Positions 1 through 64,000 of a stretch of DNA of 64,000 bases are shown here, one piece after another. The stretch covers positions 109,084 to 173,083 of the forward strand of contig NZ_SMRO01000005.1 in NCBI RefSeq assembly GCF_004359985.1. Reading direction: 5' to 3'. A model generated the notes under the pieces. That model did not search any database and had not been told where the DNA came from. It worked only from the letters and a program-made list of their open reading frames with translations. The position numbers were made by a program, and so were the translations under genes. The stretch comes from Paraburkholderia flava (GTDB lineage Bacteria; Pseudomonadota; Gammaproteobacteria; Burkholderiales; Burkholderiaceae). How positions within the stretch are numbered: position 1 is the stretch's first letter; each line of letters starts with the position of its first letter.

Positions 1-152
1 CGGCTCGGTCATTTCCGCTTGTCTCCCGGATCGGTGGAATTGGACGGTTATCCGGCGGAAGCGAGCAATTTCCGTTCCGCGGGCCGGTTGCCGGGCGTCG
101 CGGTTTCGTGATAAAAAGCCCGTCCTCTTTCTGTCGGCGGCGGCTTTTCGCG
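1..152. other. left-edge region before the YegD gene
   Basis: No complete gene is visible here. On the plus strand a weak sigma70-like pair (TTGCCG at 88-93, ATAAAA at 111-116, 17 bp apart) could start a transcript about 30 nt before the YegD gene. An ATG on the minus strand at 12-10, preceded by a purine-rich stretch, could be the start of a divergent gene leaving the window, but only four codons are present. Confidence 0.25.
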
Positions 153-1403
153 ATGACTTACTGTGCGATTGACTTCGGCACGTCGAATTCGGCGGTCGCG
201 TTGCCCGATGCCGGCGTGCTGCGGCTCGCGCCTGTCGAAGGCGACTTCACGACGCTGCCGACCGCTGTCTTCTTCAACACCGACGAGAATACGCGCGCAT
301 TCGGTCGTGCCGCGATCGACGCGTATGTCGACGGCTTCGACGGCCGGCTGATGCGCTCGATGAAGAGCATCCTCGGCTCGGCGCTCGCGGAGACCACGAC
401 CGATCTCGGCGACGGCTCCGCGATCCGCTACACCGACATCATCGCGATCTTCGTCGATCATCTGAAGCGTCGCGCTGAAGCGGCTGCGGGCGAATCGATC
501 GGGCGCGCGGTGCTCGGGCGGCCGGTGTTCTTCGTCGACGACGATCCGCGCGCGGATCTGCTCGCGCAGCAGCAGCTCGAGGCGGCGGCGCGTTCGGTGG
601 GGCTGAACGAAATCCACTTCCAGTACGAACCGATCGCGGCCGCCTTCGACTACGAATCGCATCTGAACAAGGAAGGGCTCGTGCTGGTCGCCGACATCGG
701 CGGCGGCACGTCGGACTTTTCGCTCGTGCGCGTGGGCCCCGAGCGGATGAAGCAGATCGACCGCAAGGACGACGTGCTCGCGCATCACGGCGTGCACGTC
801 GCGGGCACCGACTTCGACCGGCGCGTCGAACTCGCGACGATCCTGCGCGAACTCGGCAACCAGAGCTTCGATCCCGAAGGCCGCGAGGTGCCGAACCGCG
901 TCTACTTCGATCTCGCGACCTGGCATCTGATCAACACCGTGTACGCGCCGAAGCGCGTCAGCGAACTGTCGCTGATGCGGCACCTGTACACCGATGTGCG
1001 TCATCACGATCGCCTGATGCGCGTGGTCGAACGACGGCTCGGTCATGCGCTCGCGGCGCACGCGGAAGAAGCGAAGATCGGCGTCGCTGCCGGCGGCGAA
1101 ACGCTGATTGATCTCGACGACGTGGAAGACGATCTGCGTCTCGCATTCGACGAAACGCAACTCGTCGCGGCCGGTCACGACGAGACGCAGCGGATCGTGC
1201 AGGCGGCCCGCGAGACGGTCAAGGCGGCGGGCATCGCGACGCAGGACGTGACCGCGATCTATTTCACCGGTGGGTCGACGGGGCTGAAGTTTTTGTCGGC
1301 TGCGTTAGCGGCGGCGTTTCCGGATGCGGAGCCGGTGTTCGGCGACCGTCTCGCGAGCGTCGCGACCGGGCTCGGCATTCACGCGCAGCGGCTCTTTCGA
1401 TGA
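153..1403 (+). CDS. YegD-like Hsp70 family protein (ATPase domain only)
   Basis: A 416-residue actin-fold ATPase of the Hsp70 superfamily, most like E. coli YegD. Phosphate-1 loop IDFGTSNSAVAL lies near residue 5, phosphate-2 loop DIGGGTSDFSL near residue 183 and the adenosine-binding segment FTGGSTGL near residue 371. The protein ends soon after, so the DnaK substrate-binding domain is absent; that is normal for YegD, whose client is unknown. I start it at the ATG at 153 because homology to the family begins two residues later; an upstream in-frame start at 108 would add 15 unlikely residues. It converges on cspA across a shared terminator. Family assignment is firm; cellular role is not. 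Confidence 0.88.
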   Translation: MTYCAIDFGTSNSAVALPDAGVLRLAPVEGDFTTLPTAVFFNTDENTRAFGRAAIDAYVDGFDGRLMRSMKSILGSALAETTTDLGDGSAIRYTDIIAIFVDHLKRRAEAAAGESIGRAVLGRPVFFVDDDPRADLLAQQQLEAAARSVGLNEIHFQYEPIAAAFDYESHLNKEGLVLVADIGGGTSDFSLVRVGPERMKQIDRKDDVLAHHGVHVAGTDFDRRVELATILRELGNQSFDPEGREVPNRVYFDLATWHLINTVYAPKRVSELSLMRHLYTDVRHHDRLMRVVERRLGHALAAHAEEAKIGVAAGGETLIDLDDVEDDLRLAFDETQLVAAGHDETQRIVQAARETVKAAGIATQDVTAIYFTGGSTGLKFLSAALAAAFPDAEPVFGDRLASVATGLGIHAQRLFR

Positions 1404-1474
1404 ATCGATGAATCGCTGAGGTTCGCGTTTTGTGCCGTTATGGTTTATCGCCTGCGCAATAAACCGCGACCAAT

Positions 1475-1503
1475 AAAAAACCCCGCCGAGGCGGGGTTTT
1501 TTT
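1475..1503. terminator. bidirectional Rho-independent terminator between yegD-like gene and cspA
   Basis: A 7-bp GC stem (CCCCGCC at 1481-1487, GGCGGGG at 1490-1496) with a 2-nt loop has an A-run on the left (1475-1480) and a T-run on the right (1497-1503). It can terminate the plus-strand YegD gene and the minus-strand cspA. Confidence 0.9.
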
Positions 1504-1527
1504 GCGTCCAGAAGGAAGCGTTGCTGC

Positions 1528-1731
1528 TTACACCGGCTTGATGTTAGCGGCTTGCTTGCCCTTCGGGCCCGTCTTCACTTCGAAAGACACTTTCTGGTTT
1601 TCTTGCAGCGTCTTGAAGCCTTCCGTGCGGATTTCCGAGAAATGCGCGAACAGATCTTCGCCGCCGCCGTCCGGCGTGATGAAGCCAAAGCCCTTTGCGT
1701 CATTGAACCACTTGACGGTACCGGTTTCCAT
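1528..1731 (-). CDS. cspA: cold-shock protein (CspA family)
   Basis: A 67-residue single cold-shock domain, the normal length for the family. RNP1 (KGFGFI) and the degenerate RNP2 (DLFAHF) that bind single-stranded RNA/DNA are intact. These proteins act as RNA chaperones in the cytoplasm. A modest ribosome site (AGGAA) precedes the ATG by about 9 nt. A good sigma70 promoter lies about 150 bp upstream, so the mRNA carries a long untranslated leader as in cold-regulated csp genes. Paralogues are common in this group, so the letter A only denotes the family. Converges with the YegD gene over a strong terminator. Confidence 0.95.
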
Positions 1732-1873
1732 ATTACTTAGTTCCTAAAGATGATAAATAAGGCCGAAGCCCGTGGGGTGCATGAAAATCAAGGAAGGGGG
1801 TAATGGGACCAACCGGAGTACCGTTGATGGGCGAACTACGAAAGACCAATTCACTCGCCGCTTGAAATCCTGC
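1732..1873 (-). promoter_or_regulatory. long 5' leader of the cold-shock gene
   Basis: The roughly 140 nt between the predicted transcription start and the cspA ATG contain no ORF. Length and position match the thermosensitive leaders of csp mRNAs; I did not fold it. The rest of the gap, 1909-2177, holds the upstream flank of this promoter and the leader of the permease gene; I see no further gene. Confidence 0.45.
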
Positions 1874-1879
1874 CCGTCC

Positions 1880-1908
1880 GTTATACGGATATTTCGGGCC
1901 GAGGTCAA
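1880..1908 (-). promoter_or_regulatory. sigma70 promoter of the cold-shock gene
   Basis: On the minus strand the -35 box TTGACC (1908-1903) and the -10 box TATAAC (1885-1880) are separated by exactly 17 bp. Expected start of transcription is near 1873. Confidence 0.7.
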
Positions 1909-2177
1909 CTCAATCCCGCCCTTGATAGGGGGTTTTTTACGGATGGCTCAAGTCTTGCTTACAAAGCTTGCTATTTGCTCGATTTTTTTGTAGGGACACT
2001 CGCATTTCCCTGCAATCATTTGGTGCAGTCGTTAAACTACGCGCCGCATGGCGCTTGCACTCCTTCATTGGATGGCACCATGTATGCCGGTCAGTCGCCG
2101 GGAGACGATGTGCATGCAGTATTGCAGGACAAGGCGACCCATGACATGACCGCATGTACTCGAATACAGGAGAAGAC

Positions 2178-3770
2178 GTGAAGAGCTCAATTCAACGGAA
2201 CATCGGCCCGGTCGCGCTGATGCTGACCGGCCTCGGTTCGATCATCGGCTCGGGCTGGCTGTTCGGCGCGTGGAAGGCGGCAAAGATTGCAGGGCCCGCG
2301 TCAATTTGTGCATGGGTGATCGGCGCGGTCGTGATCCTCGCGATTGCACTCACGTACGCCGAACTCGGCGCGATGTTTCCGGAGTCGGGTGGGATGGTGC
2401 GCTACGCGCGCTATTCGCACGGCGCGCTCGTCGGCTTCATCAGCGCATGGGCTAACTGGATCGCGATCGTGTCGGTGATTCCGATCGAGGCGGAAGCGTC
2501 GATCCAGTACATGAGCACCTGGCCATATCAGTGGGCGCACGACCTGTTCGTCAACGGCTCATTGACTACATTAGGGCTACTGCTGTCCGCGGGGCTCGTG
2601 ATTATCTATTTCCTGCTGAATTACTGGGGCGTCAAGCTGTTTGCGCGCGCCAACTCGGCGATCACCGTCTTCAAGTTCATCATTCCGGGCGCAACGATCC
2701 TCGGTCTGATGCTAACGGGTTTCCATCACGAGAACTTCGGCGACGCCACGACGTTCGCTCCGTACGGCTGGTCGGCGGTGTTCACGGCGGTCGCGACGAG
2801 CGGCATCGTGTTCGCGTTCAACGGCTTCCAGAGCCCGATCAACCTCGCAGGCGAAGCGCGCAATCCGGCGAAGAGCGTGCCGTTCGCGGTGATCGGCTCG
2901 ATCCTGCTGGCGCTCGTGATCTACGTGTTGCTGCAGATCGCGTACATCGGCGCGGTGAATCCGACCGACGTGCTGAAGGGCTGGAGCCACTTCAACTTCG
3001 CGTCGCCGTTCGCGGAACTGGCCATCGCGCTGAACCTGAACTGGCTCGCGATCCTGCTGTACGTCGACGCGTTCGTCAGCCCGAGCGGCACCGGCACGAC
3101 CTACATGGCGACGACCACGCGGATGATCTACGCGATGGAGCGCAACAACACGATGCCGAAGATGTTCGGCAACGTGCACCCGTTCTACGGCGTGCCGCGT
3201 CAGGCGATGTGGTTCAACCTGCTCGTGTCGTTCATCTTCCTGTTCTTCTTCCGCGGCTGGAGCTCGCTCGCGGCGGTGATCTCGGTCGCGACGGTGATCT
3301 CGTACCTGACCGGCCCGATCAGCCTGATGTCGCTGCGCCGCGCGGCCACCGACCTCGAGCGTCCGCTGCACATTCCGGGCATGTCGTTCATCGCTCCGTT
3401 CGCGTTCGTCTGCGCGTCGCTGATCCTGTACTGGGCGAAGTGGCCGCTGACCGGCGAAATCATCCTGCTGATGATCGTCGCGCTGCCGGTGTACTTCTAC
3501 TATCAGGCGAAGGCCGGCTTCGCAGGCTGGGGCCGCGATCTGAAGGCGGCGTGGTGGCTGGTTGCGTATCTGCCGGTGATGGCGATCCTGTCGTTGATCG
3601 GCAGCAAGCAGTTCGGCGGCCGCAACGTACTGCCGTACGGCTGGGACATGCTGGTCGTGATCATCTGCGCGCTGATTTTCTACTACTGGGGCGTGCATAC
3701 CGGTTATCGCACCGAGTATCTCGACGAGCGTGAGCAGCAGGACGATATCCTTGAGGGGATCGGCGCCTGA
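2178..3770 (+). CDS. APC-superfamily amino acid permease
   Basis: About 530 residues with roughly 12 hydrophobic segments spread over the whole length, an inner-membrane transporter of the amino acid-polyamine-organocation superfamily. The first helix carries the glycine-rich TGLGSIIGSGWLFG segment that binds substrate carboxylate and amine in this fold. I choose the GTG at 2178 because AGGAG lies 5 nt upstream; an ATG at 2154 would put that ribosome site inside the gene. It stands alone, between a csp leader and a strong terminator, so context does not reveal the substrate. Amino acid specificity is inferred from family only. Confidence 0.85.
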   Translation: MKSSIQRNIGPVALMLTGLGSIIGSGWLFGAWKAAKIAGPASICAWVIGAVVILAIALTYAELGAMFPESGGMVRYARYSHGALVGFISAWANWIAIVSVIPIEAEASIQYMSTWPYQWAHDLFVNGSLTTLGLLLSAGLVIIYFLLNYWGVKLFARANSAITVFKFIIPGATILGLMLTGFHHENFGDATTFAPYGWSAVFTAVATSGIVFAFNGFQSPINLAGEARNPAKSVPFAVIGSILLALVIYVLLQIAYIGAVNPTDVLKGWSHFNFASPFAELAIALNLNWLAILLYVDAFVSPSGTGTTYMATTTRMIYAMERNNTMPKMFGNVHPFYGVPRQAMWFNLLVSFIFLFFFRGWSSLAAVISVATVISYLTGPISLMSLRRAATDLERPLHIPGMSFIAPFAFVCASLILYWAKWPLTGEIILLMIVALPVYFYYQAKAGFAGWGRDLKAAWWLVAYLPVMAILSLIGSKQFGGRNVLPYGWDMLVVIICALIFYYWGVHTGYRTEYLDEREQQDDILEGIGA

Positions 3771-3818
3771 TTGTTCGCGGTTGTGCCGCGTTGCTGGCGG
3801 CACAGTCTAGTGAAAAAC

Positions 3819-3850
3819 AAAGCCCGCCTGACGTGAGTCAGGCGGGCTTT
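3819..3850. terminator. bidirectional terminator between permease and DODA dioxygenase
   Basis: A perfect 14-bp stem (3819-3832 with 3837-3850) closed by a GTGA tetraloop, A-rich on its left and ending in TTT. It separates the convergent permease (plus) and dioxygenase (minus). Confidence 0.9.
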
Positions 3851-3877
3851 GTCGTTCTGGTCGGGTCGACGCGGCGC

Positions 3878-4663
3878 TTACGCGTTGCCGAATACGTAGT
3901 TCGTCATCGCGAGCGCACGCTGATACGTACCGAGCGACTGGATCTGCAGCGTGTAGTTGTCATCCGCGGCACCGAGCGCGGCGAATACCGGCAGCAGATG
4001 CTCGTCGGTCGGATGCATCAGTGCGGCGTGCGGCGCACGGTTCCGGTAGTCGAGCAGCGCATCGATGTCGCGCGCGGCCAGCCGGTCCTCGAACCAGTCG
4101 GTGAATTCGGCGACGCGCGGATCGGCGTCTTCCGGCCGCGCCGAAAAATCGGCGGCGCGCAGGTTGTGCGTGATCTGGCCGGAGCCGATCACCATCACGC
4201 CATCGTCCTGCAACTCGCGCAACGCACGGCCGACGCGAAAGTGATGCGCGGCGTCCATGTGCGGCTGGATCGACAATTGAGCGACCGGAATGTCGGCGTC
4301 GGGGAACATCAGCAGCATCGGCACCCACGCGCCGTGATCGAGGCCGTGCGGCTGCGTCGAGGCGGCCACGCCGTGCGCGTCGAGCATCGCAGCAGCGCGG
4401 CGTGCGACGTCGGGTGCGCCAGGTGCCGCGTACTCGATCTCATAGAGCGCGCGCGGAAAGCCGTAGAAGTCGTGAATCGTCTCCGGACGCTCGGCGGTGC
4501 TCGCGACCGGCGCGGCGGTGCCCCAGTGCGCCGACAGCATCAGGATCGATTCGGGACGCGGCAATTGCGCCGACAGCGTCGCGAATTCACCGGACGGTAA
4601 CGACGGGTCGATCGGCAGCGTCGGTGCACCGTGGGACAGGAAGAGGGTAGGCAAGCGGTTCAT
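3878..4663 (-). CDS. DODA-type (YgiD-like) class III extradiol ring-cleavage dioxygenase
   Basis: 261 residues, the usual size of the YgiD/4,5-DOPA dioxygenase family. Metal-binding histidines are visible in LFLSHGAPTL (His11), LSAHWG (His46), LDHGAWVPM and GSGQITHNL. Family members cleave catechol-type substrates such as DOPA; the physiological substrate here is unknown. The start is set at the ATG at 4663, where homology begins; the frame stays open for 82 more codons upstream without coding character. Single gene with its own terminator. Confidence 0.85.
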   Translation of the reverse strand: MNRLPTLFLSHGAPTLPIDPSLPSGEFATLSAQLPRPESILMLSAHWGTAAPVASTAERPETIHDFYGFPRALYEIEYAAPGAPDVARRAAAMLDAHGVAASTQPHGLDHGAWVPMLLMFPDADIPVAQLSIQPHMDAAHHFRVGRALRELQDDGVMVIGSGQITHNLRAADFSARPEDADPRVAEFTDWFEDRLAARDIDALLDYRNRAPHAALMHPTDEHLLPVFAALGAADDNYTLQIQSLGTYQRALAMTNYVFGNA

Positions 4664-4805
4664 CGCAGCGGCGCCGCGACGGGCGCGGCGTGAAAGTTGG
4701 GTTGCCTTCAATATAGAGGCGAACCACCGGCAGATAAACGGGCGAAAGGGGAATTGATTGTGTCGCTGGTGTTGCGAATCGCGAGCGGCCCTTCGCTCTT
4801 TCCGC

Positions 4806-5426
4806 TTACTCGTCGTCGCTGGAACGCAGCCCTTGCCACGCAGGCGCCAACGCCGGCCCGAGCGCAAACAGATCAAGGACACGCGCGACGGTGTGATCGA
4901 CCATCTCATCGATCGACTTGGGCGCGTTGTAAAACGCCGGCAACGGCGGAAAGATCACGCCGCCCATCTCAGTCACGGCCGTCATATTGCGCAGGTGCGC
5001 GAGATTCAGCGGCGTTTCGCGGACCATCAGCACGAGCCGGCGCCGCTCTTTCAGCGTGACGTCGGCGGCGCGCGCGATCAGGTTGTCCGACAGACCGTGC
5101 GCGATGCTCGCGAGCGTTTTCATCGAGCACGGCGCGACGATCATGCCGTCGGTCGCGAACGAGCCTGACGCGATGCTCGCGCCGACGTCGCGCACCGGAT
5201 GGACCACGTCGGCAAGCGCGTGCACGTCGTCTTTCGACAACTGCAGTTCATGCCGGACGTTGAGCCAGCCCGCGCTGGAAATCAGCAGATGGGATTGCAC
5301 GCCGCCGACGCGGCGCAGCGTTTCGAGAAGCCGGACGCCGTAGATGGCGCCGGTCGCACCGGTGATCGCGACGATCAGCCGGCGCGGTGCCGCGGCCTGT
5401 GATGTGGAGGAGAGCGGCACCGTCAT
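4806..5426 (-). CDS. ubiX: flavin prenyltransferase UbiX
   Basis: About 206 residues. UbiX joins dimethylallyl phosphate to FMN, making the prenyl-FMN cofactor that UbiD-type decarboxylases need in ubiquinone synthesis. The N-terminal VAITGATGAIYGVRLLE FMN-binding segment and the conserved APCSMKTLASIAHG and VRETPLNLAHLRNM segments are present. The start is uncertain: ATG at 5426 is preferred, with a TTG three codons upstream as alternative, and no clear ribosome site for either. It follows grxD by about 30 nt on the same strand and probably ends the hemA-prfA-prmC-grxD run. Confidence 0.93.
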   Translation of the reverse strand: MTVPLSSTSQAAAPRRLIVAITGATGAIYGVRLLETLRRVGGVQSHLLISSAGWLNVRHELQLSKDDVHALADVVHPVRDVGASIASGSFATDGMIVAPCSMKTLASIAHGLSDNLIARAADVTLKERRRLVLMVRETPLNLAHLRNMTAVTEMGGVIFPPLPAFYNAPKSIDEMVDHTVARVLDLFALGPALAPAWQGLRSSDDE

Positions 5427-5458
5427 GCGGGACAACGACAGCGGTTAACGCGCGCCGC

Positions 5459-5770
5459 TCAGGCGGCGGCGAACAGTTGCTGCAGTTCGCCCGACTGGTA
5501 CATCTCCATCATGATGTCCGAGCCGCCGATGAATTCGCCCTTCACGTACAGCTGCGGAATGGTCGGCCAGTTCGAGAATTCCTTGATGCCCTGGCGGACG
5601 CCGTCGTCTTCGAGGACGTTGACGGTCTTCGGTTCGTCGACGCCACATGCCTTCAGGATCTGGATCGCGCGGCCCGAGAAGCCGCACATCGGAAATTGCG
5701 CGGTGCCCTTCATGAAGAGCACGACGGCGTTTTCGTCGACGATTTGCTTGATGCGTTGTTGCGTGTCCAT
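5459..5770 (-). CDS. grxD: monothiol glutaredoxin, Grx4 family
   Basis: 103 residues with the monothiol active-site motif CGFS at residues 29-32, followed by WPTIPQLYVKGEFIGGSD, the conserved TIPQ and GG glutathione-binding segments. Grx4-type proteins carry [2Fe-2S] clusters with BolA and glutathione in the cytosol. Full length, between prmC and ubiX on the same strand, an arrangement typical for this bacterial group. Confidence 0.96.
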   Translation of the reverse strand: MDTQQRIKQIVDENAVVLFMKGTAQFPMCGFSGRAIQILKACGVDEPKTVNVLEDDGVRQGIKEFSNWPTIPQLYVKGEFIGGSDIMMEMYQSGELQQLFAAA

Positions 5771-5863
5771 GAGACTGACCTTGCGGTTCCGGAATGGTGG
5801 GGGATAGGCTGAAATGATAGCGGATTTCGCTACAGCCGGCCGGGCGTGGCTCGACGGCCGGGT

Positions 5864-6733
5864 TCAGGCACTGGCGAGTCCGCCGCTAATTCTCTCGATG
5901 CCGGCGAGATCGCACGCCGACCGGACGTCGCGCAACCCGGCCGCCGACAGCAGCGTTCGCACGGCGGCAGCCTGATCGTAGCCGTGCTCGATCCACAGCG
6001 CGCCGCCGGCGGCGAGCCGTGCCGGCGCACCGGCGACGATCGTGCGAATGGCCGACAGGCCGTCTGCTTCGTCGGTGAGCGCGCCGCGCGGTTCGAAGCG
6101 CAGATCGCCTTGTACCAGGTGCGGATCGCCGTCCGCGATATATGGCGGGTTGCTGACGATTACGTCGAACGGTGCTTCGTTGGATGCGTCGAGGGCCGCG
6201 TACCAGTCGCCTTCGAGAAAGCGTAACGCACCGCCGGGCCGACGCGAATCGACGAGCCGCGCAGCGTTGCGTGCCGCGACCGCGAGCGCCTGTGCCGAGC
6301 GGTCGGTCGCGCAGACCCGTGCGTCGGGTCGTGTTGCAGCAATCGCAACCGCGATCGCGCCGCTGCCGGTGCCGAGATCGAGCACGCGAGGTGCGTGAGG
6401 TGCGCGAGGCGCATGCGACAGGCTCCGGCCTTCGAGCGCCGCCAGCGCAGTCTCCACCAGCAGTTCCGTCTCTGGCCGTGGAATCAGCACGTCCGCAGTA
6501 ACTTCGAATTCGAGCCCGAAGAATTCGCGCGTGCCGATCAACTGGGCAACCGGCTCGCCCACAACCCGACGTGCTTCGAGCGCACGATAACGAGCGATCG
6601 CCACAGCATCGAGCGGCTCGTCCGCACGCGTGATCAGCTCAGTACGCCGCCAGCCGAGCGCATGTCCGAGCAGAATGCGCGCTTCGAGCAACGGCAACGG
6701 CGAAGCACGGAGCAGGGTAGCAGCGGTATCCAT
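5864..6733 (-). CDS. prmC: peptide chain release factor N5-glutamine methyltransferase
   Basis: 289 residues. PrmC methylates the glutamine of the GGQ motif in RF1 and RF2. The SAM-binding loop DLGTGSGA is at 119-126 and the catalytic NPPY at 195-198; the N-terminal helical release-factor-binding domain is present. It starts 10 nt after prfA, which encodes its substrate, so the two are almost certainly co-transcribed. Confidence 0.96.
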   Translation of the reverse strand: MDTAATLLRASPLPLLEARILLGHALGWRRTELITRADEPLDAVAIARYRALEARRVVGEPVAQLIGTREFFGLEFEVTADVLIPRPETELLVETALAALEGRSLSHAPRAPHAPRVLDLGTGSGAIAVAIAATRPDARVCATDRSAQALAVAARNAARLVDSRRPGGALRFLEGDWYAALDASNEAPFDVIVSNPPYIADGDPHLVQGDLRFEPRGALTDEADGLSAIRTIVAGAPARLAAGGALWIEHGYDQAAAVRTLLSAAGLRDVRSACDLAGIERISGGLASA

Positions 6734-6743
6734 CAGCGTGGGA

Positions 6744-7826
6744 TCAGTCCGCGTCGCCGAGCGATGCGAGCAGTTCCGCCTGATGCTCGCTGACGAGCGC
6801 CGCGATCAGTTCGTCGAGATCGCCGTCCATCAGCGCGTCGAGCCGGTACAGCGTCAGGTTGATCCGGTGATCGGTGAGGCGGCCCTGCGGAAAGTTGTAA
6901 GTGCGGATGCGCTCCGAGCGATCGCCCGAACCGACGAGGCTCTTGCGCGTCGCCGCTTCCTTCGCGTGCTGCTCCTGATACTGCCGGTCCTTGATCCGCG
7001 CGGCGAGCACCTTCAGCGCGCGATCCTTGTTCTTGTGCTGCGAGCGATCGTCCTGGCATTCGACGACGATCCCCGTCGGCATGTGCGTGACGCGCACCGC
7101 CGAATCGGTCTTGTTGATGTGCTGCCCACCCGCGCCCGACGCGCGGAACGTGTCGATCCGCAGATCGGCCGGATTGATTTCGACCTCGCCGATTTCATCG
7201 GCCTCGGGCATCACGGCGACCGTGCACGCGGACGTGTGGATGCGCCCCTGCGTTTCGGTCGCCGGCACACGCTGCACGCGATGGCCGCCCGACTCGAACT
7301 TCAGCTTCGAATACGCGGCTTCGCCCGCGATCCGCACGATCACTTCCTTATAGCCGCCGAGATCCGACTCGCTCGCCGACATCATCTCGACCTGCCAGCG
7401 GTTGCGTTCCGCGTAGCGCAGGTACATCCGCAGCAGATCGCCCGCGAACAGCGCCGATTCGTCGCCGCCGGTGCCCGCGCGGATTTCGACGAAGATGTTG
7501 CGGTCGTCGTTCGGATCTTTCGGCAGCAGCATCTTCTGCAGTTCGCTGGCCAGTTGCTCCATCCGTTCGCGCGCCGCGCGGACTTCGTCTTCGGCGAAGT
7601 CGCGCATCGACGGATCGGCGAGCAGTTCCTGCGCGGTCGCCGCATCGCCGGCGGCCTGGCGCCAGTGTCCGTAATGCTCGACGACCGGACCGATTTCCGC
7701 GTGCTCGCGTGTGAGTTTGCGGTACTGGTCGAGATTGGCCGTAATGTCTTCGCGGCTCAACAGATCGTTCAGTTCGGCCAGCCGCGTAGTGAGCTGGTCG
7801 AGCTTGCGTTGCATGCTCGTTTTCAT
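6744..7826 (-). CDS. prfA: peptide chain release factor 1
   Basis: 360 residues, full length. RF1 reads UAA and UAG and triggers peptide release. The codon-recognition tripeptide PAT is at 188-190 and the catalytic GGQ at 233-235. Lies between hemA (119 nt upstream) and prmC, the classic hemA-prfA-prmC order. Confidence 0.98.
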
Positions 7827-7945
7827 CGGTGGGTCGGAGCGGGTTCCGGAAAGGTCGGACAGTGAATTGGAATCGGTACGGCGCGCGGCCCCTGAACGGG
7901 TGCCGGCAAGCGCGCGACAATCCGCGCGACGGCGGGGGAGCGCCG

Positions 7946-9232
7946 CTAACGCTCCGAGGAGCCAGAGTGTTTGTAAAAGCCGCCCAGCAGATCGATGAGC
8001 GAGTCGCGGTCCGCGCCGCTCGCGCGATTGAGCGCGTGCGTGGGGCCGTGGATCAGCTTGTTGGTCAGCGACTGCGACAGCGCTTCGAGTACGGCAGCCG
8101 GATCGTCGCCGCGCGCGAGCATCTTCTGCGCGCGTTCAACCTCCGCGCGGCGCAGTGCGTCGGCCTGCGTGTGCATGTGGCGGATGACCGGCACGATGCT
8201 GCGCGCGTCGAGCCACTGCATGAAGTTCTGCACGCGCGTTTCGATGATCGCTTCGGCTTGCGCGACCGCCGCCTGACGCGACGCATTGCCTTCGCGGACG
8301 ATCGCGCCGAGATCGTCGACGGTGTACAGGAACACGTCTTCGAGCTGACCGACTTCCGGTTCGATGTCGCGCGGCACGGCGAGGTCGACCATGAAGATCG
8401 GCCGGTGGCGGCGTGCCTTCACCGCGCGCTCGACTGCGCCGAGCCCGATGATCGGCAACGTCGACGCGGTACACGACACGACGATGTCGAACTCGTGCAT
8501 CCGCGTGGGCAGATCGGCGAGCGGAATGGCGCGGCCGTTGAAGCGTTCGGCGAGCCGCGAGCCGCGTTCGGCGGTGCGGTTCGCGACCACCAGTTCACGC
8601 GGCTGCTGCGCGGCGAAGTGCGTCGCGCACAGCTCGATCATTTCGCCCGCGCCGATGAACAGCACGCGCTGGTTCGAGATCTTGTCGAAGATGCGCTGCG
8701 CGAGCCGCACGGCCGCCGCCGCCATCGATACCGACTGCGCGCCGATCTCGGTCGTGCTGCGCACTTCCTTCGCCACGGCGAACGTGCGCTGGAACAACTG
8801 GTTCAGATAGGTGCCGAGCGCGCCGGCCTCCGACGCGGTACGCACCGCGTCCTTCATCTGTCCGACGATCTGCGTTTCGCCGAGCACCATCGAATCGAGG
8901 CCCGACGCGACGCGAAACGCGTGCCGCACGGCTTCCGACTGCGGCAGTGCGTAGACGTGCGGGGCGAGTTCATCGACGGGGAGATTGTGGTACTTCGACA
9001 GCCACTGGATCGCGGCTTCGCGCGCCGTCTGGTCGTCGGTCGCGCAGTAGAGTTCGGTGCGGTTGCAGGTGGACAGGATCGCCGCTTCGGGCGCCGTGCG
9101 GGCCGTGGCGCCGAGCCATATGTCCTTGAACGTCGCAAGGGCAGGCTTGATCTGTTCGAGCGGAAACGCCACGCGTTCGCGCAAGGCGACGGGCGCGGTG
9201 TGGTGATTGATTCCGATCGTTAGAAGCTGCAT
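7946..9232 (-). CDS. hemA: glutamyl-tRNA reductase
   Basis: 428 residues. HemA reduces glutamyl-tRNA to glutamate-1-semialdehyde with NADPH, the first step of C5-pathway tetrapyrrole synthesis. The N-terminal [13 protein letters not shown], the STCNRTE active site with catalytic Cys56, the NADPH-binding VLFIGAGEM segment and the C-terminal dimerisation helix are all present. Opens the operon running to ubiX. A perfect -10 hexamer sits about 25 bp upstream, leaving a very short leader with no obvious Shine-Dalgarno sequence. Confidence 0.97.
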
Positions 9233-9257
9233 ATGCGGGGCTATGGTTCAGCGCAAT

Positions 9258-9263
9258 ATTATA
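9258..9263 (-). promoter_or_regulatory. -10 element of the hemA promoter
   Basis: TATAAT on the minus strand (9263-9258), 25 bp upstream of the hemA start codon. No good -35 box stands at the usual distance. Transcription would start near 9251, leaving a leader of about 19 nt. Confidence 0.45.
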
Positions 9264-9727
9264 GCTTTTCCGCGGTTCTTTCAGTCTGTCCGGCCGATTC
9301 TCCGGCGAATGGGGCGTCGCCTGCGTCCGGCCTCGCGCGAAGCGGCTGCTTCGCGCTGCCGGGAAAGCCGGCGCGGATAGCTGCGATGAAGCGGGCGCAG
9401 GCTTGCCGGCACCTCAGCCGAGCCGCGACTATCCGCCGCAGAACCGCTTTTCGTAGTGGTCAATCCTGATTCGTCTTACCTGAGACGAAACTTGCGCGCC
9501 GTCGGTTGGTTTCTGGAGTGCCGGTCGTGAGAAGATCGGGGTCTGGCAGCCCTACGCGCAAACAGCGTACCCGTGGTTCGACCGTGTCGATCGAACGGGC
9601 ACTGCGATTCGTGTCCACAACCGGCCGGCCGTGTGGACTGTCCATAGAGAATGGAACATTAAACAAACCGCTGCGTACAACGAATAACCGTCAGCAGCGG
9701 TGCCGACCTTCGATGAAAGAGAGAACG
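9264..9727. other. non-coding gap upstream of hemA
   Basis: About 460 bp separate the divergent hemA and the small membrane protein gene. Short open frames exist but none has a ribosome site or recognisable composition. Towards the right it becomes AT-richer (around 9640-9690), as expected of a promoter for the downstream small genes; TGGACT near 9635 with CATTAA about 17 bp later is a weak candidate. Confidence 0.4.
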
Positions 9728-9790
9728 ATGTTATCCGGGGACGCGACGCCCGCCCACTCGACCGGTCCGCAGCGCGGCGAGGTCCGCTGA
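9728..9790 (+). CDS. possible 20-codon upstream ORF, coupled to the next gene
   Basis: A short frame beginning at the ATG at 9728, preceded by the purine run AAAGAGAGA (9716-9724), encodes 20 residues with no recognisable function. Its stop TGA (9788-9790) overlaps the ATG of the membrane protein gene by one base (TGATG), a typical translational-coupling arrangement. It may be a leader that loads ribosomes rather than a functional peptide. A slightly earlier in-frame ATG lies at 9713. Confidence 0.35.
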   Translation: MLSGDATPAHSTGPQRGEVR

Positions 9791-10044
9791 TGGGCTGGTT
9801 CGGCATTCTGGTGCTCGGCGTCGCAGTGGGTCTCGCTGGTAGATGGCTGCACCCGCTGCGCCGTGCGAGCCGCGCCCGCTGGTGGATGGCGGTCGCGGCC
9901 GGCGTCGCCGGCGCGGTGATCGGCCTGATGGCCGGCAACGTGACTGGTCTCTTTCATGATGGCGATCTGCTCGAGTGGCCGGTGTGCACGGCTGCCGCGC
10001 TGATCGCCGTCGCCGTGACGGTCGGCCTGTTATCCCGTCGATGA
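9790..10044 (+). CDS. small integral membrane protein, GlsB/YeaQ-like
   Basis: 84 residues with three hydrophobic segments (about 2-17, 30-53 and 61-80) separated by short charged loops; the third ends in RR. Size and glycine-rich first helix (GWFGILVLGVAVGLAGRWL) resemble the GlsB/YeaQ/YmgE family of stress-associated inner-membrane proteins, but the match is weak. GAGG at 9778-9781 could be its ribosome site. It is 19 nt upstream of the peptidase gene and probably shares its transcript. Function unknown. Confidence 0.6.
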   Translation: MGWFGILVLGVAVGLAGRWLHPLRRASRARWWMAVAAGVAGAVIGLMAGNVTGLFHDGDLLEWPVCTAAALIAVAVTVGLLSRR

Positions 10045-10063
10045 ACGCTAGCAGGTGAATCCG

Positions 10064-11878
10064 ATGAATGCCCGTCTTCCGAAAATCTCCTCGATCCCCG
10101 AGCGCATCGCCGAGCTGCGCGGCGCGATGGCCCGCGAAGGAATCGCCGCGTATCTGGTGCCGTCCGCCGATCCGCATCTGTCCGAATATCTGCCGGGCCG
10201 CTGGCAAGGCCGCGAATGGCTGTCCGGCTTCACCGGTTCCGCCGGCACGCTGGTCGTCACCGACAAGTTCGCAGGACTATGGACCGACAGCCGCTACTGG
10301 GTCCAGGCCGACGCGCAGCTGGCCGACACCGGCGTGCAGTTGATGAAAATGACCGGCGGCCAGCAGAGCGCCCCGCATGTCGAGTGGCTCGCGCAGAACG
10401 TCGCGGCTGGCGGCACGGTAGGCGCGGACGGCGCAGTGCTGGGCGTCGCTGCCGCACGCACGCTGACCGACGCGCTGACCGCGCGCGGCGTCCGCCTGCG
10501 CACCGACGTCGATCTGCTCGAAACGATCTGGCCGCAGCGTCCCACGTTGCCGACCGATGCCGTCTACGAACACGCTGCGCCGCACGCGAGCGTCGCGCGC
10601 GCCGACAAGCTGGCCCAGGTGCGCCGCGCGATGCAGGAAACCGGGGCGCAGTGGCATCTGATCTCGACACTCGACGACCTCGCGTGGCTCCTCAACCTGC
10701 GCGGTGCGGACGTCAGCTACAACCCGGTGTTCGTGGCGCACGCGCTGATCGGCCTCGACCGCGCGACGCTGTTCGTCGCCGACGGCAAGGTGCCGGACGG
10801 CCTCTCGTCGTCGCTGGCGCGCGACGGCGTGCGGGTCGAGCCGTATGCGCACGCGGCCGCCGCGCTGATGGCGCTGCCCGCCGGCGCAACGCTGCTGATC
10901 GATCCGCGGCGGATCACGTTCGGCGTGCTGCAGTCGGTGCCGTCTACCGTGAAGCTGATCGAGGCGGTGAATCCGTCGACGTTCTTCAAGTCGCGCAAGA
11001 CCGAGGCCGAAGCCGAACACATCCGCGCGACGATGGAGCAGGACGGCGCCGCGCTCGCCGAATTCTTCGCGTGGTTCGAAAGCGCGCTGGGCCGCGAGAA
11101 GGTCACCGAGCTGACCATCGACGAGCGTCTGACGGCAGCCCGCGCGCGCCGGCCCGGCTTCAAGTCGCTGAGCTTCGCGACGATCGCCGGCTTCAACGCG
11201 AACGGCGCGATGCCGCACTATCGCGCAACGGCCGAGTCGCACGCGACGATCGAAGGCAATGGTCTGCTGCTGATCGATTCCGGCGGCCAGTACCTGAGCG
11301 GCACAACGGACATCACGCGGGTCGTGCCGGTCGGCACGATCAGCGACGCGCAGCGCAACGATTTCACGACGGTGCTCAAAGGCACGATGGCGCTGTCGCG
11401 TGCGCAGTTCCCGCGCGGCATCCGCTCGCCGATGCTCGACGCGATCGCGCGCACGCCGATCTGGGAAGCGGGCGCGGACTACGGTCACGGCACCGGTCAC
11501 GGCGTCGGCTACTTCCTGAACGTGCACGAAGGTCCGCAGGTGATCGCGCACTACGCGGCCGCCGAATCGTGGACCGCGATGGAAGAAGGGATGATCACGT
11601 CGATCGAACCGGGTCTGTACCGGCCGGGCAAGTGGGGCGTGCGGATCGAGAACCTCGTGTTGAATCGCGCAGCGGAGCAGACCGAGTTCGGCGACTTCCT
11701 GAAGTTCGAAACGCTGACGCTGTGCCCGATCGACACGCGCTGCCTCGCGCTTGCGCGCCTGCGCGACGACGAACGCGCGTGGCTGAACGCGTATCACGAG
11801 ATGGTGCGCACGCGCGTGTCGCCGCATGTGTCGGGTGACGCGAAGGCGTGGCTCGACGCGCGCACGCAGCCGGTGTGA
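10064..11878 (+). CDS. aminopeptidase P family (M24B) Xaa-Pro peptidase, three-domain type
   Basis: About 604 residues, the long form of aminopeptidase P with two creatinase-like N-terminal domains and a C-terminal pita-bread catalytic domain, as in cytosolic eukaryotic XPNPEP1. It removes an N-terminal residue preceding proline. Dinuclear-metal ligands are visible: the two Asp of IDSGGQYLSGTTDITR, His in GHGTGHGVGYFLNVHEGP, Glu in ITSIEPGLY and Glu in VRIENLV. The ATG at 10064 is chosen because AGGTGA lies just upstream; a GTG three codons earlier is the alternative. Followed after 26 nt by an isochorismatase-like hydrolase in the same direction. Confidence 0.9.
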   Translation: MNARLPKISSIPERIAELRGAMAREGIAAYLVPSADPHLSEYLPGRWQGREWLSGFTGSAGTLVVTDKFAGLWTDSRYWVQADAQLADTGVQLMKMTGGQQSAPHVEWLAQNVAAGGTVGADGAVLGVAAARTLTDALTARGVRLRTDVDLLETIWPQRPTLPTDAVYEHAAPHASVARADKLAQVRRAMQETGAQWHLISTLDDLAWLLNLRGADVSYNPVFVAHALIGLDRATLFVADGKVPDGLSSSLARDGVRVEPYAHAAAALMALPAGATLLIDPRRITFGVLQSVPSTVKLIEAVNPSTFFKSRKTEAEAEHIRATMEQDGAALAEFFAWFESALGREKVTELTIDERLTAARARRPGFKSLSFATIAGFNANGAMPHYRATAESHATIEGNGLLLIDSGGQYLSGTTDITRVVPVGTISDAQRNDFTTVLKGTMALSRAQFPRGIRSPMLDAIARTPIWEAGADYGHGTGHGVGYFLNVHEGPQVIAHYAAAESWTAMEEGMITSIEPGLYRPGKWGVRIENLVLNRAAEQTEFGDFLKFETLTLCPIDTRCLALARLRDDERAWLNAYHEMVRTRVSPHVSGDAKAWLDARTQPV

Positions 11879-11904
11879 AGCCAGGGTTCTGACGAGGACA
11901 CGGT

Positions 11905-12456
11905 ATGACTGATCTCGCGGTGCTGGTCATCGACGTACAGAAGGCGTTTTTCTTCGGCCCCGACGCTGCGTATCGCGGCGACGAAGTGGTCGACGGCATC
12001 AACCGGCTGACCGGCGCCGCGCGTGCAGCCGGTGTGCCGGTGTTCTTCGTGCAGCACGACGGCGAGGCCGGCGACGAAGTCGAGCCGAACACCGACGGCT
12101 GGCAACTGCACCCCGGCCTCGTGCGCAACGATGCGGACGCGGTCGTCAACAAGGCGGTCGGCGATTCGTTTCACGAGACGCGGCTCGCCGATCTGCTCGC
12201 GCGGCGCGGCGTCGAACGCGTGCTGATCTGCGGCTACGCCACCGAGTTCTGCATCGACACCGGCGCGCGCAGTGCGGCGTCGCTTGGCTTCCGGACGACG
12301 ATCGTCGGCGATCTGCACACCACACAGCACACGTCGGCACTCACGCCGAAACAGCTCGTCGATCACTACAACCAGCTGTGGCCGCGCACGTCGCTGTCGG
12401 GCAACCGCGTCGGTGTGCGTCTGCTGTCCGACGTGCTCGCGACGGAGCTCGCATGA
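11905..12456 (+). CDS. isochorismatase-family cysteine hydrolase
   Basis: 183 residues, an alpha/beta cysteine hydrolase of the isochorismatase/nicotinamidase superfamily. The catalytic triad can be placed: Asp in VLVIDVQKAFF, Lys in VVNKAVGDSF and Cys in GYATEFCIDTGAR. Substrate is not predictable from sequence; members act on isochorismate, amides or ureides. Its stop codon overlaps the start of the HAD gene (ATGA), so the two are translationally coupled. Confidence 0.85.
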   Translation: MTDLAVLVIDVQKAFFFGPDAAYRGDEVVDGINRLTGAARAAGVPVFFVQHDGEAGDEVEPNTDGWQLHPGLVRNDADAVVNKAVGDSFHETRLADLLARRGVERVLICGYATEFCIDTGARSAASLGFRTTIVGDLHTTQHTSALTPKQLVDHYNQLWPRTSLSGNRVGVRLLSDVLATELA

Positions 12457-13076
12457 CGATCAAGGCAGTCGTGTTTGATTTCGGCGGCGTGTTGATCGAC
12501 TGGAGTCCGGAGCATCTGTATCGCAAGCTGATTCCGGACGAAGCGGAGCGCCGCTGGTTTCTCGCGAACGTCTGCACGATGGACTGGGTGATCCGCCAGG
12601 ACGGCGGCCAGCCGCTCGCCGAAGGGACTGCCGAACTGATCGCGAAGTTTCCCGAACACGCGCCGCTGATTCGTGCGTTCTACGACCGCTGGCACGAGAT
12701 GATCGTCGGCCTGCATGAAGACATGATCACGATCGTCGAAGCGCTCGAAGCTGCTGATGTGCCGATCTACGGGCTGACCAACTGGTCGGCGGAGACGTTT
12801 CCGTATGCGTGGGAACACTTCCCGGTGCTGCGGCGGTTTCACGACATCGTCGTGTCGGGTCGCATCAAGCTCGTGAAACCGGACCCGGCGATCTTCGCTG
12901 TGATGCGCGAGCGGATCGAAGCGCGGCTACCGGGTATCGCGCCGGAAGAGCTGGTCTTCATCGACGACAATCTGAAGAACGCAGAGGCTGCGACTGCGCT
13001 CGGCTGGCATGGGGTGCATCACACCGGCGCGGCGACGACGGGTGCCGCGTTGCGGGCGCTTGGGCTGCCTGTCTGA
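12453..13076 (+). CDS. HAD-family hydrolase, YihX-like
   Basis: 207 residues. HAD motif I is VFDFGGVLIDW with the nucleophilic Asp; motif II is the Thr/Asn region GLTNWS; Lys of motif III is in IKLVKPDP and motif IV is FIDDNLKNAEAA. The GGV variant of motif I is typical of the YihX (glucose-1-phosphate phosphatase) and epoxide-hydrolase N-domain group. Start ATG overlaps the preceding stop by 4 nt. Likely a small phosphatase; substrate unknown. Confidence 0.83.
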   Translation: MTIKAVVFDFGGVLIDWSPEHLYRKLIPDEAERRWFLANVCTMDWVIRQDGGQPLAEGTAELIAKFPEHAPLIRAFYDRWHEMIVGLHEDMITIVEALEAADVPIYGLTNWSAETFPYAWEHFPVLRRFHDIVVSGRIKLVKPDPAIFAVMRERIEARLPGIAPEELVFIDDNLKNAEAATALGWHGVHHTGAATTGAALRALGLPV

Positions 13077-13118
13077 ACGTTCGTTTTGTGTCGCGTTGCG
13101 CGTAGTCGCGACTGTCTG

Positions 13119-13180
13119 CCGCGCAATATGGCCGTGAGCCGTTCTACAACTGCACGACACGCAGCACGCAGCGGCTCGAT
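13119..13180 (-). pseudogene. decayed second copy of the iclR 3' end
   Basis: 62 bp align without gaps to 13221-13282, inside the 3' end of the neighbouring IclR gene, with about 10 mismatches. On the minus strand it translates as IEPLRAACRAVVERLTAILR, against IEPLRAACRAIAERLTPMSR in the intact gene, so it is in the same orientation and was once coding. It lies about 30-90 bp beyond the iclR stop and has no gene around it: a leftover of a duplication or of a deleted paralogue. Confidence 0.7.
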
Positions 13181-13210
13181 TGAGCTACGGTTCGATCTAT
13201 CTTCGTGCCG

Positions 13211-14017
13211 CTACTGCCCGCCGCGCGACATCGGCGTGAGCCGTTCCGCAATCGCACGACACGCCGCCCGCAGCGGCTCGATATAAGTTTCCTCCGGCGT
13301 CGCGCTGCGGCGAAACAGCGGAATACTCACGCTGATGCACGCGACCGGCTCGCCGTCCGGACCCGTAATCGCGCAGCCGTAGCAGAAAATCTGCGCTTCG
13401 TTTTCCTCGCGATCTTCCGCGTGACCACGTGCCCGCGTCGCGTCGAGTTCGGCCGCGAGCGCTGCCGGTTCGACGATCGTGTTCGGCGTGAAGCGTTCGA
13501 GCACGAGTCCTTGCAGCAGTGCATCGCGTGCGCGCGAATCGAGCGCCGCGAGGTATGCCTTGCCGACCGAACTCGAATAGAGCGTCACACGCGTGCCGAT
13601 CCGCGACGCCATCCGCACCGCGTGCGGACTTTCCAGCTTCTCGATGTAGACCATCTCCGTGCCGCTGCGCACTGCGAGATGCACGGTCTCCTGCGTCGCA
13701 TCGCGCAGCGCCTGCAACGCATCGGTCGCGGCGACGCGCAGATCCGAGCGCTCCCAGCTGCGGCTCGCGAGCGTCAGCAGCCGCGGACCGAGTTCGAACG
13801 TCGCGCCGTGCGGGCGCTCGATCACCAGTCCCTCGGCGATCAATGCACCGACGATCCGGTAGACCGTCGGCCGCGGATAGCCGCTAAGCGTCGCGAGCTG
13901 CGCGATGGTCGGCGGTTCGGCGGCATCCGCGATCAGTTGCAGCACCGCCATGAACTTCGAGAAGGCGGCGGTACCGGTGGCTTGGGCGGCGTCGCGAGAG
14001 TCGGTGGAAGTCGGCAT
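13211..14017 (-). CDS. IclR-family transcriptional regulator
   Basis: About 268 residues: N-terminal winged helix (helix-turn-helix around TIAQLATLSGYPRPTVYRIV) and C-terminal effector-binding GAF-like domain, the standard IclR layout. It follows the SDR gene of the cupin-MFS-SDR set on the same strand, so it is the likely local regulator, with its operator plausibly the inverted repeat at 16888-16932. Start is uncertain: the ATG at 14017 gives the usual length, while one at 14098 would add 27 residues; a TATAAT on the minus strand at 14134-14129 could serve either. Its 3' end is partly duplicated just downstream. Confidence 0.9.
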   Translation of the reverse strand: MPTSTDSRDAAQATGTAAFSKFMAVLQLIADAAEPPTIAQLATLSGYPRPTVYRIVGALIAEGLVIERPHGATFELGPRLLTLASRSWERSDLRVAATDALQALRDATQETVHLAVRSGTEMVYIEKLESPHAVRMASRIGTRVTLYSSSVGKAYLAALDSRARDALLQGLVLERFTPNTIVEPAALAAELDATRARGHAEDREENEAQIFCYGCAITGPDGEPVACISVSIPLFRRSATPEETYIEPLRAACRAIAERLTPMSRGGQ

Positions 14018-14223
14018 GGTTGTCGATGGCGGATAGCTGTGTGACTGACGACGGTTGTGAGTTGCGGACAGGAAGGCGATCGATGCCGTGCCGTGCATGG
14101 CGCACGAGCCCTGCTAGAAAGTGGCCGCGATTATATCGGTCGCTGAAGTGGCACCCGTGGGGCGACTAGTGGCTCGCGTCACCGCTGCTTTCACGGCTCG
14201 TTTGCCGACCGCTCCCGACACGC

Positions 14224-14952
14224 TCAAGCCGCCAGATACCCCCCATCCACCGGCAAAACCGTCGCCGTCACAAACGCCGCAGCCGGCGAGCAAAGAAACG
14301 CAACCGCCTGCGCGATATCGTGCGGCTCACCCCATCGACCGAGCGGCGTGCGCTCCAGAATCGCACGTGAGCGTTCCGCATCGTCCTGAAGCGCCTGTGT
14401 AAGCGGCGTCGCGATCCAGCCGGGTGCGACCGCGTTCACGCGAATACCGTCGCGCGCATACGCGAGCGCGAGCGATTTCGTCAGCTGCACGATGCCGCCC
14501 TTGCTCGCCGCGTACGCCGGCACCAGCCCGCCGCCGAAAAAACTCAGCATCGAAGCCGTATTGACGATCGTGCCGCGACTCGCCGCGAGCAGTGGTCGAG
14601 CCGCCGAGCACGCGCGCATCGTGCCGGTCAGGTTCACGTCGATCACCTGCTCGAACACATCGACGTCGTGCTCTTCGCCGCGACGGATCATGCCTGCGCA
14701 GTTCACGAGCACATCGAGCGACGACAGCGGCGCGAACAGCGCGGCGACGTCGTCAGTCGATGCAACGTCGAGCGCGACGACCTCGATCGACGCACCGAGT
14801 GCCGCGCGCTGCGCATCGGTCGGCGCGAGCCCGGCCGCGACGACGCGTGCACCGAGCGCGGCGAGCCGCAGCGCGATTGCCGCGCCGATGCCCTGAGTGC
14901 CGCCGGTCACGACAGCGGTTTTGCCTGCGAAAAGATCGTGCTGAAACGTCAT
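14224..14952 (-). CDS. short-chain dehydrogenase/reductase (classical SDR)
   Basis: 242 residues. Cofactor loop TGGTQGIG at 16-23, the NCAGM motif and the catalytic pair in YAASK are all present, followed by the VNAVAPGWIATPL segment. The acidic/basic residue after the second strand does not let me decide NAD versus NADP. Start at 14952, where homology begins. It lies 28 nt after the MFS gene on the same strand, so it probably oxidises or reduces an alcohol/ketone intermediate of the compound taken up and cleaved by this operon. Confidence 0.9.
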   Translation of the reverse strand: MTFQHDLFAGKTAVVTGGTQGIGAAIALRLAALGARVVAAGLAPTDAQRAALGASIEVVALDVASTDDVAALFAPLSSLDVLVNCAGMIRRGEEHDVDVFEQVIDVNLTGTMRACSAARPLLAASRGTIVNTASMLSFFGGGLVPAYAASKGGIVQLTKSLALAYARDGIRVNAVAPGWIATPLTQALQDDAERSRAILERTPLGRWGEPHDIAQAVAFLCSPAAAFVTATVLPVDGGYLAA

Positions 14953-14980
14953 GATGGATCGATCAACCGGAAAGAAAAAA

Positions 14981-16282
14981 TCACGCAGGCCGAGCCGCGA
15001 CCGCTTCGTCGACGCGATCGGCGATCGGCACGCGCACGACGAACATATAAACGAGTGCCGCCGCAAACGACACCGCCGCGCTGATCAAAAACGCGTTGAC
15101 GAACGAATGCGTGCGATCGACGACGACCCCGGTGATGAACGGCGCAAACGACCCGCCGAAATACCCGCCGAAGTTCTGAATGCTGCCGAGCGACGCCACC
15201 AGATGCCGTGGCGCCGCGACGCTGACGAGCGCCCACGCGCCGCCGCTCGCGAGGTTGATGAAGTACATCGCGAGCGACAGATAGACGATCGCGAGCGTCG
15301 TGTTCGGCGTGTACGCAGCGGGCACCGTGAAGACCGCCGCGAAAATGAGTCCGGTGCAGATCGGCCACTTGCGACTGCGGATCGGCGCGACGCCGCGCGC
15401 CATCAGACCGTCGGCGACGAAGCCGCTCGACAGCATCCCGAGCGTGCCGAACAGATACGGAATCGACACGATCCAGCCGGTCTTCGCAATCGACAGATGG
15501 CGTTCGTGTTCGAGATACGCGGGCAGCCAGGTGAGATAGAGCCACACCATGTAGATCACGCCCATGAAGCCGAAGATCATCCCCCACGTGGTCCGCGACG
15601 CGAACAGGCCGCGCCATTCGGCGAACGTCATCCGGCGTTCGGCGCGTGTGTGCGGTTCTTCTTCGGTCAGGTGGACGACTTCTTCGGGCGCGAGCCGGAC
15701 GTCGGCGCGGTTGCGATAGACGATGTACCAGCCGATCGCGACCGCGATGCCGAGCACGCCCATCACGACGAACATCCAGCGCCAGCCGAACACCAGCAGC
15801 AACACGGTGAGGATCGGCGGCGCGAGTGCGGGGCCGATCGTCGACGACGTCGTGAAGATGCCGGTCGGCCGGCCGCGTTCGCGCAGCGCGAACCATTCGC
15901 TGACGACCTTCGCGCCCGCTGGAAACTGCGGCGCCTCGCCGATGCCGAGCGCGATCCGCGCGGCGAGAAACTGCGGCAACGTCTGCACGAGTCCGCCGAA
16001 CAGCTGCGCGACCGACCACACGAGCATCCCGACACCGAGCATCAGCCGCGCGCCGAAGCGGTCGAGCAGCACGCCCATCGGCAGTTGCGAAAACGCGTAC
16101 GAGAACGAGAACGCCGACAGCAGCAAACCCATCTGCGATGCGCTGAGACCGAGTTCACCGCTGACCGAGTGATTCGCGATCGACAGCGTGCTGCGATCGA
16201 GATAATTGACGATGCCCGCGAGTGTCAGAAACACGAGCGCGATCACCTGGATGCGCGCGAGGCGCGAGGTCTTGGCCTGCAT
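14981..16282 (-). CDS. MFS transporter, anion:cation symporter (ACS) family
   Basis: 433 residues with about 12 transmembrane helices. The N-terminal helix pair (YLDRSTLSIAN, then LSAFSFSYAFSQLPMGVLLD with RFGAR) is typical of the ACS family that imports organic anions such as glucarate, hexuronates and aromatic acids by proton symport. Sits between the cupin dioxygenase and the SDR, so it is most likely the importer of the operon's substrate. Confidence 0.88.
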   Translation of the reverse strand: MQAKTSRLARIQVIALVFLTLAGIVNYLDRSTLSIANHSVSGELGLSASQMGLLLSAFSFSYAFSQLPMGVLLDRFGARLMLGVGMLVWSVAQLFGGLVQTLPQFLAARIALGIGEAPQFPAGAKVVSEWFALRERGRPTGIFTTSSTIGPALAPPILTVLLLVFGWRWMFVVMGVLGIAVAIGWYIVYRNRADVRLAPEEVVHLTEEEPHTRAERRMTFAEWRGLFASRTTWGMIFGFMGVIYMVWLYLTWLPAYLEHERHLSIAKTGWIVSIPYLFGTLGMLSSGFVADGLMARGVAPIRSRKWPICTGLIFAAVFTVPAAYTPNTTLAIVYLSLAMYFINLASGGAWALVSVAAPRHLVASLGSIQNFGGYFGGSFAPFITGVVVDRTHSFVNAFLISAAVSFAAALVYMFVVRVPIADRVDEAVAARPA

Positions 16283-16340
16283 GGTTGTCTCCTCCGATGC
16301 TCTTTTGAGTCTATGGATGGATGAAGCAGAGTGACCGCGC

Positions 16341-16877
16341 TTACCTCACGAACTGGTCGACGAATCCGCCGCCGAGTCCGACCTTCTCGAAATGCGCGCG
16401 GCACATTTCGAGCTTCGTGAACACGTCCTCATAACCGGTGAAGTTGCCGTACGGATCGCAGTAGTACATGACGCCGTTCACCTGGAAGTAGGTGATCATT
16501 TCCTCGACGTCTTCGGGCACGTACAGCGTGTGCGTTTCGCCGGGCGGCTCGAACACGTAGCTGCCTTCGGTCGCGACCCAGTCGTGTTCGAGATAGCGCC
16601 ATTTGCCCTTCAGCACCATCCCGTGCACCGCCTGCGGATGACGGTGACGACTCAGCACGCCGGACTTGCGCACGCGCAGCAGGTTCATCCAGTAGCCGGT
16701 CGACACGTTCAGGCACAGCGGGCGAAACCATACGTTGTCGGCTTGCGGGACCCACAGACGTTCGTCCGTTGGGATCGCGGATTCGACGACAATCTCGCGC
16801 AATGCTTCGGGGGGATTGGGGAGTTGGTAGGGCGTGAGTGCATCCGGCGCATTTGCGCCGGCGGAGGGAGCGGACAT
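16341..16877 (-). CDS. cupin dioxygenase, 2,4'-dihydroxyacetophenone dioxygenase-like
   Basis: 178 residues with one cupin barrel. Motif 1 reads SRHRHPQAVHGMVLKG with His ligands, and motif 2 reads PPGETHTLYVP. Overall it resembles the 2,4'-dihydroxyacetophenone dioxygenase family of non-haem iron enzymes that cleave a C-C bond next to a ketone; the true substrate is unknown. The ATG at 16877 is chosen because AGGAG stands 6 nt upstream; an ATG 7 codons earlier would lie inside the operator palindrome. First gene of the cupin-MFS-SDR(-iclR) operon. Confidence 0.75.
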   Translation of the reverse strand: MSAPSAGANAPDALTPYQLPNPPEALREIVVESAIPTDERLWVPQADNVWFRPLCLNVSTGYWMNLLRVRKSGVLSRHRHPQAVHGMVLKGKWRYLEHDWVATEGSYVFEPPGETHTLYVPEDVEEMITYFQVNGVMYYCDPYGNFTGYEDVFTKLEMCRAHFEKVGLGGGFVDQFVR

Positions 16878-16887
16878 GGTGTCTCCT

Positions 16888-16932
16888 GATTTGTCCATAT
16901 TGTGGATCGATAAATCAGATTATGGACAAATC
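16888..16932. promoter_or_regulatory. long inverted repeat, putative operator of the cupin operon
   Basis: Perfect 12-bp arms GATTTGTCCATA (16888-16899) and TATGGACAAATC (16921-16932) flank a 21-nt AT-rich spacer. One arm abuts the cupin ribosome site. The spacing of the half-sites, about three helical turns, suits binding of a dimer pair such as an IclR tetramer. Likely site for the IclR protein of this cluster; inferred from position only. Confidence 0.6.
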
Positions 16933-16969
16933 GTCGAGCTTTGCGCGGCGCGTGTCAAGCACGCGCTCT

Positions 16970-18094
16970 TTACTGCCCGATCAGATTCTTCAACGCATCG
17001 CCGAGTCCCTTCACCGTTTCTCCCGCGCCCTTCGCGACACCTTCCACGCTGACGCCCAGCGTCTTTGCAAAACCGGTGCGCAGTTCGGTCATCAGGTTTT
17101 CGTTCAGCCGGAATTTCGGATCGCGCAGATTGCCGTCGAGCACGAAGTGCAGCGTGATGTCGTTACCGTGCGACTTGAGCGCCGCGACGGCGGCGCGCGT
17201 CGGGATCGACAGGAACGTGTCGAGCGGATCGCTGCTTTCCGCGAGCTGGAGTTTATGTAGCGTCAGCGTGCCGGGTGCGTGCAGCCGGTAGTCGCGCACC
17301 GTCGAATTCAGCGTGAGGTCGATGGTGCCGCCCGTGACCTGCGCTTTCGCGCCGGCCTTCTTCAGCAGATACGGATCGAGCGTCACGACGTCGACGCCGC
17401 GCAGCGACGTGGTCATCTGAGAATCCTTGCTCGCGATCTTGATCCATCCGTTGAGCGACACCTTGCCGGTGTGCTGCGGACCTTTGATCGATCCATTGAC
17501 TGCCACGTTGGTCGGCTCAGTGAGCGCAGGCAGATGCAGATGATCGACCTGCGCGCCCGCGTCGCCGATGGTCACATGAAACGGCGGATTACTCACCGAC
17601 TGATCGTAGAACTCGAACGTGCCGCGTTCGAACGAGATGTGGTCGATCAGCTTTTCGGCGGGCATGGAAGGCGTGGCTGCGCTCGCAGCTTGCGACGGCT
17701 GCGGTTCGCCCACGGTTTGACGCAGATTCGGCAACAGCCGCAATGCGCCATCCTTCGTGCGCAACGCGGTGAGGGTGAAGCCGCGAACGGTGATGTCGCG
17801 CAGATGCACGCGATGCGTGAGCAGATCGCCAATGTCGGGCGTGAGGACAATTTCGTCCGCGTGCAGCGGATCGGCGGGCCAGCCTTCGGGCGCCTTCAGC
17901 CGCACGTCGAACAGATGCACCGACGTGAAGCCGACATCGATCCGCCCCGCGCTGCCGAGCGGTCCGAGTGCCGCGACCACGCGCGCTTCGACTTCGCGTT
18001 GCACGAAGTGGAGCCCGACAAGCGCGGCTGCGGCGGTTACGACTACGACGCCCGCAACGGCGATGGCCACGCGTTTGCCGATCGACATCACCAT
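16970..18094 (-). CDS. AsmA/DUF748-like membrane-anchored protein
   Basis: About 374 residues: a short cytoplasmic start, one transmembrane helix (about 7-28), then a periplasmic region of beta-rich repeats typical of the AsmA/DUF748 superfamily, several members of which are thought to move phospholipid between membranes. The C-terminus (about 340-374) is an amphipathic segment rich in Lys, Gly and Leu. Start set at 18094, where GAGGAGG lies about 5 nt upstream. No operon partner: the cupin promoter lies downstream and ettA reads in from the same strand with a 264-nt gap. Function not established. Confidence 0.7.
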   Translation of the reverse strand: MVMSIGKRVAIAVAGVVVVTAAAALVGLHFVQREVEARVVAALGPLGSAGRIDVGFTSVHLFDVRLKAPEGWPADPLHADEIVLTPDIGDLLTHRVHLRDITVRGFTLTALRTKDGALRLLPNLRQTVGEPQPSQAASAATPSMPAEKLIDHISFERGTFEFYDQSVSNPPFHVTIGDAGAQVDHLHLPALTEPTNVAVNGSIKGPQHTGKVSLNGWIKIASKDSQMTTSLRGVDVVTLDPYLLKKAGAKAQVTGGTIDLTLNSTVRDYRLHAPGTLTLHKLQLAESSDPLDTFLSIPTRAAVAALKSHGNDITLHFVLDGNLRDPKFRLNENLMTELRTGFAKTLGVSVEGVAKGAGETVKGLGDALKNLIGQ

Positions 18095-18358
18095 GCCTGC
18101 CTCCTCGTTGCCGTGCTTTACGCGTCGAGCGTTGCTCGGCTTGTGGCGTTGCCCGGTGCGGCCGGGCCTATGCGGCGGCGCGTGCTTGTGCGCGATGCGC
18201 AGCACGCGGCGAATATAGTGCGGCGTTCCAGTGGTGTTACTGCGATACAGACGAGCAGAGAAACAAAGCCGCGTTACGGCGAGCGTGCGCGCAAGCGCCG
18301 TACCCGGCGGCGTATCGATAGAGACCTGCCGCCGGGCCGCGCACCGCGCCGCGTTACA

Positions 18359-20023
18359 TCAGCGAGCGATCGGCTTGTAGCGCAGACGCTTCGGACGCGC
18401 CGCTTCTTCGCCGAGCCGTTTGATCTTGTCGGCTTCGTATTCCTGGTAGTTGCCGTCGAAGAACGTGATCTGCGAATCGCCTTCGAACGCGAGAATGTGC
18501 GTCGCGATCCGGTCGAGGAACCAGCGATCGTGCGAGATCACCATCACGGAGCCGGCGAATTCGAGCAGTGCGTCTTCGAGTGCGCGCAGCGTTTCGACGT
18601 CGAGATCGTTCGACGGTTCGTCGAGCAGCAGGACGTTGCCGCCCGCGATCAGCGTCTTCGCCAGATGCAGCCGGCCGCGCTCGCCGCCCGACAGGTTGCC
18701 GACGTTCTTCTGCTGGTCGCCGCCCTTGAAGTTGAAGCGGCCGATGTACGCACGCGACGGCGTTTCGTACTTGCCGACCGTCAGCACGTCGGCGCCGCCG
18801 GAGATTTCCTCGAACACGGTCTTCGAGCCGTCGAGTGCATCGCGGCTCTGATCGACATACGCGAGCTTCACGGTCGGGCCTTGCACGATCTCGCCCGAAT
18901 CCGGCTGTTCCTTACCGGTCAGCATCCGGAACAGCGTCGACTTGCCGGCGCCGTTCGGTCCGATGATCCCGACGATCGCGCCCGCCGGAATCTTGAAGCT
19001 GACGTCGTCGAGCAGCAGACGGTCACCGTACGCCTTGCTCACGTTCTTGAATTCGATCACTTCATTGCCGAGGCGATCGCCGACCGGGATGAAGATTTCG
19101 AGCGTTTCGTTGCGCTTCTGGTAGTCCTGGCTGTTCAGTTCCTCGAAGCGCGCGATCCGTGCCTTCGATTTCGCCTGGCGTCCCTTCGGGTTCTGGCGCA
19201 CCCACTCCAGTTCCTTCTTGATCGCCTTCTGACGCGCCGATTCCGACGACTCTTCCTGCTTCAGCCGCTCGTCCTTCTGGTCGAGCCAGCTGCTGTAGTT
19301 ACCCTTCCACGGAATGCCGTGGCCGCGGTCGAGTTCGAGAATCCATTCGGCTGCGTTGTCGAGGAAGTAGCGATCGTGGGTCACGGCGACGACGGTGCCA
19401 GGAAAGCGCGTGAGGAACTGTTCGAGCCACTCGACCGATTCCGCGTCCAGGTGGTTGGTCGGCTCATCCAGCAGCAGCATGTCGGGCTTTTCGAGCAGCA
19501 GCTTGCACAGTGCGACGCGACGCTTTTCGCCGCCCGACAGATTTTCGATCTTCGCGTCCCATGCCGGCAGACGCAGCGCGTCGGCGGCGATTTCGATCTG
19601 CTGCTCGGCGCTGCCGTCGGCAGTGGCCAGGATCGCTTCATACTTCGCCTGCTCGGCGGCGAGCGCGTCGAAGTCGGCGTCCGGCTCTGCGTACGCCGCG
19701 TAGATTTCGTCGAGCTTCTTCTGCGCGCCGAACACTTCGCCGAGACCTTCCTCGACGGCTTCGCGCACGGTCTTCTGCGGATCGAGCTGCGGTTCCTGCG
19801 GCAGATAGCCGATGTTCAGGTTCGGCATCGGCGTCGCTTCGCCTTCGATGTCCTTGTCGACGCCCGCCATGATGCGGATCAGCGTCGACTTGCCCGAGCC
19901 GTTCAGGCCGAGCAGACCGATCTTCGCGCCGGGGAAGAACGACAGCGAGATGTCTTTGAGGATCTGGCGCTTGGGCGGCACGATCTTGCCGACCCGGTTC
20001 ATGGTGAAGACGTATTGGGCCAT
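18359..20023 (-). CDS. ettA: energy-dependent translational throttle protein EttA (ABC-F)
   Basis: 554 residues, matching E. coli EttA (555). Two ABC domains without membrane segments: Walker [10 protein letters not shown] then GPNGAGKST, signatures [12 protein letters not shown] and [12 protein letters not shown], each followed by a Walker B ending in LLLDEP. The inter-domain linker that reaches the P-site tRNA is present. EttA binds the ribosomal E site and gates early elongation according to the ATP/ADP ratio. Start is the ATG at 20023 ([13 protein letters not shown]), the conserved N-terminus of the family. Confidence 0.97.
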
Positions 20024-20246
20024 TTGCTTGCAATAGGACGTTGGCGACGCCGGCCGCATGAGGACCGGCAATCGGGGGTGAATGGGAAATCGGTACAGGC
20101 CCGCGGTGCAGGCCGGGCAGGGCGCCCGGCACCGGCGCGTCGCTGGGCTTGAGACTGCCCCCGCGCGCGGGCGGATGGTTCAGGTGGCATTGTACTTCGC
20201 CGCGACGGGCGACAGCGAGCGGGGCGGCGTAGCGGCTCGCGCAGAT

Positions 20247-20549
20247 CTACAGCCAGTCCGCGACACCGCCGTGCCGTGAGCAAGTGCCGCTGCGATGGCG
20301 GCTAAAACTATAGGTGCCGTCGCGGCAGCGCGCGGTCGCGCTTTGCGGAACCTGTCCGGACAGCGAGCGCGCCGGCGCATGCACGGTGTCGCCGTCGTGA
20401 TTCCGGTAGGTGTTGTGATTGCTGAGATTGCCTTCGTCGGCGTTCGTGCCGGGTGCGACGTACGCGAATGCCGGCGACACGCTCAATAGAAACGCGACGG
20501 TGAACGCCGCGCACGGACGGATCAATCTGAGTGCGATGGGTCGTCTCAT
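20247..20549 (-). CDS. small secreted protein, DUF3761-like
   Basis: 100 residues. Residues 1-29 are a clear Sec signal peptide (basic start, hydrophobic core, cleavage after AFA). The mature part is short and ends in a conserved block, CRDGTYSFSRHRSGTCSRHG, which I recognise from DUF3761 proteins; two Cys could form a disulfide. It lies 42 nt downstream of ugpC on the same strand but is unlikely to be functionally linked. Exported; function unknown. Confidence 0.7.
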   Translation of the reverse strand: MRRPIALRLIRPCAAFTVAFLLSVSPAFAYVAPGTNADEGNLSNHNTYRNHDGDTVHAPARSLSGQVPQSATARCRDGTYSFSRHRSGTCSRHGGVADWL

Positions 20550-20591
20550 GGTTTCTCGATCGTGCGCGTCGCCGCGTAGTCCCGGCTCGCG

Positions 20592-21680
20592 TCAGTTCGC
20601 CCGCTGCCCACTCGCCGGATCGAAGAAATGCAGATGCCGCGCAGGCAGCGCAACCTGCAGTGCTTCGCCCGCTGCGGGCCGGTGCGTGTGCGGCAGCCGC
20701 GCGGTGACATCGTGCACGCCCCAGCGCCCATGCGCGAGATTATCCGCGCCGAGCAGTTCGCACGAATCGACGGTGAGCGTCGCATGCGCCGCGTCGGGCA
20801 AACCCGGCGTCATGTGCTCGGGACGGATGCCGACGATCCACTCGCGCCCAGCCGTCACTTCGCGACCGATCGACGGTGCACCCGCGATCGGCAGCGAAGG
20901 ACCACCGTCCGCGATCTCGAACGTCGAGCCGTCGGCGGACACGCGGCCGTGCAGCAGATTCATCCCCGGCGAGCCGATGAAGCTCGCGACGAACACCGTC
21001 GCGGGCCGCTCGTAGACGTCGGTCGGCGAGCCGATCTGTTCGGCGTGGCCCTTGTTCATCACGATCACGCGCTGCGCGAGCGTCATCGCTTCGACCTGGT
21101 CGTGCGTGACGTACAGGCTCGTCGTCGCGAGGCGCGCATGTAGTCGCTGGATTTCGAGCCGCATCTGCACGCGCAGCCGCGCGTCGAGATTCGACAGCGG
21201 CTCGTCGAACAGAAACACCGCCGGTTCGCGCACGATCGCGCGACCCATCGCAACGCGCTGCCGCTGACCGCCCGACAATTCGCGCGGCTTGCGTTCGAGC
21301 AGTGGCCCGAGTTCGAGAATCTTCGCGGCCGCATCGACGCGCTGCGCGATCATGGCGGGCGCAGTGCCCGCGATCTTCAGCGCGTAGCCCATGTTCTGCG
21401 CGACGCTCATGTGCGGATACAGCGCGTAGTTCTGGAACACCATCGCGATGTTCCGGTCTTTCGGTTCGAGCCGGTTCACGACCGTGCCGCCGATCGAGAT
21501 CTCGCCGTCGGAGATGCTCTCGAGCCCGGCGACCATCCGCAGCAGCGTCGACTTGCCGCAACCCGACGGACCCACCATCACGACGAACTCGCCGTCGCGG
21601 ATGTCCACATCGATCCCGTGCAGCACGAACTGTTTGCCGTCGTAGGTCTTCTTGACAGCCTTGAGCGTCAGCGCAGCCAT
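20592..21680 (-). CDS. ugpC: sn-glycerol-3-phosphate-type ABC importer, ATP-binding subunit
   Basis: 362 residues of the MalK/UgpC group: Walker [10 protein letters not shown] near residue 37, signature [15 protein letters not shown], Walker [12 protein letters not shown] and a C-terminal regulatory TOBE domain (about 240-362). It energises uptake by the two permeases encoded just upstream. Last gene of the ugpB-ugpA-ugpE-ugpC run, with an 87-nt gap after ugpE. The symbol follows the E. coli gene order and family; glycerol-3-phosphate or glycerophosphodiester uptake is inferred. Confidence 0.92.
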
Positions 21681-21767
21681 TCCACCCGCCTTTCAGTGCA
21701 GAGGCGGCCGGCTCGATCCGAGCGGCCGCGTGTTGTGTTCATTGAGGTATTCACTGCTTCGGCCCGC

Positions 21768-22613
21768 TCACTTTTCCGCATCGACGAGCCCGCGCACGAA
21801 CCAGCGCTGCATCGTCAGCACGACCGCGAGCGGCGGCAACATCGCGAGCAGCGTTGCGGTCATCACCAGATGCCATTCCGTCGCGGTGTCGCCGGACGCG
21901 ATCATGCTCTTGATCCCGACGACCGCCGTCGTCAGCGACTGCTGGCTCGTGATCAAAATCGGCCACAGATACTGGTTCCAGCCGTAGATGAAGGTGATCA
22001 CGAACAGCGCGGCGACGTTCGTCTTCGACAGCGGCATCACGATGTCCCACAGGAATCGCAGCGGCCCCGCGCCGTCGATGCGCGCGGCCTCCATCAATTC
22101 GTCGGGCAGCGTCATGAAGAACTGGCGGAACAGGAACGTCGCGGTTGCGGATGCGATCAGCGGCAGCGTGAGCCCTGCGTACGTGTTGCTCAGATGCATC
22201 GACGATACGACCTGCACCGTCGGGAAGATGCGCACCTCGACCGGCAGCATCAGCGTGATGAAGATCAGCCAGAACGCCGTATTGCGAAACGGGAAACGGA
22301 AGAACACGATCGCGTACGCCGACAGCATCGAGACCGCGATCTTGCAGACCGCGATGACGAGCGCCATCACGAGGCTGTTGAACAGCATCCGGCCGAACGG
22401 CGCGGCCGCGTTGCCGCTGCCCTGCGACCACACGGTCGCAACGTTCTCGAACAGATGCGTGCTCGGGATCAGCGACAGCGGCACGGTGAACACTTCATGC
22501 TCACTCATCGTGGCCGCGCAGAACGCGACGTACACGGGAAACACCACCAGCACGACGCCGATCAGCAGCACCGCGTGGCAGAAGATATCGAAACCGCGTC
22601 GATTTTCGATCAT
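21768..22613 (-). CDS. ugpE: sn-glycerol-3-phosphate-type ABC importer, permease subunit
   Basis: 281 residues, six transmembrane helices, with the EAA loop that contacts the ATPase ([20 protein letters not shown]). Start ATG at 22613 overlaps the ugpA stop by 4 nt (ATGA), so the two permease halves are translationally coupled in equal amounts, as expected for a heterodimeric channel. Confidence 0.93.
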
Positions 22614-23494
22614 GAGTATTGAACCCTCCGCTCGACGAAACGGAACTGCACGACCGTCAGCCCGACGACGATCACCATCAGCACGACCGACTGCGCGCCC
22701 GAGCTGCCGATGTCGAGCCCCTGGAAGCCTTCCGCGAAAATCTTGTAGATCAGCGTGCGGGTCGCCTGAGCGGGACCGCCGCCGGTGGCTGCATCGATGA
22801 CCGGGAACGTGTCGAAGAACGCGTAGACCAGATTCACGACGAGCAGGAAGAAGCTGGTCGGCGACAGCAGCGGCAGCGCGATGCCGAAGAAGCGCCGCAC
22901 CGGACCGGCACCGTCGATCGCAGCGGCTTCGATCAGCGAACGCGGAATCGCCTGCAGGCCCGCGTAGAAGAACAGGAAGTTGTAGCTGACCTGCTTCCAC
23001 ACCGACGCGAGCACGACGAGGAACATCGCCTGCCCCGCGTTCAGCGCGTGATTCCACACGATGCCGTACTTCGCGAGCGCATACGTGACGAGTCCGATGC
23101 TCGGATTGAACAGGAACGACCACAGCACGGCCGCGATCGCGGGCGCGACTGCGTACGGCCAGATCAGCAGCGTCTGGTACGCCTTCGCGCCGCGCGTCAC
23201 GCGGTCCGCGCAGGCCGCGAGCAGCAGCGAGATCACGAGACCGGACACCGTGACGAGCGTGCAGAAAATGAGCGTCGTCCACATCGACGACAGATACAGC
23301 GGATCGGCGAACAGCTGGCGGAAGTTCGCCAGCCCGACGAATTCGCTCGACGTGCCGAACGCGTCCTGGGTCTGCGTCGATTGCCATAGCGCGGCGCCGG
23401 CGGGCCACAGGAAGAAAACCAGCGTGATCGCGAGCTGAGGGCCGACGAGCAGATAGGGCAGGACGCCTGAGCCGAAGCGGGAGCGTTTATCCAT
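22610..23494 (-). CDS. ugpA: sn-glycerol-3-phosphate-type ABC importer, permease subunit
   Basis: 294 residues, six transmembrane helices, EAA loop [20 protein letters not shown]. Start set at 23494 (MDKRSRFG), preceded by AGGAAA; a longer frame reaches into the intercistronic hairpin and is not used. Second gene of the operon, 113 nt after the binding-protein gene, with a strong hairpin in that gap. Confidence 0.93.
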
Positions 23495-23530
23495 CGAATT
23501 TTCCTGCTGGAGTGAAACGTGATGCGGAAC

Positions 23531-23570
23531 GACGAAGCGGCCGCGTGGGTAAAACCACGGCCGCTTCGTC
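23531..23570. repeat. intercistronic hairpin between ugpB and ugpA
   Basis: Arms 23531-23548 and 23555-23570 pair over 16 bp with a 2-nt bulge and a GTAAAA loop. On the minus strand no T-run follows, so it is not an ordinary terminator. Such stems after a binding-protein gene usually protect the upstream mRNA from 3' decay and lower expression of the permease genes. Confidence 0.65.
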
Positions 23571-23607
23571 ATGCTTCTCTGCTTTTACAACCGGTACGAC
23601 AACCGTA

Positions 23608-24933
23608 TTAGCTGCCTGCCTTCTCGAAACGACGCAGCAGTTCGTTGCCACGCGACACCGCCGAGTCGAGCGCTTGCTGCGGCGACTTCTTCTCCGCCCA
23701 GACCTGTTCGAGTTCTTCGTCGATGATCGTGCGGATCTGCGGCATGTTGCCGAGACGCAGGCCCTTCGTGAACGGCAGCGGCGGTTTGTTCAGCATCTGC
23801 TTGATTGCCGTGTCGCTGCCCGGGTTCTTTTCATAGAAGCCCTGTTGCTGCGTCAGCTCATACGCGGCCTTCGTGACCGGCAGATAGCCCGTGTCCTGGT
23901 GCCACTTCGCGGCGACGGCCGGCGAGCTCAGGTACGCGAGGAACTTCGCGACGCCCTTGTACGTGGCCGGATCCTTGCCCGACAGCACCCACAGGCTCGC
24001 GCCACCGATGATCGCGTTCTGCGGCGCACCCTTCACGTTCGCGTCGTACGGCATCATGCCGGTGCCGAAGTTGAACTTCGCGTACTTCTTGATCGTCGCG
24101 AGCGAGCCCGACGAGTTCGTGATGATCCCGCAGTCGCCGCTATAGAACTTCGACACCGGTTCGTCCTTGCGGCCGACGTACGAGAACGTGCCTTCCTTCG
24201 CCATCTTCTGCAGGAACTGGATGTGCGCGACCTGCAACGGCTTGTTGAATTCGAGCACCGCGTCGGTGCCGTCGAAGCCGTTGTTCTCCGACGCGAACGG
24301 CGCACCGTGCCACGCACTGTAGTTCTCGAGCTGGATCCAGCTCTGCCAGCCCGACGAGTAGCCGCACGACATCCCCGATGCCTTCAGCTTCTGTGCGTCC
24401 TGTTCGAGTTCGGCCCACGTCTTCGGCGGCTTGTTCGGATCGAGCCCGGCCTTCTTGAACGCGTCCTTGTTGTAGTACAGCACCGGCGTCGAGCTGTTGA
24501 ACGGCATCGAGATCAGCTCGTTGGTCTTCGCGTCGCTGTAGTAGCTGGCGATGGTCGGCACGAACGCTTTTTCGTCGAGCGGCACGCCGGCCTGCTTGAA
24601 CACGTCGGAGACCGGAATGACGGCCTTCTTCGCCTGGATCATCGTGGCGGTGCCGACTTCGTACACCTGCAGGATCGCGGGCGCGTTACCGCTGCGGTAC
24701 GCGGCGATGCCGGCGGCGAGCGTCTGGTCGTAATTGCCCTTGTAGACCGGAACGATCTTGTAGTCGCTTTGCGACGCGTTGAACGCGTTCGCGATGTCGT
24801 TCAGGCGTTCGCCCAGTGCGGCTTCCATCCCGTGCCAGAACTGGATTTCGGTTGCGGCCTGCGCGTGCTGGGCGACGCCCAGGGCGAGCACGGCAGCAAC
24901 GGACAGCGAACGGATCAGGGGTTTTCCAATCAT
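23608..24933 (-). CDS. ugpB: sn-glycerol-3-phosphate-type ABC importer, periplasmic binding protein
   Basis: 441 residues. Signal peptide 1-26 (cleavage after AQA), then a cluster B solute-binding protein starting [18 protein letters not shown], which matches the UgpB N-terminus closely. UgpB captures glycerol-3-phosphate and glycerophosphocholine in the periplasm. Start at 24933 with GGAGA upstream. First gene of the operon; its promoter lies in the 480-bp gap shared with the porin. Confidence 0.93.
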
Positions 24934-25242
24934 CGATGGGTCTCCTTCGATACTTGCGTGTGAGCGCCTCTCGGGCGGATGCGCGATTCTAATTCGGGTC
25001 GATGACAATAAAATGCTGGAGTCCTGCGGATCGACCGGCACAGATTCTTTCGCTGTATTGCACGGTTGATCGCACATCTACGCCGGTTGCAACCGGCTTT
25101 GCAGGCCCATAAAAGGCGCAATGTATCACTGGTTTTGCCGAACCCTGCATCGGCGGAAACGCGGATTGCGCTGTGGCCTTCGACAAAGCGCCATGCTGGT
25201 GCAACGCCGCTGTCGCGTCCTCCCGCCACCCCGCCGGTATAT
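24934..25242. other. ugpB side of the ugpB-porin intergenic region
   Basis: No gene is apparent. This part should hold the ugpB promoter and any pho-type or catabolite sites, but I could not identify a convincing -35/-10 pair close to ugpB. Confidence 0.4.
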
Positions 25243-25302
25243 CCCAAAAATATGGAACGACGTCCAAAAATATATTGGACGTTCCTTTCAGTCTGCTTTA
25301 TG
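25243..25302. promoter_or_regulatory. palindrome and direct repeat overlapping the porin promoter
   Basis: CCAAAAATAT occurs twice exactly 20 bp apart (25243-25252, 25263-25272). An interrupted inverted repeat spans 25253-25284 (GGAA plus CGTCCAA against TTGGACG plus TTCC). Its right arm contains the plus-strand -35 candidate TTGGAC (25274-25279), with a -10-like TTATGT 17 bp on (25297-25302). The left arm contains a TTGGAC on the minus strand as well. Probably an operator controlling the porin and perhaps ugpB. Confidence 0.5.
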
Positions 25303-25414
25303 TTCAACCACCCTCGACTGCCGGATGCCGGGCGTTGGGGTTTCGCCTCAGGCTGCGGGCAGCACCGCTCGCTGCAACGACAAGAAATTCATAGATTCCT
25401 GGAGACGGATTCAG

Positions 25415-26572
25415 ATGAAAAAACCACTTCTCGTATTCACCGCACTCAGCACGTTCGCAGGTGTCGCGCATGCACAAAGCAGCGTGACGCTGTATGGCCT
25501 GATCGATACCGGGCTTAGCTACGTCAACCACAGCGCGACCGCGACCGGCTCGGGCAAGCGCTTCAAATACGACGACGGCGTCGCGCAAGGCACGCGTTGG
25601 GGCATGCGCGGTTCCGAGGATCTCGGCAACGGATACAGCGCGGTCTTCGTGCTCGAAAACGGCTTCAACACCGGCACCGGCGCGCTGAACCAGGGCGGCG
25701 CGGAGTTCGGTCGCCAGGCGTTTGTTGGGTTGTCGTCGAAGTCGGTCGGCGCGGTGACGTTCGGCCGCCAGTATTCGCTATCGACCGACGTGCTCGGCAA
25801 CCAGTATTCGGCCGGCACGAACAACATGGCCGGCAACTACGCGTATCACATCAACGACGTCGACCAGCTGGTCAACAGCCGGATCAACAACTCGGTGAAG
25901 TTCGCATCGGTGGACTTTTCGGGTTTCAAATTCGGCGCGTTGTACGGCTTCTCGAATCAGGCGGGCGCGTTCGCCGGGTCGGCGCCGGTCGGCTCGACGG
26001 GGTCGTCGCGCACGTACAGCTTCGGGCTCAACTATGCAGCAGGCAGCCTGTCGGTCGGCGCAGCCTATACGGACATTTCGTATCCGACAGCCGCCGCACC
26101 GAGCATCCTGACGACGATCTCGAACGTCAATGCGGGCGGCACCGGTGGTGGCAAGGATCTGCGCACGTTCGGCATCGGTGCGCGCTATCTGTTCGGCCCG
26201 CTGGCCGTGTTCGGGCTCTATACGAATACGCGCATCGAAGCGCTGAACGGCGCAGCGACGGACTTCGACGCGTACGACATCGGCGCGCGCTACAACTTCA
26301 CGCCAGCGTTGACGGGCAGCCTCGCGTATACGTACGAGAACATGCACAACGCGAACAGCGGCCACTGGAACCAGGTCGACGCGAGTCTCGATTACGCGCT
26401 GTCGAAGCGTACCGATGTCTATGTGGTCGGCGTGTTCCAGAAGGCAGCGGGACGCAACGGCGCAACGGACGTGCAGGCGCAGATCGGGTCGAGCACGGCG
26501 TTCTTCGGTCCGTCGGGTGCGGGGACGACGAATCAGCTGGCCGCTCGTGTCGGTATCCGGCACAAGTTCTGA
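25415..26572 (+). CDS. Gram-negative porin (OmpC-like, 16-strand)
   Basis: 385 residues. Signal peptide 1-20 (cleavage after AHA), mature start QSSVTLYGLIDTGLSYV, the hallmark of beta-proteobacterial general porins, and a C-terminal Phe (VGIRHKF) recognised by the BAM machinery. It forms a trimeric outer-membrane channel for small solutes. Start at 25415 with GGAGA about 9 nt upstream. Divergent from the ugp operon, closed by a strong terminator. Confidence 0.95.
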   Translation: MKKPLLVFTALSTFAGVAHAQSSVTLYGLIDTGLSYVNHSATATGSGKRFKYDDGVAQGTRWGMRGSEDLGNGYSAVFVLENGFNTGTGALNQGGAEFGRQAFVGLSSKSVGAVTFGRQYSLSTDVLGNQYSAGTNNMAGNYAYHINDVDQLVNSRINNSVKFASVDFSGFKFGALYGFSNQAGAFAGSAPVGSTGSSRTYSFGLNYAAGSLSVGAAYTDISYPTAAAPSILTTISNVNAGGTGGGKDLRTFGIGARYLFGPLAVFGLYTNTRIEALNGAATDFDAYDIGARYNFTPALTGSLAYTYENMHNANSGHWNQVDASLDYALSKRTDVYVVGVFQKAAGRNGATDVQAQIGSSTAFFGPSGAGTTNQLAARVGIRHKF

Positions 26573-26607
26573 TTTTGTTCTGCCGGTTCTGCCGGTTTGC
26601 GGAAAAG

Positions 26608-26646
26608 AAATGCCGGGCCGGGTTCGACAGACCCGGCCCGGCATTT
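26608..26646. terminator. bidirectional terminator between porin and efflux operon
   Basis: A 16-bp stem (26608-26623 with 26631-26646) and 7-nt loop, followed by further T residues on the plus strand. Serves the convergent porin and the efflux OMF gene, whose stop lies 2 bp away. Confidence 0.9.
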
Positions 26647-26647
26647 T

Positions 26648-28054
26648 TTATTTCGCGTTCGCGTTCGCGCTCTCGATGCTGTCGGCACTCCAGCCGCCGC
26701 CCATCGCCTGATAAAGCTGCACGCGCGAACTCAGCGCGTTCGCGCGAATCTGCACGACGCTCAGCTGTGCGGAGAGCAGACCGCGCTGCGCATCGAGTTG
26801 ATCGAGATAGGTCGTGTAGCCTTCGCGATAACGGTTGGTCGCGATGCGCAGCGTTTCGACCAGCGTGTCGCGCTGCGCTTTGACCAAGGTCAGTTGCTCG
26901 TCGTAGTGCTGCGCCGACGCGAGCGCGTCTTCGACTTCACGAAAGGCCGTCAGTACCGTACCGCGATAGGCGAACGCCGCTTCGTCGCGTTGCGCGCCTG
27001 CCTTGTCGGCTTCGGCGGTCAGCTTGCCGCCTTCGAACAGTGGCGCGAGCAGACTGCCGCCCAGTGACCAGATCGTGATCGGATCGATCTGCGCAGTCGA
27101 AAACGATCGACCCAGCGCGGTCGACAGACGCACCTGCGGCAGGAAGTTTTTCCGCGCGACGAGCAGCGATTTGTCCGCGGCCGCGAGCTGATACTCGGCC
27201 GCTGCGATATCGGGCCGACGACGCAGCAGGTTCGACGGCAGGCCTGCGGGAATGCCGGGCTCGGTCAACGCATCGAAGACGGCGCCGCGTTCGATCGCCG
27301 ACGGTGTTTCGTCGGTGAGCAGGCTCAACGCATTTTCGGCTTTCGCGATTGCCAGTTCAGTGCTGGGAATCAGTTGTTCGGTCGACTCGTACTCGGCCTG
27401 CGCCTGCTGTAGTTCCAGCTTCGACGAATAGCCCTGGTCGAATTGCCGTTTCGCGAGGCGCAGCGAATCGGCGCGCGCGGCGAGCGTTTCGTGGGCAATT
27501 TTCAGTTGCGCATCGAGACTGAGCAGTGTGATGTAGCCGCTCGCGGTCGCACCGGCAATCGATAGCCGCGTCGCGTCGCGTGCCGCTTCGCTGGCGAGAT
27601 ACGCATCGCGTGCCGCCGACTGTTGATCGGACAGCCGGCCAAACAGATCCACTTCCCACGCTGCTTCGACTTCGAACTGTCCGCCGCTTTGGAAAAGCTG
27701 CGTCCCAAAGCCGCTGACGCTGCTCGAGCGCAACGCACCGGCGTTCGCATCGAGCGTCGGCAGCAGTGCGGAGCGTGCCAGTTGCACGTTGGCACGCGCC
27801 GCGCGCACGCGACTCACAGCGACGTTGATATCGGTGTTGTTCGCGAGCGCCTTCTCGACCAGCGCGGTCATCGCCGGATCGCCGAATTGCCGCCACCATG
27901 CGGTATCGAGCGGCGTCGTCGGTCCGGCATCGGTGCGCCACGTTGCGGGCGGCGCGACGGCGGGCACCGTCGCGGTTTTTACCGGCGGCCCGGAGCAGGC
28001 CGCAAGCAGCAGCGCGACGGCGAGAAGAGAGACGGAGCGGTTCACGGGCTTCAC
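26648..28054 (-). CDS. NodT-family outer-membrane efflux lipoprotein
   Basis: 468 residues. Lipoprotein signal with lipobox LLAAC (Cys20), then two tandem OEP repeats of long helices typical of TolC/OprM-like trimers. Forms the outer-membrane duct of the tripartite pump whose adaptor and MFS pump are encoded just upstream. Its ATG overlaps the adaptor stop by 4 nt. Confidence 0.92.
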   Translation of the reverse strand: MKPVNRSVSLLAVALLLAACSGPPVKTATVPAVAPPATWRTDAGPTTPLDTAWWRQFGDPAMTALVEKALANNTDINVAVSRVRAARANVQLARSALLPTLDANAGALRSSSVSGFGTQLFQSGGQFEVEAAWEVDLFGRLSDQQSAARDAYLASEAARDATRLSIAGATASGYITLLSLDAQLKIAHETLAARADSLRLAKRQFDQGYSSKLELQQAQAEYESTEQLIPSTELAIAKAENALSLLTDETPSAIERGAVFDALTEPGIPAGLPSNLLRRRPDIAAAEYQLAAADKSLLVARKNFLPQVRLSTALGRSFSTAQIDPITIWSLGGSLLAPLFEGGKLTAEADKAGAQRDEAAFAYRGTVLTAFREVEDALASAQHYDEQLTLVKAQRDTLVETLRIATNRYREGYTTYLDQLDAQRGLLSAQLSVVQIRANALSSRVQLYQAMGGGWSADSIESANANAK

Positions 28055-29196
28055 TGTTGTTTACCGCCGTGTGTATCGATCGAGGTTTCGACCGACATCC
28101 CCGGCCGCAACCGCTGCGCCAGTTCCTGCCCCGGGTCCACGTTGATCCGCACGGCAATCCGCTGCGCGACCTTGACGAAATTTCCGGTCGCATTGTCGGA
28201 GCGGATCGCCGCGAATTCCGATCCGGTCGCTGGCGCGATTTCTTCGACGTGGCCGCGCAGTTTCGCACCGCCGAGCGCATCGACTTCGAACGTCGCCGCC
28301 TGGCCGACGCGCATGTGGTGGGTCTGCGCTTCCTTATAGTTCGCGACGATCCACACGCTGTGCGGAACCAGCGACATCAGCTGCGTACCGGCCGTGACGT
28401 AAGCACCGTTGCGCACGCCGACTTCGGACAGCTGCCCATCGACCGGTGCACGGATGACCGTGTGCCCCAGGTCGATCTGCGCGCTGAGCAACGCGGCCTG
28501 ATTCGCATCGATCGCGGCCTGCAGACCCGGACGCGCGACGAGCACCGTGCGCACATCTTCCGAACCGATCGCGCGACTCGCGAGCGCCTGCTGCAACGAC
28601 GCCTGCGCGGCGAGCAGCGCCTCGCGCGCCTGGTCGTGTTCGCGCTTCGACAGCGAGCCGTCCTTGACCAGCGCGTCGGCGCGTCGCATGTCCGCCTCGG
28701 TGCGCGCGAGTTGTGCGCGGGCGCTCGCGATATTCGCTTCCTGGCCCTGGATCGCGATTTCGCGCGAGCGCTGCGACTGCGTGGAATTCGCGAAGGTCGC
28801 GCGCTGCGCGGCGAGGTTCGCTTCGGCCTGCATGACCCGCGCGCGATAGGTGCTGTCGTCGATCGTCACGAGCACCTGGCCGGTCTTCACCTCGGCGAAG
28901 TCGCTGACCGGCACGCTCGTCACGTAGCCGCTCACCTGCGGACTGATCGTCGTCACGAATCCGCGCACATACGCGTTGTCGGTTTTTTCGGGGAGACCGG
29001 AGAACGGCGGCAGTCGCCACGCGTACAGCACGACGAGGATCGCGACGATCGCGAGCACGACGATCGCGATGATGGTCGTGAGATTTTTCTCGGGCGGGCG
29101 CCAGCCGTGCGGCGCGCCGAGCGGGTCGGCAGCGGGGGTAGCAGATGCAGCGGGCCCGGGAGTGGCCTTCGACGGCCCGGTGTTCTGTGTGTTCAT
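28051..29196 (-). CDS. EmrA-type membrane fusion protein (HlyD family)
   Basis: 381 residues: cytoplasmic N-terminus rich in Pro/Ala, one transmembrane helix (about 42-62), lipoyl half-motif starting at TDNAYVRGFVTTISPQVSGY, a long coiled coil (about 120-215) and a beta-barrel. It links the MFS pump to the outer-membrane channel in EmrAB-type export of hydrophobic drugs. Lies 15 nt after the pump gene and overlaps the OMF gene. Confidence 0.92.
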   Translation of the reverse strand: MNTQNTGPSKATPGPAASATPAADPLGAPHGWRPPEKNLTTIIAIVVLAIVAILVVLYAWRLPPFSGLPEKTDNAYVRGFVTTISPQVSGYVTSVPVSDFAEVKTGQVLVTIDDSTYRARVMQAEANLAAQRATFANSTQSQRSREIAIQGQEANIASARAQLARTEADMRRADALVKDGSLSKREHDQAREALLAAQASLQQALASRAIGSEDVRTVLVARPGLQAAIDANQAALLSAQIDLGHTVIRAPVDGQLSEVGVRNGAYVTAGTQLMSLVPHSVWIVANYKEAQTHHMRVGQAATFEVDALGGAKLRGHVEEIAPATGSEFAAIRSDNATGNFVKVAQRIAVRINVDPGQELAQRLRPGMSVETSIDTHGGKQQ

Positions 29197-29211
29197 CGAG
29201 TCGCTTACCTT

Positions 29212-30873
29212 TTACCTGTTTCCGACGTTACTTTCGTGGCTGGCCTGTGCCGCGAGCGCAGCCTGGGCGGCCTGAGCCTGCATGACTTTTTGTTGAAGCG
29301 CGACGATCGGCGAAAGCTCGTTGTTCCGCCGTACCGACCAGCGAATCGCGTAGCCCCACAACAGCGTGAGCACTGCGAGTACGCCGACCAGCAGGAACAC
29401 GTCGTTATACGCGAGGATATTGGCCTCGCGTGTCACGGTCTGCGCGAAACGGGCCATGCCGGCGGCATGAATGCGCGCGGCGATGACGGGATTGGCGAGA
29501 TCGATCGACTGCACGAGTTCGTTCGAATGGAAACGCTCGCGGATGATCTGGAACGTGCCGAGCAACGCGGTGCCGATCTGCCCGCCGACGCTCTGGCTGA
29601 TGTTGAACAGCACCACGAACGTGACGAAATGCTGGCCGCCCGCGAGCAGCACCTGCGCCATCCCGATCACCATCGCGCGGCCGAGGAACAGCAGCGACGC
29701 GAACCCGATCAGCGCCTGGCTGAAGTAGAAGTTTTCCGGTCGCGTGAGGTTGGTCGCGCCGGCATCGAGGAACGCGCCGACGGCGATCAGCAGCACCGCG
29801 AGCCGGACCGCCGATGCGGGATTGTCCGGTCTGAATGTCAACACGCTGACTGCGATGCCGGCAATCGACGCCGAGAGGATGATCAGGTTCAGCGTGATCA
29901 TCTGGTCGTTGAGCATGCCGAAGAGCGTCAGCAATCCGACCGAGCCGAACGCCTGCTCGGACAGCAGAATGCGGATCGTGGCGGCCACCAGAATCACCCG
30001 CATCATCTCTCGTCTGGTGAGCCAGCGGGTGTTGATCAGCGGGTTTGCGCGCCGATGTTCGACCAGCATCCCCGCGGTGACCAGCGCGATGCCGGCGGCT
30101 AGCGACCAGCCCATCCATGCACGCTCCATCCACCATTCGATGCGTCCTTCGGACACCACCGCGACCACCAGCGCGAGACCGGGGGCGAGCAGCGCGAAGG
30201 TGAGGAAATCGAGTGGCTCGAAGACCTTGACCCGATCGCTGCGCGGTAACGGCAGCAGCATCACTGCGGTAAGCGACGCGAGCGCCAGCGCGAACTCGAA
30301 CCAGTAGAGCATGTGCCAGTCGCCGGTATTCAGCAGGCCAGGCGACAGCACGCGCGCGAGCGGCACGGCGAGCTGCGGAATGCTGATGCCGATCATGATG
30401 CCGTGCAGCTTTTTCGGCGGGAGCATCGATTGCAGCAGATAGTTGATCGCGAGTGTCGTCAAACCGGCTGCGGATACCGCGCTGATCGCGCGCACCGCGA
30501 CCGCCATCCAGAAACTCTCGACGAACAGATGCAGCAGATTGATCAGCGCATACGCGACGAGCGTGCCGCGGATAAAACGCTGCAGGCCGAATTGCTGCCG
30601 ATACTTCACCAGCAGCAGATTCACCGACACGTACACCATGAAATACGCGGCACTCAGCCAGTTGGCTTCGTCGCTGAAGAGGCCGAGCGTGCCCTGCGCG
30701 AAGTTCAGGTTCACCACGACCAGCGCGTTGCCCAGGCCTTGGGTGATACCGAGCAGACAACCTATCGCGAAATACCCGGCGCGACGTGCGCCCGGATGCT
30801 CGGGATTGTAGGGAGAGCCGGGCAGCGATGGCCGCTCGCTCGGCTTGAAGACGTACTCGATCGGCTCTGACAT
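29212..30873 (-). CDS. EmrB/QacA-type MFS drug exporter (DHA2 family)
   Basis: About 553 residues with up to 14 transmembrane helices, the DHA2 drug:H+ antiporter layout, and a charged C-terminal tail rich in Ala/Gln. First gene of the efflux operon. Start is uncertain: ATG at 30873 (MSEPIEYVFKPSE) gives the usual length, while in-frame starts at 30942 and 30972 would add 23-33 residues; none has a convincing ribosome site. Exports an unknown toxic compound; no regulator gene is adjacent. Confidence 0.88.
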   Translation of the reverse strand: MSEPIEYVFKPSERPSLPGSPYNPEHPGARRAGYFAIGCLLGITQGLGNALVVVNLNFAQGTLGLFSDEANWLSAAYFMVYVSVNLLLVKYRQQFGLQRFIRGTLVAYALINLLHLFVESFWMAVAVRAISAVSAAGLTTLAINYLLQSMLPPKKLHGIMIGISIPQLAVPLARVLSPGLLNTGDWHMLYWFEFALALASLTAVMLLPLPRSDRVKVFEPLDFLTFALLAPGLALVVAVVSEGRIEWWMERAWMGWSLAAGIALVTAGMLVEHRRANPLINTRWLTRREMMRVILVAATIRILLSEQAFGSVGLLTLFGMLNDQMITLNLIILSASIAGIAVSVLTFRPDNPASAVRLAVLLIAVGAFLDAGATNLTRPENFYFSQALIGFASLLFLGRAMVIGMAQVLLAGGQHFVTFVVLFNISQSVGGQIGTALLGTFQIIRERFHSNELVQSIDLANPVIAARIHAAGMARFAQTVTREANILAYNDVFLLVGVLAVLTLLWGYAIRWSVRRNNELSPIVALQQKVMQAQAAQAALAAQASHESNVGNR

Positions 30874-31016
30874 GAAGTGGGGGGACTCCGCTTGGGACAC
30901 GACCCGCTCTGCAAGCAAACCGGGATAGCTTTTCTGAACCATTAGACGAAACATCGTCGTCGGTTGTGACATGGTTGCGGCGGCGTACCTCGCGCCAAAG
31001 CATACTATCGGGCGGT

Positions 31017-31027
31017 TGGTTTAACCA
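31017..31027. promoter_or_regulatory. short palindrome upstream of the efflux operon
   Basis: TGGTTTAACCA is a perfect odd-length palindrome about 45-145 bp upstream of the possible efflux start codons, near a minus-strand -10-like TAGTAT. Could be a repressor half-site pair; no regulator is encoded next to it. Confidence 0.25.
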
Positions 31028-31324
31028 CACGCATGTCGCGATGAAGGTCGGACTCGACCCGATGCAAAATCTACGCAAGATCGAGCGGGATGGGGCGGGT
31101 GTATTGACGTGTCGAAATATCGACGTGCGATGGTGTCGAAGTCCGTAGTCATTTTCAAATGGCGATTATGCGTGAGCGTTCGACTACGGAAATTCTCTGG
31201 AAAAAGCTGAAGCGTTAAAAAAGAAAACGGCGTGACACTTCGGGATTTAAACAGCTCGATAAAACCGCGCTAATTGAAACCGCGAAGTTCGCAAATTGCC
31301 AGGTGCCGGGCAATCGAATCGCAG

Positions 31325-31353
31325 TTGACAACCTAAAAATGGCTTGCTCCAAT
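31325..31353 (+). promoter_or_regulatory. candidate promoter of the encapsulin biosynthetic cluster
   Basis: A perfect -35 box TTGACA (31325-31330) and a weaker -10 box TCCAAT (31348-31353) are 17 bp apart, in the AT-rich region about 240 bp before the first gene. A transcript from here would have a long leader. Confidence 0.45.
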
Positions 31354-31595
31354 CGTGCCGGCGATTTGCCCATTTAAAAAATAATCCAGAAATCGAGCCA
31401 CAACGGCTCACGAGACAAGAACATCACGGCGTCATCTTTCCGGTATCCCGTACGGCGGCATATTTGTCGTCGGCGATATCGTGCTTTCGGTTTTCGGAAT
31501 TGCAGCAGCAGATTTTATTCAATGCGAAATGCATAAACGCGTCGGCTTGGGCTGGCGTATCCGATTGATTTGGCTTTCTGTGTCTATCCATAAAC

Positions 31596-34500
31596 ATGGT
31601 ACGAACACATTTAACGCCTTCAGAAAGTGAAAGTACGGCCGGTGCGTTTGATATTGCCGATCCGGCAACGTCGACGCATTACGAGGTGCAGATACTCGGC
31701 CATTATGCGAGGCCCGTTCGGCGCATCGAGCCGATCGCGGATGCGCGGACGTTGACACTGACGGCCGCGCTCGCCGCGATCGAAACCTGTGCGCGACTCG
31801 ATCGCTATTTGCCGGTGATCGTCGACAGTCGTCAACGGCGCGATACCGCGCCCGGCATCGCGCATTGGACCGGGTGGCCGGAGTCGCTGAACTTCGCGTC
31901 GCGCGATCGTGCGCTGCGGCTGCTCGATGCCGCGCGCAGCAGCGACGTCCCCGATCGCGCGATGCAGGTCGATCTGATCAGTCGTCCCGTCGAACTGAAT
32001 GCGGGACGCGCAGCGGTGCGCATTCTGTGCCGGCTTGGCGAAGAGATGCTGTCGGTGATCGCCGTCTGCGCAGAGGACGATCCGTGGGCGCAGGCGTGCG
32101 ACGCGGTCGCCGAACTGTATGCCGAAATCCTGCACGAACTGCTGACCGATCCCGACGCAACGCCTGCCACCGCGCGCGGTCTCGGCTCCGCTTCGTTCGA
32201 GAGCGTGGTCGGTGCGCTTGCAGGCGAAGCGCGCGACCACGGTGCGTGGCGCGCGATTCCGCAGATGATTGAAGACAGCGTGGATGCGCATCCGGCGCGC
32301 CCCGCGTTTTGCTTCGACGGCCGCTGGCTCACCTACGCGGAATTCGATCGCCGGGCGAATGCATTTGCCGCCCAGCTTGCCGCGCGCGGCGTGACGAAAG
32401 GCGCGATCGTGCCGGTGCTGCTCGCGAACAGTCTTGAAATGCCGGTCGCGTATCACGCACTGATGAAGCTCGGCGCCGCGTTCGTGCCGCTCGATCACGC
32501 GTGGCCGGTCGAACGCCTCGTGCAGGCACTGGAAGAACTGTCGAGCGACGTGGTCGTCTGCGCAAACGCGGACGACTTGCCCGAGACATTTCGCGCCGGC
32601 GCGCTCGCGATCGACATCGACCGGCTCGAACCGCAGCGTACGCGGCCCGACGTCGCGATCGAACCGGACGATGCGATCTACGGAATCTTCACGTCGGGCA
32701 CGACGGGTCGCGCGAAGTGCGCGCTGAATCTGCACGGCGGCCTCGCGAATCGCTTTCGCTTCATGTCGCGCTATTTCGATCGGGTGGCGGGTGAGCGCGC
32801 GTGCATTCTGCAAAACAGCCGGCACACGTTCGACTCGTCGGTGTGGCAACTGTTCTGGCCGCTGACGACCGGCGCGAAGGTCGTGATTCCGAAGCAGGGC
32901 GCGTTCCTCGATCTCGAGACGACGGTCGACACGGTCGCGCGCTACGGCGTCACGATGACCGACTTCGTGCCGAGCGTGTTCAACCAGATCGTCGCGCTCG
33001 CCGAACACGACGACCAGGTGTGCGCGAAGCTGTCGACGCTCGCGGAACTAATCGTCGGCGGCGAGGAAATTACGCCGCCGATGGTTCACAAGATGCGCGC
33101 GCTGTTGCCGCATCTGCGGATCACGAATGCGTACGGTCCGACGGAGACGTCGATCGGCATGGTCTTTCATCCGGCCGAAGCGGCGGACGGCATGTCGATT
33201 CCGATCGGCCGCCCGATCGACAATTGCTACGTCGTGATCGTCGATCCTGAACTGCGGCCGTTGCCGCCGGGCGCGTGCGGCGAGCTGCTGATCGGCGGGA
33301 TCTGCGTCGGCGCTGGTTACGTCGGACGACCCGAACTCACCGCGCGCGTCTTCATCGACAACCCGTTCCCGACGATTCCCGGCGCGAAGCTCTACCGGAC
33401 CGGCGACCTCGGCTGTTTCGACAGTCATGGCGAACTGCGTTTCGTCGGCCGCAAGGATTTTCAGGTGAAAGTGGGCGGCGTGCGGATCGAACTCGGCGAG
33501 ATCGAGGCGGCTGCGGAGCGTTGTCCGCATGTGCATCACGCGAAGGCGTTCGTCGCGGGCGAGCGCAGCGCGCGGTCGATCGCGCTCTTCGTGACCGGCA
33601 CGGCGGATCTCGACCGCGCGACGGTCGAGCGTCATCTGCGCGGCGTGCTGCCGCGTGCGTCGCTGCCGCGGCATTACTTCGTGCTCGCGTCGATGCCGCT
33701 CGCGGAAAGCGGGAAGGTGAATCGCAAGGTTCTGCAGCAACAGCTCGACGACTATCTCGCCGACACCGATCGTCAGGTGCTGCACGCGGTGCCCGTCGCC
33801 GACGACGATGTGACCGCGCGCGTGCTCGCCGTGTTCGCCGCGCAGTTGCGTTGCGCGGACCTCGGTGTCGACGACGATTTCTTCGAAGCGGGCGGGGATT
33901 CGCTCAACGCGCTTGCGACTGCGATCGAGCTTGAACGGCTGTTCGGGCTGCGCTTCAGCGTCAGCGATCTGCTCGCGCATCCGAGTGCGGCGAAGGCTGG
34001 GGTGTATATCGAGCAGCGGCTGGGTGGTGGCGGCGCGGACGAGCCAGACGAATCTGAGGCGGCATTGATGGAGCGCGATGCGCATGTCTTCGCGAGCGCA
34101 CTGCAGGCGACGCAGCACGGCACATCGGCGGCTGCGGACGCTGGGCTCCGCAATCGCATCGAGCATGCAGGGCGCGCATCGAACGCATCGAGCACGTCGA
34201 ACGCACAGCACGCACCGCGCAGCTTGCTACTCACAGGCGGCACCGGTTTCATCGGCAGCTATCTCGCGAAGTCACTGCTGGATCGCGACGACGATCTTGA
34301 GGTCGTGGTGCTTCTGCGCGCGGACGGCGATCCGCAGCGCCGGCTGATCGAATGCTTCAATGAAAAGCACCTGTGGGACGAGCGCTATGCGGGCCGGCTT
34401 CACGCAGTCGCAGGCGATCTCGCAGCAACAGGACTAGGCCTGGACGCCCCGGACCGCGACGCACTCGCCGCACGCTTCGACGCGATCGTCCACTGCGGCG

Positions 34501-35324
34501 CGCTCGTCAATTTCGCCTACGACTATCGTGCGCATCGCGCGTCGAACGTACTCGCGACACAGCAGTTGCTGCGCCTGTCGTTCGAACATCACGAGAAGCC
34601 GTTCTTCTTCGTGTCGACGCTCGGCGCGTTCGAACAGGAAGCCGCGCAACGCGCAGCGCTACTCGACGAAGCGTTAGACCCTCACCATACGATCGTTCCG
34701 CGTTCCGGCTACAGCCGCTCGAAGTGGGTTGCCGAACGGATGTTGCTCGACGCGCGCGCAAGCGGTTTGCCGGTCACCGTGTTCCGGCTCGGCGAGGTGA
34801 TGCCGTCGAGCGGCGGCGTGAGTTGCGTGCCGAATCCGCGCGCGCTCACGCATTTCCTGTTGACGGCGATGGCGCAGTTGAACGCGAGACCCGCAGTGCC
34901 GATGCGTTCGGACTGGTCGCCGGTCGACTATGTCGCGTCGCGCGTGGCGTCGGCGGTCTTCGATGCCGACACGTGGGGTCGTGCGTATCACGTCTTCCAT
35001 CCACGCAGCGTGCGTTTCGACGACGCGTTTTCTCACACCGGCACTGCGCTCGATACGCTGTCGTGCACGCAATGGCTCGCCGCGCTCGATGCATGCATCG
35101 CGCAGCATGGATCGCACGAACTGAGTTTGCTGCGCAGACTGCTGCCGTCCACGCCAACCGACGAGGCCACGCTCGCCGCGACGTTCTCGTCGCTGCTGAC
35201 GAACAATCCTGGTCTTTTCGACAGAGCTGGCTGCGATGCGCTCGAACGCACGCACGGTCTCGCGGACGTCGATCTGGATCACGCGATCGCGCGATATGGC
35301 CGTCAGTTGCTCGGCGCGGGTTGA
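31596..35324 (+). CDS. NRPS-like megasynthase: unknown N-domain, adenylation, carrier, thioester reductase
   Basis: 1242 residues. The first ~215 residues match nothing I recognise. An adenylation domain follows (about 220-720): A3 TSGTTGRAK near 367, A4 FDSSVWQ, A5 NAYGPTETS near 511, A8 RTGDLG near 601 and the catalytic A10 Lys in ESGKVNRK near 706. A carrier domain has GGDSL with Ser769 for phosphopantetheine. After an Ala/Ser/Gly linker comes a reductase domain with TGGTGFIG at 880-887 and catalytic Tyr1039/Lys1043 (YSRSK). No condensation domain. It should activate one amino or other carboxylic acid and release it as aldehyde or alcohol. The ATG at 31596 lacks a ribosome site, so the start is tentative. 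First of eight co-directional genes. Confidence 0.9.
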   Translation: MVRTHLTPSESESTAGAFDIADPATSTHYEVQILGHYARPVRRIEPIADARTLTLTAALAAIETCARLDRYLPVIVDSRQRRDTAPGIAHWTGWPESLNFASRDRALRLLDAARSSDVPDRAMQVDLISRPVELNAGRAAVRILCRLGEEMLSVIAVCAEDDPWAQACDAVAELYAEILHELLTDPDATPATARGLGSASFESVVGALAGEARDHGAWRAIPQMIEDSVDAHPARPAFCFDGRWLTYAEFDRRANAFAAQLAARGVTKGAIVPVLLANSLEMPVAYHALMKLGAAFVPLDHAWPVERLVQALEELSSDVVVCANADDLPETFRAGALAIDIDRLEPQRTRPDVAIEPDDAIYGIFTSGTTGRAKCALNLHGGLANRFRFMSRYFDRVAGERACILQNSRHTFDSSVWQLFWPLTTGAKVVIPKQGAFLDLETTVDTVARYGVTMTDFVPSVFNQIVALAEHDDQVCAKLSTLAELIVGGEEITPPMVHKMRALLPHLRITNAYGPTETSIGMVFHPAEAADGMSIPIGRPIDNCYVVIVDPELRPLPPGACGELLIGGICVGAGYVGRPELTARVFIDNPFPTIPGAKLYRTGDLGCFDSHGELRFVGRKDFQVKVGGVRIELGEIEAAAERCPHVHHAKAFVAGERSARSIALFVTGTADLDRATVERHLRGVLPRASLPRHYFVLASMPLAESGKVNRKVLQQQLDDYLADTDRQVLHAVPVADDDVTARVLAVFAAQLRCADLGVDDDFFEAGGDSLNALATAIELERLFGLRFSVSDLLAHPSAAKAGVYIEQRLGGGGADEPDESEAALMERDAHVFASALQATQHGTSAAADAGLRNRIEHAGRASNASSTSNAQHAPRSLLLTGGTGFIGSYLAKSLLDRDDDLEVVVLLRADGDPQRRLIECFNEKHLWDERYAGRLHAVAGDLAATGLGLDAPDRDALAARFDAIVHCGALVNFAYDYRAHRASNVLATQQLLRLSFEHHEKPFFFVSTLGAFEQEAAQRAALLDEALDPHHTIVPRSGYSRSKWVAERMLLDARASGLPVTVFRLGEVMPSSGGVSCVPNPRALTHFLLTAMAQLNARPAVPMRSDWSPVDYVASRVASAVFDADTWGRAYHVFHPRSVRFDDAFSHTGTALDTLSCTQWLAALDACIAQHGSHELSLLRRLLPSTPTDEATLAATFSSLLTNNPGLFDRAGCDALERTHGLADVDLDHAIARYGRQLLGAG

Positions 35325-35362
35325 TATACATCATCAAGCGAAGTCACAAGCGAGGAGCCGCA

Positions 35363-36346
35363 ATGCATTACCGAAGAATGGGACGTCTAGGCTGGCAGGT
35401 CAGCGAGGTCGGCTACGGCATGTGGGGCATTGCCGGCGGCCCCGGCAACTTCACCGGCGCGAACTACGACACCGCGCCCCACTGTCTCGATGCGGCAGTC
35501 GAAGCCGGTTGCAATTTCTTCGACACCGCATGGGTCTACGGACGCGGTATCAGCGAAGAGATGCTGGGACGCGTGCTGCGCTCGCATCCGGATCGCCGGC
35601 TGTACGTCGCGACGAAGATTCCGCCGAAGAACCGCGAGTGGCCGCCGCGCGCTCACGACACGCTCGACGACGTCTTTCCGGCTGCACACATTCGCGAGTA
35701 CACGCAGCGCAGTCTCGAGAATCTCGGCGTCGACCGGATCGATCTGATGCAGTTCCATGTGTGGGACGACCGCTGGGCTCACGACGAATCGTGGCAGCGC
35801 ACGATGAGCGATCTGCGTGCCGAAGGGCTGATCGAAGGCATCGGGATCAGCGTGAATCGCTGGGAGCCGGCCAACTGCGTGAAGGCGATTGAAACCGGGC
35901 TCATCGACGTGATCCAGGTGATCTACAACATCTTCGATCAGGCGCCCGAAGACGAACTGTTCCGCGTCGCGCAGGAACGCGATATCGGGATCATCGCGCG
36001 CGTGCCGTTCGACGAAGGCGGCCTGACCGGCACGCTGACGCGCACCAGCACCTTCCCTCCCGAAGACTGGCGCAGCACCTATTTCGGTCCCGAGAATCTC
36101 GGGCCGACGGTCGAGCGTGCCGACGCGTTGAAGCGCATCGTGCCCGACGGCTCGACGCTGCCGGAACTCGCGCTACGTTTCATTCTTCATCATCCGGCGG
36201 TGTCGACGGTGATCCCCGGCATGCGACAGCTCGCGAACGTGCGCGCGAACATGGGCGTGAGCGATGCGCCGCCGTTGTCGCCCGAGCTGCTGGCGGAGTT
36301 GCGCCGGCATCGCTGGGATCGCTTGCCGACTGCGTGGTCGCAATGA
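35363..36346 (+). CDS. aldo/keto reductase
   Basis: 327 residues, a TIM-barrel NADPH reductase. The catalytic tetrad is visible: Asp and Tyr in FFDTAWVYG, Lys in VATKIPP and His in MQFHVW. AGGAG lies 5 nt before the ATG at 35363. It starts 38 nt after the megasynthase, so it may reduce the aldehyde released by the reductase domain, or a ketone on the same scaffold; this is inference from context. Confidence 0.88.
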   Translation: MHYRRMGRLGWQVSEVGYGMWGIAGGPGNFTGANYDTAPHCLDAAVEAGCNFFDTAWVYGRGISEEMLGRVLRSHPDRRLYVATKIPPKNREWPPRAHDTLDDVFPAAHIREYTQRSLENLGVDRIDLMQFHVWDDRWAHDESWQRTMSDLRAEGLIEGIGISVNRWEPANCVKAIETGLIDVIQVIYNIFDQAPEDELFRVAQERDIGIIARVPFDEGGLTGTLTRTSTFPPEDWRSTYFGPENLGPTVERADALKRIVPDGSTLPELALRFILHHPAVSTVIPGMRQLANVRANMGVSDAPPLSPELLAELRRHRWDRLPTAWSQ

Positions 36347-36372
36347 ATGCAGCCGTTCACAGGAGATAACGC

Positions 36373-37098
36373 GTGAGCAAGATCATCGCGATGTGGGCGC
36401 ATCAGCGTGCGATGTCGACGGCGTTCCTGCGCATGATGCTGGAGCGCGGCGACGTGACCGTGATCCACGAGCCGCTGGTCACGCTGATCGATACCGGACG
36501 CGTGAGCGTGCCGGACGTCGACGGCTCGACGATCGAAGTGGACTCGGAAGCCGCGCTGTTCGCGCAGATGCGCGTGCTCGCGCAGACGCGTCCGGTGTTC
36601 TTCAAGGACACCGTCGAGCATCGTTATCGCTATCTGTTCGAGCATCCCGAGGCGATCGCCGATTTCGAGCACACGTTCATCGTGCGCGAGCCGCATAGGA
36701 CGATCAGCTCGCTGTATCACATGAAGCCCACGATCACGTGTCCCGAGGTGGGCTACGAGCATCTGTTCGAGATCTTCGAACTGATCAGCAGCTTGAAGAC
36801 TTCGCCGCCGCTGGTGATCGACGCGGAACGGCTCATCGCCGACCCGCGAACCGTCGTCGCGCGCTGGTGCCGCGAGACCGGTCTGCCGTTCCTCGACCAC
36901 GCGCTCACCTGGCAGCCCGAGGATCGTCCCGAATGGCAGCGCACGCGGCAGTGGCATACGGGCGTATCGCAAAGCTCGGGATTCAGCGCGCAGCAGCACG
37001 ACTACGAGGTGACGGTCGACAACCATCCGATGCTCAAGCAGTACTTCGATCACCACCGTCCGTTTTACGAGCAGCTGGTTCGCCATGCGATCCGCTGA
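36373..37098 (+). CDS. sulfotransferase-like P-loop protein
   Basis: 241 residues. The N-terminal WAHQRAMSTAFLR is the 5'-phosphosulfate-binding loop of PAPS-dependent sulfotransferases, and FIVREPHRTISSLYHM fits the 3'-phosphate-binding helix with its Arg and Ser. It should transfer sulfate from PAPS to a hydroxyl or amine. The GTG start at 36373 is supported by AGGAGA 6 nt upstream. An APS kinase three genes downstream would make its donor. The catalytic base cannot be assigned without an alignment. Confidence 0.78.
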   Translation: MSKIIAMWAHQRAMSTAFLRMMLERGDVTVIHEPLVTLIDTGRVSVPDVDGSTIEVDSEAALFAQMRVLAQTRPVFFKDTVEHRYRYLFEHPEAIADFEHTFIVREPHRTISSLYHMKPTITCPEVGYEHLFEIFELISSLKTSPPLVIDAERLIADPRTVVARWCRETGLPFLDHALTWQPEDRPEWQRTRQWHTGVSQSSGFSAQQHDYEVTVDNHPMLKQYFDHHRPFYEQLVRHAIR

Positions 37099-37177
37099 AC
37101 CGTCTTCCGCAACGCGTTTCGTGCTTTTCATTCTTCAACCCGGTTTCCGCTTTTTCTCCTTATAGCGAGGCGAACTC

Positions 37178-38032
37178 ATGTCAGGCAATTCATCCGCGGT
37201 CGATGCAGCAGCGCAACTTTCGTCGGGCGAGACGTTTGCCCGCGCGTTCGTCGCGAACGGCCGGAACACCGAGGTTCATTTCGATTACACGATCACCGAG
37301 GCGTTCAAGCCGACCCAGGACCGGCCGCGTCTGATGGTGAGCCAGCTGTTTCGCAAGCGCCGCATCGATGCGCCGACGAGCCGCTTCTGGTCCGAGAGCC
37401 GGCCGCCCGCAGGCCAGACCGGCGATGTCTTCGAAGGGAAGCTGCGTCAGGAGGCGACATTCCGCTTCGGTACGAGCGAGGCCGAGGTGCGACCGATCTC
37501 CGCGTGGGTGCAGCTTCCCGAAGCGCTCTTCGGCGACGAGCGGGCGATCGCGGAGTTCATCGACTACCGTCTGCTGGTGCGCCTCGCGACCGCCGAGAAC
37601 CAGGCGTTGACGCTCGGCCCCAATGGGCTCTTGAACTATCCCGGCGTGACGCAGCTCAAGTATTCGGGCAGCTACGTCGACGGCGTGCTGGCCGCGTGCA
37701 ACGAGATCGAGCAGAACGGCGCGACCGCGCACGCGATGATCGTCAACTCGGTCGACTACTATCATCAGATGCTCGGCAAGGGCAGCCTCCTCGCCGACCT
37801 CAAGGCGAATGGCACGATCATCGTGCGGACGCGGATGGTCGCGCCGGGCTGTGCGCTCGTCGGTGATTTCGCGGTGGCGGCGCGTTTGCTGCATACGGGC
37901 AAGTCGGTGATCCGCGTCGGTACGCCGCCGACCGGCACGTTCGCGAGCGATGGTTTGGCTGTATGCGCGGAAATCTACGAAGGACTCGCCGTGCATCTGC
38001 CGACGCACTTCTTCCACGCTATGCCGGGCTAA
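37178..38032 (+). CDS. HK97-fold encapsulin-like shell protein
   Basis: 284 residues, encapsulin size. The order of segments fits the HK97 capsid fold: N-arm (1-30), an E-loop-like stretch (55-100), ISAWVQLPEALFGD (107-120) leading into a long spine helix (121-147), GLLNYPGV (150-157), then an A-domain with AHAMIVNSVDYYHQML (184-199), GCALVGDF (224-231) and a final strand ending PTHFFHAM (275-282). These are hallmarks of the phage major capsid family, yet no portal, terminase, protease or tail gene is present. Flanking genes are biosynthetic, so it probably self-assembles into a nanocompartment around one or more pathway enzymes. GAGG precedes the ATG by 7 nt. Fold assignment is from motif reading, not a search. 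Confidence 0.8.
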   Translation: MSGNSSAVDAAAQLSSGETFARAFVANGRNTEVHFDYTITEAFKPTQDRPRLMVSQLFRKRRIDAPTSRFWSESRPPAGQTGDVFEGKLRQEATFRFGTSEAEVRPISAWVQLPEALFGDERAIAEFIDYRLLVRLATAENQALTLGPNGLLNYPGVTQLKYSGSYVDGVLAACNEIEQNGATAHAMIVNSVDYYHQMLGKGSLLADLKANGTIIVRTRMVAPGCALVGDFAVAARLLHTGKSVIRVGTPPTGTFASDGLAVCAEIYEGLAVHLPTHFFHAMPG

Positions 38033-38098
38033 CGGCGCCGCGCGCGTGCGGCAGTGACCGGTCAACACCAGTCTTTCATCAAGGAACAGGGAGCGGCG

Positions 38099-39280
38099 AT
38101 GGACGAGCGCATTGAGGGGGGCGTCAAGACATCGGGATGGCGGTTCTACGGGACTTACATGCCGCTTTTTCTCGGCCTGTTCTGTTGTCACTTCGGGATC
38201 GGCGCGACGCTTTCCGTGCTGCCGTTCTACGTGAAAGACAGGATGGGCGGCAGCGACGTCAGCGTCGGAACGGTGATTGCCGCGATCGCGGTGGCCGTGG
38301 TGATCACGCGGCCGATCGCCGGGCGGCTGTCCGACCGGATCGGTCACAAGACGCTGATGATGATCGGCGCCGTGCTCTGCGCGCTCGCGGGCGCGTGCTA
38401 TGCGATCGCGTCGAATCTGGACCTGCTGGTTGCGGTCAGGGTGCTGCACGGCGTCGGCGAAGGTGCGGTGTTCACGGCGGGCGCGACTTGGCTCGTCGCG
38501 ATTGCGCCGGCCGAGCGGCGCGGCAAGATCGTCGGCCTGTACGGCGTCAGCATGTGGACGGGCGTGACGCTCGGGGCGCTTGCCGGCGCGACGCTGATGA
38601 AGGCGTTCGATTTCGGTCCGGTCTGGGCGGTCTGCACGGTGATGCCGGTGATCGGCGTGCTGTTGATGTCGCGCAAGTCGGCACCCGCGCGGGTCCGCGC
38701 CGCGAGAAAGGCCGCACTGTTTCCCGCGACCGCGTTCGTGCCGGGTGTCGCGCTCGCTTGTGCGTCGATGGGATATGCGGCACTCGCGTCGTTCGTGTCG
38801 CTGCACATGGCAAAGCGCGGTATCGACAACGGCATTCTGGCGTTCAACGTGTTCGGCTTCGCGTATGTCGGGTCGCGGCTGTTTCTCGGTCATCTGCCCG
38901 ACAAGCTCGGACCGTACCGCGTCGCGCTCGGCGCCGCGCTCGTCGAGGCGTGCGGACTGGTGCTGGTAGGCATTGCGCCGTCGCTGGCGGTCGCGGTGGT
39001 CGGCGGGTTCACGATGGGGCTGGGACTGTCGCTGCTTTATCCGTCGCTGGCGCTCGTCGTGATCCGCAACACCGACTCGTCGCAGCACGGTGCCGCGCTC
39101 GGGATGTTCACGTCGTTCTGGGATCTCGGTGTGGCCGCGGGCGGTATCGTTGCGGGCTTCGTCGCGAGTCGTACCGGCTATCCGGCGATCTATGTCGTGA
39201 TGCTGGTGTTCGCGGTTGTGTCGGCGGGTCTCGTGCCGCTTGCGGCGTTGCGTCGCACGGCGACAGTCTCGCAACCCTGA
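38099..39280 (+). CDS. MFS transporter (probable exporter of the cluster product)
   Basis: 393 residues with about 12 transmembrane helices; motif A reads GRLSDRIGHK between helices 2 and 3. Start at the ATG at 38099, with GGGAG just upstream; a GTG 15 codons earlier is an alternative. Sits in the middle of the biosynthetic operon, 66 nt after the shell gene, so export of, or resistance to, the product is the likely role. Confidence 0.87.
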   Translation: MDERIEGGVKTSGWRFYGTYMPLFLGLFCCHFGIGATLSVLPFYVKDRMGGSDVSVGTVIAAIAVAVVITRPIAGRLSDRIGHKTLMMIGAVLCALAGACYAIASNLDLLVAVRVLHGVGEGAVFTAGATWLVAIAPAERRGKIVGLYGVSMWTGVTLGALAGATLMKAFDFGPVWAVCTVMPVIGVLLMSRKSAPARVRAARKAALFPATAFVPGVALACASMGYAALASFVSLHMAKRGIDNGILAFNVFGFAYVGSRLFLGHLPDKLGPYRVALGAALVEACGLVLVGIAPSLAVAVVGGFTMGLGLSLLYPSLALVVIRNTDSSQHGAALGMFTSFWDLGVAAGGIVAGFVASRTGYPAIYVVMLVFAVVSAGLVPLAALRRTATVSQP

Positions 39281-39310
39281 ACCCACGCGGAGTGTCTGGA
39301 GAATTCATCA

Positions 39311-39907
39311 ATGAGTGGAAACAATCTCGTGTGGCAGGACGTGACGATCGGTGCCGAAGCACGTGCTGCGCAAAAGAACCAGCAGCCGTGCGTGCTCTGG
39401 TTCACCGGTCTGTCGGGCGCGGGTAAATCGACGATCGCGAATCTTGTCGATGAACGGCTCTTCGCGCGCAACCGCCACTGCTTCGTTCTCGATGGCGACA
39501 ACGTGCGGCACCGGCTCAATCGCGATCTCGGTTTCACCGACGAGGATCGCGCGGAGAACGTGCGACGAGCTGGCGAAGTCGCGCGGCTGATGGTCGATGC
39601 CGGGCTGATCGTGCTCGTCACGTTCATCTCGCCGTTTCGCGAGCAGCGGCTCGCGGCGCGGCGTCTGTTCGGCGCGCGCGAGTTCGTCGAAGTGCATGTC
39701 GATACGCCGCTCGAAGTCGCGGAGGCGCGCGATCCGAAAGGACTCTATCGCAAGGCGCGTAGCGGACTCATCACGCACTTCACCGGCGTCGACTCACCGT
39801 ACGAGGCACCCGACGAACCCGAGATCCGTCTCGACACCACGCGATGGAATGCGCAGCAATCGGCGGATGCGGTGCTAGCGTGGCTGGATCGAGAGAAGCT
39901 GATTTGA
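39311..39907 (+). CDS. cysC: adenylylsulfate (APS) kinase
   Basis: 198 residues, a stand-alone APS kinase. Walker [10 protein letters not shown] is near residue 33, followed by [15 protein letters not shown] (APS-binding), FISPFREQR and the mobile-lid [10 protein letters not shown] segment. It phosphorylates APS to PAPS, the donor for sulfotransferases. No ATP sulfurylase, PAPS reductase or other assimilation gene is nearby, so this copy looks dedicated to the sulfotransferase of this cluster. Its stop overlaps the TTG start of the oxidase. Confidence 0.93.
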
Positions 39908-41061
39908 ACGTCGATTTCGTCGTGATCGGCGGCGGGATGGCGGGCGCCGCGTGCGCGTATTGCCTGGCGGAAGCGGGGCGCGTCGCGTTGCTCGACGGCG
40001 AGGATGCGTTCGGCTATCACGCGACCGGGCGCTCGGCGGCGATCTTTTCCGAATACTTCGGCGCGCAGCCGGTGCGTCTGCTGACTGCGGCGAGTCGGGT
40101 GTTTTTCGAAAGTCCTCCGGATGGGTTCGTCGATGTACCGTTGGTGTCGCCACGCGGCACGATCGCGCTCGCGACTGCAGCCGACGTCGATGCCGGGCGC
40201 TTCGACGCCGCACTCGGCGAGAGTCGTCCGCCGCACGCAGCCGCTGTCGAGATCACGCTCGACGATGCGCGCTCGATGTGTCCGATCCTGTCGCCGGTAG
40301 AGTATGTGAGGGCGTTGAGCCGGCCCTCGGTGCTGGACATCGACGTCGACGCGCTACACCAGGGCTTTCTGCGCGGCGTGCGTGCACGCGGCGGCAGCAC
40401 GATTCGCGGCGCGCGCGTACGCGGCTTGCGTCGCGACGGTGCTGCGTGGCGGATCGATGCAACCGGCGAGCAGACATTCACCGCTGGGTGCGTCGTCAAT
40501 GCGGCCGGTGCGTGGGCCGACGAAGTCGCGGCGATGGCCGGTGTCGCGCCGATCGGACTGGTGCCGAAGCGTCGCACCGCAGTGCTCGTCGATGTACCGG
40601 ATGATCTGCAACTTCGCGCGTGGCCGCTGGTCACCGATCTCGCCGATACCTTTTACTTCAGGCCGGAAAGCGGCAAGCTGATGGTGAGTCCGTCCGACGA
40701 GACGCCCGTTGCACCGTGCGATGCGCAGCCGGAAGAACTGGACGTCGCCGTCGCGATTCAACGGCTCGAAGCGGTGACGACGCTGCGGGTCGCGCGGGTC
40801 GTGCGCAAGTGGGCCGGTCTGCGCAGTATGATCGCCGATGACGTGCCGGTGCTCGGTGCAACGCGCGACACGCCAAGGTTCGTCTGGGCGGCTGCATTCG
40901 GTGGTTACGGCATTCAGACGGCGCCTGCTGCGGGACGCGCGGTGGCCGCACTGGTCATGCGCGGTGAGTTGCCCGATGAGTTGCACGCCGTGGGTCTGAC
41001 CGAAGCGCGGTTGTCGCCTGAGCGCGTCGCAAGAGAACATAAAAATGGAGAGAGTCGATGA
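39904..41061 (+). CDS. FAD-dependent oxidoreductase, DAO (glycine/D-amino acid oxidase) family
   Basis: About 385 residues. N-terminal dinucleotide fold [19 protein letters not shown], the ATGRSAA segment, and a C-terminal FAD-binding [16 protein letters not shown], all typical of the DAO superfamily that oxidises amines or amino acids to imines with release of peroxide. I choose the TTG at 39904, which overlaps the cysC stop (TTGA) and follows a GAGAAG ribosome site; an ATG at 39844 inside cysC is the alternative. Its stop overlaps the next ATG, so the last three genes are translationally chained. Confidence 0.85.
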
Positions 41062-41576
41062 AATACCTGACCGGTTGCAGCATCGCGGCACTCGTACTTT
41101 CGCTTGTCAGCCACGCGACGTTCGCCGACGAAGCGCGCGTGAATCGCGGCAACGATCCGTTCTTTCAGATCTCGAAGGCGATCGCCGATTGCCCGGTGCC
41201 GCTCGGACCGCTCGTGACCGAGCAGGAGTGGCTCGACGATGCGCACTACCGGATCGAGCGCGGCAACAGCTGCTGGGTGGAGGGGCGTTGCAGGCTGTCG
41301 AACGGTTATCTGTACGACAAGGAAATCCAGGAAGCCGTCGGCCGGCGTCTGACGAACATCAACTACACGACGCATTGGCTCGACAACACGACACTGTGGT
41401 TCACGCTGCAGCGGCGGTTTATCTATGTGGAAGGATGCGTGTCGCCGGACTTCGACAAGGAGAAGTTCCTGACGGAACTCGGCAAGACCGCGGACGTCGA
41501 GCGGGTGATCGACAATACGATGACGGATCCGAAGGGGAAGCCGCCGTACAAGACGGTGACGGGGGTGGGGAAGTAG
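41058..41576 (+). CDS. exported BON-like protein at the end of the encapsulin cluster
   Basis: 172 residues. Signal peptide 1-24 (cleavage after TFA). The middle to C-terminus, from about residue 95, has the pattern of a BON domain: an acidic/Lys helix DKEIQEAVGRRLTNI, a strand pair ending FIYVEGCV, and a final helix TADVERVIDNTM. Four Cys in the mature part could form disulfides. ATG overlaps the oxidase stop (ATGA). An exported protein in this operon is unexpected; it may act in periplasmic handling or export of the product, or be a passenger. Function unknown. Confidence 0.6.
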   Translation: MKYLTGCSIAALVLSLVSHATFADEARVNRGNDPFFQISKAIADCPVPLGPLVTEQEWLDDAHYRIERGNSCWVEGRCRLSNGYLYDKEIQEAVGRRLTNINYTTHWLDNTTLWFTLQRRFIYVEGCVSPDFDKEKFLTELGKTADVERVIDNTMTDPKGKPPYKTVTGVGK

Positions 41577-41610
41577 TGATGTCTGGACGTCAAGGGTGAC
41601 GACCTGACGG

Positions 41611-41636
41611 ACCCCATGGCGCGATGTCCATGGGGT
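41611..41636. terminator. hairpin between the encapsulin cluster and ychF
   Basis: 9-bp arms ACCCCATGG (41611-41619) and CCATGGGGT (41628-41636) with an 8-nt loop, between two convergent genes. No T-run follows on either strand, so termination efficiency is doubtful. Confidence 0.5.
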
Positions 41637-41652
41637 GCAGTGTGGCTTGTCG

Positions 41653-42747
41653 TTAGACGTTAAACAGAAAATTCATCACGTCGCCATCATGCACGACGTA
41701 TTCCTTCCCTTCCGCCCGCATCTTGCCCGCTTCCTTCGCCCCATGCTCGCCCTTGTACGCGACGTAGTCCGCGAAGCCGATGGTCTGCGCGCGGATGAAG
41801 CCTCGCTCGAAGTCCGTGTGGATCACGCCGGCAGCCTGCGGTGCCGTGTCGCCGATATGGATCGTCCACGCGCGCACTTCCTTCACGCCTGCGGTGAAGT
41901 AGGTCTGCAGACCGAGCAGCTTGAAGGCCGCGCGGATCACGCGGCTCAGGCCCGGCTCTTCCATGCCCATGTCGGACAGGAACACTTCCTTGTCTTCGTC
42001 GGCGAGATCGGCGATCTCCGCTTCGATCGCGGCGCACACCGCGACGACCGGTGAATTTTCCGCTTCCGCGTGACGGCGCACTGCGTCGAGGTGCGGGTTG
42101 TTCTCGAAGCCGTCGTCCATCACGTTCGCGACGTACATCGTCGGCTTCGCGGTGATCAGGCAGAACGGCTTGAGCAGCGCATTCTCGTCGTCCGACAGCG
42201 ACAGCGCGCGGACCGGCTTCGCCTGGTCGAGCTGCGCGCGGACTTTTTCGAGCACGGCGGCGAGCTTGCCCGCTTCCTTGTCGTTACCGGACTTCGCGGC
42301 CTTCGAATAACGCGTCAGCGACTTTTCGACAGTAGCGAGGTCGGCGAGCGCGAGTTCGGTGTTGATCACCTCGATGTCCGACAGCGGATCGACCTTGCCC
42401 GCGACGTGGATCACGTTCTCGTCTTCGAAGCAGCGCACCACGTGCGTGATCGCATCGGTTTCGCGGATGTTCGCGAGGAACTGGTTGCCGAGCCCTTCGC
42501 CCTTGCTCGCGCCCGCGACGAGGCCCGCGATGTCGACGAATTCGACGACGGCCGGCACGATGCGCTCAGGCTTGACGATCTCGGCCAGCGCGTTCAGGCG
42601 CGCGTCCGGCACCTCGACGATGCCGACGTTCGGTTCGATCGTGCAGAACGGGTAGTTTTCGGCGGCGATGCCGGCCTTGGTCAGTGCGTTGAAAAGCGTG
42701 GACTTGCCGACGTTCGGCAGGCCGACGATGCCGCATTTGAGGCTCAT
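41653..42747 (-). CDS. ychF: redox-regulated ATPase/GTPase YchF (OLA1)
   Basis: 364 residues. OBG-like P-loop [18 protein letters not shown] near the N-terminus, ATP-preferring NVMD in place of NKxD, a coiled-coil insertion and a C-terminal TGS domain. YchF binds the ribosome and prefers ATP; it is linked to stress and translation control. Start at 42747 (MSLKCGIVG), the conserved family N-terminus. Confidence 0.97.
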
Positions 42748-42959
42748 GGGATATCTCTGGAAATCGAATCGGGTGATAACTGGCTTCGTCGCGCGCGGGG
42801 GCGCAGACAACGCACAAGCGCGGCGTCGTGCCGCTGACGGCCGGCGCCGGAAAAACCGCAATTGTAACCCTGTCCGGGGTGCTGGTCCGCAGGCGGGCGG
42901 CTGCCACGCCGGTCACCGGCAGCGCGCCCGCCCGGGCCATCGCGAATGGCACCCACAGC

Positions 42960-42965
42960 TATAAT
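42960..42965 (+). promoter_or_regulatory. -10 box directly upstream of the UbiH-family gene
   Basis: A perfect TATAAT ends 6 bp before the ATG at 42972, so transcription should start at or next to the start codon. No clear -35 box at 16-18 bp. Suggests a leaderless mRNA. Confidence 0.5.
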
Positions 42966-42971
42966 GCGCGA

Positions 42972-44141
42972 ATGACTCATACCCAGACCTTTGACGCCGC
43001 CGTGATCGGCGGCGGGCTCGTCGGCAAGACCGCTGCGCTCGCGTTGACGCAGGGCGGTCTGCGCGTCGCGCTGCTCGCGCAGCCGTGTGCGCCGCAACCC
43101 GCCGACGAAGCCTTCGACGCCCGGGTCTACGCACTGTCCGCGAGTTCGCAGGCGCTGCTCGAGCGGCTGCGCGTGTGGCAGGCGCTCGATGTATCGAAGC
43201 TGTCGCCGGTCTATGACATGCGGGTGTTCGGTGATGCGCATGCCGAGCTGCATTTCTCCGCGTTCCAGGCGTCGGTGCCGCAGCTTGCGTGGATCGCGGA
43301 GTCGTCGCTGATCGAGCGTGCGCTCGATGCCGCGCTGCGCTTTCAGGCGAACGTCACGTGGCTCGATACGCGTGCGCAGGGCCTCGACGTGACGTCCACC
43401 GGCGCGACCGTCGCGCTCGCGAACGGTCGCACGATCGCCGCCGATCTGGTCGTCGGCGCGGATGGTGCGCACTCGTGGGTGCGTTCGCAGATCGAGTCGA
43501 ACGTCACGCGGCGCGACTATAAGCAAACCGGCGTGGTCGCGAATTTCAAGGCGGAGCGGCCGCATCGCGAGACTGCGTATCAATGGTTTAGCGAAGGCGA
43601 GATCGTCGCGTTGCTGCCGTTGCCCGATGGTCATGTGTCGCTGGTATGGTCGGCGCGCACCGAACACGCGGACGAACTGCTCGCACTCGATCCCGCGGAA
43701 CTCGCGGCCGAAGTCGAGCGCGTGTCGCAGGGCGTACTGGGCGGTCTCGAATGCGTGACGCCGGCGAAGGGTTTTCCGCTGTCGATGCAAACCGTCGATC
43801 GTTTGATCGCGCCGCGCGTCGCGCTGGTCGGCGATGCCGCGCATCTGATTCATCCGCTCGCGGGCCAGGGAATGAACCTCGGGCTGCGCGACGTGGCGTC
43901 GCTGGCCGATGTCGTCGCGCAGAAGGAAGCGTTCCGCGATACCGGCGATACCGTGCTGCTGCGTCGCTACGAACGCTCGCGTCGCGAGGACATCCGCGCG
44001 CTGATGCTCGCCACCGACGGTCTGCAGAAACTGTTTGCGGTGCCCGGGCCGTTCGCGCGTGCGATGCGCAACGCAGGCATGGCGATGGTGGGTGCGCAGC
44101 CGCTGGTCAAACGCTGGCTGGTGTCGGCGGCATTGGGATAA
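42972..44141 (+). CDS. UbiH/UbiF/COQ6-family FAD monooxygenase
   Basis: 389 residues. N-terminal VIGGGLVGKTAALAL FAD loop, the central DLVVGADGAHSWVR motif and the C-terminal GDAAHLIHPLAGQGMNLGL, diagnostic of ring hydroxylases of ubiquinone synthesis. Which ring position it hydroxylates cannot be told from sequence; betaproteobacteria have several paralogues. No Shine-Dalgarno sequence; probably leaderless (see the -10 box). Confidence 0.9.
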   Translation: MTHTQTFDAAVIGGGLVGKTAALALTQGGLRVALLAQPCAPQPADEAFDARVYALSASSQALLERLRVWQALDVSKLSPVYDMRVFGDAHAELHFSAFQASVPQLAWIAESSLIERALDAALRFQANVTWLDTRAQGLDVTSTGATVALANGRTIAADLVVGADGAHSWVRSQIESNVTRRDYKQTGVVANFKAERPHRETAYQWFSEGEIVALLPLPDGHVSLVWSARTEHADELLALDPAELAAEVERVSQGVLGGLECVTPAKGFPLSMQTVDRLIAPRVALVGDAAHLIHPLAGQGMNLGLRDVASLADVVAQKEAFRDTGDTVLLRRYERSRREDIRALMLATDGLQKLFAVPGPFARAMRNAGMAMVGAQPLVKRWLVSAALG

Positions 44142-44242
44142 CGAGGTAACGGGTAAAGGCAGTACCGCTCGAACATTCGAAGCAGGCGCGCGCATCCGGC
44201 GTGCGCGAATCTATCAGTGAATCAGGGACTCAGGGAATCCGC

Positions 44243-44968
44243 ATGAACAAGCCTCTCCGTATCGCCGTGCTGGTCCTCGCGACCGTCGCCGCGACGCTCG
44301 GCTGCACCGCGCAGGCCGACCAGACCACCGACAAACTCAAGACGACGCTGCAGGCGCGCCTCGGCGACGTGACGATCAAGGGCATCACGAAATCGCCGAT
44401 CGCCGGGTTGTACGAAGTGAACCTCGGCACCCAGATGCTCTACAGCGATGCGGCAGGCGACTACGTGCTGCTCGGCGATCTCGTCGATGCGAAGACGCAC
44501 AAGAACCTGACCGAAGCGCGCATGTCGGAAATCAACAAGATCGACTTCGCGAGCCTGCCGTTCGCGAACGCGGTGAAAGTGGTGAAGGGCAACGGTAGCC
44601 GCCGCATCGCGGTGTTCTCCGATCCGAACTGCCCGTACTGCAAGCAGCTGGAAAAGACGCTGAAGTCGGTCGATAACGTGACGGTCTACACGTTCCTGTA
44701 TCCGGTGCTGACACCGGATTCGGCGGTGAAGTCGAAGTCGATCTGGTGTTCCGCCGACCGCGCGAAGGCGTGGGAATCGTGGATGCAGGATCACCAGGCG
44801 CCGACCGCCGCCGGCACCTGCGATACCGCCGCGATCGACAAGAACCTCGCACTCGGCCAGTCGATGAACGTGACCGGCACGCCGACGGTGTTCCTTGCGG
44901 ATGGCCGTCGTCTGCCGGGCGCTGTGCCTGCTGATGAACTGAACAAGCAGCTGTCGGCGGTGCACTAA
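44243..44968 (+). CDS. dsbC: periplasmic thiol:disulfide isomerase, DsbC family
   Basis: 241 residues. Signal peptide about 1-26, N-terminal dimerisation domain, then a thioredoxin-fold domain with active site CPYC at 130-133 and a cis-Pro loop TGTPTVF. A second Cys pair lies further on, as in DsbC. It corrects wrong disulfides in the periplasm, kept reduced by DsbD. Start ATG at 44243 has AGGGA 6 nt upstream; a GTG 14 codons earlier would spoil the signal peptide. Confidence 0.93.
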   Translation: MNKPLRIAVLVLATVAATLGCTAQADQTTDKLKTTLQARLGDVTIKGITKSPIAGLYEVNLGTQMLYSDAAGDYVLLGDLVDAKTHKNLTEARMSEINKIDFASLPFANAVKVVKGNGSRRIAVFSDPNCPYCKQLEKTLKSVDNVTVYTFLYPVLTPDSAVKSKSIWCSADRAKAWESWMQDHQAPTAAGTCDTAAIDKNLALGQSMNVTGTPTVFLADGRRLPGAVPADELNKQLSAVH

Positions 44969-45083
44969 GCCGTAGCAGCGCATCGCGTGAGGCACGACAG
45001 GTGTCTGTCTCACGCGATTCCGATGTGCATCCCGCAGTTGCCGTTTCCCCTATCTTCTTTCGCCGTCCGCCTCCCTCCCGCCG

Positions 45084-46874
45084 ATGAAGCCGATCCGCTA
45101 CAGCATCGTTCCGAAGCAACCCGCCGCTCACTTGTTCGAAGTCACCGTCACGGTCGCCGATCCCGATCCGGCCGGGCAGCGCTTCATGTTGCCCGTGTGG
45201 ATTCCGGGCAGCTACATGGTGCGCGAGTTCGCGCGCAACATCGTCACGCTGCGTGCGTTCAACGACGCGGGCCGCAAGGTGCGCATCGCGAAGACCGACA
45301 AGCACACGTGGCAGGCCGCGCCGGTGAAGGGCGCGTTGACGCTGCGCTACGAGGTCTACGCGTGGGATCTGTCGGTGCGTGCCGCGCATCTCGACGACAC
45401 GACCGGCTTCTTCAACGGTACGAGCGTGTTTCTGTCGGTTGAAGGCCGTGAAGAGGCGGCGTGCGTTGTCGATATCCGCAAGCCGGACGGTGCGCAATAC
45501 CGCAACTGGCGCGTCGCGACCGCGCTGCCGGAGGCACGCGGCACGAAGCGCTACGGCTTCGGCGAATATCGCGCGCAGAACTACGACGAACTGATCGATC
45601 ATCCAGTGACGCTCGGCGAATTCGCGCTTGCGACGTTCGAGGCACACGGCGTGCCGCACGATATCGTGATTGCGGGACGCGTCGTCGGGCTCGACATGAA
45701 GCGGCTCGCCGCCGATCTCAAGCGCATCTGCGAAGCGCAGATCGCGCTGTTCGAACCGAAGTCGAAGCAGGCGCCGGTGGACCGCTACGTGTTCATGACG
45801 CAGGCCGTGACCGACGGCTACGGTGGCCTCGAACACCGCGCATCGACGGCGCTGATCTGCAATCGCGGCGACTTGCCGGTGACAGGCCGCGACGCGATGA
45901 CCGAGGGCTACCGGACCTACCTCGGCCTGTGCAGCCACGAGTACTTCCATACGTGGAACGTGAAGCGCATCAAGCCGGCGACGTTCGCACCGTACGATCT
46001 GTCGCACGAGAATTACACGTCGCTGCTGTGGCTGTTCGAAGGCTTCACGTCGTACTACGACGATCTGATGCTCGTGCGCAGCGGCGTGATTTCACCGGAC
46101 GATTATTTCGGGCTCGTCGGCAAGGTAGTCGGCAGCGTGCAGCGCGGCAGCGGGCGGTTCCGGCAGACTGTCGCGGAGAGTTCGTTCGACGCGTGGGTCA
46201 AGTACTACCGGCAGGATGAGAACGCGGCGAACGCGATCGTCAGTTATTACACGAAGGGATCGCTGGTCGCGCTCGCGTTCGATCTGTCGATCCGCGAGCA
46301 GACCGGCCATCGCAAGTCGCTCGACGATGTGATGCGTCTGCTGTGGCAGCGCTATGGACGCGACTTCTATCGCGGCAAGCCGGTCGGTATCGATGAGGCG
46401 GACGTCGAGGCGCTGTTCGCCGACGCGACGGGCGCCGATCTCGCGGAACTGTTTGCCGAGGGCGTGCGCGGTACGGCCGATCTGCCGCTCGCTGAGTTGC
46501 TGAAACCGTTCGGTGTGTCGCTGAAGCCGGCCGAGGATGCGCAGGCGAAGCCGTCGCTCGGTGCGCGGGTGCGTAACGGTGCGGACTGCACGCTCGCTGT
46601 CGTGCATGACGGTAGCGCGGCGCAGAAAGCAGGGTTGTCGGCAGGTGATGTGCTGGTTGCGATCGACGGTCTGCGCGTGACCGGCGGTAATCTCGATGCG
46701 TTGCTTGGCCGCTATCTGCCGGGTGCGAAGGTCGAGGTGCATGCGTTCCGGCGCGACGAGCTGCGGGTCGCGCAGGTCCAGCTCGATGCGCCTGAGGTGA
46801 GTCGCTATACGCTTGAGGCGGCAAGCGACCGGGGTGCTGCGCGGAAGGCGCGCGATCACTGGCTAAAGGGGTGA
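45084..46874 (+). CDS. M61-family metallopeptidase with PDZ domain
   Basis: 596 residues. The N-terminal domain (PAAHLFEVTVTV...) and the zinc-binding HEYFH at 285-289, with the following WNVKRIKP, identify a glycyl aminopeptidase-type M61 enzyme. A C-terminal PDZ domain (about 495-575) contains KAGLSAGDVLVAIDG. No signal peptide is seen, so it is probably cytoplasmic. Follows dsbC by 115 nt but need not be co-regulated. Confidence 0.92.
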   Translation: MKPIRYSIVPKQPAAHLFEVTVTVADPDPAGQRFMLPVWIPGSYMVREFARNIVTLRAFNDAGRKVRIAKTDKHTWQAAPVKGALTLRYEVYAWDLSVRAAHLDDTTGFFNGTSVFLSVEGREEAACVVDIRKPDGAQYRNWRVATALPEARGTKRYGFGEYRAQNYDELIDHPVTLGEFALATFEAHGVPHDIVIAGRVVGLDMKRLAADLKRICEAQIALFEPKSKQAPVDRYVFMTQAVTDGYGGLEHRASTALICNRGDLPVTGRDAMTEGYRTYLGLCSHEYFHTWNVKRIKPATFAPYDLSHENYTSLLWLFEGFTSYYDDLMLVRSGVISPDDYFGLVGKVVGSVQRGSGRFRQTVAESSFDAWVKYYRQDENAANAIVSYYTKGSLVALAFDLSIREQTGHRKSLDDVMRLLWQRYGRDFYRGKPVGIDEADVEALFADATGADLAELFAEGVRGTADLPLAELLKPFGVSLKPAEDAQAKPSLGARVRNGADCTLAVVHDGSAAQKAGLSAGDVLVAIDGLRVTGGNLDALLGRYLPGAKVEVHAFRRDELRVAQVQLDAPEVSRYTLEAASDRGAARKARDHWLKG

Positions 46875-46883
46875 GGGGCTGAA

Positions 46884-46909
46884 CGGCGGGCGCGCTGCCG
46901 AGCCCGCCG
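46884..46909. terminator. GC-rich hairpin after the M61 peptidase gene
   Basis: 8-bp arms CGGCGGGC (46884-46891) and GCCCGCCG (46902-46909) 10 bp after the stop codon, without a T-run. A possible terminator or mRNA 3' end. Confidence 0.4.
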
Positions 46910-47017
46910 AAGCATCCCGCGCACGCCGGCTCCAGGCATCCGCTCCCACAAGCTCAGCTTACGCTTTGCTGTCAAAAGCGAAACGCTCGAACATCCGGTT
47001 CGGGGTCTGAGCGTCCG

Positions 47018-47039
47018 ATTGTTCTATGGCTGCAACAAT
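47018..47039. promoter_or_regulatory. inverted repeat upstream of azoR
   Basis: ATTGTT (47018-47023) and AACAAT (47034-47039) form an interrupted palindrome about 95 bp before the azoR start. LysR-type regulators often bind such sites; no regulator gene is adjacent. Confidence 0.25.
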
Positions 47040-47131
47040 GCTTCGCTCGCGCGGTACTTTTTCGCGGCCTCGCAAAAAAACACAATGGCTCCACTCGCGC
47101 ACAACACTGCGCGCCCCAACTGGAGTCCAAG

Positions 47132-47728
47132 ATGACCACGATCCTGCAAATCAACTCGGCAGCCCGCTCGCAAGGCGCGCAATCGACGCTGCTCGTCAAC
47201 GAACTGACGGAAAAGCTGAAGCTAACCCATCCGGACGCGCACGTCGTTGTCCGTAACCTGCAAGCCGAACCGCTGCCGCACCTCGACGACGCTGTCCTCG
47301 GCGCGTTCTTCACGCCGGCCGATCAGCGCACCCCCGAACAACAGGCGCTGTCCGCGCGCAGCGAAGCGTTGATCGCCGAACTGCAAGCCGCCGACATCGT
47401 CGTGATCGGCGCGCCGATGTACAACTTCGGCATCTCGTCGCAACTCAAGACGTATTTCGATTTCATCGCTCGTGCGGGCATCACGTTCCGCTACGGCGCG
47501 TCCGGCGCGGAAGGCCTCGTGACGGGCAAGAAGGTGTTCGTCGTGTCGGCTCGCGGCGGCAAGTACCAGGGTACGCAGAACGACAGCCAGACGCCGTACC
47601 TGAAGACGTTCCTCGGTTTCCTCGGCATGACCGACGTGACCTTCATCTACGCTGAAGGCCTGAACATGGGCCCGGACGCTGCCGCTGCTGCGCTCGCAGG
47701 CGCGCGCGAAGCGATCGCTGCGCACTGA
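47132..47728 (+). CDS. azoR: FMN-dependent NADH-azoreductase
   Basis: 198 residues, flavodoxin-like fold. The N-terminal [11 protein letters not shown] phosphate loop for FMN, the [18 protein letters not shown] segment and the [10 protein letters not shown] loop are characteristic of AzoR. It reduces azo bonds and quinones with NADH and probably serves in quinone stress. Single gene with its own terminator. Confidence 0.95.
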
Positions 47729-47780
47729 GTCGGCTGCGTTACCCGTCGCCGTGTTTGCGGCGACGGAGTCGTACAAAACA

Positions 47781-47809
47781 AAACGCCACGGAATTGATCC
47801 GTGGCGTTT
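47781..47809. terminator. bidirectional terminator between azoR and ung
   Basis: A 12-bp stem (47781-47792 with 47798-47809) and a 5-nt loop, with an A-run on the left and T-run on the right, placed between convergent genes. Confidence 0.92.
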
Positions 47810-47844
47810 TTGCGTTTCGGCGCAGCGTCGGTTGAATGAAGAAT

Positions 47845-48666
47845 CTATGCGAGCGTCTGCGCGGTCTCAGGCAGACGCCAGTCGATCGCGTCGCGACCCT
47901 GCCCGACGAGATATTCGTTCGCGAGCGCGAAATGCCCGCAGCCGAGAAAGCCGCGATGCGCGGACAGCGGCGACGGATGCGGCGCCTCAAGCACCTTGTG
48001 CGACCGTCCGCCGAGCAATGCGCGCTTGGCCTGCGCGTGTGCGCCCCACAGCATGAACACGAGTCCTTCGTGACGCTGCGCGAGTTCGTGAATCAGCGTG
48101 TCGGTGCAGCGTTCCCAGCCGCGTTTTGCGTGGCTCGCCGCGTTGTCGCGCTCGACCGTCAGCACCGTGTTCAGCAGTAGCACGCCTTGCCGCGCCCATG
48201 AATCGAGGCAGCCATGCGTGGGCACCGGATAACCGAGGCTCGCCGCAATTTCCTTGAAGATGTTCTTCAGCGACGGCGGCGGCCGCACCGAAGGCGGCAC
48301 CGAAAACGCGAGGCCATGTGCCTGCGGCGTGCCGCGATCTTCACCGTGATACGGGTCCTGGCCGAGGATCACGACCTTCACGTCGTCGGGGCTCGTCAGA
48401 CGCAGCGCGCGGAACACGTCTGCCGGATACACGGTCTTGCCGGCTGCCCGTTCGCCATCGACGAAATTGCACAGCGGCGCGTAGGTGTCGCTGTCGATGA
48501 ACGGTTGAAGCAGCGTGCGCCACTCGGGCGGTAGCGCAGCGAACTGCGCTTCGAGCGATTGCGCGGACGGCGGTGCCGACGTGGCGGAAGAAGAGGACGG
48601 CGCAGGCTCGTCGGCGAACAGCGACGATTGCGACGGATGGGAACGGGATCGGGAGGAGGACGTCAT
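47845..48666 (-). CDS. ung: uracil-DNA glycosylase
   Basis: 273 residues. Water-activating loop GQDPYHG, and the minor-groove/leucine loop [11 protein letters not shown]. It removes uracil from DNA as the first step of base excision repair. The first ~45 residues are a low-complexity Ser/Pro-rich stretch not found in the E. coli enzyme. Start at 48666; an ATG seven codons earlier is possible. Confidence 0.96.
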
Positions 48667-48710
48667 GACGCGCAAGTGTCGCAGCAAAGCCGCGGTAGCT
48701 CAAGGCGCGT

Positions 48711-49346
48711 CTACAGTTCGCGCAACTGGTAACCGCGCTGCGCCTTGCTGATGTCGTCGGGGGCGAGACCCGTGATCGCCGCACATAGTTCATCGGCGAG
48801 AGCGTGCAACGCGCGGTCGCCGTCGTTGCCGGCCTGCTTGAGCTCCAGCTCGACTTCGCAGATCGGCGCGCGCCGCGTCGTGCTGTCGACAACGGCGGTC
48901 ACTTCGCCGACGTCGATGGCCGCTTCGATCTTGGCATCGTCGTAATCGACAAGCCAGATCGTGCGCGTGAAGTCGGTGCGGAACAGTTCGATCAGTTGAG
49001 GGGCGGCGTGTCGCAACGCGTCGGCGGCAGAGGCGTCGTCGCAGGCGTGCAGCAGCGCATCGATCTCGAGTGCGGCGCCCGCGATGGGCATCTCCCATTC
49101 GTGCCGGCTATGCAGCCCGCCGGTCGCAACCCCGACGGTCTTGAACGTCTGCAGCCAGCCTTGCGGTGTCTGCCGCAGGCGCAGCGCGCTTTTTGCGCGG
49201 GCGAGCGCGAGTGCGGGGGTATCGAAGTAACGGTTCGCAAGCGGAAAGGCGTTGCCCGTGCGACCGGTGCGCGCGACGAACCACTGCGTCGCCGCAGCCA
49301 CCTGATGCGCCGGCAGCGCCAGCTTGATTTCGCGTTCGATACCCAT
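48711..49346 (-). CDS. CYTH-domain protein (inorganic triphosphatase-like)
   Basis: 211 residues. Begins MGIEREIKLAL, a form of the ExExK signature of the CYTH triphosphate tunnel fold, and continues with the alternating Arg/Lys/Glu strands of the tunnel. It lacks the C-terminal CHAD domain of E. coli YgiF. Likely hydrolyses inorganic triphosphate. Lies 44 nt upstream of ung on the same strand. Confidence 0.83.
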   Translation of the reverse strand: MGIEREIKLALPAHQVAAATQWFVARTGRTGNAFPLANRYFDTPALALARAKSALRLRQTPQGWLQTFKTVGVATGGLHSRHEWEMPIAGAALEIDALLHACDDASAADALRHAAPQLIELFRTDFTRTIWLVDYDDAKIEAAIDVGEVTAVVDSTTRRAPICEVELELKQAGNDGDRALHALADELCAAITGLAPDDISKAQRGYQLREL

Positions 49347-49379
49347 TGCGCGTGCAGTCAGAAGGTAGTCAGGAGACAG

Positions 49380-50165
49380 TCAGAAAAACATCCGCGCGAG
49401 TTCAGCGCCCGGATTATCCGCACGCATGAACGCTTCGCCGACGAGGAACGTATGCACGTCCTGCGCACGCAGCCGCTCGACGTCCGCGCGCGACAGGATG
49501 CCCGATTCGGTGACGACGATACGGTCGTCGGGAATCGAATCGAGCATGCCGATCGTCGTTTCGATCGACGTTTCGAACGTGCGCAGATTGCGGTTGTTGA
49601 CGCCGATCAGCGGCGTCTTCAACGTCAGCGCTTCGGCGAGTTCGTCGTGATCGTGTACCTCGACCAGCACCGCGAGGCCCAGCGAATGCGCGAACGCTTC
49701 GAGGTCCTGCATCTGCGAGGTTTCCAGTGCGGCGGCGATCAGCAGGATCGCGTCCGCGCCCATCGCGCGCGCTTCGACGATCTGGTACGGATCGACGATG
49801 AAGTCCTTGCGCAGCACCGGCAGATCGCAGGCCGCGCGTGCTTCTTCGAGATACGCAGCGCTGCCCTGGAAGAACTGCACGTCGGTCAGCACCGACAGGC
49901 ACGCCGCGCCGTGCTTCGCGTACGAGCTCGCGATCTCGGCGGGGACGAAATGCTCGCGCAGCACGCCTTTCGACGGGCTTGCCTTCTTCACTTCGGAGAT
50001 CACCGCCGCGACGCCGGCCGCGTGCTTCGCGCGCAGTGCGCCGACGAAGTCGCGCAGATCGCGCGCCGACGCGGCGAGCTTCAACTCTTCGAGCGGCGCG
50101 CTCTGCTGCGCCGCGCGGATCTCGCTGCGCTTGACGTCGATGATGCGTTCGAGGATATCGCTCAT
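49380..50165 (-). CDS. trpC: indole-3-glycerol phosphate synthase
   Basis: 261 residues, a stand-alone TIM-barrel IGPS (no TrpF fusion). [20 protein letters not shown] with its catalytic Lys before it, [10 protein letters not shown] and VTESGI motifs are present. Closes the indole ring in tryptophan synthesis. Last trp gene in the window; trpF, trpB and trpA are not downstream here. Confidence 0.97.
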
Positions 50166-50185
50166 GAGAATTCCGTACCGAAAAT

Positions 50186-51217
50186 TTACTGCTTGAATTG
50201 CTGGGTGAAGCGGATCAGTTCGTCGACCTTCGCGCGCGCGCGACCGCTCGCGACCGCTTCGCGTGCGATGCCGATGCCGTCCGCGATCGAGTCGGCGACG
50301 TTCGCCGCATAGAGCGCAGTGCCGGCATTCAGCACGACGATTTCGCGCGCGACGCCGGGCTTGTTGTCGAGCGCTTCGAGCAGCATCGCCTTCGACTCGT
50401 GCGCGTCCGTGACCTTCAGCGTACGGTTCGACACCATCTGCATGCCGAAGTCTTCCGGATGGATTTCGTACTCGCGCACCTGGCCGTCGCGCAGTTCGCC
50501 GACCTGCGTCGCGGCGCCGAGCGACACCTCATCCATACCGTCCATCCCGTACACGACCAGCACGTGCTTCGCGCCGAGCCGCTGCATCACGCGCACCTGA
50601 ATGCCGACGAGGTCCGGGTGAAACACGCCCATCAACTGATTCGGTGCGCCGGCCGGATTGGTCAGCGGGCCGAGGATGTTGAAGATGGTCCGCACGCCGA
50701 GTTCACGGCGCACCGGCGCGATGTTCTTCATCGCCGGATGATGGTTCGGCGCGAACATGAAACCCATGCCCGTTTCGGCGATCGATGCGGCAACCTGATC
50801 CGGCTGCAGATCGATGTTCACGCCGAGTGCTTCGAGCACGTCCGCGCTGCCCGACTTGCTCGATACGCCACGATTGCCGTGCTTCGCGACCTTCGCGCCG
50901 GCTGCGGCGGTGACGAACATCGTCGCGGTCGAGATGTTGAACGTGTGCGCACCGTCGCCGCCGGTGCCGACGATATCGACGAAGTTCGAGTTGTCCTCCA
51001 CCTCGACGTGCAGCGCGAATTCACGCATCACGGTCGCGGCCGCGGCGATTTCGCCGATGGTCTCTTTCTTGACGCGCAGCCCGGTGATGATCGCCGCCGA
51101 CATCACCGGCGACATGTCGCCGCGCATGATGAGGCGCATCAGGTGCAGCATCTCGTCGTGAAAAATCTCGCGATGCTCGATCGTGCGCTGCAGTGCTTCC
51201 TGTGGGGTAATCGACAT
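50186..51217 (-). CDS. trpD: anthranilate phosphoribosyltransferase
   Basis: 343 residues. The PRPP-binding [35 protein letters not shown] and the anthranilate-site residues are intact. Adds phosphoribose to anthranilate. Start at 51217 (MSITPQEAL), 17 nt after the trpG stop. Confidence 0.98.
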
Positions 51218-51234
51218 GATCTCGGCCTCGACTT

Positions 51235-51828
51235 TCATGCGTGACGTTGCAGGCTGGCGGATTTCGACTGCTTGACGAAATTTTCCAGCAGCGCGTGGCC
51301 GTGTTCGGACAGGATCGATTCCGGGTGGAACTGTACGCCTTCGACCGCGAGGGTTTTGTGACGCACACCCATGATCTCGCCGTCGTCGGTCCATGCGGAC
51401 ACTTCGAGGCAATCCGGCAGCGATTCGCGCTCGATCGCGAGCGAGTGATAGCGGGTGATGGTGAAGTGCTTCGGCAGATCGGCGAACACGCCTTTGCAGT
51501 CGGTTTCGATCTGGCTCACCTTGCCGTGCATGATGGTCTGCGCGCGCACCACGCGGCCGCCGAACGCTTCGCCGATCGCCTGATGGCCGAGGCACACGCC
51601 GAGGATCGGCACCTTGCCGGAAAATTCGCGCAGCACGTCGAGCGTGATGCCCGCATGTTGCGGATTGCTCGGTCCCGGCGACAGGCAGATGCGCTCGGGC
51701 TTCAGCGCGGCGATTTCGTCGAGCGTGATTTCGTCGTTGCGATGGGTCTGTACGTCTTCGCCGAGCTCGCCGAAGTACTGGACCAGGTTATAGGTGAACG
51801 AGTCGTAGTTGTCGATCATCAGCAGCAT
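51235..51828 (-). CDS. trpG: anthranilate synthase, glutamine amidotransferase subunit
   Basis: 197 residues, class I amidotransferase. The nucleophile Cys is in [11 protein letters not shown] and the His/Glu pair in [10 protein letters not shown]. Supplies ammonia to TrpE. Start at 51828 ([14 protein letters not shown]) with GGAGAC upstream. 13 nt after trpE; separate from trpD, unlike the E. coli fusion. Confidence 0.98.
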
Positions 51829-51841
51829 GGTCTGTCTCCGG

Positions 51842-53335
51842 TCAGAAGTCGCTATCGAGGCCGTCTTGCACCTGCTCCGCCGCGCGCAGTACCGCACGCG
51901 CCTTGTTCTCGGTCTCTTGCCATTCGGATTCGGGCACCGAGTCAGCGACGATACCCGCGGCCGCCTGCACGTACAGATTGCCATTGTGGATCACGCCGGT
52001 GCGGATCGTGATCGCGAGATCCATCTCGCCGGTGAACGACAGATAGCCGACGGCGCCGCCATAGAGGCCGCGCTTCACGGGTTCGAGTTCGTCGATCAGT
52101 TCCATCGCGCGAACCTTCGGCGCACCCGACAGCGTGCCGGCCGGGAAGGTCGCGCGCAGCACGTCGAAGTTCGTCATGCCGGGCTTCAGCTTGCCTTCCA
52201 CCGAGCTCACGATGTGCTGCACGTGCGAGTACTTTTCGATGACCATCTTGTCGGTCACCGCAACCGAGCCGATCTGCGCGATGCGGCCGACGTCGTTGCG
52301 CGCGAGGTCGATCAGCATCACGTGCTCGGCGATTTCCTTCGGGTCGTTCAGCAGCTCGGTCGCGAGTTCGGCGTCGCGCTCGGGCGTGTTGCCGCGCGGA
52401 CGCGTGCCGGCGAGCGGACGGATCGTCACGATACGATCTTCGCCACGCTTTTCCTGACGCACGAGAATTTCCGGCGATGCACCGACGACGTGGAAATCGC
52501 CGAAGTTGTAGTAGTACATGTACGGCGACGGATTCAGCGAACGCAGCGCACGGTACAGCGACAGCGGATTGTCGCGATACGGCTTCGTCAGACGCTGACC
52601 GACCTGCACCTGCATCAGCTCGCCGGCCGCGACGTATTCCTTCGCCTTGCGCACGGCGGCGAGGTAATCGTCTTTCGCGAACTCGCGATAGGTTTCGGTA
52701 CGCACGCTCGCCGACGTGACCGGCGGCTGCACAGTGGTACGCAGACGCTGGCGCAGTTCGCGCAGCCGCTGCTTTGCGCGGGTGTAGGCCTCGGGCGTGG
52801 TCGGGTCGACGTAGACCACGAGGTACAGCTTGCCCGCGAGGTTGTCGATCACCGCGACCTCTTCGGTCAGCAGCAGCTGGATGTCGGGGAGATTCAGATC
52901 GTCGGGCGGCGCGGTGTGTGCGAGCTTCTTTTCGATATAGCGGACCGCGTCGTAACCGAAGTAGCCCGCGAGGCCGCCGGCAAAACGCGGCAGGCCCGGA
53001 CGCTGCGCGATCTTGAAGCGTTTCTGGAATTGCTCGATGAACGCGAGCGGATCGCCTTCATGGGTTTCGACGACCTTGCCGTCCTTCACCACTTCCGACA
53101 CGCCGTTGCGCGTGCGGATCAGCGTACGCGCCGGCAGCCCGATAAACGAGTAACGGCCGAACCGTTCGCCGCCCACCACCGACTCGAGCAGAAACGAATT
53201 GGCGCCGTTGCGTTCGGGCTGCGCGAGCTTCAGATACAGCGACAGCGGCGTGTCGAGATCGGAGAGCGCCTCGGCGATCAACGGAATGCGGTTGTAGCCC
53301 TCGTTCGCGAGAGACTGGAATTCGAGTTCGGTCAT
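51842..53335 (-). CDS. trpE: anthranilate synthase component I
   Basis: 497 residues. The chorismate-binding block is intact: [25 protein letters not shown] and [17 protein letters not shown]. The N-terminal domain with the LxxS-type tryptophan-feedback site is present. Start at 53335 (MTELEFQSL) with AGGA upstream. Expression is probably controlled by the attenuator at 53582-53702, about 250 nt upstream. Confidence 0.97.
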
Positions 53336-53581
53336 GTTCCGATCCTGTTCGTGCGTCCGGCGGCATTTAGCGCCGGACAAAGCGGGGTGTTGCGCTACCG
53401 GTTGCGGGTGCCGTCGACGGTGTCGGGCGTGAGCGACCGGTGCGACGCAGAACCTGGGCTGGCGGTGCGCGCATCGTGCGGATCGTCACGATACCCGACG
53501 TGCGGGGCGACGATCGATCCGATGCAGCGGGACCAGGGATAACAACCAGTAACCAGGAAAAGCGCGCGAGCGCAGCGAAGT
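53336..53581 (-). other. leader segment between the trp attenuator and trpE
   Basis: About 245 nt of untranslated DNA between the attenuator T-run and trpE. I see no ORF or second terminator in it. Its length is greater than needed for a simple attenuator. Confidence 0.4.
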
Positions 53582-53627
53582 AAAAAACGGTGCCGAAATC
53601 GGGTTTCAGCGTACCTCAAGCGAGGTA
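53582..53627 (-). promoter_or_regulatory. trp operon attenuator (terminator and alternative hairpin)
   Basis: Read on the minus strand. A terminator stem pairs 53615-53604 (with a 2-nt bulge) with 53598-53589 around a 5-nt loop and runs into six T residues (53587-53582). An alternative hairpin, TACCTC/GAGGTA (53627-53622 with 53617-53612), shares the bases at 53615-53613 with the terminator, so the two exclude each other. The leader-peptide stop codon touches the alternative hairpin directly. Confidence 0.8.
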
Positions 53628-53702
53628 TCAGCGCGACCAGCGACGCCAGGGCCAAGCTCCCCGGTCGATGCTGCTCAGACTCCGTTTTTTATTCAGAAAC
53701 AT
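53628..53702 (-). CDS. trpL: trp operon leader peptide
   Basis: A 24-codon frame beginning ATG at 53702 and ending TGA at 53628. Its C-terminus reads GAWPWRRWSR, with Trp codons at residues 17, 19 and 22. A peptide with three Trp in six residues just before mutually exclusive hairpins upstream of trpE is the signature of transcription attenuation. No Shine-Dalgarno sequence is seen; the start is only 15 nt after the gph stop, so ribosomes leaving gph may start it. Confidence 0.82.
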   Translation of the reverse strand: MFLNKKRSLSSIDRGAWPWRRWSR

Positions 53703-53716
53703 GAGGAAGGACTTTG

Positions 53717-54427
53717 TTAAGCCGTTGATTGATGTGCCGCGATTGCCTTGGCGGCATCGAGGAGCGAGGCAACTATACCATCCGATTTTATCGTTTGTAC
53801 AGCCTGCCCATGGTTGTACCCGTAGGGCACCGTGAGCGTCGCCATGCCCGCTGCGCGGCCCGCCAGCGCGTCGTTCTCGGAGTCGCCGATCGCGACCGCC
53901 GCTGCCGGAGGAACGCCGAGTTCGGCGCACGCGTGCAGCATCGGCAGCGGGTCGGGTTTTTTCTTCGGCAGGCTGTCGCCACCCAGCACGATGTCGAAGT
54001 AGCGCAGCAGCCCGTACTGCTCAAGCAGTTCGACGGCGAAGCGGTGTGGCTTGTTCGTCACGCACGCGAGCTTCAGACCTGCCGCGCGCATCGCGGCGAG
54101 ACCGGCTTCGACGTCGGGGTAGAGCGTCGTATGGCGGCCGTTGATCTTCGCGTATTCGTCCTGGTAGAGCGCGAGCGCTTCGTCGAAGCGGGCCTGCGCG
54201 CGCTCGTCGCCGAAGCGCGGCGCGAGCACGCTGCGGACCAGATGCTCGGAGCCCTTGCCGACGTAGCCGATCACTTCCTCGCGCGACGTGTGGTCGGCAT
54301 CGAGTTGCGCGAGCATGCCGTTCAGGCCGGCGGTGAAATCGTCTGCGGTATCGATCATCGTGCCGTCGAGGTCGATAATCGCTGCTCTGATCTGCGGCCC
54401 GGTGAACGCTGGCGTTGCTGCGCTCAT
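53717..54427 (-). CDS. gph: phosphoglycolate phosphatase
   Basis: 236 residues, HAD family. Motif [11 protein letters not shown], motif II VTNKP, motif III Lys in KKKPDP, motif [13 protein letters not shown]. Removes 2-phosphoglycolate, formed in DNA repair and by oxygenase side reactions. Its ATG overlaps the rpe stop by 4 nt. trpL begins 15 nt after its stop, so gph transcription likely continues into the trp attenuator. Confidence 0.93.
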
Positions 54428-55113
54428 GAACGGTGCGAGACGGCAGCGAGCGCGCCGCGCATTTCGTCGATCACTGCCTTGTAGTCCGGCTTGCCGAAAA
54501 TGGCCGAGCCAGCGACGAACGTGTCCGCGCCGGCAGCCGCGATTTCCGCGATGTTGTCGACTTTCACGCCACCGTCCACTTCGAGATGGATGTGGCGGCC
54601 GGTGCGTTCGTTATAGGCGTCGATCTTCGCGCGCGCTTCGCGCAGCTTGACCAGCGCCTCGGGAATGAACGACTGCCCGCCGAAGCCCGGATTCACCGAC
54701 ATGATCAGCACGAGGTCCAGCTTGTCCATCACGTGATCGAGATAGTTGAGCGGCGTCGCCGGGTTGAACACGAGGCCGGCCTTGCAGCCGTGATCGCGGA
54801 TCAGCGACAGCGTGCGGTCGATGTGATCGGAGCCTTCGGGGTGAAAGCTGATGACGTTGGCGCCCGCCTTCGCGAAATCCGGCACGATGCGATCGACCGG
54901 ACGCACCATCAGATGCACGTCGATCGGCACCTGAACGTGCGGACGGATCGCTTCGCAGACGAGCGGTCCGATCGTCAGGTTCGGCACGTAGTGGTTGTCC
55001 ATCACGTCGAAGTGAATCCAGTCGGCGCCGGCGGCGACAACGTTGCGGACTTCTTCGCCGAGCCGCGAGAAATCGGCGGACAGGATGCTGGGGGCGATAT
55101 GGAATTGCGTCAT
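54424..55113 (-). CDS. rpe: ribulose-phosphate 3-epimerase
   Basis: 229 residues, TIM barrel. Metal/catalytic residues are in [29 protein letters not shown] and the VDGGV loop. Interconverts ribulose-5-phosphate and xylulose-5-phosphate. First gene of rpe-gph-trpL-trpEGDC. Confidence 0.97.
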
Positions 55114-55365
55114 GGCGGGGAGGGGCTGACGGAAAACCGCTATTTTACCGGTTCGCTGCCTGATGCGACCGGGTTGCGACCTTGTCCCGACAGGAGACGC
55201 CGGTTGCGGGTCCGCGTGGCATCAAGCAGAATGCCAATCCATGACGAGCCTCCCGCCGGCCGGCCGGGAATCCGGTCTGAGGACCGGGTTGAAGACCATT
55301 CGCGGGCGGGCTTCACGAAGACCTTTCACTTTATCTTCACCAGACCGGAAGCGAGCGGAACCAGG

Positions 55366-55740
55366 ATGAGCCAGTACGAATTCAGCGTGTCGTCGCAGGT
55401 GCAATACCTGCCCGAAGAGTCGGACCCGGAACATCGCCAGTATGCGTTCGCCTATACGCTGACCATCCGCAACAGTGGGCAGATCCCTGCTCAACTGATC
55501 GCCCGCCATTGGGTCATCACCGACAGCGAATCGCGCGTGCAGGAAGTGAAGGGGCTCGGCGTGGTCGGGCATCAGCCGCTGCTCAAACCTGGCGAGCAAT
55601 TCGAATATACGAGCTGGGCGGTGATCGCGACGCCGGTTGGGACGATGCGCGGAGAGTACTTCTGCGTGGCCGAGGACGGCGAGCGCTTCGACGCGACGGT
55701 TCCCGAGTTCATTCTGCGTATGCCGCGCACACTGCATTGA
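55366..55740 (+). CDS. apaG: ApaG (DUF525) protein
   Basis: 124 residues, full length for ApaG. A fibronectin-III-like fold; the conserved block RHWVITDSESRVQEVKG GVVG and PLLKPGEQFEYTSW is intact. Often linked to the diadenosine-tetraphosphatase gene apaH, which is not here; function still unclear. Start at 55366, where the family N-terminus begins. Confidence 0.95.
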   Translation: MSQYEFSVSSQVQYLPEESDPEHRQYAFAYTLTIRNSGQIPAQLIARHWVITDSESRVQEVKGLGVVGHQPLLKPGEQFEYTSWAVIATPVGTMRGEYFCVAEDGERFDATVPEFILRMPRTLH

Positions 55741-55779
55741 ACGCTCGCTCGCGTTCGAGGTCTGTCGACAGTCTCTGCG

Positions 55780-55941
55780 CTATTTGTTGTCGCGCGACGC
55801 CTGTTCGCGGGACGCGGGTCCGCGCGATGCCTTTTTCTTTCCCGACGACGTCCACACCACGATGAAAATCAGCAGCCCCAGCGCAAGAAGCGATTCGAGC
55901 GCGAACATGAGCATCGGGTATTCGTCGAGCAGATCAGACAT
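55780..55941 (-). CDS. small single-pass membrane protein
   Basis: 53 residues: an acidic start (MSDLLDEYP), one transmembrane helix (about 9-31) and a Lys/Arg/Ser-rich tail (SSGKKKASRGPASREQ) likely on the cytoplasmic side. No family recognised. Its start codon is only 28 bp from the divergent mltA start, so each gene's 5' signals must lie inside or next to the other. Coding status is supported by composition only. Confidence 0.55.
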   Translation of the reverse strand: MSDLLDEYPMLMFALESLLALGLLIFIVVWTSSGKKKASRGPASREQASRDNK

Positions 55942-55969
55942 GGCAGTTTCCATCAAGAGCGAACATTGT

Positions 55970-57088
55970 ATGCGTATTTTTCGGCGCGCTGCCGCATGGG
56001 CGGGAGCGGTGTCGATCGCGGTGCTGCTTGCCGCGTGCGGTGGGCGCGAAGCGGTGCGGCCCGTTAGTCCGCCGACCGGCGCGGCGATCATCCCCGGGCA
56101 GATTGCGCCCGCGCGTCTGACGCAGGTGGAGTGGCAACAGGTGCCGGGCTGGCAGGACGATTCGCTGATCGGTGCGACGGCGGCACTGCGGCAGAACTGC
56201 GTGCGGCTCGCGCGTCAGGCGAACTGGCAGCGCGCGTGCGCGGCGGCGAGCCAGCTTGATGACCTCGACGTTGCAGGCGCGCGGACCTATTTCGAAACTT
56301 ACTTCGCGCCGTTTCAGCTTGCTAACAGTGACGGCACGCTCGACGGTCTCGTGACCGGCTACTACGAGCCGCTGCTGCGCGGCTCGCGCACGCGTCACGG
56401 TGTGTATCAGACGGCGCTGTATCGCTGGCCGTCCGGCTATCGGACGGGCACGGCGCTGCCGTCGCGCGCGCAGCTCGAGCGCTCCGGCGTGCTGAACGGC
56501 AACGAACTCGTGTGGGTCGACGATCCGATCGAAGCGTTCTTTCTGCAGGTGCAAGGCTCCGGGCGTGTCGTGATGGAGGACGGCAGCGTGATGCGTGTCG
56601 GCTTCGGCGGGACCAATAACCAGCCGTACCGGTCGATCGGCCGCTGGCTGCTCGATCGCGGCGAATTGACGCCGTCTCAGGCGACGATGCAGGGCATCAA
56701 GGCATGGGCGCGCGCGAATCCGACGCGGGTCGATGGGCTGCTCGATACGAACCCACGCTTCGTGTTCTTCCGCGAGATGTCCCCGGAAGCGGCGCCCGGC
56801 GGCGGCGCGGATGGTCCGATCGGCGCGCTCGGCGTACCGCTGACACCTGAGCGTTCGATTGCGGTCGACCCTTCGTCGATTCCGCTCGGTACGCCGGTGT
56901 TTCTGCAGACCACGCGGCCACTGACCAATCAACCGATGAATCGCCTCGTGTTCGCCCAGGATACCGGCTCGGCGATCAAGGGCGGCGTGCGTGCCGATTA
57001 CTTCTGGGGACTCGGCGACGATGCGGGCGACCTGGCCGGCAAGATGAAACAGGCCGGCCGGATGTGGTTGCTGTTGCCTCGCTCGTGA
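55970..57088 (+). CDS. mltA: membrane-bound lytic murein transglycosylase A
   Basis: 372 residues. Lipoprotein signal with lipobox LLAAC at about residue 22, then the MltA double-psi barrel (LVTGYYEPLL..., WVDDPIEAFFLQVQGSG) and the C-terminal 3D domain with catalytic Asp in FAQDTGSAIKG. It cleaves peptidoglycan glycan strands from the outer-membrane inner face. Start at 55970; an in-frame ATG 10 codons upstream would overlap the divergent small gene's start. Confidence 0.95.
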   Translation: MRIFRRAAAWAGAVSIAVLLAACGGREAVRPVSPPTGAAIIPGQIAPARLTQVEWQQVPGWQDDSLIGATAALRQNCVRLARQANWQRACAAASQLDDLDVAGARTYFETYFAPFQLANSDGTLDGLVTGYYEPLLRGSRTRHGVYQTALYRWPSGYRTGTALPSRAQLERSGVLNGNELVWVDDPIEAFFLQVQGSGRVVMEDGSVMRVGFGGTNNQPYRSIGRWLLDRGELTPSQATMQGIKAWARANPTRVDGLLDTNPRFVFFREMSPEAAPGGGADGPIGALGVPLTPERSIAVDPSSIPLGTPVFLQTTRPLTNQPMNRLVFAQDTGSAIKGGVRADYFWGLGDDAGDLAGKMKQAGRMWLLLPRS

Positions 57089-57118
57089 TGTGACTCGGCG
57101 CGACGTGGTGCATGAGCT

Positions 57119-58423
57119 TCAGGCGTTCTTGTTGCGCTTGTCGATCACGCGTCTTGCCTTGCCCACCGATCGTTCGATCCCGTTGACCGCCAGAATGTTG
57201 ACCACCGCGCTTACGCCGATCAGTGACTTGATGTCGTAAGTGAGCGCGTGCCGGGCCGTGTCGAGCGCGGCGGTGTCGGGCGCGGTTTCCGGACATGGCT
57301 CGACGTTCAGCGTCAGCACGTCCAGCGGACCTTCCTTCGTCAGCACGATCTGATAGTGCGGCGCGAGTGCGTGCTGCTTCAATAGCAGCTCTTCGATCTG
57401 CGTCGGGAACACGTTCACGCCGCGCACGATCATCATGTCGTCCGAGCGGCCGGTGATCTTTTCCATCCGACGCATCGTGCGCGCAGTGCCCGGCAGCAGA
57501 CGCGTCAGATCGCGCGTGCGATAGCGGACGATCGGCAGCGCTTCCTTGGTCAGCGACGTGAACACCAGTTCGCCGAGTTCGCCGTCGGGCAATACCTCAC
57601 CCGTGTCGGGATCGATCACTTCGGGATAAAAGTGGTCTTCCCAGATGGTCGGACCGTCCTTGGTCTCCACGCATTCCGATGCGACTCCCGGCCCGATCAC
57701 TTCCGACAGACCGTAGATGTCGACCGCATCGATGCCCATCCGCTGTTCGATCGCGCGGCGCATGTCGTTGGTCCACGGCTCCGCGCCGAAGATGCCGGTG
57801 CGCAGCGAGCACGTTGCCGGGTCGATGCCCTGGCGTTCGAGTTCGTCGGCAATCGACAGCATGTAGCTCGGCGTCACCATGATGATGTCGGGCCGGAAAT
57901 CCTGGATCAGCTGCACCTGCTTCTCGGTCTGGCCGCCGCCGAACGGAATGACCGTGAGGCCTGCGCGTTCCGCGCCGTAGTGCGCACCGAGGCCGCCGGT
58001 GAAGAGGCCGTAGCCGTAGCTGATGTGCACCTTGTCGCCTGCACGTGCGCCCGCCGCGCGGATCGAACGTGCGACGAGGTTGGCCCATGTGTCGATGTCG
58101 CGTGCGGTGTAACCGACGACCGTCGGCTTGCCGGTCGTACCCGACGACGCGTGAATGCGTGAGATACGCTCCTGCGGCACCGCGAACATCCCAAACGGGT
58201 AGTTGTCGCGCAGATCTTTTTTCGTCGTGAACGGGAAACGCGACAGATCGGCGAGCGAATGCAACTCCGACGGATGCACGCCAGCCTCGTCGAATTTGCT
58301 TCGATACACCGGCGAGTTTTCGTAGGCGTGCGCGAGCGACCATTTCAGTCGTTCGAGCTGCAGCGCGGCGAGCTCGTCGCGGCTCGCCGTTTCGATCGGC
58401 TCGAGCGGGAGCGGGGTGGTCAT
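57119..58423 (-). CDS. paaK: phenylacetate-CoA ligase
   Basis: 434 residues, adenylate-forming enzyme of the PaaK family: ATP-binding SSGTTGKPTVVGYT, YGLSEVIGPG and the C-terminal domain starting at ITGRSDDMMI. Converts phenylacetate, ATP and CoA to phenylacetyl-CoA, the entry step of the paa pathway. Last gene of the minus-strand paa run. Confidence 0.97.
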   Translation of the reverse strand: MTTPLPLEPIETASRDELAALQLERLKWSLAHAYENSPVYRSKFDEAGVHPSELHSLADLSRFPFTTKKDLRDNYPFGMFAVPQERISRIHASSGTTGKPTVVGYTARDIDTWANLVARSIRAAGARAGDKVHISYGYGLFTGGLGAHYGAERAGLTVIPFGGGQTEKQVQLIQDFRPDIIMVTPSYMLSIADELERQGIDPATCSLRTGIFGAEPWTNDMRRAIEQRMGIDAVDIYGLSEVIGPGVASECVETKDGPTIWEDHFYPEVIDPDTGEVLPDGELGELVFTSLTKEALPIVRYRTRDLTRLLPGTARTMRRMEKITGRSDDMMIVRGVNVFPTQIEELLLKQHALAPHYQIVLTKEGPLDVLTLNVEPCPETAPDTAALDTARHALTYDIKSLIGVSAVVNILAVNGIERSVGKARRVIDKRNKNA

Positions 58424-58463
58424 CGATGTCTCCTTCTTTTTTATCGGAACGCGGTGCGGGCGA

Positions 58464-58928
58464 CTAGCTTTCCTGCGATGGAATCACGGTGCCGCGAATT
58501 TGAGCGGACTTGCCGCGGAACATTGCGACGACTTCACGGGCCCGGTTGGTCACACGAATATCGTAGATGCCGTTGCGCCCGCTCAATGTCTGCTCGACCG
58601 CTTCTGCAGTCAGCATGTCGCCGCCCGACACCGGGCGCAGGAATTCGATCGAACAACCGGACGCGACCGTATTGATGTTGTACGAGTTGCACGCGAACGC
58701 GAAGGTGGAATCGGCGAGCGTGAAGATCAGGCCGCCGTGGCAGATCTCGTGACCGTTCAGGAAGTCGCTGCGCACCGTCATCTGCATGCGCGCATAGCCG
58801 GGGCGTACTTCTTGCAGTTCCATGCCGAGCGCGCGGCTGCAGCGGTCGGCGTCGTACATGGTCTGCGCGGTGGCGCGCGCGAGTTCGTCGGGTGTCATCG
58901 CGGAAGGGTCTTGGGTTTGCGTCGACAT
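58464..58928 (-). CDS. paaI: hydroxyphenylacetyl-CoA thioesterase PaaI
   Basis: 154 residues, hotdog fold. The catalytic region NGHEICHGGLIFTLADSTFA is typical of PaaI, which releases CoA from dead-end hydroxyphenylacetyl-CoA. Start at 58928, one base after the paaG stop, 35 nt before paaK. Confidence 0.95.
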   Translation of the reverse strand: MSTQTQDPSAMTPDELARATAQTMYDADRCSRALGMELQEVRPGYARMQMTVRSDFLNGHEICHGGLIFTLADSTFAFACNSYNINTVASGCSIEFLRPVSGGDMLTAEAVEQTLSGRNGIYDIRVTNRAREVVAMFRGKSAQIRGTVIPSQES

Positions 58929-58929
58929 G

Positions 58930-59721
58930 TCAGCGTCCTTCGAAGCGCGGCGCGCGTTTTTCGACGAAGGCCTGCACGCCTTCCGCGTAGTCGTGCGACG
59001 CACCGAGTTCGCGCTGCAGATCGCGTTCGAGATCGAGTTGCTCGTCGAGCGTGTTCGTCGCACCCGCGCGCAACGCGCGCTTGATCGCGGCGATCGCGCG
59101 GGTGGGTTGCTGCGCGAGCTGGGTGGCGAGTTGGGCGGCTGTTGCGGAGAGTTCTGCATCGTCTACCGCGCGCCAGATCATGCCCCAGCGTTCGGCCTTT
59201 TCCGCATCGAGTTTCTCGCCGGTGAGCGCGAGTCCGAGTGCGCGCGCCATCCCGACGCGTTGCGGAAGAAACCACGTACCGCCCGAGTCGGGCACGAGGC
59301 CGATCTTCACGAACGCCTGAATGAAATTCGCGGAGCGTGCGGCGACGACCAGGTCGCATGCGAGCGCGAGGTTGGCGCCCGCGCCGGCGGCGGTGCCGTT
59401 CACTGCGGCGATCACCGGTAGCGGCAGCGCTTGCAGACGCCGGATCAGCGGATTGAAATGCGCGTCGATCAGATCGCCGAGATCGGTCATCGCGCCTGGC
59501 GTGAAGTCGAGATCCGCGAGATCCTGGCCCGCACAGAAGCCACGGCCCGCACCGGTGAGGATGAGCGCGCGGGTGCCTGCTGCTTCGACCTGGTCGAGCG
59601 CTTCGGCGAGTTCGCCATGCATCGCACGGGTGAAACTGTTGAGCTTGTCCGGGCGATTCAGCGTGACGGTCGCGACGCGCGTCGATGTGTCGATGGCGAC
59701 CTGGATCGTTTCGTAGGGCAT
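58930..59721 (-). CDS. paaG: ring-1,2-epoxyphenylacetyl-CoA isomerase (oxepin-CoA forming)
   Basis: 263 residues, crotonase fold, with GRGFCAGQDLADL oxyanion-hole segment and LPVIAAVNGTAAGAG. PaaG isomerises the ring epoxide to oxepin-CoA. Start at 59721 (MPYETIQVA), with AGGAGAAG upstream. Confidence 0.92.
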   Translation of the reverse strand: MPYETIQVAIDTSTRVATVTLNRPDKLNSFTRAMHGELAEALDQVEAAGTRALILTGAGRGFCAGQDLADLDFTPGAMTDLGDLIDAHFNPLIRRLQALPLPVIAAVNGTAAGAGANLALACDLVVAARSANFIQAFVKIGLVPDSGGTWFLPQRVGMARALGLALTGEKLDAEKAERWGMIWRAVDDAELSATAAQLATQLAQQPTRAIAAIKRALRAGATNTLDEQLDLERDLQRELGASHDYAEGVQAFVEKRAPRFEGR

Positions 59722-59759
59722 GTTTTTGTCTTCTCCTCGGCGGGGCGTGTGCGCGTTGT

Positions 59760-60962
59760 TCAGACTCGTTCGATCACGAGCGCGATGCCCTGGCCGACGC
59801 CGATGCACATCGTGCACAGCGCGAAGCGGCCGTTGCTGCGCTCCAGTTGATACAGCGCGGTCGTGACGAGCCGTGCGCCCGATGCGCCGAGCGGATGCCC
59901 CAACGCGATGGCACCGCCGTTCGGATTGACGCGCGGATCGTCGTCGCGCAAACCGAGCGCGCGCAGCACGGCAAGCCCCTGCGATGCGAACGCTTCGTTC
60001 AGTTCAATGACGTCGAACTGCTCGAGCTTCATGTTCAGCTGGGCCAGCAGCTTTTGCGTTGCGGGCGCGGGGCCGATGCCCATGATGCGCGGTTCGACCC
60101 CGGCTGTCGCCATGCCGAGCACGCGAGCGCGGCGGCGCAGGCCGTATTGGTCAGTCGCCGCGTCATTCGCGAGCAGCAGAGCGCATGCGCCATCGTTCAC
60201 GCCGGACGCGTTGCCGGCCGTCACGGTGCCGTCGGCGCGCACGATGCTCTTTAGCTTCGCGAGCGCGTCGAGCGACGTTTCGCGCGGATGCTCGTCGAGC
60301 GTGACGCGTAGCGGGTCGCCTTTTTTCTGCGCGATCTCGACAGCAACGATCTCTTCGGCGAGCCGGCCTTCGCGCTGCGCCGCTGCCGCTTTCTGCTGAC
60401 TGCGCATCGCGAACGCGTCCTGATCGGCCCGCGAAACACCGAATTCGACCGCGACGTTTTCCGCGGTTTCGGGCATCGAATCGATGCCGTAGTCGCGTTT
60501 CATCAGCGGATTGACGAAGCGCCAACCGATGGTCGTATCGTGAATGTCGGCCTGACGCGAGAAAGCGGACGTCGCCTTGCCCATCACGAACGGTGCGCGC
60601 GTCATGCTTTCGACACCGCCCGCGATCATCAGACGCGCTTCGCCGGCCTTGATCGCGCGTGCGGCTGTGCCGATCGCGTCCATGCCGGAGCCGCACAGGC
60701 GGTTGATCGTGGCTCCTGGCACGTCGATCGGCAAGCCGGCCAGCAACGTGGACATCCGCGCGACGTTGCGGTTGTCTTCGCCTGCCTGGTTCGCGCAACC
60801 ATAGATGACGTCGTCGAGCGTGCGCCAGTCGACGCCAGGGTTGCGCGCGGCCAGCGCCTTGAGCGGGACGGCGCCGAGGTCGTCGGCGCGCACGTCTTTC
60901 AGGGCGCCGCCGTAGCGGCCGAACGGGGTGCGAATCGCATCGCAGATAAAGGCGTCGGTCAT
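59760..60962 (-). CDS. paaJ: 3-oxoadipyl-CoA/3-oxo-5,6-dehydrosuberyl-CoA thiolase
   Basis: 400 residues. Nucleophile Cys in NRLCGSGMDAI, His in ALGHPLGASGAR and the second Cys in CTMCIGVGQG. Cleaves the ring-opened and final CoA intermediates of phenylacetate breakdown. The closely related pcaF of the beta-ketoadipate route cannot be told apart by sequence; the paa context favours paaJ. Confidence 0.93.
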   Translation of the reverse strand: MTDAFICDAIRTPFGRYGGALKDVRADDLGAVPLKALAARNPGVDWRTLDDVIYGCANQAGEDNRNVARMSTLLAGLPIDVPGATINRLCGSGMDAIGTAARAIKAGEARLMIAGGVESMTRAPFVMGKATSAFSRQADIHDTTIGWRFVNPLMKRDYGIDSMPETAENVAVEFGVSRADQDAFAMRSQQKAAAAQREGRLAEEIVAVEIAQKKGDPLRVTLDEHPRETSLDALAKLKSIVRADGTVTAGNASGVNDGACALLLANDAATDQYGLRRRARVLGMATAGVEPRIMGIGPAPATQKLLAQLNMKLEQFDVIELNEAFASQGLAVLRALGLRDDDPRVNPNGGAIALGHPLGASGARLVTTALYQLERSNGRFALCTMCIGVGQGIALVIERV

Positions 60963-61071
60963 GTCGTGTTCCTGCGTCGAGCCAGGTGACGGTAGTCGTT
61001 CATCAGGCTCATGTTATTCGGAGGGCTGCCCGGGTTCCATCCGGCCAAACGGCATAGTCTGTCCGGCCGAC

Positions 61072-62763
61072 TTATGCCGATGCCGACACCGGTTCAACAT
61101 GGACGCGACTCTGAACGACACGGAAACGGCTCGCGACGAAGGCGGCATCGGCAAGCGCGGCATTCGCGGCGGGGTTTGCACCGGTGCCGTGAAAGTCGGA
61201 GAACGCAGCAGACTGATTGACGAAAACGCCGCCGGTCAGATTGATCGACAACGCAACGCCGCCGCGAACCGATGCTTCATGTGCGGCTTCGATGACGGCA
61301 TCGTCGGTGCTGTAAACCGATAGCGTCAGGGCGCCGTGTTCGGCGGCGATCGAGCCGGCGAGGTCGAGCGATTGAGCGGTGGAATCGGTGGCGATGACGA
61401 ACGAGATCGGGCCGAACCATTCGCGCGTGAACTGGCTGGCGTCGGTGGCGGCGTCGAGCTTCAGCACGAGCGGCGTGCGGACGCGCGCGCCGACGAAGGC
61501 CGGGTGTTCGAGCTCATGGCTGTCGACCAGGACGGTGCCGAGCTTGCGGGCTTCGTCGATGCGGTGCGTGACACCGTCGTTCTGGATCGCGCCGAGCAGC
61601 TCGACGGCACGGGCTGGGTCCGCGACCAGCTTCTGCACCGCGCCAGCGATCGCATCGGCGACTGCGTCGAAGCCGAGCACACCTTCGGGTGTGCGGATGC
61701 CGTCGTGCGGGACGTAGATGTTTTGCGGCGCGGTACACATCTGGCCCGAGTACAGCGCAAGCGAGAAAGCGATATTGCGCGCGACTGCCTTGATGTCGTC
61801 GGCCGAGTCGATGACGATCTGGTTGACGCCGGCTTTCTCGGTGAAGACCTGCGCCTGGTGCGCATGGCGTTCGAGCCAGGTGCCGTTCTGCGTGCTGCCG
61901 GTGAAATCGATGAGTTTGATTTGCGGACGCAGCGCGAGATCCTGGACGAGCGCGCCGTCATTAGGTTCGGTCGCGAGAAGCGTCACGACGTTCGGATCGA
62001 AACCGGCTTCGCGCAGGACATCGCGTGCGATGCGGACGGTGACCGCAAGCGGCAGGATCGCGCCCGGATGCGGCTTGACGATCACCGTGTTGCCCGTGGC
62101 CAGATCGGCGAAGAGGCCGGGATAGCTGTTCCACGTCGGGAATGTGCAGCAACCGAGGACAAGGCCGGTGCCGCGCGGCACGACCGTGTAGCGCTTTTTC
62201 ATCGCGAGCGGCGGGTTTTTGCCTTGCGGCTTTTCCCAGTGTGCGTTCGTCGGCACCCGGCGCAGCTGGTCCCACGCGTAGGCGATGGCTTCGAGCGCGC
62301 GGTCCTGTGCATGAGGGCCGCCAGCCTGAAACGCCATCATGAATGCCTGACCAGTCGTGTGCATCACGCTGTAACCGATCTCGAAGCTTGCGCGATTCAC
62401 GCGCGAAAGAATTTCGAGACATACGCCGGCCCATGCTTGCGGGCCAGCCGCGCGCCATGTGCGCTGCGCATGCTCGGCGGCTGCGATCAGCGTGTTGGGA
62501 TCGGCTTTCGGGTAGCGGATGCCGAGCGGAAAGCCGAAGGGGGAGACTTCCGCGCCGATGGTTTCGTCGGTGCCGGGCTGGTCGAGTTCGAAGGGCTTGT
62601 CCAGATGGGCTTTGAACGCCGCTTCGCCGTCCGCATTCGCGGTTTCCCCGTACACTTTCGGACTGGGCATTTCGGCGAACGGGCTCCAGTAGCCGCGCGT
62701 TTCGATGGCGGCGAGCGCCTTGTGCAACGTGTCTTCGTGTTTCGTGAACAGAGGATGGGTCAT
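61072..62763 (-). CDS. paaN: phenylacetic acid degradation protein PaaN (aldehyde dehydrogenase type)
   Basis: 563 residues, aldehyde dehydrogenase superfamily. It matches the stand-alone PaaN family in size and in its N-terminus (HPLFTKHEDTLHKALAA). It has no C-terminal MaoC hydratase domain, unlike the fused E. coli PaaZ, so the ring-opening hydratase must be encoded elsewhere. Probably oxidises the open-chain semialdehyde. First gene of the minus-strand paa run, 53 bp from the palindromic operator. Confidence 0.9.
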   Translation of the reverse strand: MTHPLFTKHEDTLHKALAAIETRGYWSPFAEMPSPKVYGETANADGEAAFKAHLDKPFELDQPGTDETIGAEVSPFGFPLGIRYPKADPNTLIAAAEHAQRTWRAAGPQAWAGVCLEILSRVNRASFEIGYSVMHTTGQAFMMAFQAGGPHAQDRALEAIAYAWDQLRRVPTNAHWEKPQGKNPPLAMKKRYTVVPRGTGLVLGCCTFPTWNSYPGLFADLATGNTVIVKPHPGAILPLAVTVRIARDVLREAGFDPNVVTLLATEPNDGALVQDLALRPQIKLIDFTGSTQNGTWLERHAHQAQVFTEKAGVNQIVIDSADDIKAVARNIAFSLALYSGQMCTAPQNIYVPHDGIRTPEGVLGFDAVADAIAGAVQKLVADPARAVELLGAIQNDGVTHRIDEARKLGTVLVDSHELEHPAFVGARVRTPLVLKLDAATDASQFTREWFGPISFVIATDSTAQSLDLAGSIAAEHGALTLSVYSTDDAVIEAAHEASVRGGVALSINLTGGVFVNQSAAFSDFHGTGANPAANAALADAAFVASRFRVVQSRVHVEPVSASA

Positions 62764-62812
62764 GACAGAAGGAATGCTGAACAGGAGTTTGGGGAAGTCT
62801 TGCCGAATAATT

Positions 62813-62828
62813 AACCGACCGGTTGGTT
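62813..62828. promoter_or_regulatory. PaaR-type operator palindrome
   Basis: AACCGACC/GGTTGGTT is a 16-bp palindrome with one mismatch, between the divergent paaN and crotonase genes. On the minus strand it lies between a -35-like TTGCCA and an AT-rich -10 region. Sequence and place agree with the known TetR-family PaaR control of paa genes in betaproteobacteria. Confidence 0.7.
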
Positions 62829-62913
62829 GGCAAATGTTAGCATCGATTGAATAGCCTGCGCGAAGTGTTTTTCGTGCGCGTTCTCGTTCACTTATACAAA
62901 TCAAGGAGCACTC

Positions 62914-63690
62914 ATGACGTACGAAAACATCCTGGTCGAGACCCGCGGTCGCGTCGGCCTGGTGACGTTGAATCGTCCGAAGGCGTTGAACGCGCTGAAC
63001 GATGCGTTGATGGACGAGCTGGGCACCGCGCTCAAGGCCTTCGATGCCGACGACAATATTGGCGCGATCGTTGTGACCGGTAGCGAGAAGGCGTTTGCTG
63101 CGGGCGCGGATATCGGAATGATGGCGACCTACAGCTACATGGACGTGTACAAGGGTGACTACATCACGCGCAATTGGGAGACGGTTCGGACGATTCGCAA
63201 ACCGATCATTGCCGCGGTCGCGGGCTTCGCGCTGGGCGGCGGCTGCGAACTGGCGATGATGTGCGACATCATCCTCGCCGCGGACACGGCGAAGTTCGGC
63301 CAACCCGAAATCAAGCTCGGCATCATGCCGGGGGCGGGCGGCACTCAGCGTCTGCCGCGCGCTGTTTCGAAAGCGAAGGCGATGGATATGTGTCTGACCG
63401 CGCGCTTCATGGATGCCGCTGAGGCTGAGCGAGCGGGACTGGTGTCGCGGGTGATTCCGGCGGCGTCGCTGATCGATGAAGCTATTGCTGCCGCATCGAC
63501 GATCGCAGAGTTTCCGCTGCCGGCGGTGATGATGGTGAAAGAGTCCGTGAATCGTGCCTACGAGAGCACGTTAGCCGAGGGCGTGCATTTCGAGCGCCGC
63601 CTGTTCCATTCGCTGTTCGCCACCGAGGATCAAAAAGAAGGGATGGCGGCGTTCGTCGAGAAGCGTAAGGCGGTCTTTAAGCATCGCTAG
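62914..63690 (+). CDS. enoyl-CoA hydratase/isomerase (PaaF-like)
   Basis: 258 residues, crotonase fold. Oxyanion-hole segments [12 protein letters not shown] and [15 protein letters not shown], and both catalytic Glu (in GCELAM and [14 protein letters not shown]), as in true hydratases; PaaF hydrates dehydroadipyl-CoA. AAGGAG precedes the ATG. Divergent from paaN across the PaaR-like box, so probably induced with it. Its stop is 9 bp before the first rRNA promoter. Confidence 0.9.
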
Positions 63691-63699
63691 AAATAACGC

Positions 63700-63728
63700 T
63701 TGCAAGGCGCGGGGCAGGTGACTAGAAT
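63700..63728 (+). promoter_or_regulatory. rRNA operon promoter P1
   Basis: TTGCAA (63700-63705) and TAGAAT (63723-63728), 17 bp apart, followed by a GC-rich discriminator (TGCGGAC...). Placed about 270 bp before the window end, upstream of the rRNA leader. Confidence 0.7.
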
Positions 63729-63831
63729 TGCGGACTTTCGCGCTTCGGTAAGCGGGGTGCGGAAGGCGGGAGAGCCAGCAATGGCGGGGATTTCCGGGCG
63801 GGCAGGTCAGCAGGAAGAAGTGATAAACCTG

Positions 63832-63860
63832 TTGACGAGCGAACGGAAAGTCTTCATAAT
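63832..63860 (+). promoter_or_regulatory. rRNA operon promoter P2
   Basis: TTGACG (63832-63837) and CATAAT (63855-63860), 17 bp apart, 132 bp downstream of P1. Expected start near 63867. Confidence 0.75.
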
Positions 63861-63866
63861 CTCGTT

Positions 63867-64000
63867 TCTCTGCTGCATGGCGGCAGACGCGGAGTGAGCT
63901 GGTGGTGGTAGCGCTGGTTTGCGACGTGAACGATCTTTAAAAACTAACAGCCGATAAGTGTGGGCGCTCGATGGCAAGGCGAACTCTGGATGCAAGTCTG
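63867..64000 (+). ncRNA. rRNA operon leader with boxA (16S gene starts beyond the edge)
   Basis: GATCTTTAAAAACT (63932-63945) is the boxA antitermination signal, and the following AACAGCCGATAAGTGTGGGC is the leader block that precedes 16S rRNA in Burkholderia-type genomes. The mature 16S sequence itself is not reached. The transcript continues out of the window. Confidence 0.85.

Follow-up and report, generated by a model that had tools for sequence, protein, structure and literature searches.

Family 3 ("natural product") encapsulins were described in 2021 with their function left open, and the two papers of that year consulted that use the term, among them the survey PMC8346489 (section 9), describe what the shells do and carry as unknown, none having a solved structure. 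The survey distinguishes six classes, and its section on the family reads the SDR-ST clusters as giving sulfated hydroxyl groups in the product, leaves a sulfotransferase unmentioned for its Mesorhizobium class and suggests, for family 3 in general, that reactive aldehyde or ketone intermediates are sequestered. In azinomycin and ficellomycin biosynthesis, an amine is reported to displace a sulfate to form an aziridine. The sulfotransferase domains of CurM and OLS are parts of polyketide synthases, in which they activate a hydroxyl for elimination.

We analyzed a 64,000-nucleotide stretch of the Paraburkholderia flava genome (the window), in which eight open reading frames, all on the plus strand and free of internal stops, span positions 31596-41576. 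They run in the order ATR, AKR, ST, ENC, MFS, APS kinase, DAO and small protein (Table 1), at intergenic distances of 38, 26, 79, 21, 30, -64 and -4 bases, bearing out the preliminary description of same-strand genes with short gaps or overlaps. At about 10 kb, the cluster is compact. The AKR gene starts at 35363 (a start at 35390 would be 27 bases late), and the APS kinase and DAO genes share 64 bases if DAO begins with the ATG at 39844, or 4 if it begins with an alternative TTG at 39904. The promoter of the operon probably lies in the divergent region that precedes ATR; a sigma-70 scan found no sigma-70-like sites there, and an Rfam scan gave no matches.

Table 1. Features of the cluster and of the region upstream of it
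Feature	Position	Strand	Family matches and other properties
ATR, A-T-R synthetase, 1242 aa	31596..35324	+	AMP-binding, PP-binding, NAD_binding_4 (Pfam)
AKR, aldo/keto reductase, 327 aa	35363..36346	+	PF00248
ST, predicted PAPS-type sulfotransferase, 241 aa	36373..37098	+	PF19798
ENC, predicted family 3 encapsulin shell protein, 284 aa	37178..38032	+	NF041188, PF05065
MFS transporter, predicted exporter	38054..39280	+	PF07690 (MFS_1)
APS kinase (APSK), predicted PAPS source for ST	39311..39907	+	PF01583; TIGR00455 242 bits, cut-off 139
DAO-family flavoenzyme	39844..41061	+	PF01266; 299 bits to 3nyc
Small protein, 172 aa, no family assigned	41058..41576	+	No Pfam, NCBIfam or PDB match
Divergent intergenic region upstream of ATR	30973..31595	.	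49.8% GC

ENC scored 344.4 bits against NF041188, the family 3 shell model (cut-off 180, E 3.3e-103), and matched PF05065 weakly (26.4 bits, cut-off 24.2). Its predicted model has the HK97 fold, the nearest solved fold being that of the HK97 capsid protein. Judged from its sequence, ENC belongs to the family 3 encapsulins, which supports the earlier suggestion that this HK97-fold protein is an encapsulin of the group found in biosynthetic clusters. Family 1 encapsulins (PF04454) gave no match in the same genome, with 3 of 14 control genomes positive. With the family as described by Andreas and Giessen (2021, PMC8346489), the window shares NF041188, the predicted HK97 fold, a biosynthetic cluster and a sulfotransferase. 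It differs in gene content: as compared through the descriptions in section 9, that survey names SDR-ST pairs, AmCP, NRPS/PKS and Mesorhizobium clusters, but not ATR-AKR-ST-DAO.

ATR comprises adenylation (residues 226-575), carrier (742-799) and thioester reductase (879-1115) domains, scoring 362 bits against TIGR01733 (cut-off 317) and 218 against TIGR01746 (cut-off 213); the reductase motif YxxxK is present. The adenylation pocket code is DSWDIGAIG, in which Asp at position 235 is, by a rule we assume to apply, the mark of an alpha-amino acid; of the carboxylic or amino acid first proposed as substrate, this supports the latter. We predict that ATR, a stand-alone synthetase, loads a single alpha-amino acid and sets it free as an aldehyde or alcohol, and that AKR reduces the amino aldehyde to the amino alcohol. 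Residues 169-1166 of ATR align to positions 403-1372 of the myxochelin-type A-T-R protein MxcG, but the score of 418 bits is far under the MxcG cut-off of 2300, and the Pfam matches of ATR include no condensation domain. Asp at pocket position 278 presumably denotes a basic substrate; a basic amino acid, suggested by this residue together with the kinship of DAO to D-arginine dehydrogenase, was weakened as a candidate by the loss of Glu87 in all 16 DAO sequences. At E <= 1e-60, AKR was found in three of 398 family genomes, two of which also have ENC and the third of which (58% identity) does not.

ST matched PF19798 at 39.5 bits (cut-off 23.2), and its predicted fold matches PAP-bound sulfotransferases. 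Ordered by Foldseek E-value, tyrosylprotein and heparan sulfotransferases came first, CurM ranking 8 and OLS 12; in VIA, which for ST and ENC re-examined Foldseek's own matches only, the best rows were the OLS and CurM domains, to which ST is only 14-15% identical. We predict that ST is a PAPS-dependent small-molecule sulfotransferase. This use of PAPS is indirectly supported by a shell-free sister cluster (L091), because ST is there fused to APS kinase. A local PAPS supply, proposed at the outset, recurs in other forms as well: an APS kinase in the window and L002, CysD with CysN-C in L003, and APSK with CysQ in L004. No APSK was found within the stretch read in class A actinobacterial loci.

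To place the cluster among its relatives, we compared 33 shell loci, the window included, consisting of 25 of class A and 8 of class B (Streptomyces); the survey's Mesorhizobium and Myxococcus classes were left out. An ATR-AKR-ST-ENC block, usually with DAO, recurs in Betaproteobacteria and Actinobacteria, and where present these four genes keep their order and strand across the two phyla, a result that upholds this part of the gene order noted at first. Neither of the two findings named at the outset as refuting, a missing HK97 match and a gene order shared with no relative, was obtained. Pairwise distances for six genes correlate (r 0.69-0.93), and in none of the 15 pairs was the observed value reached by any of 999 permutations. 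Since order and strand are kept in two phyla and the distances correlate, the arrangement is more than chance; by sequence comparison, the four genes are a co-diverging block with one conserved adenylation pocket. In class A, AKR immediately precedes ST and ENC, except in the decaying locus L136, where it is 3.2 kb off, and the ST gene directly adjoins the ENC gene in all 33 loci. In the class B loci the shell is divergent and the ST is of another kind, and five of the eight (L123-L127) carry LysW-like, transketolase and SDR genes resembling those of the azinomycin/vazabitide type.

Five sister loci have ATR-AKR-ST with no shell or DAO nearby (16-20 kb read) and a pocket code, DSWDLGTIG, nearly the same as that of the window. 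Three of them (L089, L090 and L147) look closely related. Because these five clusters lack a shell over that distance, sulfation itself appears to need none, and as they probably make the same kind of intermediate, they constitute a natural negative control. The block, its conserved pocket, the shell-free sisters and the ST-ENC adjacency across loci are new here, and the comparison makes the sulfated product or the oxidation step, and less the aldehyde, the focus of interest.

The reading we favor, though tentatively, is that the cluster converts an amino acid to an amino alcohol and then, with PAPS, to its sulfate, the shell enclosing the sulfation step. ATR and AKR would make the amino alcohol of a single alpha-amino acid, and ST would transfer sulfate to it from PAPS supplied by the APS kinase of the cluster, giving an activated 1,2-amino-alcohol sulfate. 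As ST adjoins ENC in every locus examined, class B included, what constantly accompanies these shells is sulfation rather than the aldehyde on its own, and the shell likely houses this step. It may keep the reactive sulfated product, or PAP, from the cytoplasm; DAO may act on an amine that carries a carboxylate or sulfate, oxidizing it at an early or a late stage, and the product would leave through the MFS transporter. Of the 25 class A loci, 23 have an L(V/I)xHA tail on ST, versus none of the five shell-free loci; it may be structural, since it covers the end of the final predicted helix and the residues right behind it.

The amine of such a product could displace the sulfate, making the amino-alcohol sulfate a possible aziridine precursor. 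The azinomycin, vazabitide and ficellomycin aziridine pathways have an amino alcohol, a sulfotransferase and a neighboring amine in common with the proposed route. The azinomycin/vazabitide type uses AmCP, transketolase and SDR, whereas the window has ATR and AKR instead, and Pfam and NCBIfam revealed no LysW/AmCP or transketolase gene among its eight genes. A bolder idea, which we consider unlikely, is that family 3 encapsulins are biological Wenker reactors: whether the amino alcohol comes from A-T-R with AKR, as here, or from AmCP with transketolase and SDR, as in Streptomyces, the shell would surround the sulfotransferase acting on it, and the sulfate would be closed to a DNA-alkylating aziridine inside, sparing the cell until export. 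Were an aziridine to form within the confines of the shell, this encapsulin would protect the producer from its own alkylating product.

Containment of the aldehyde, put forward in the preliminary description and, for family 3 in general, in section 9 of PMC8346489, would have the shell enclose AKR, with or without the reductase end of ATR, and so have the amino aldehyde reduced before any can escape. In favor of it, AKR shows the strongest conservation among the six proteins compared (74% mean identity between Betaproteobacteria and Actinobacteria, versus 59% for ENC), and its gene immediately precedes those of ST and ENC in class A. This conservation is not decisive as proof of cargo status, the AKR search having scored at least 8000 relatives. 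As the main reason for a shell, however, the explanation fares poorly and seems improbable, for the five sister clusters keep ATR, AKR, ST and nearly the same pocket with no shell nearby. The conserved AKR C-terminal tail, HRWDRxPxxWS, is present in all five shell-free AKRs and was rejected as a shell tag; AKR showed no terminal loading peptide confined to shell loci. The ATR N-terminal domain was likewise dropped as a universal tag, with L006, L009, L014 and L015 having little sequence before the A domain.

We see a rather small chance that the shell instead encloses DAO as the maker of a reactive imine or hydrogen peroxide. Peroxide containment, also raised earlier, agrees with class A, where DAO is found in 22 of 25 shell loci versus none of the five shell-free loci (the misses being L005 and L016, on contigs that end early, and L136, with a split ENC and partial ATR). 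It fails as a general reason, as in the eight class B Streptomyces shell loci the 13-20 kb read contain no DAO, and DAO never adjoins ENC in the loci listed. The closest solved relative of DAO by sequence is the Pseudomonas aeruginosa D-arginine dehydrogenase (DauA, PaDADH; 3nyc), whose carboxylate-binding Arg222 and Arg305, and Tyr249, are retained in all 16 DAO sequences. Glu87, which binds guanidinium in PaDADH, and His48 are replaced in all 16 (the L003 row is misaligned around His48), the latter by a hydrophobic residue in 15. According to PMC11193025, a nonpolar residue and a positive charge near the flavin permit O2 reactivity, a point in favor of this reading; PaDADH itself is a strict dehydrogenase.

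The sulfate ester could also be a stable final group, serving solubility or self-protection and never leaving, with the shell merely concentrating enzymes locally. In the window we identified no enzyme that would close an aziridine, and the reading of SDR-ST clusters in section 9 of PMC8346489 fits such a product. We nevertheless hold it to be fairly unlikely, given that five of the eight class B clusters resemble the azinomycin/vazabitide set, where the sulfate reportedly leaves. The best VIA rows for ST, moreover, are domains that activate a hydroxyl for elimination.

A plasmid collection searched with ENC held no relatives, and a phage collection held only distant capsids, at 26.6% identity, in nine Gordonia phage records (some of them duplicates). 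That ENC is left over from a prophage capsid and plays no part in the pathway, as these capsids and its nearest solved fold might suggest, is scarcely credible, for its operon lies within a biosynthetic cluster whose eight genes include no phage structural genes (Pfam, NCBIfam), and ENC co-diverges with five neighbors and keeps its position in two phyla.

The last gene had been described as encoding an exported BON-like protein; "BON-like" was not borne out by the family searches (Table 1), and "exported" rests on an N-terminus read by eye. The small protein has no paralogue in its own genome and, among the related loci searched with it, a counterpart in that of Trinickia (L002) only.

Eight frames free of internal stops lie on one strand where the preliminary description had placed them, separated by gaps of 38, 26, 79, 21 and 30 bases and then by overlaps of 64 and 4 bases; the 64-base overlap shrinks to 4 if a TTG start is used. 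Pfam and NCBIfam matches bore out seven of its eight gene labels: an A-T-R synthetase (ATR), an aldo/keto reductase (AKR), a predicted sulfotransferase (ST), the family 3 encapsulin shell protein (ENC, NF041188), an MFS transporter, an APS kinase (APSK) and a DAO-family flavoenzyme (DAO). The label "BON-like" for the small last gene is not supported, as neither collection gave a match. Alignment of ATR to the MxcG synthetase begins only at residue 169, so its front may be the remnant of a lost condensation domain.

Coordinates of features in the window and in related loci
Feature	Locus	Position	Strand	Remark
Eight-gene cluster	window	31596-41576	+	
ATR front, residues 1-168	window	31596-32100	+	no family match
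AKR gene start	window	35363	+	
ugpB-ychF insertion	window	25077-41653		
Efflux pump genes	window	26648-30972	-	outer-membrane factor (NodT/TolC-like by eye), EmrA and EmrB relatives
Transposase-like C-terminus	L003	3-281		read by eye; shortly upstream of AKR
Second full cluster	L088	5286-12046		DAO-ATR-AKR-ST-ENC
Argininosuccinate-synthase-like gene	L091	4962-6221		152 bits, under cut-off of 268
ST-APSK fusion	L091	10434-11747		205 bits for APS kinase, cut-off 139
ENC split into two frames	L136	9539-10329		

Loci like the window's (class A), chosen by the presence of ENC, numbered 25: 17 from a genome scan, the window itself, L088 and six Streptomyces loci (L131-L136). AKR and ST were found in all 25, ATR in 24, DAO in 22, MFS in 15 and APSK in four. 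ATR was not seen on the contig of Paracidovorax valerianellae (L003), gene misses in L005 and L016 coincide with contig ends, and L136, with its split ENC, partial ATR and absent DAO, is on its gene content a decaying cluster. Pairwise distances among six cluster genes were correlated (r 0.69-0.93; none of 999 permutations reached the observed value in any of the 15 pairs), which shows the block to be a unit but is no proof of contact, because shared ancestry alone yields the same in a co-moving block. The second cluster of Nonomuraea sediminis (L088) has a shell 54% identical to that of the window. Five actinobacterial clusters (L009, L014, L015, L017 and L018) carry an extra adenylate-forming enzyme on the 5' side, and a confirmed RimK-like ATP-grasp gene in L009 and L017 suggests amide products there.

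AKR searches returned five loci with ATR, AKR and ST (L089, L090, L091, L146 and L147), three of which look closely related, leaving about three independent ones. ENC and DAO were absent from all five within the 16-20 kb read, and all five share the adenylation pocket code DSWDLGTIG. A sixth AKR match (L092, 43%) stood without any further gene of the cluster. In L091, an ST homologue (38% identity) is fused to an APS kinase, a domain arrangement that ties ST to PAPS; the argininosuccinate-synthase-like gene lies near this fusion.

Across class A and the Streptomyces loci with a divergent shell (class B), all 33 loci, several of them near relatives, have ST and ENC as direct neighbors on one strand (ST upstream in 25, downstream in eight). 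Judged by gene neighborhood, the examined family 3 shells have a sulfotransferase as their constant partner, which would place the sulfation step, or a reactive product formed after it, in the shell. Within class A, the best alternative is that DAO is the cargo: its presence follows that of the shell (22 of the 25 loci in class A, none of the five shell-free loci), but it was not found in the class B shell loci. It is also possible that the shell contains an aldehyde, as proposed in the 2021 family survey (PMC8346489), an idea weakened by the five shell-free loci, which argue that an aldehyde alone does not require a shell. None of the ST tails was established as a cargo tag. The motif L(V/I)xHA is present in the ST tail of 23 of the 25 loci in class A and of none of the five shell-free loci, but it spans the end of the last predicted helix and the residues that follow. 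In class B, ST has a long tail of low complexity in L123-L127 but not in L128-L130.

Class B comprises eight loci (L123-L130), sampled in Streptomyces only, with shells 30-33% identical to the window ENC. A sulfotransferase gene directly adjoins the shell gene in all eight; the two scanned (L125 and L128) belong to PF13469, and the other six are homologues of those. An APSK homologue lies within the stretch read in seven. L123-L127 share a transketolase pair, an SDR and a LysW-like protein whose tail reads EDWGE; a LysZ-LysK-like fusion is present as well in all of them but L124, which ends at a contig edge. This combination is similar to that of the azinomycin/vazabitide route, where, according to three papers, ring closure of a sulfated amino alcohol gives an aziridine (PMC9570651; PMC12559475; PMC8713700, the last citing ficellomycin work on this point). 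LysW, transketolase and LysZ-LysK genes were not found in the stretch read of L128-L130. The L125 adenylation enzyme is 46% identical to one in L014 and L131, both Streptomyces loci of class A.

The encapsulin family is already known; this analysis adds the ATR/AKR/ST/DAO variant, the sister clusters without a shell, the fusion of ST to APSK and ST as the constant neighbor of the shell. In accessible encapsulin literature, outside preprints and most subscription journals, we found no paper on this architecture apart from the 2021 survey of the family (PMC8346489), of whose six classes it may be one.

Matches above the family 3 cut-off occurred within the family in 2 of 398 genomes (P. flava and Trinickia terrae, L002), within the order in 1 of 399 (P. 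flava) and in 14 of 343 Streptomyces genomes, counting that of L014 (G813). Weaker matches were mostly in frames of 370-600 residues, probably phage capsids. The cluster looks like an insertion in the P. flava genome: ugpB and ychF lie 16.6 kb apart in the window versus 0.2-2.2 kb in seven of the 14 congeners read (of 38; about 6 kb either side of ychF, with L061 ending at a contig edge), and none of the 14 matched the efflux pump, ATR, AKR, ST, ENC or small last gene in these flanks. The pump genes, divergent and upstream of ATR, lie within the same insertion; the Trinickia flank read has no match to them, so the pump could work for the cluster or independently of it. In GC content the cluster (64.8%) differs little from the window (64.1%).
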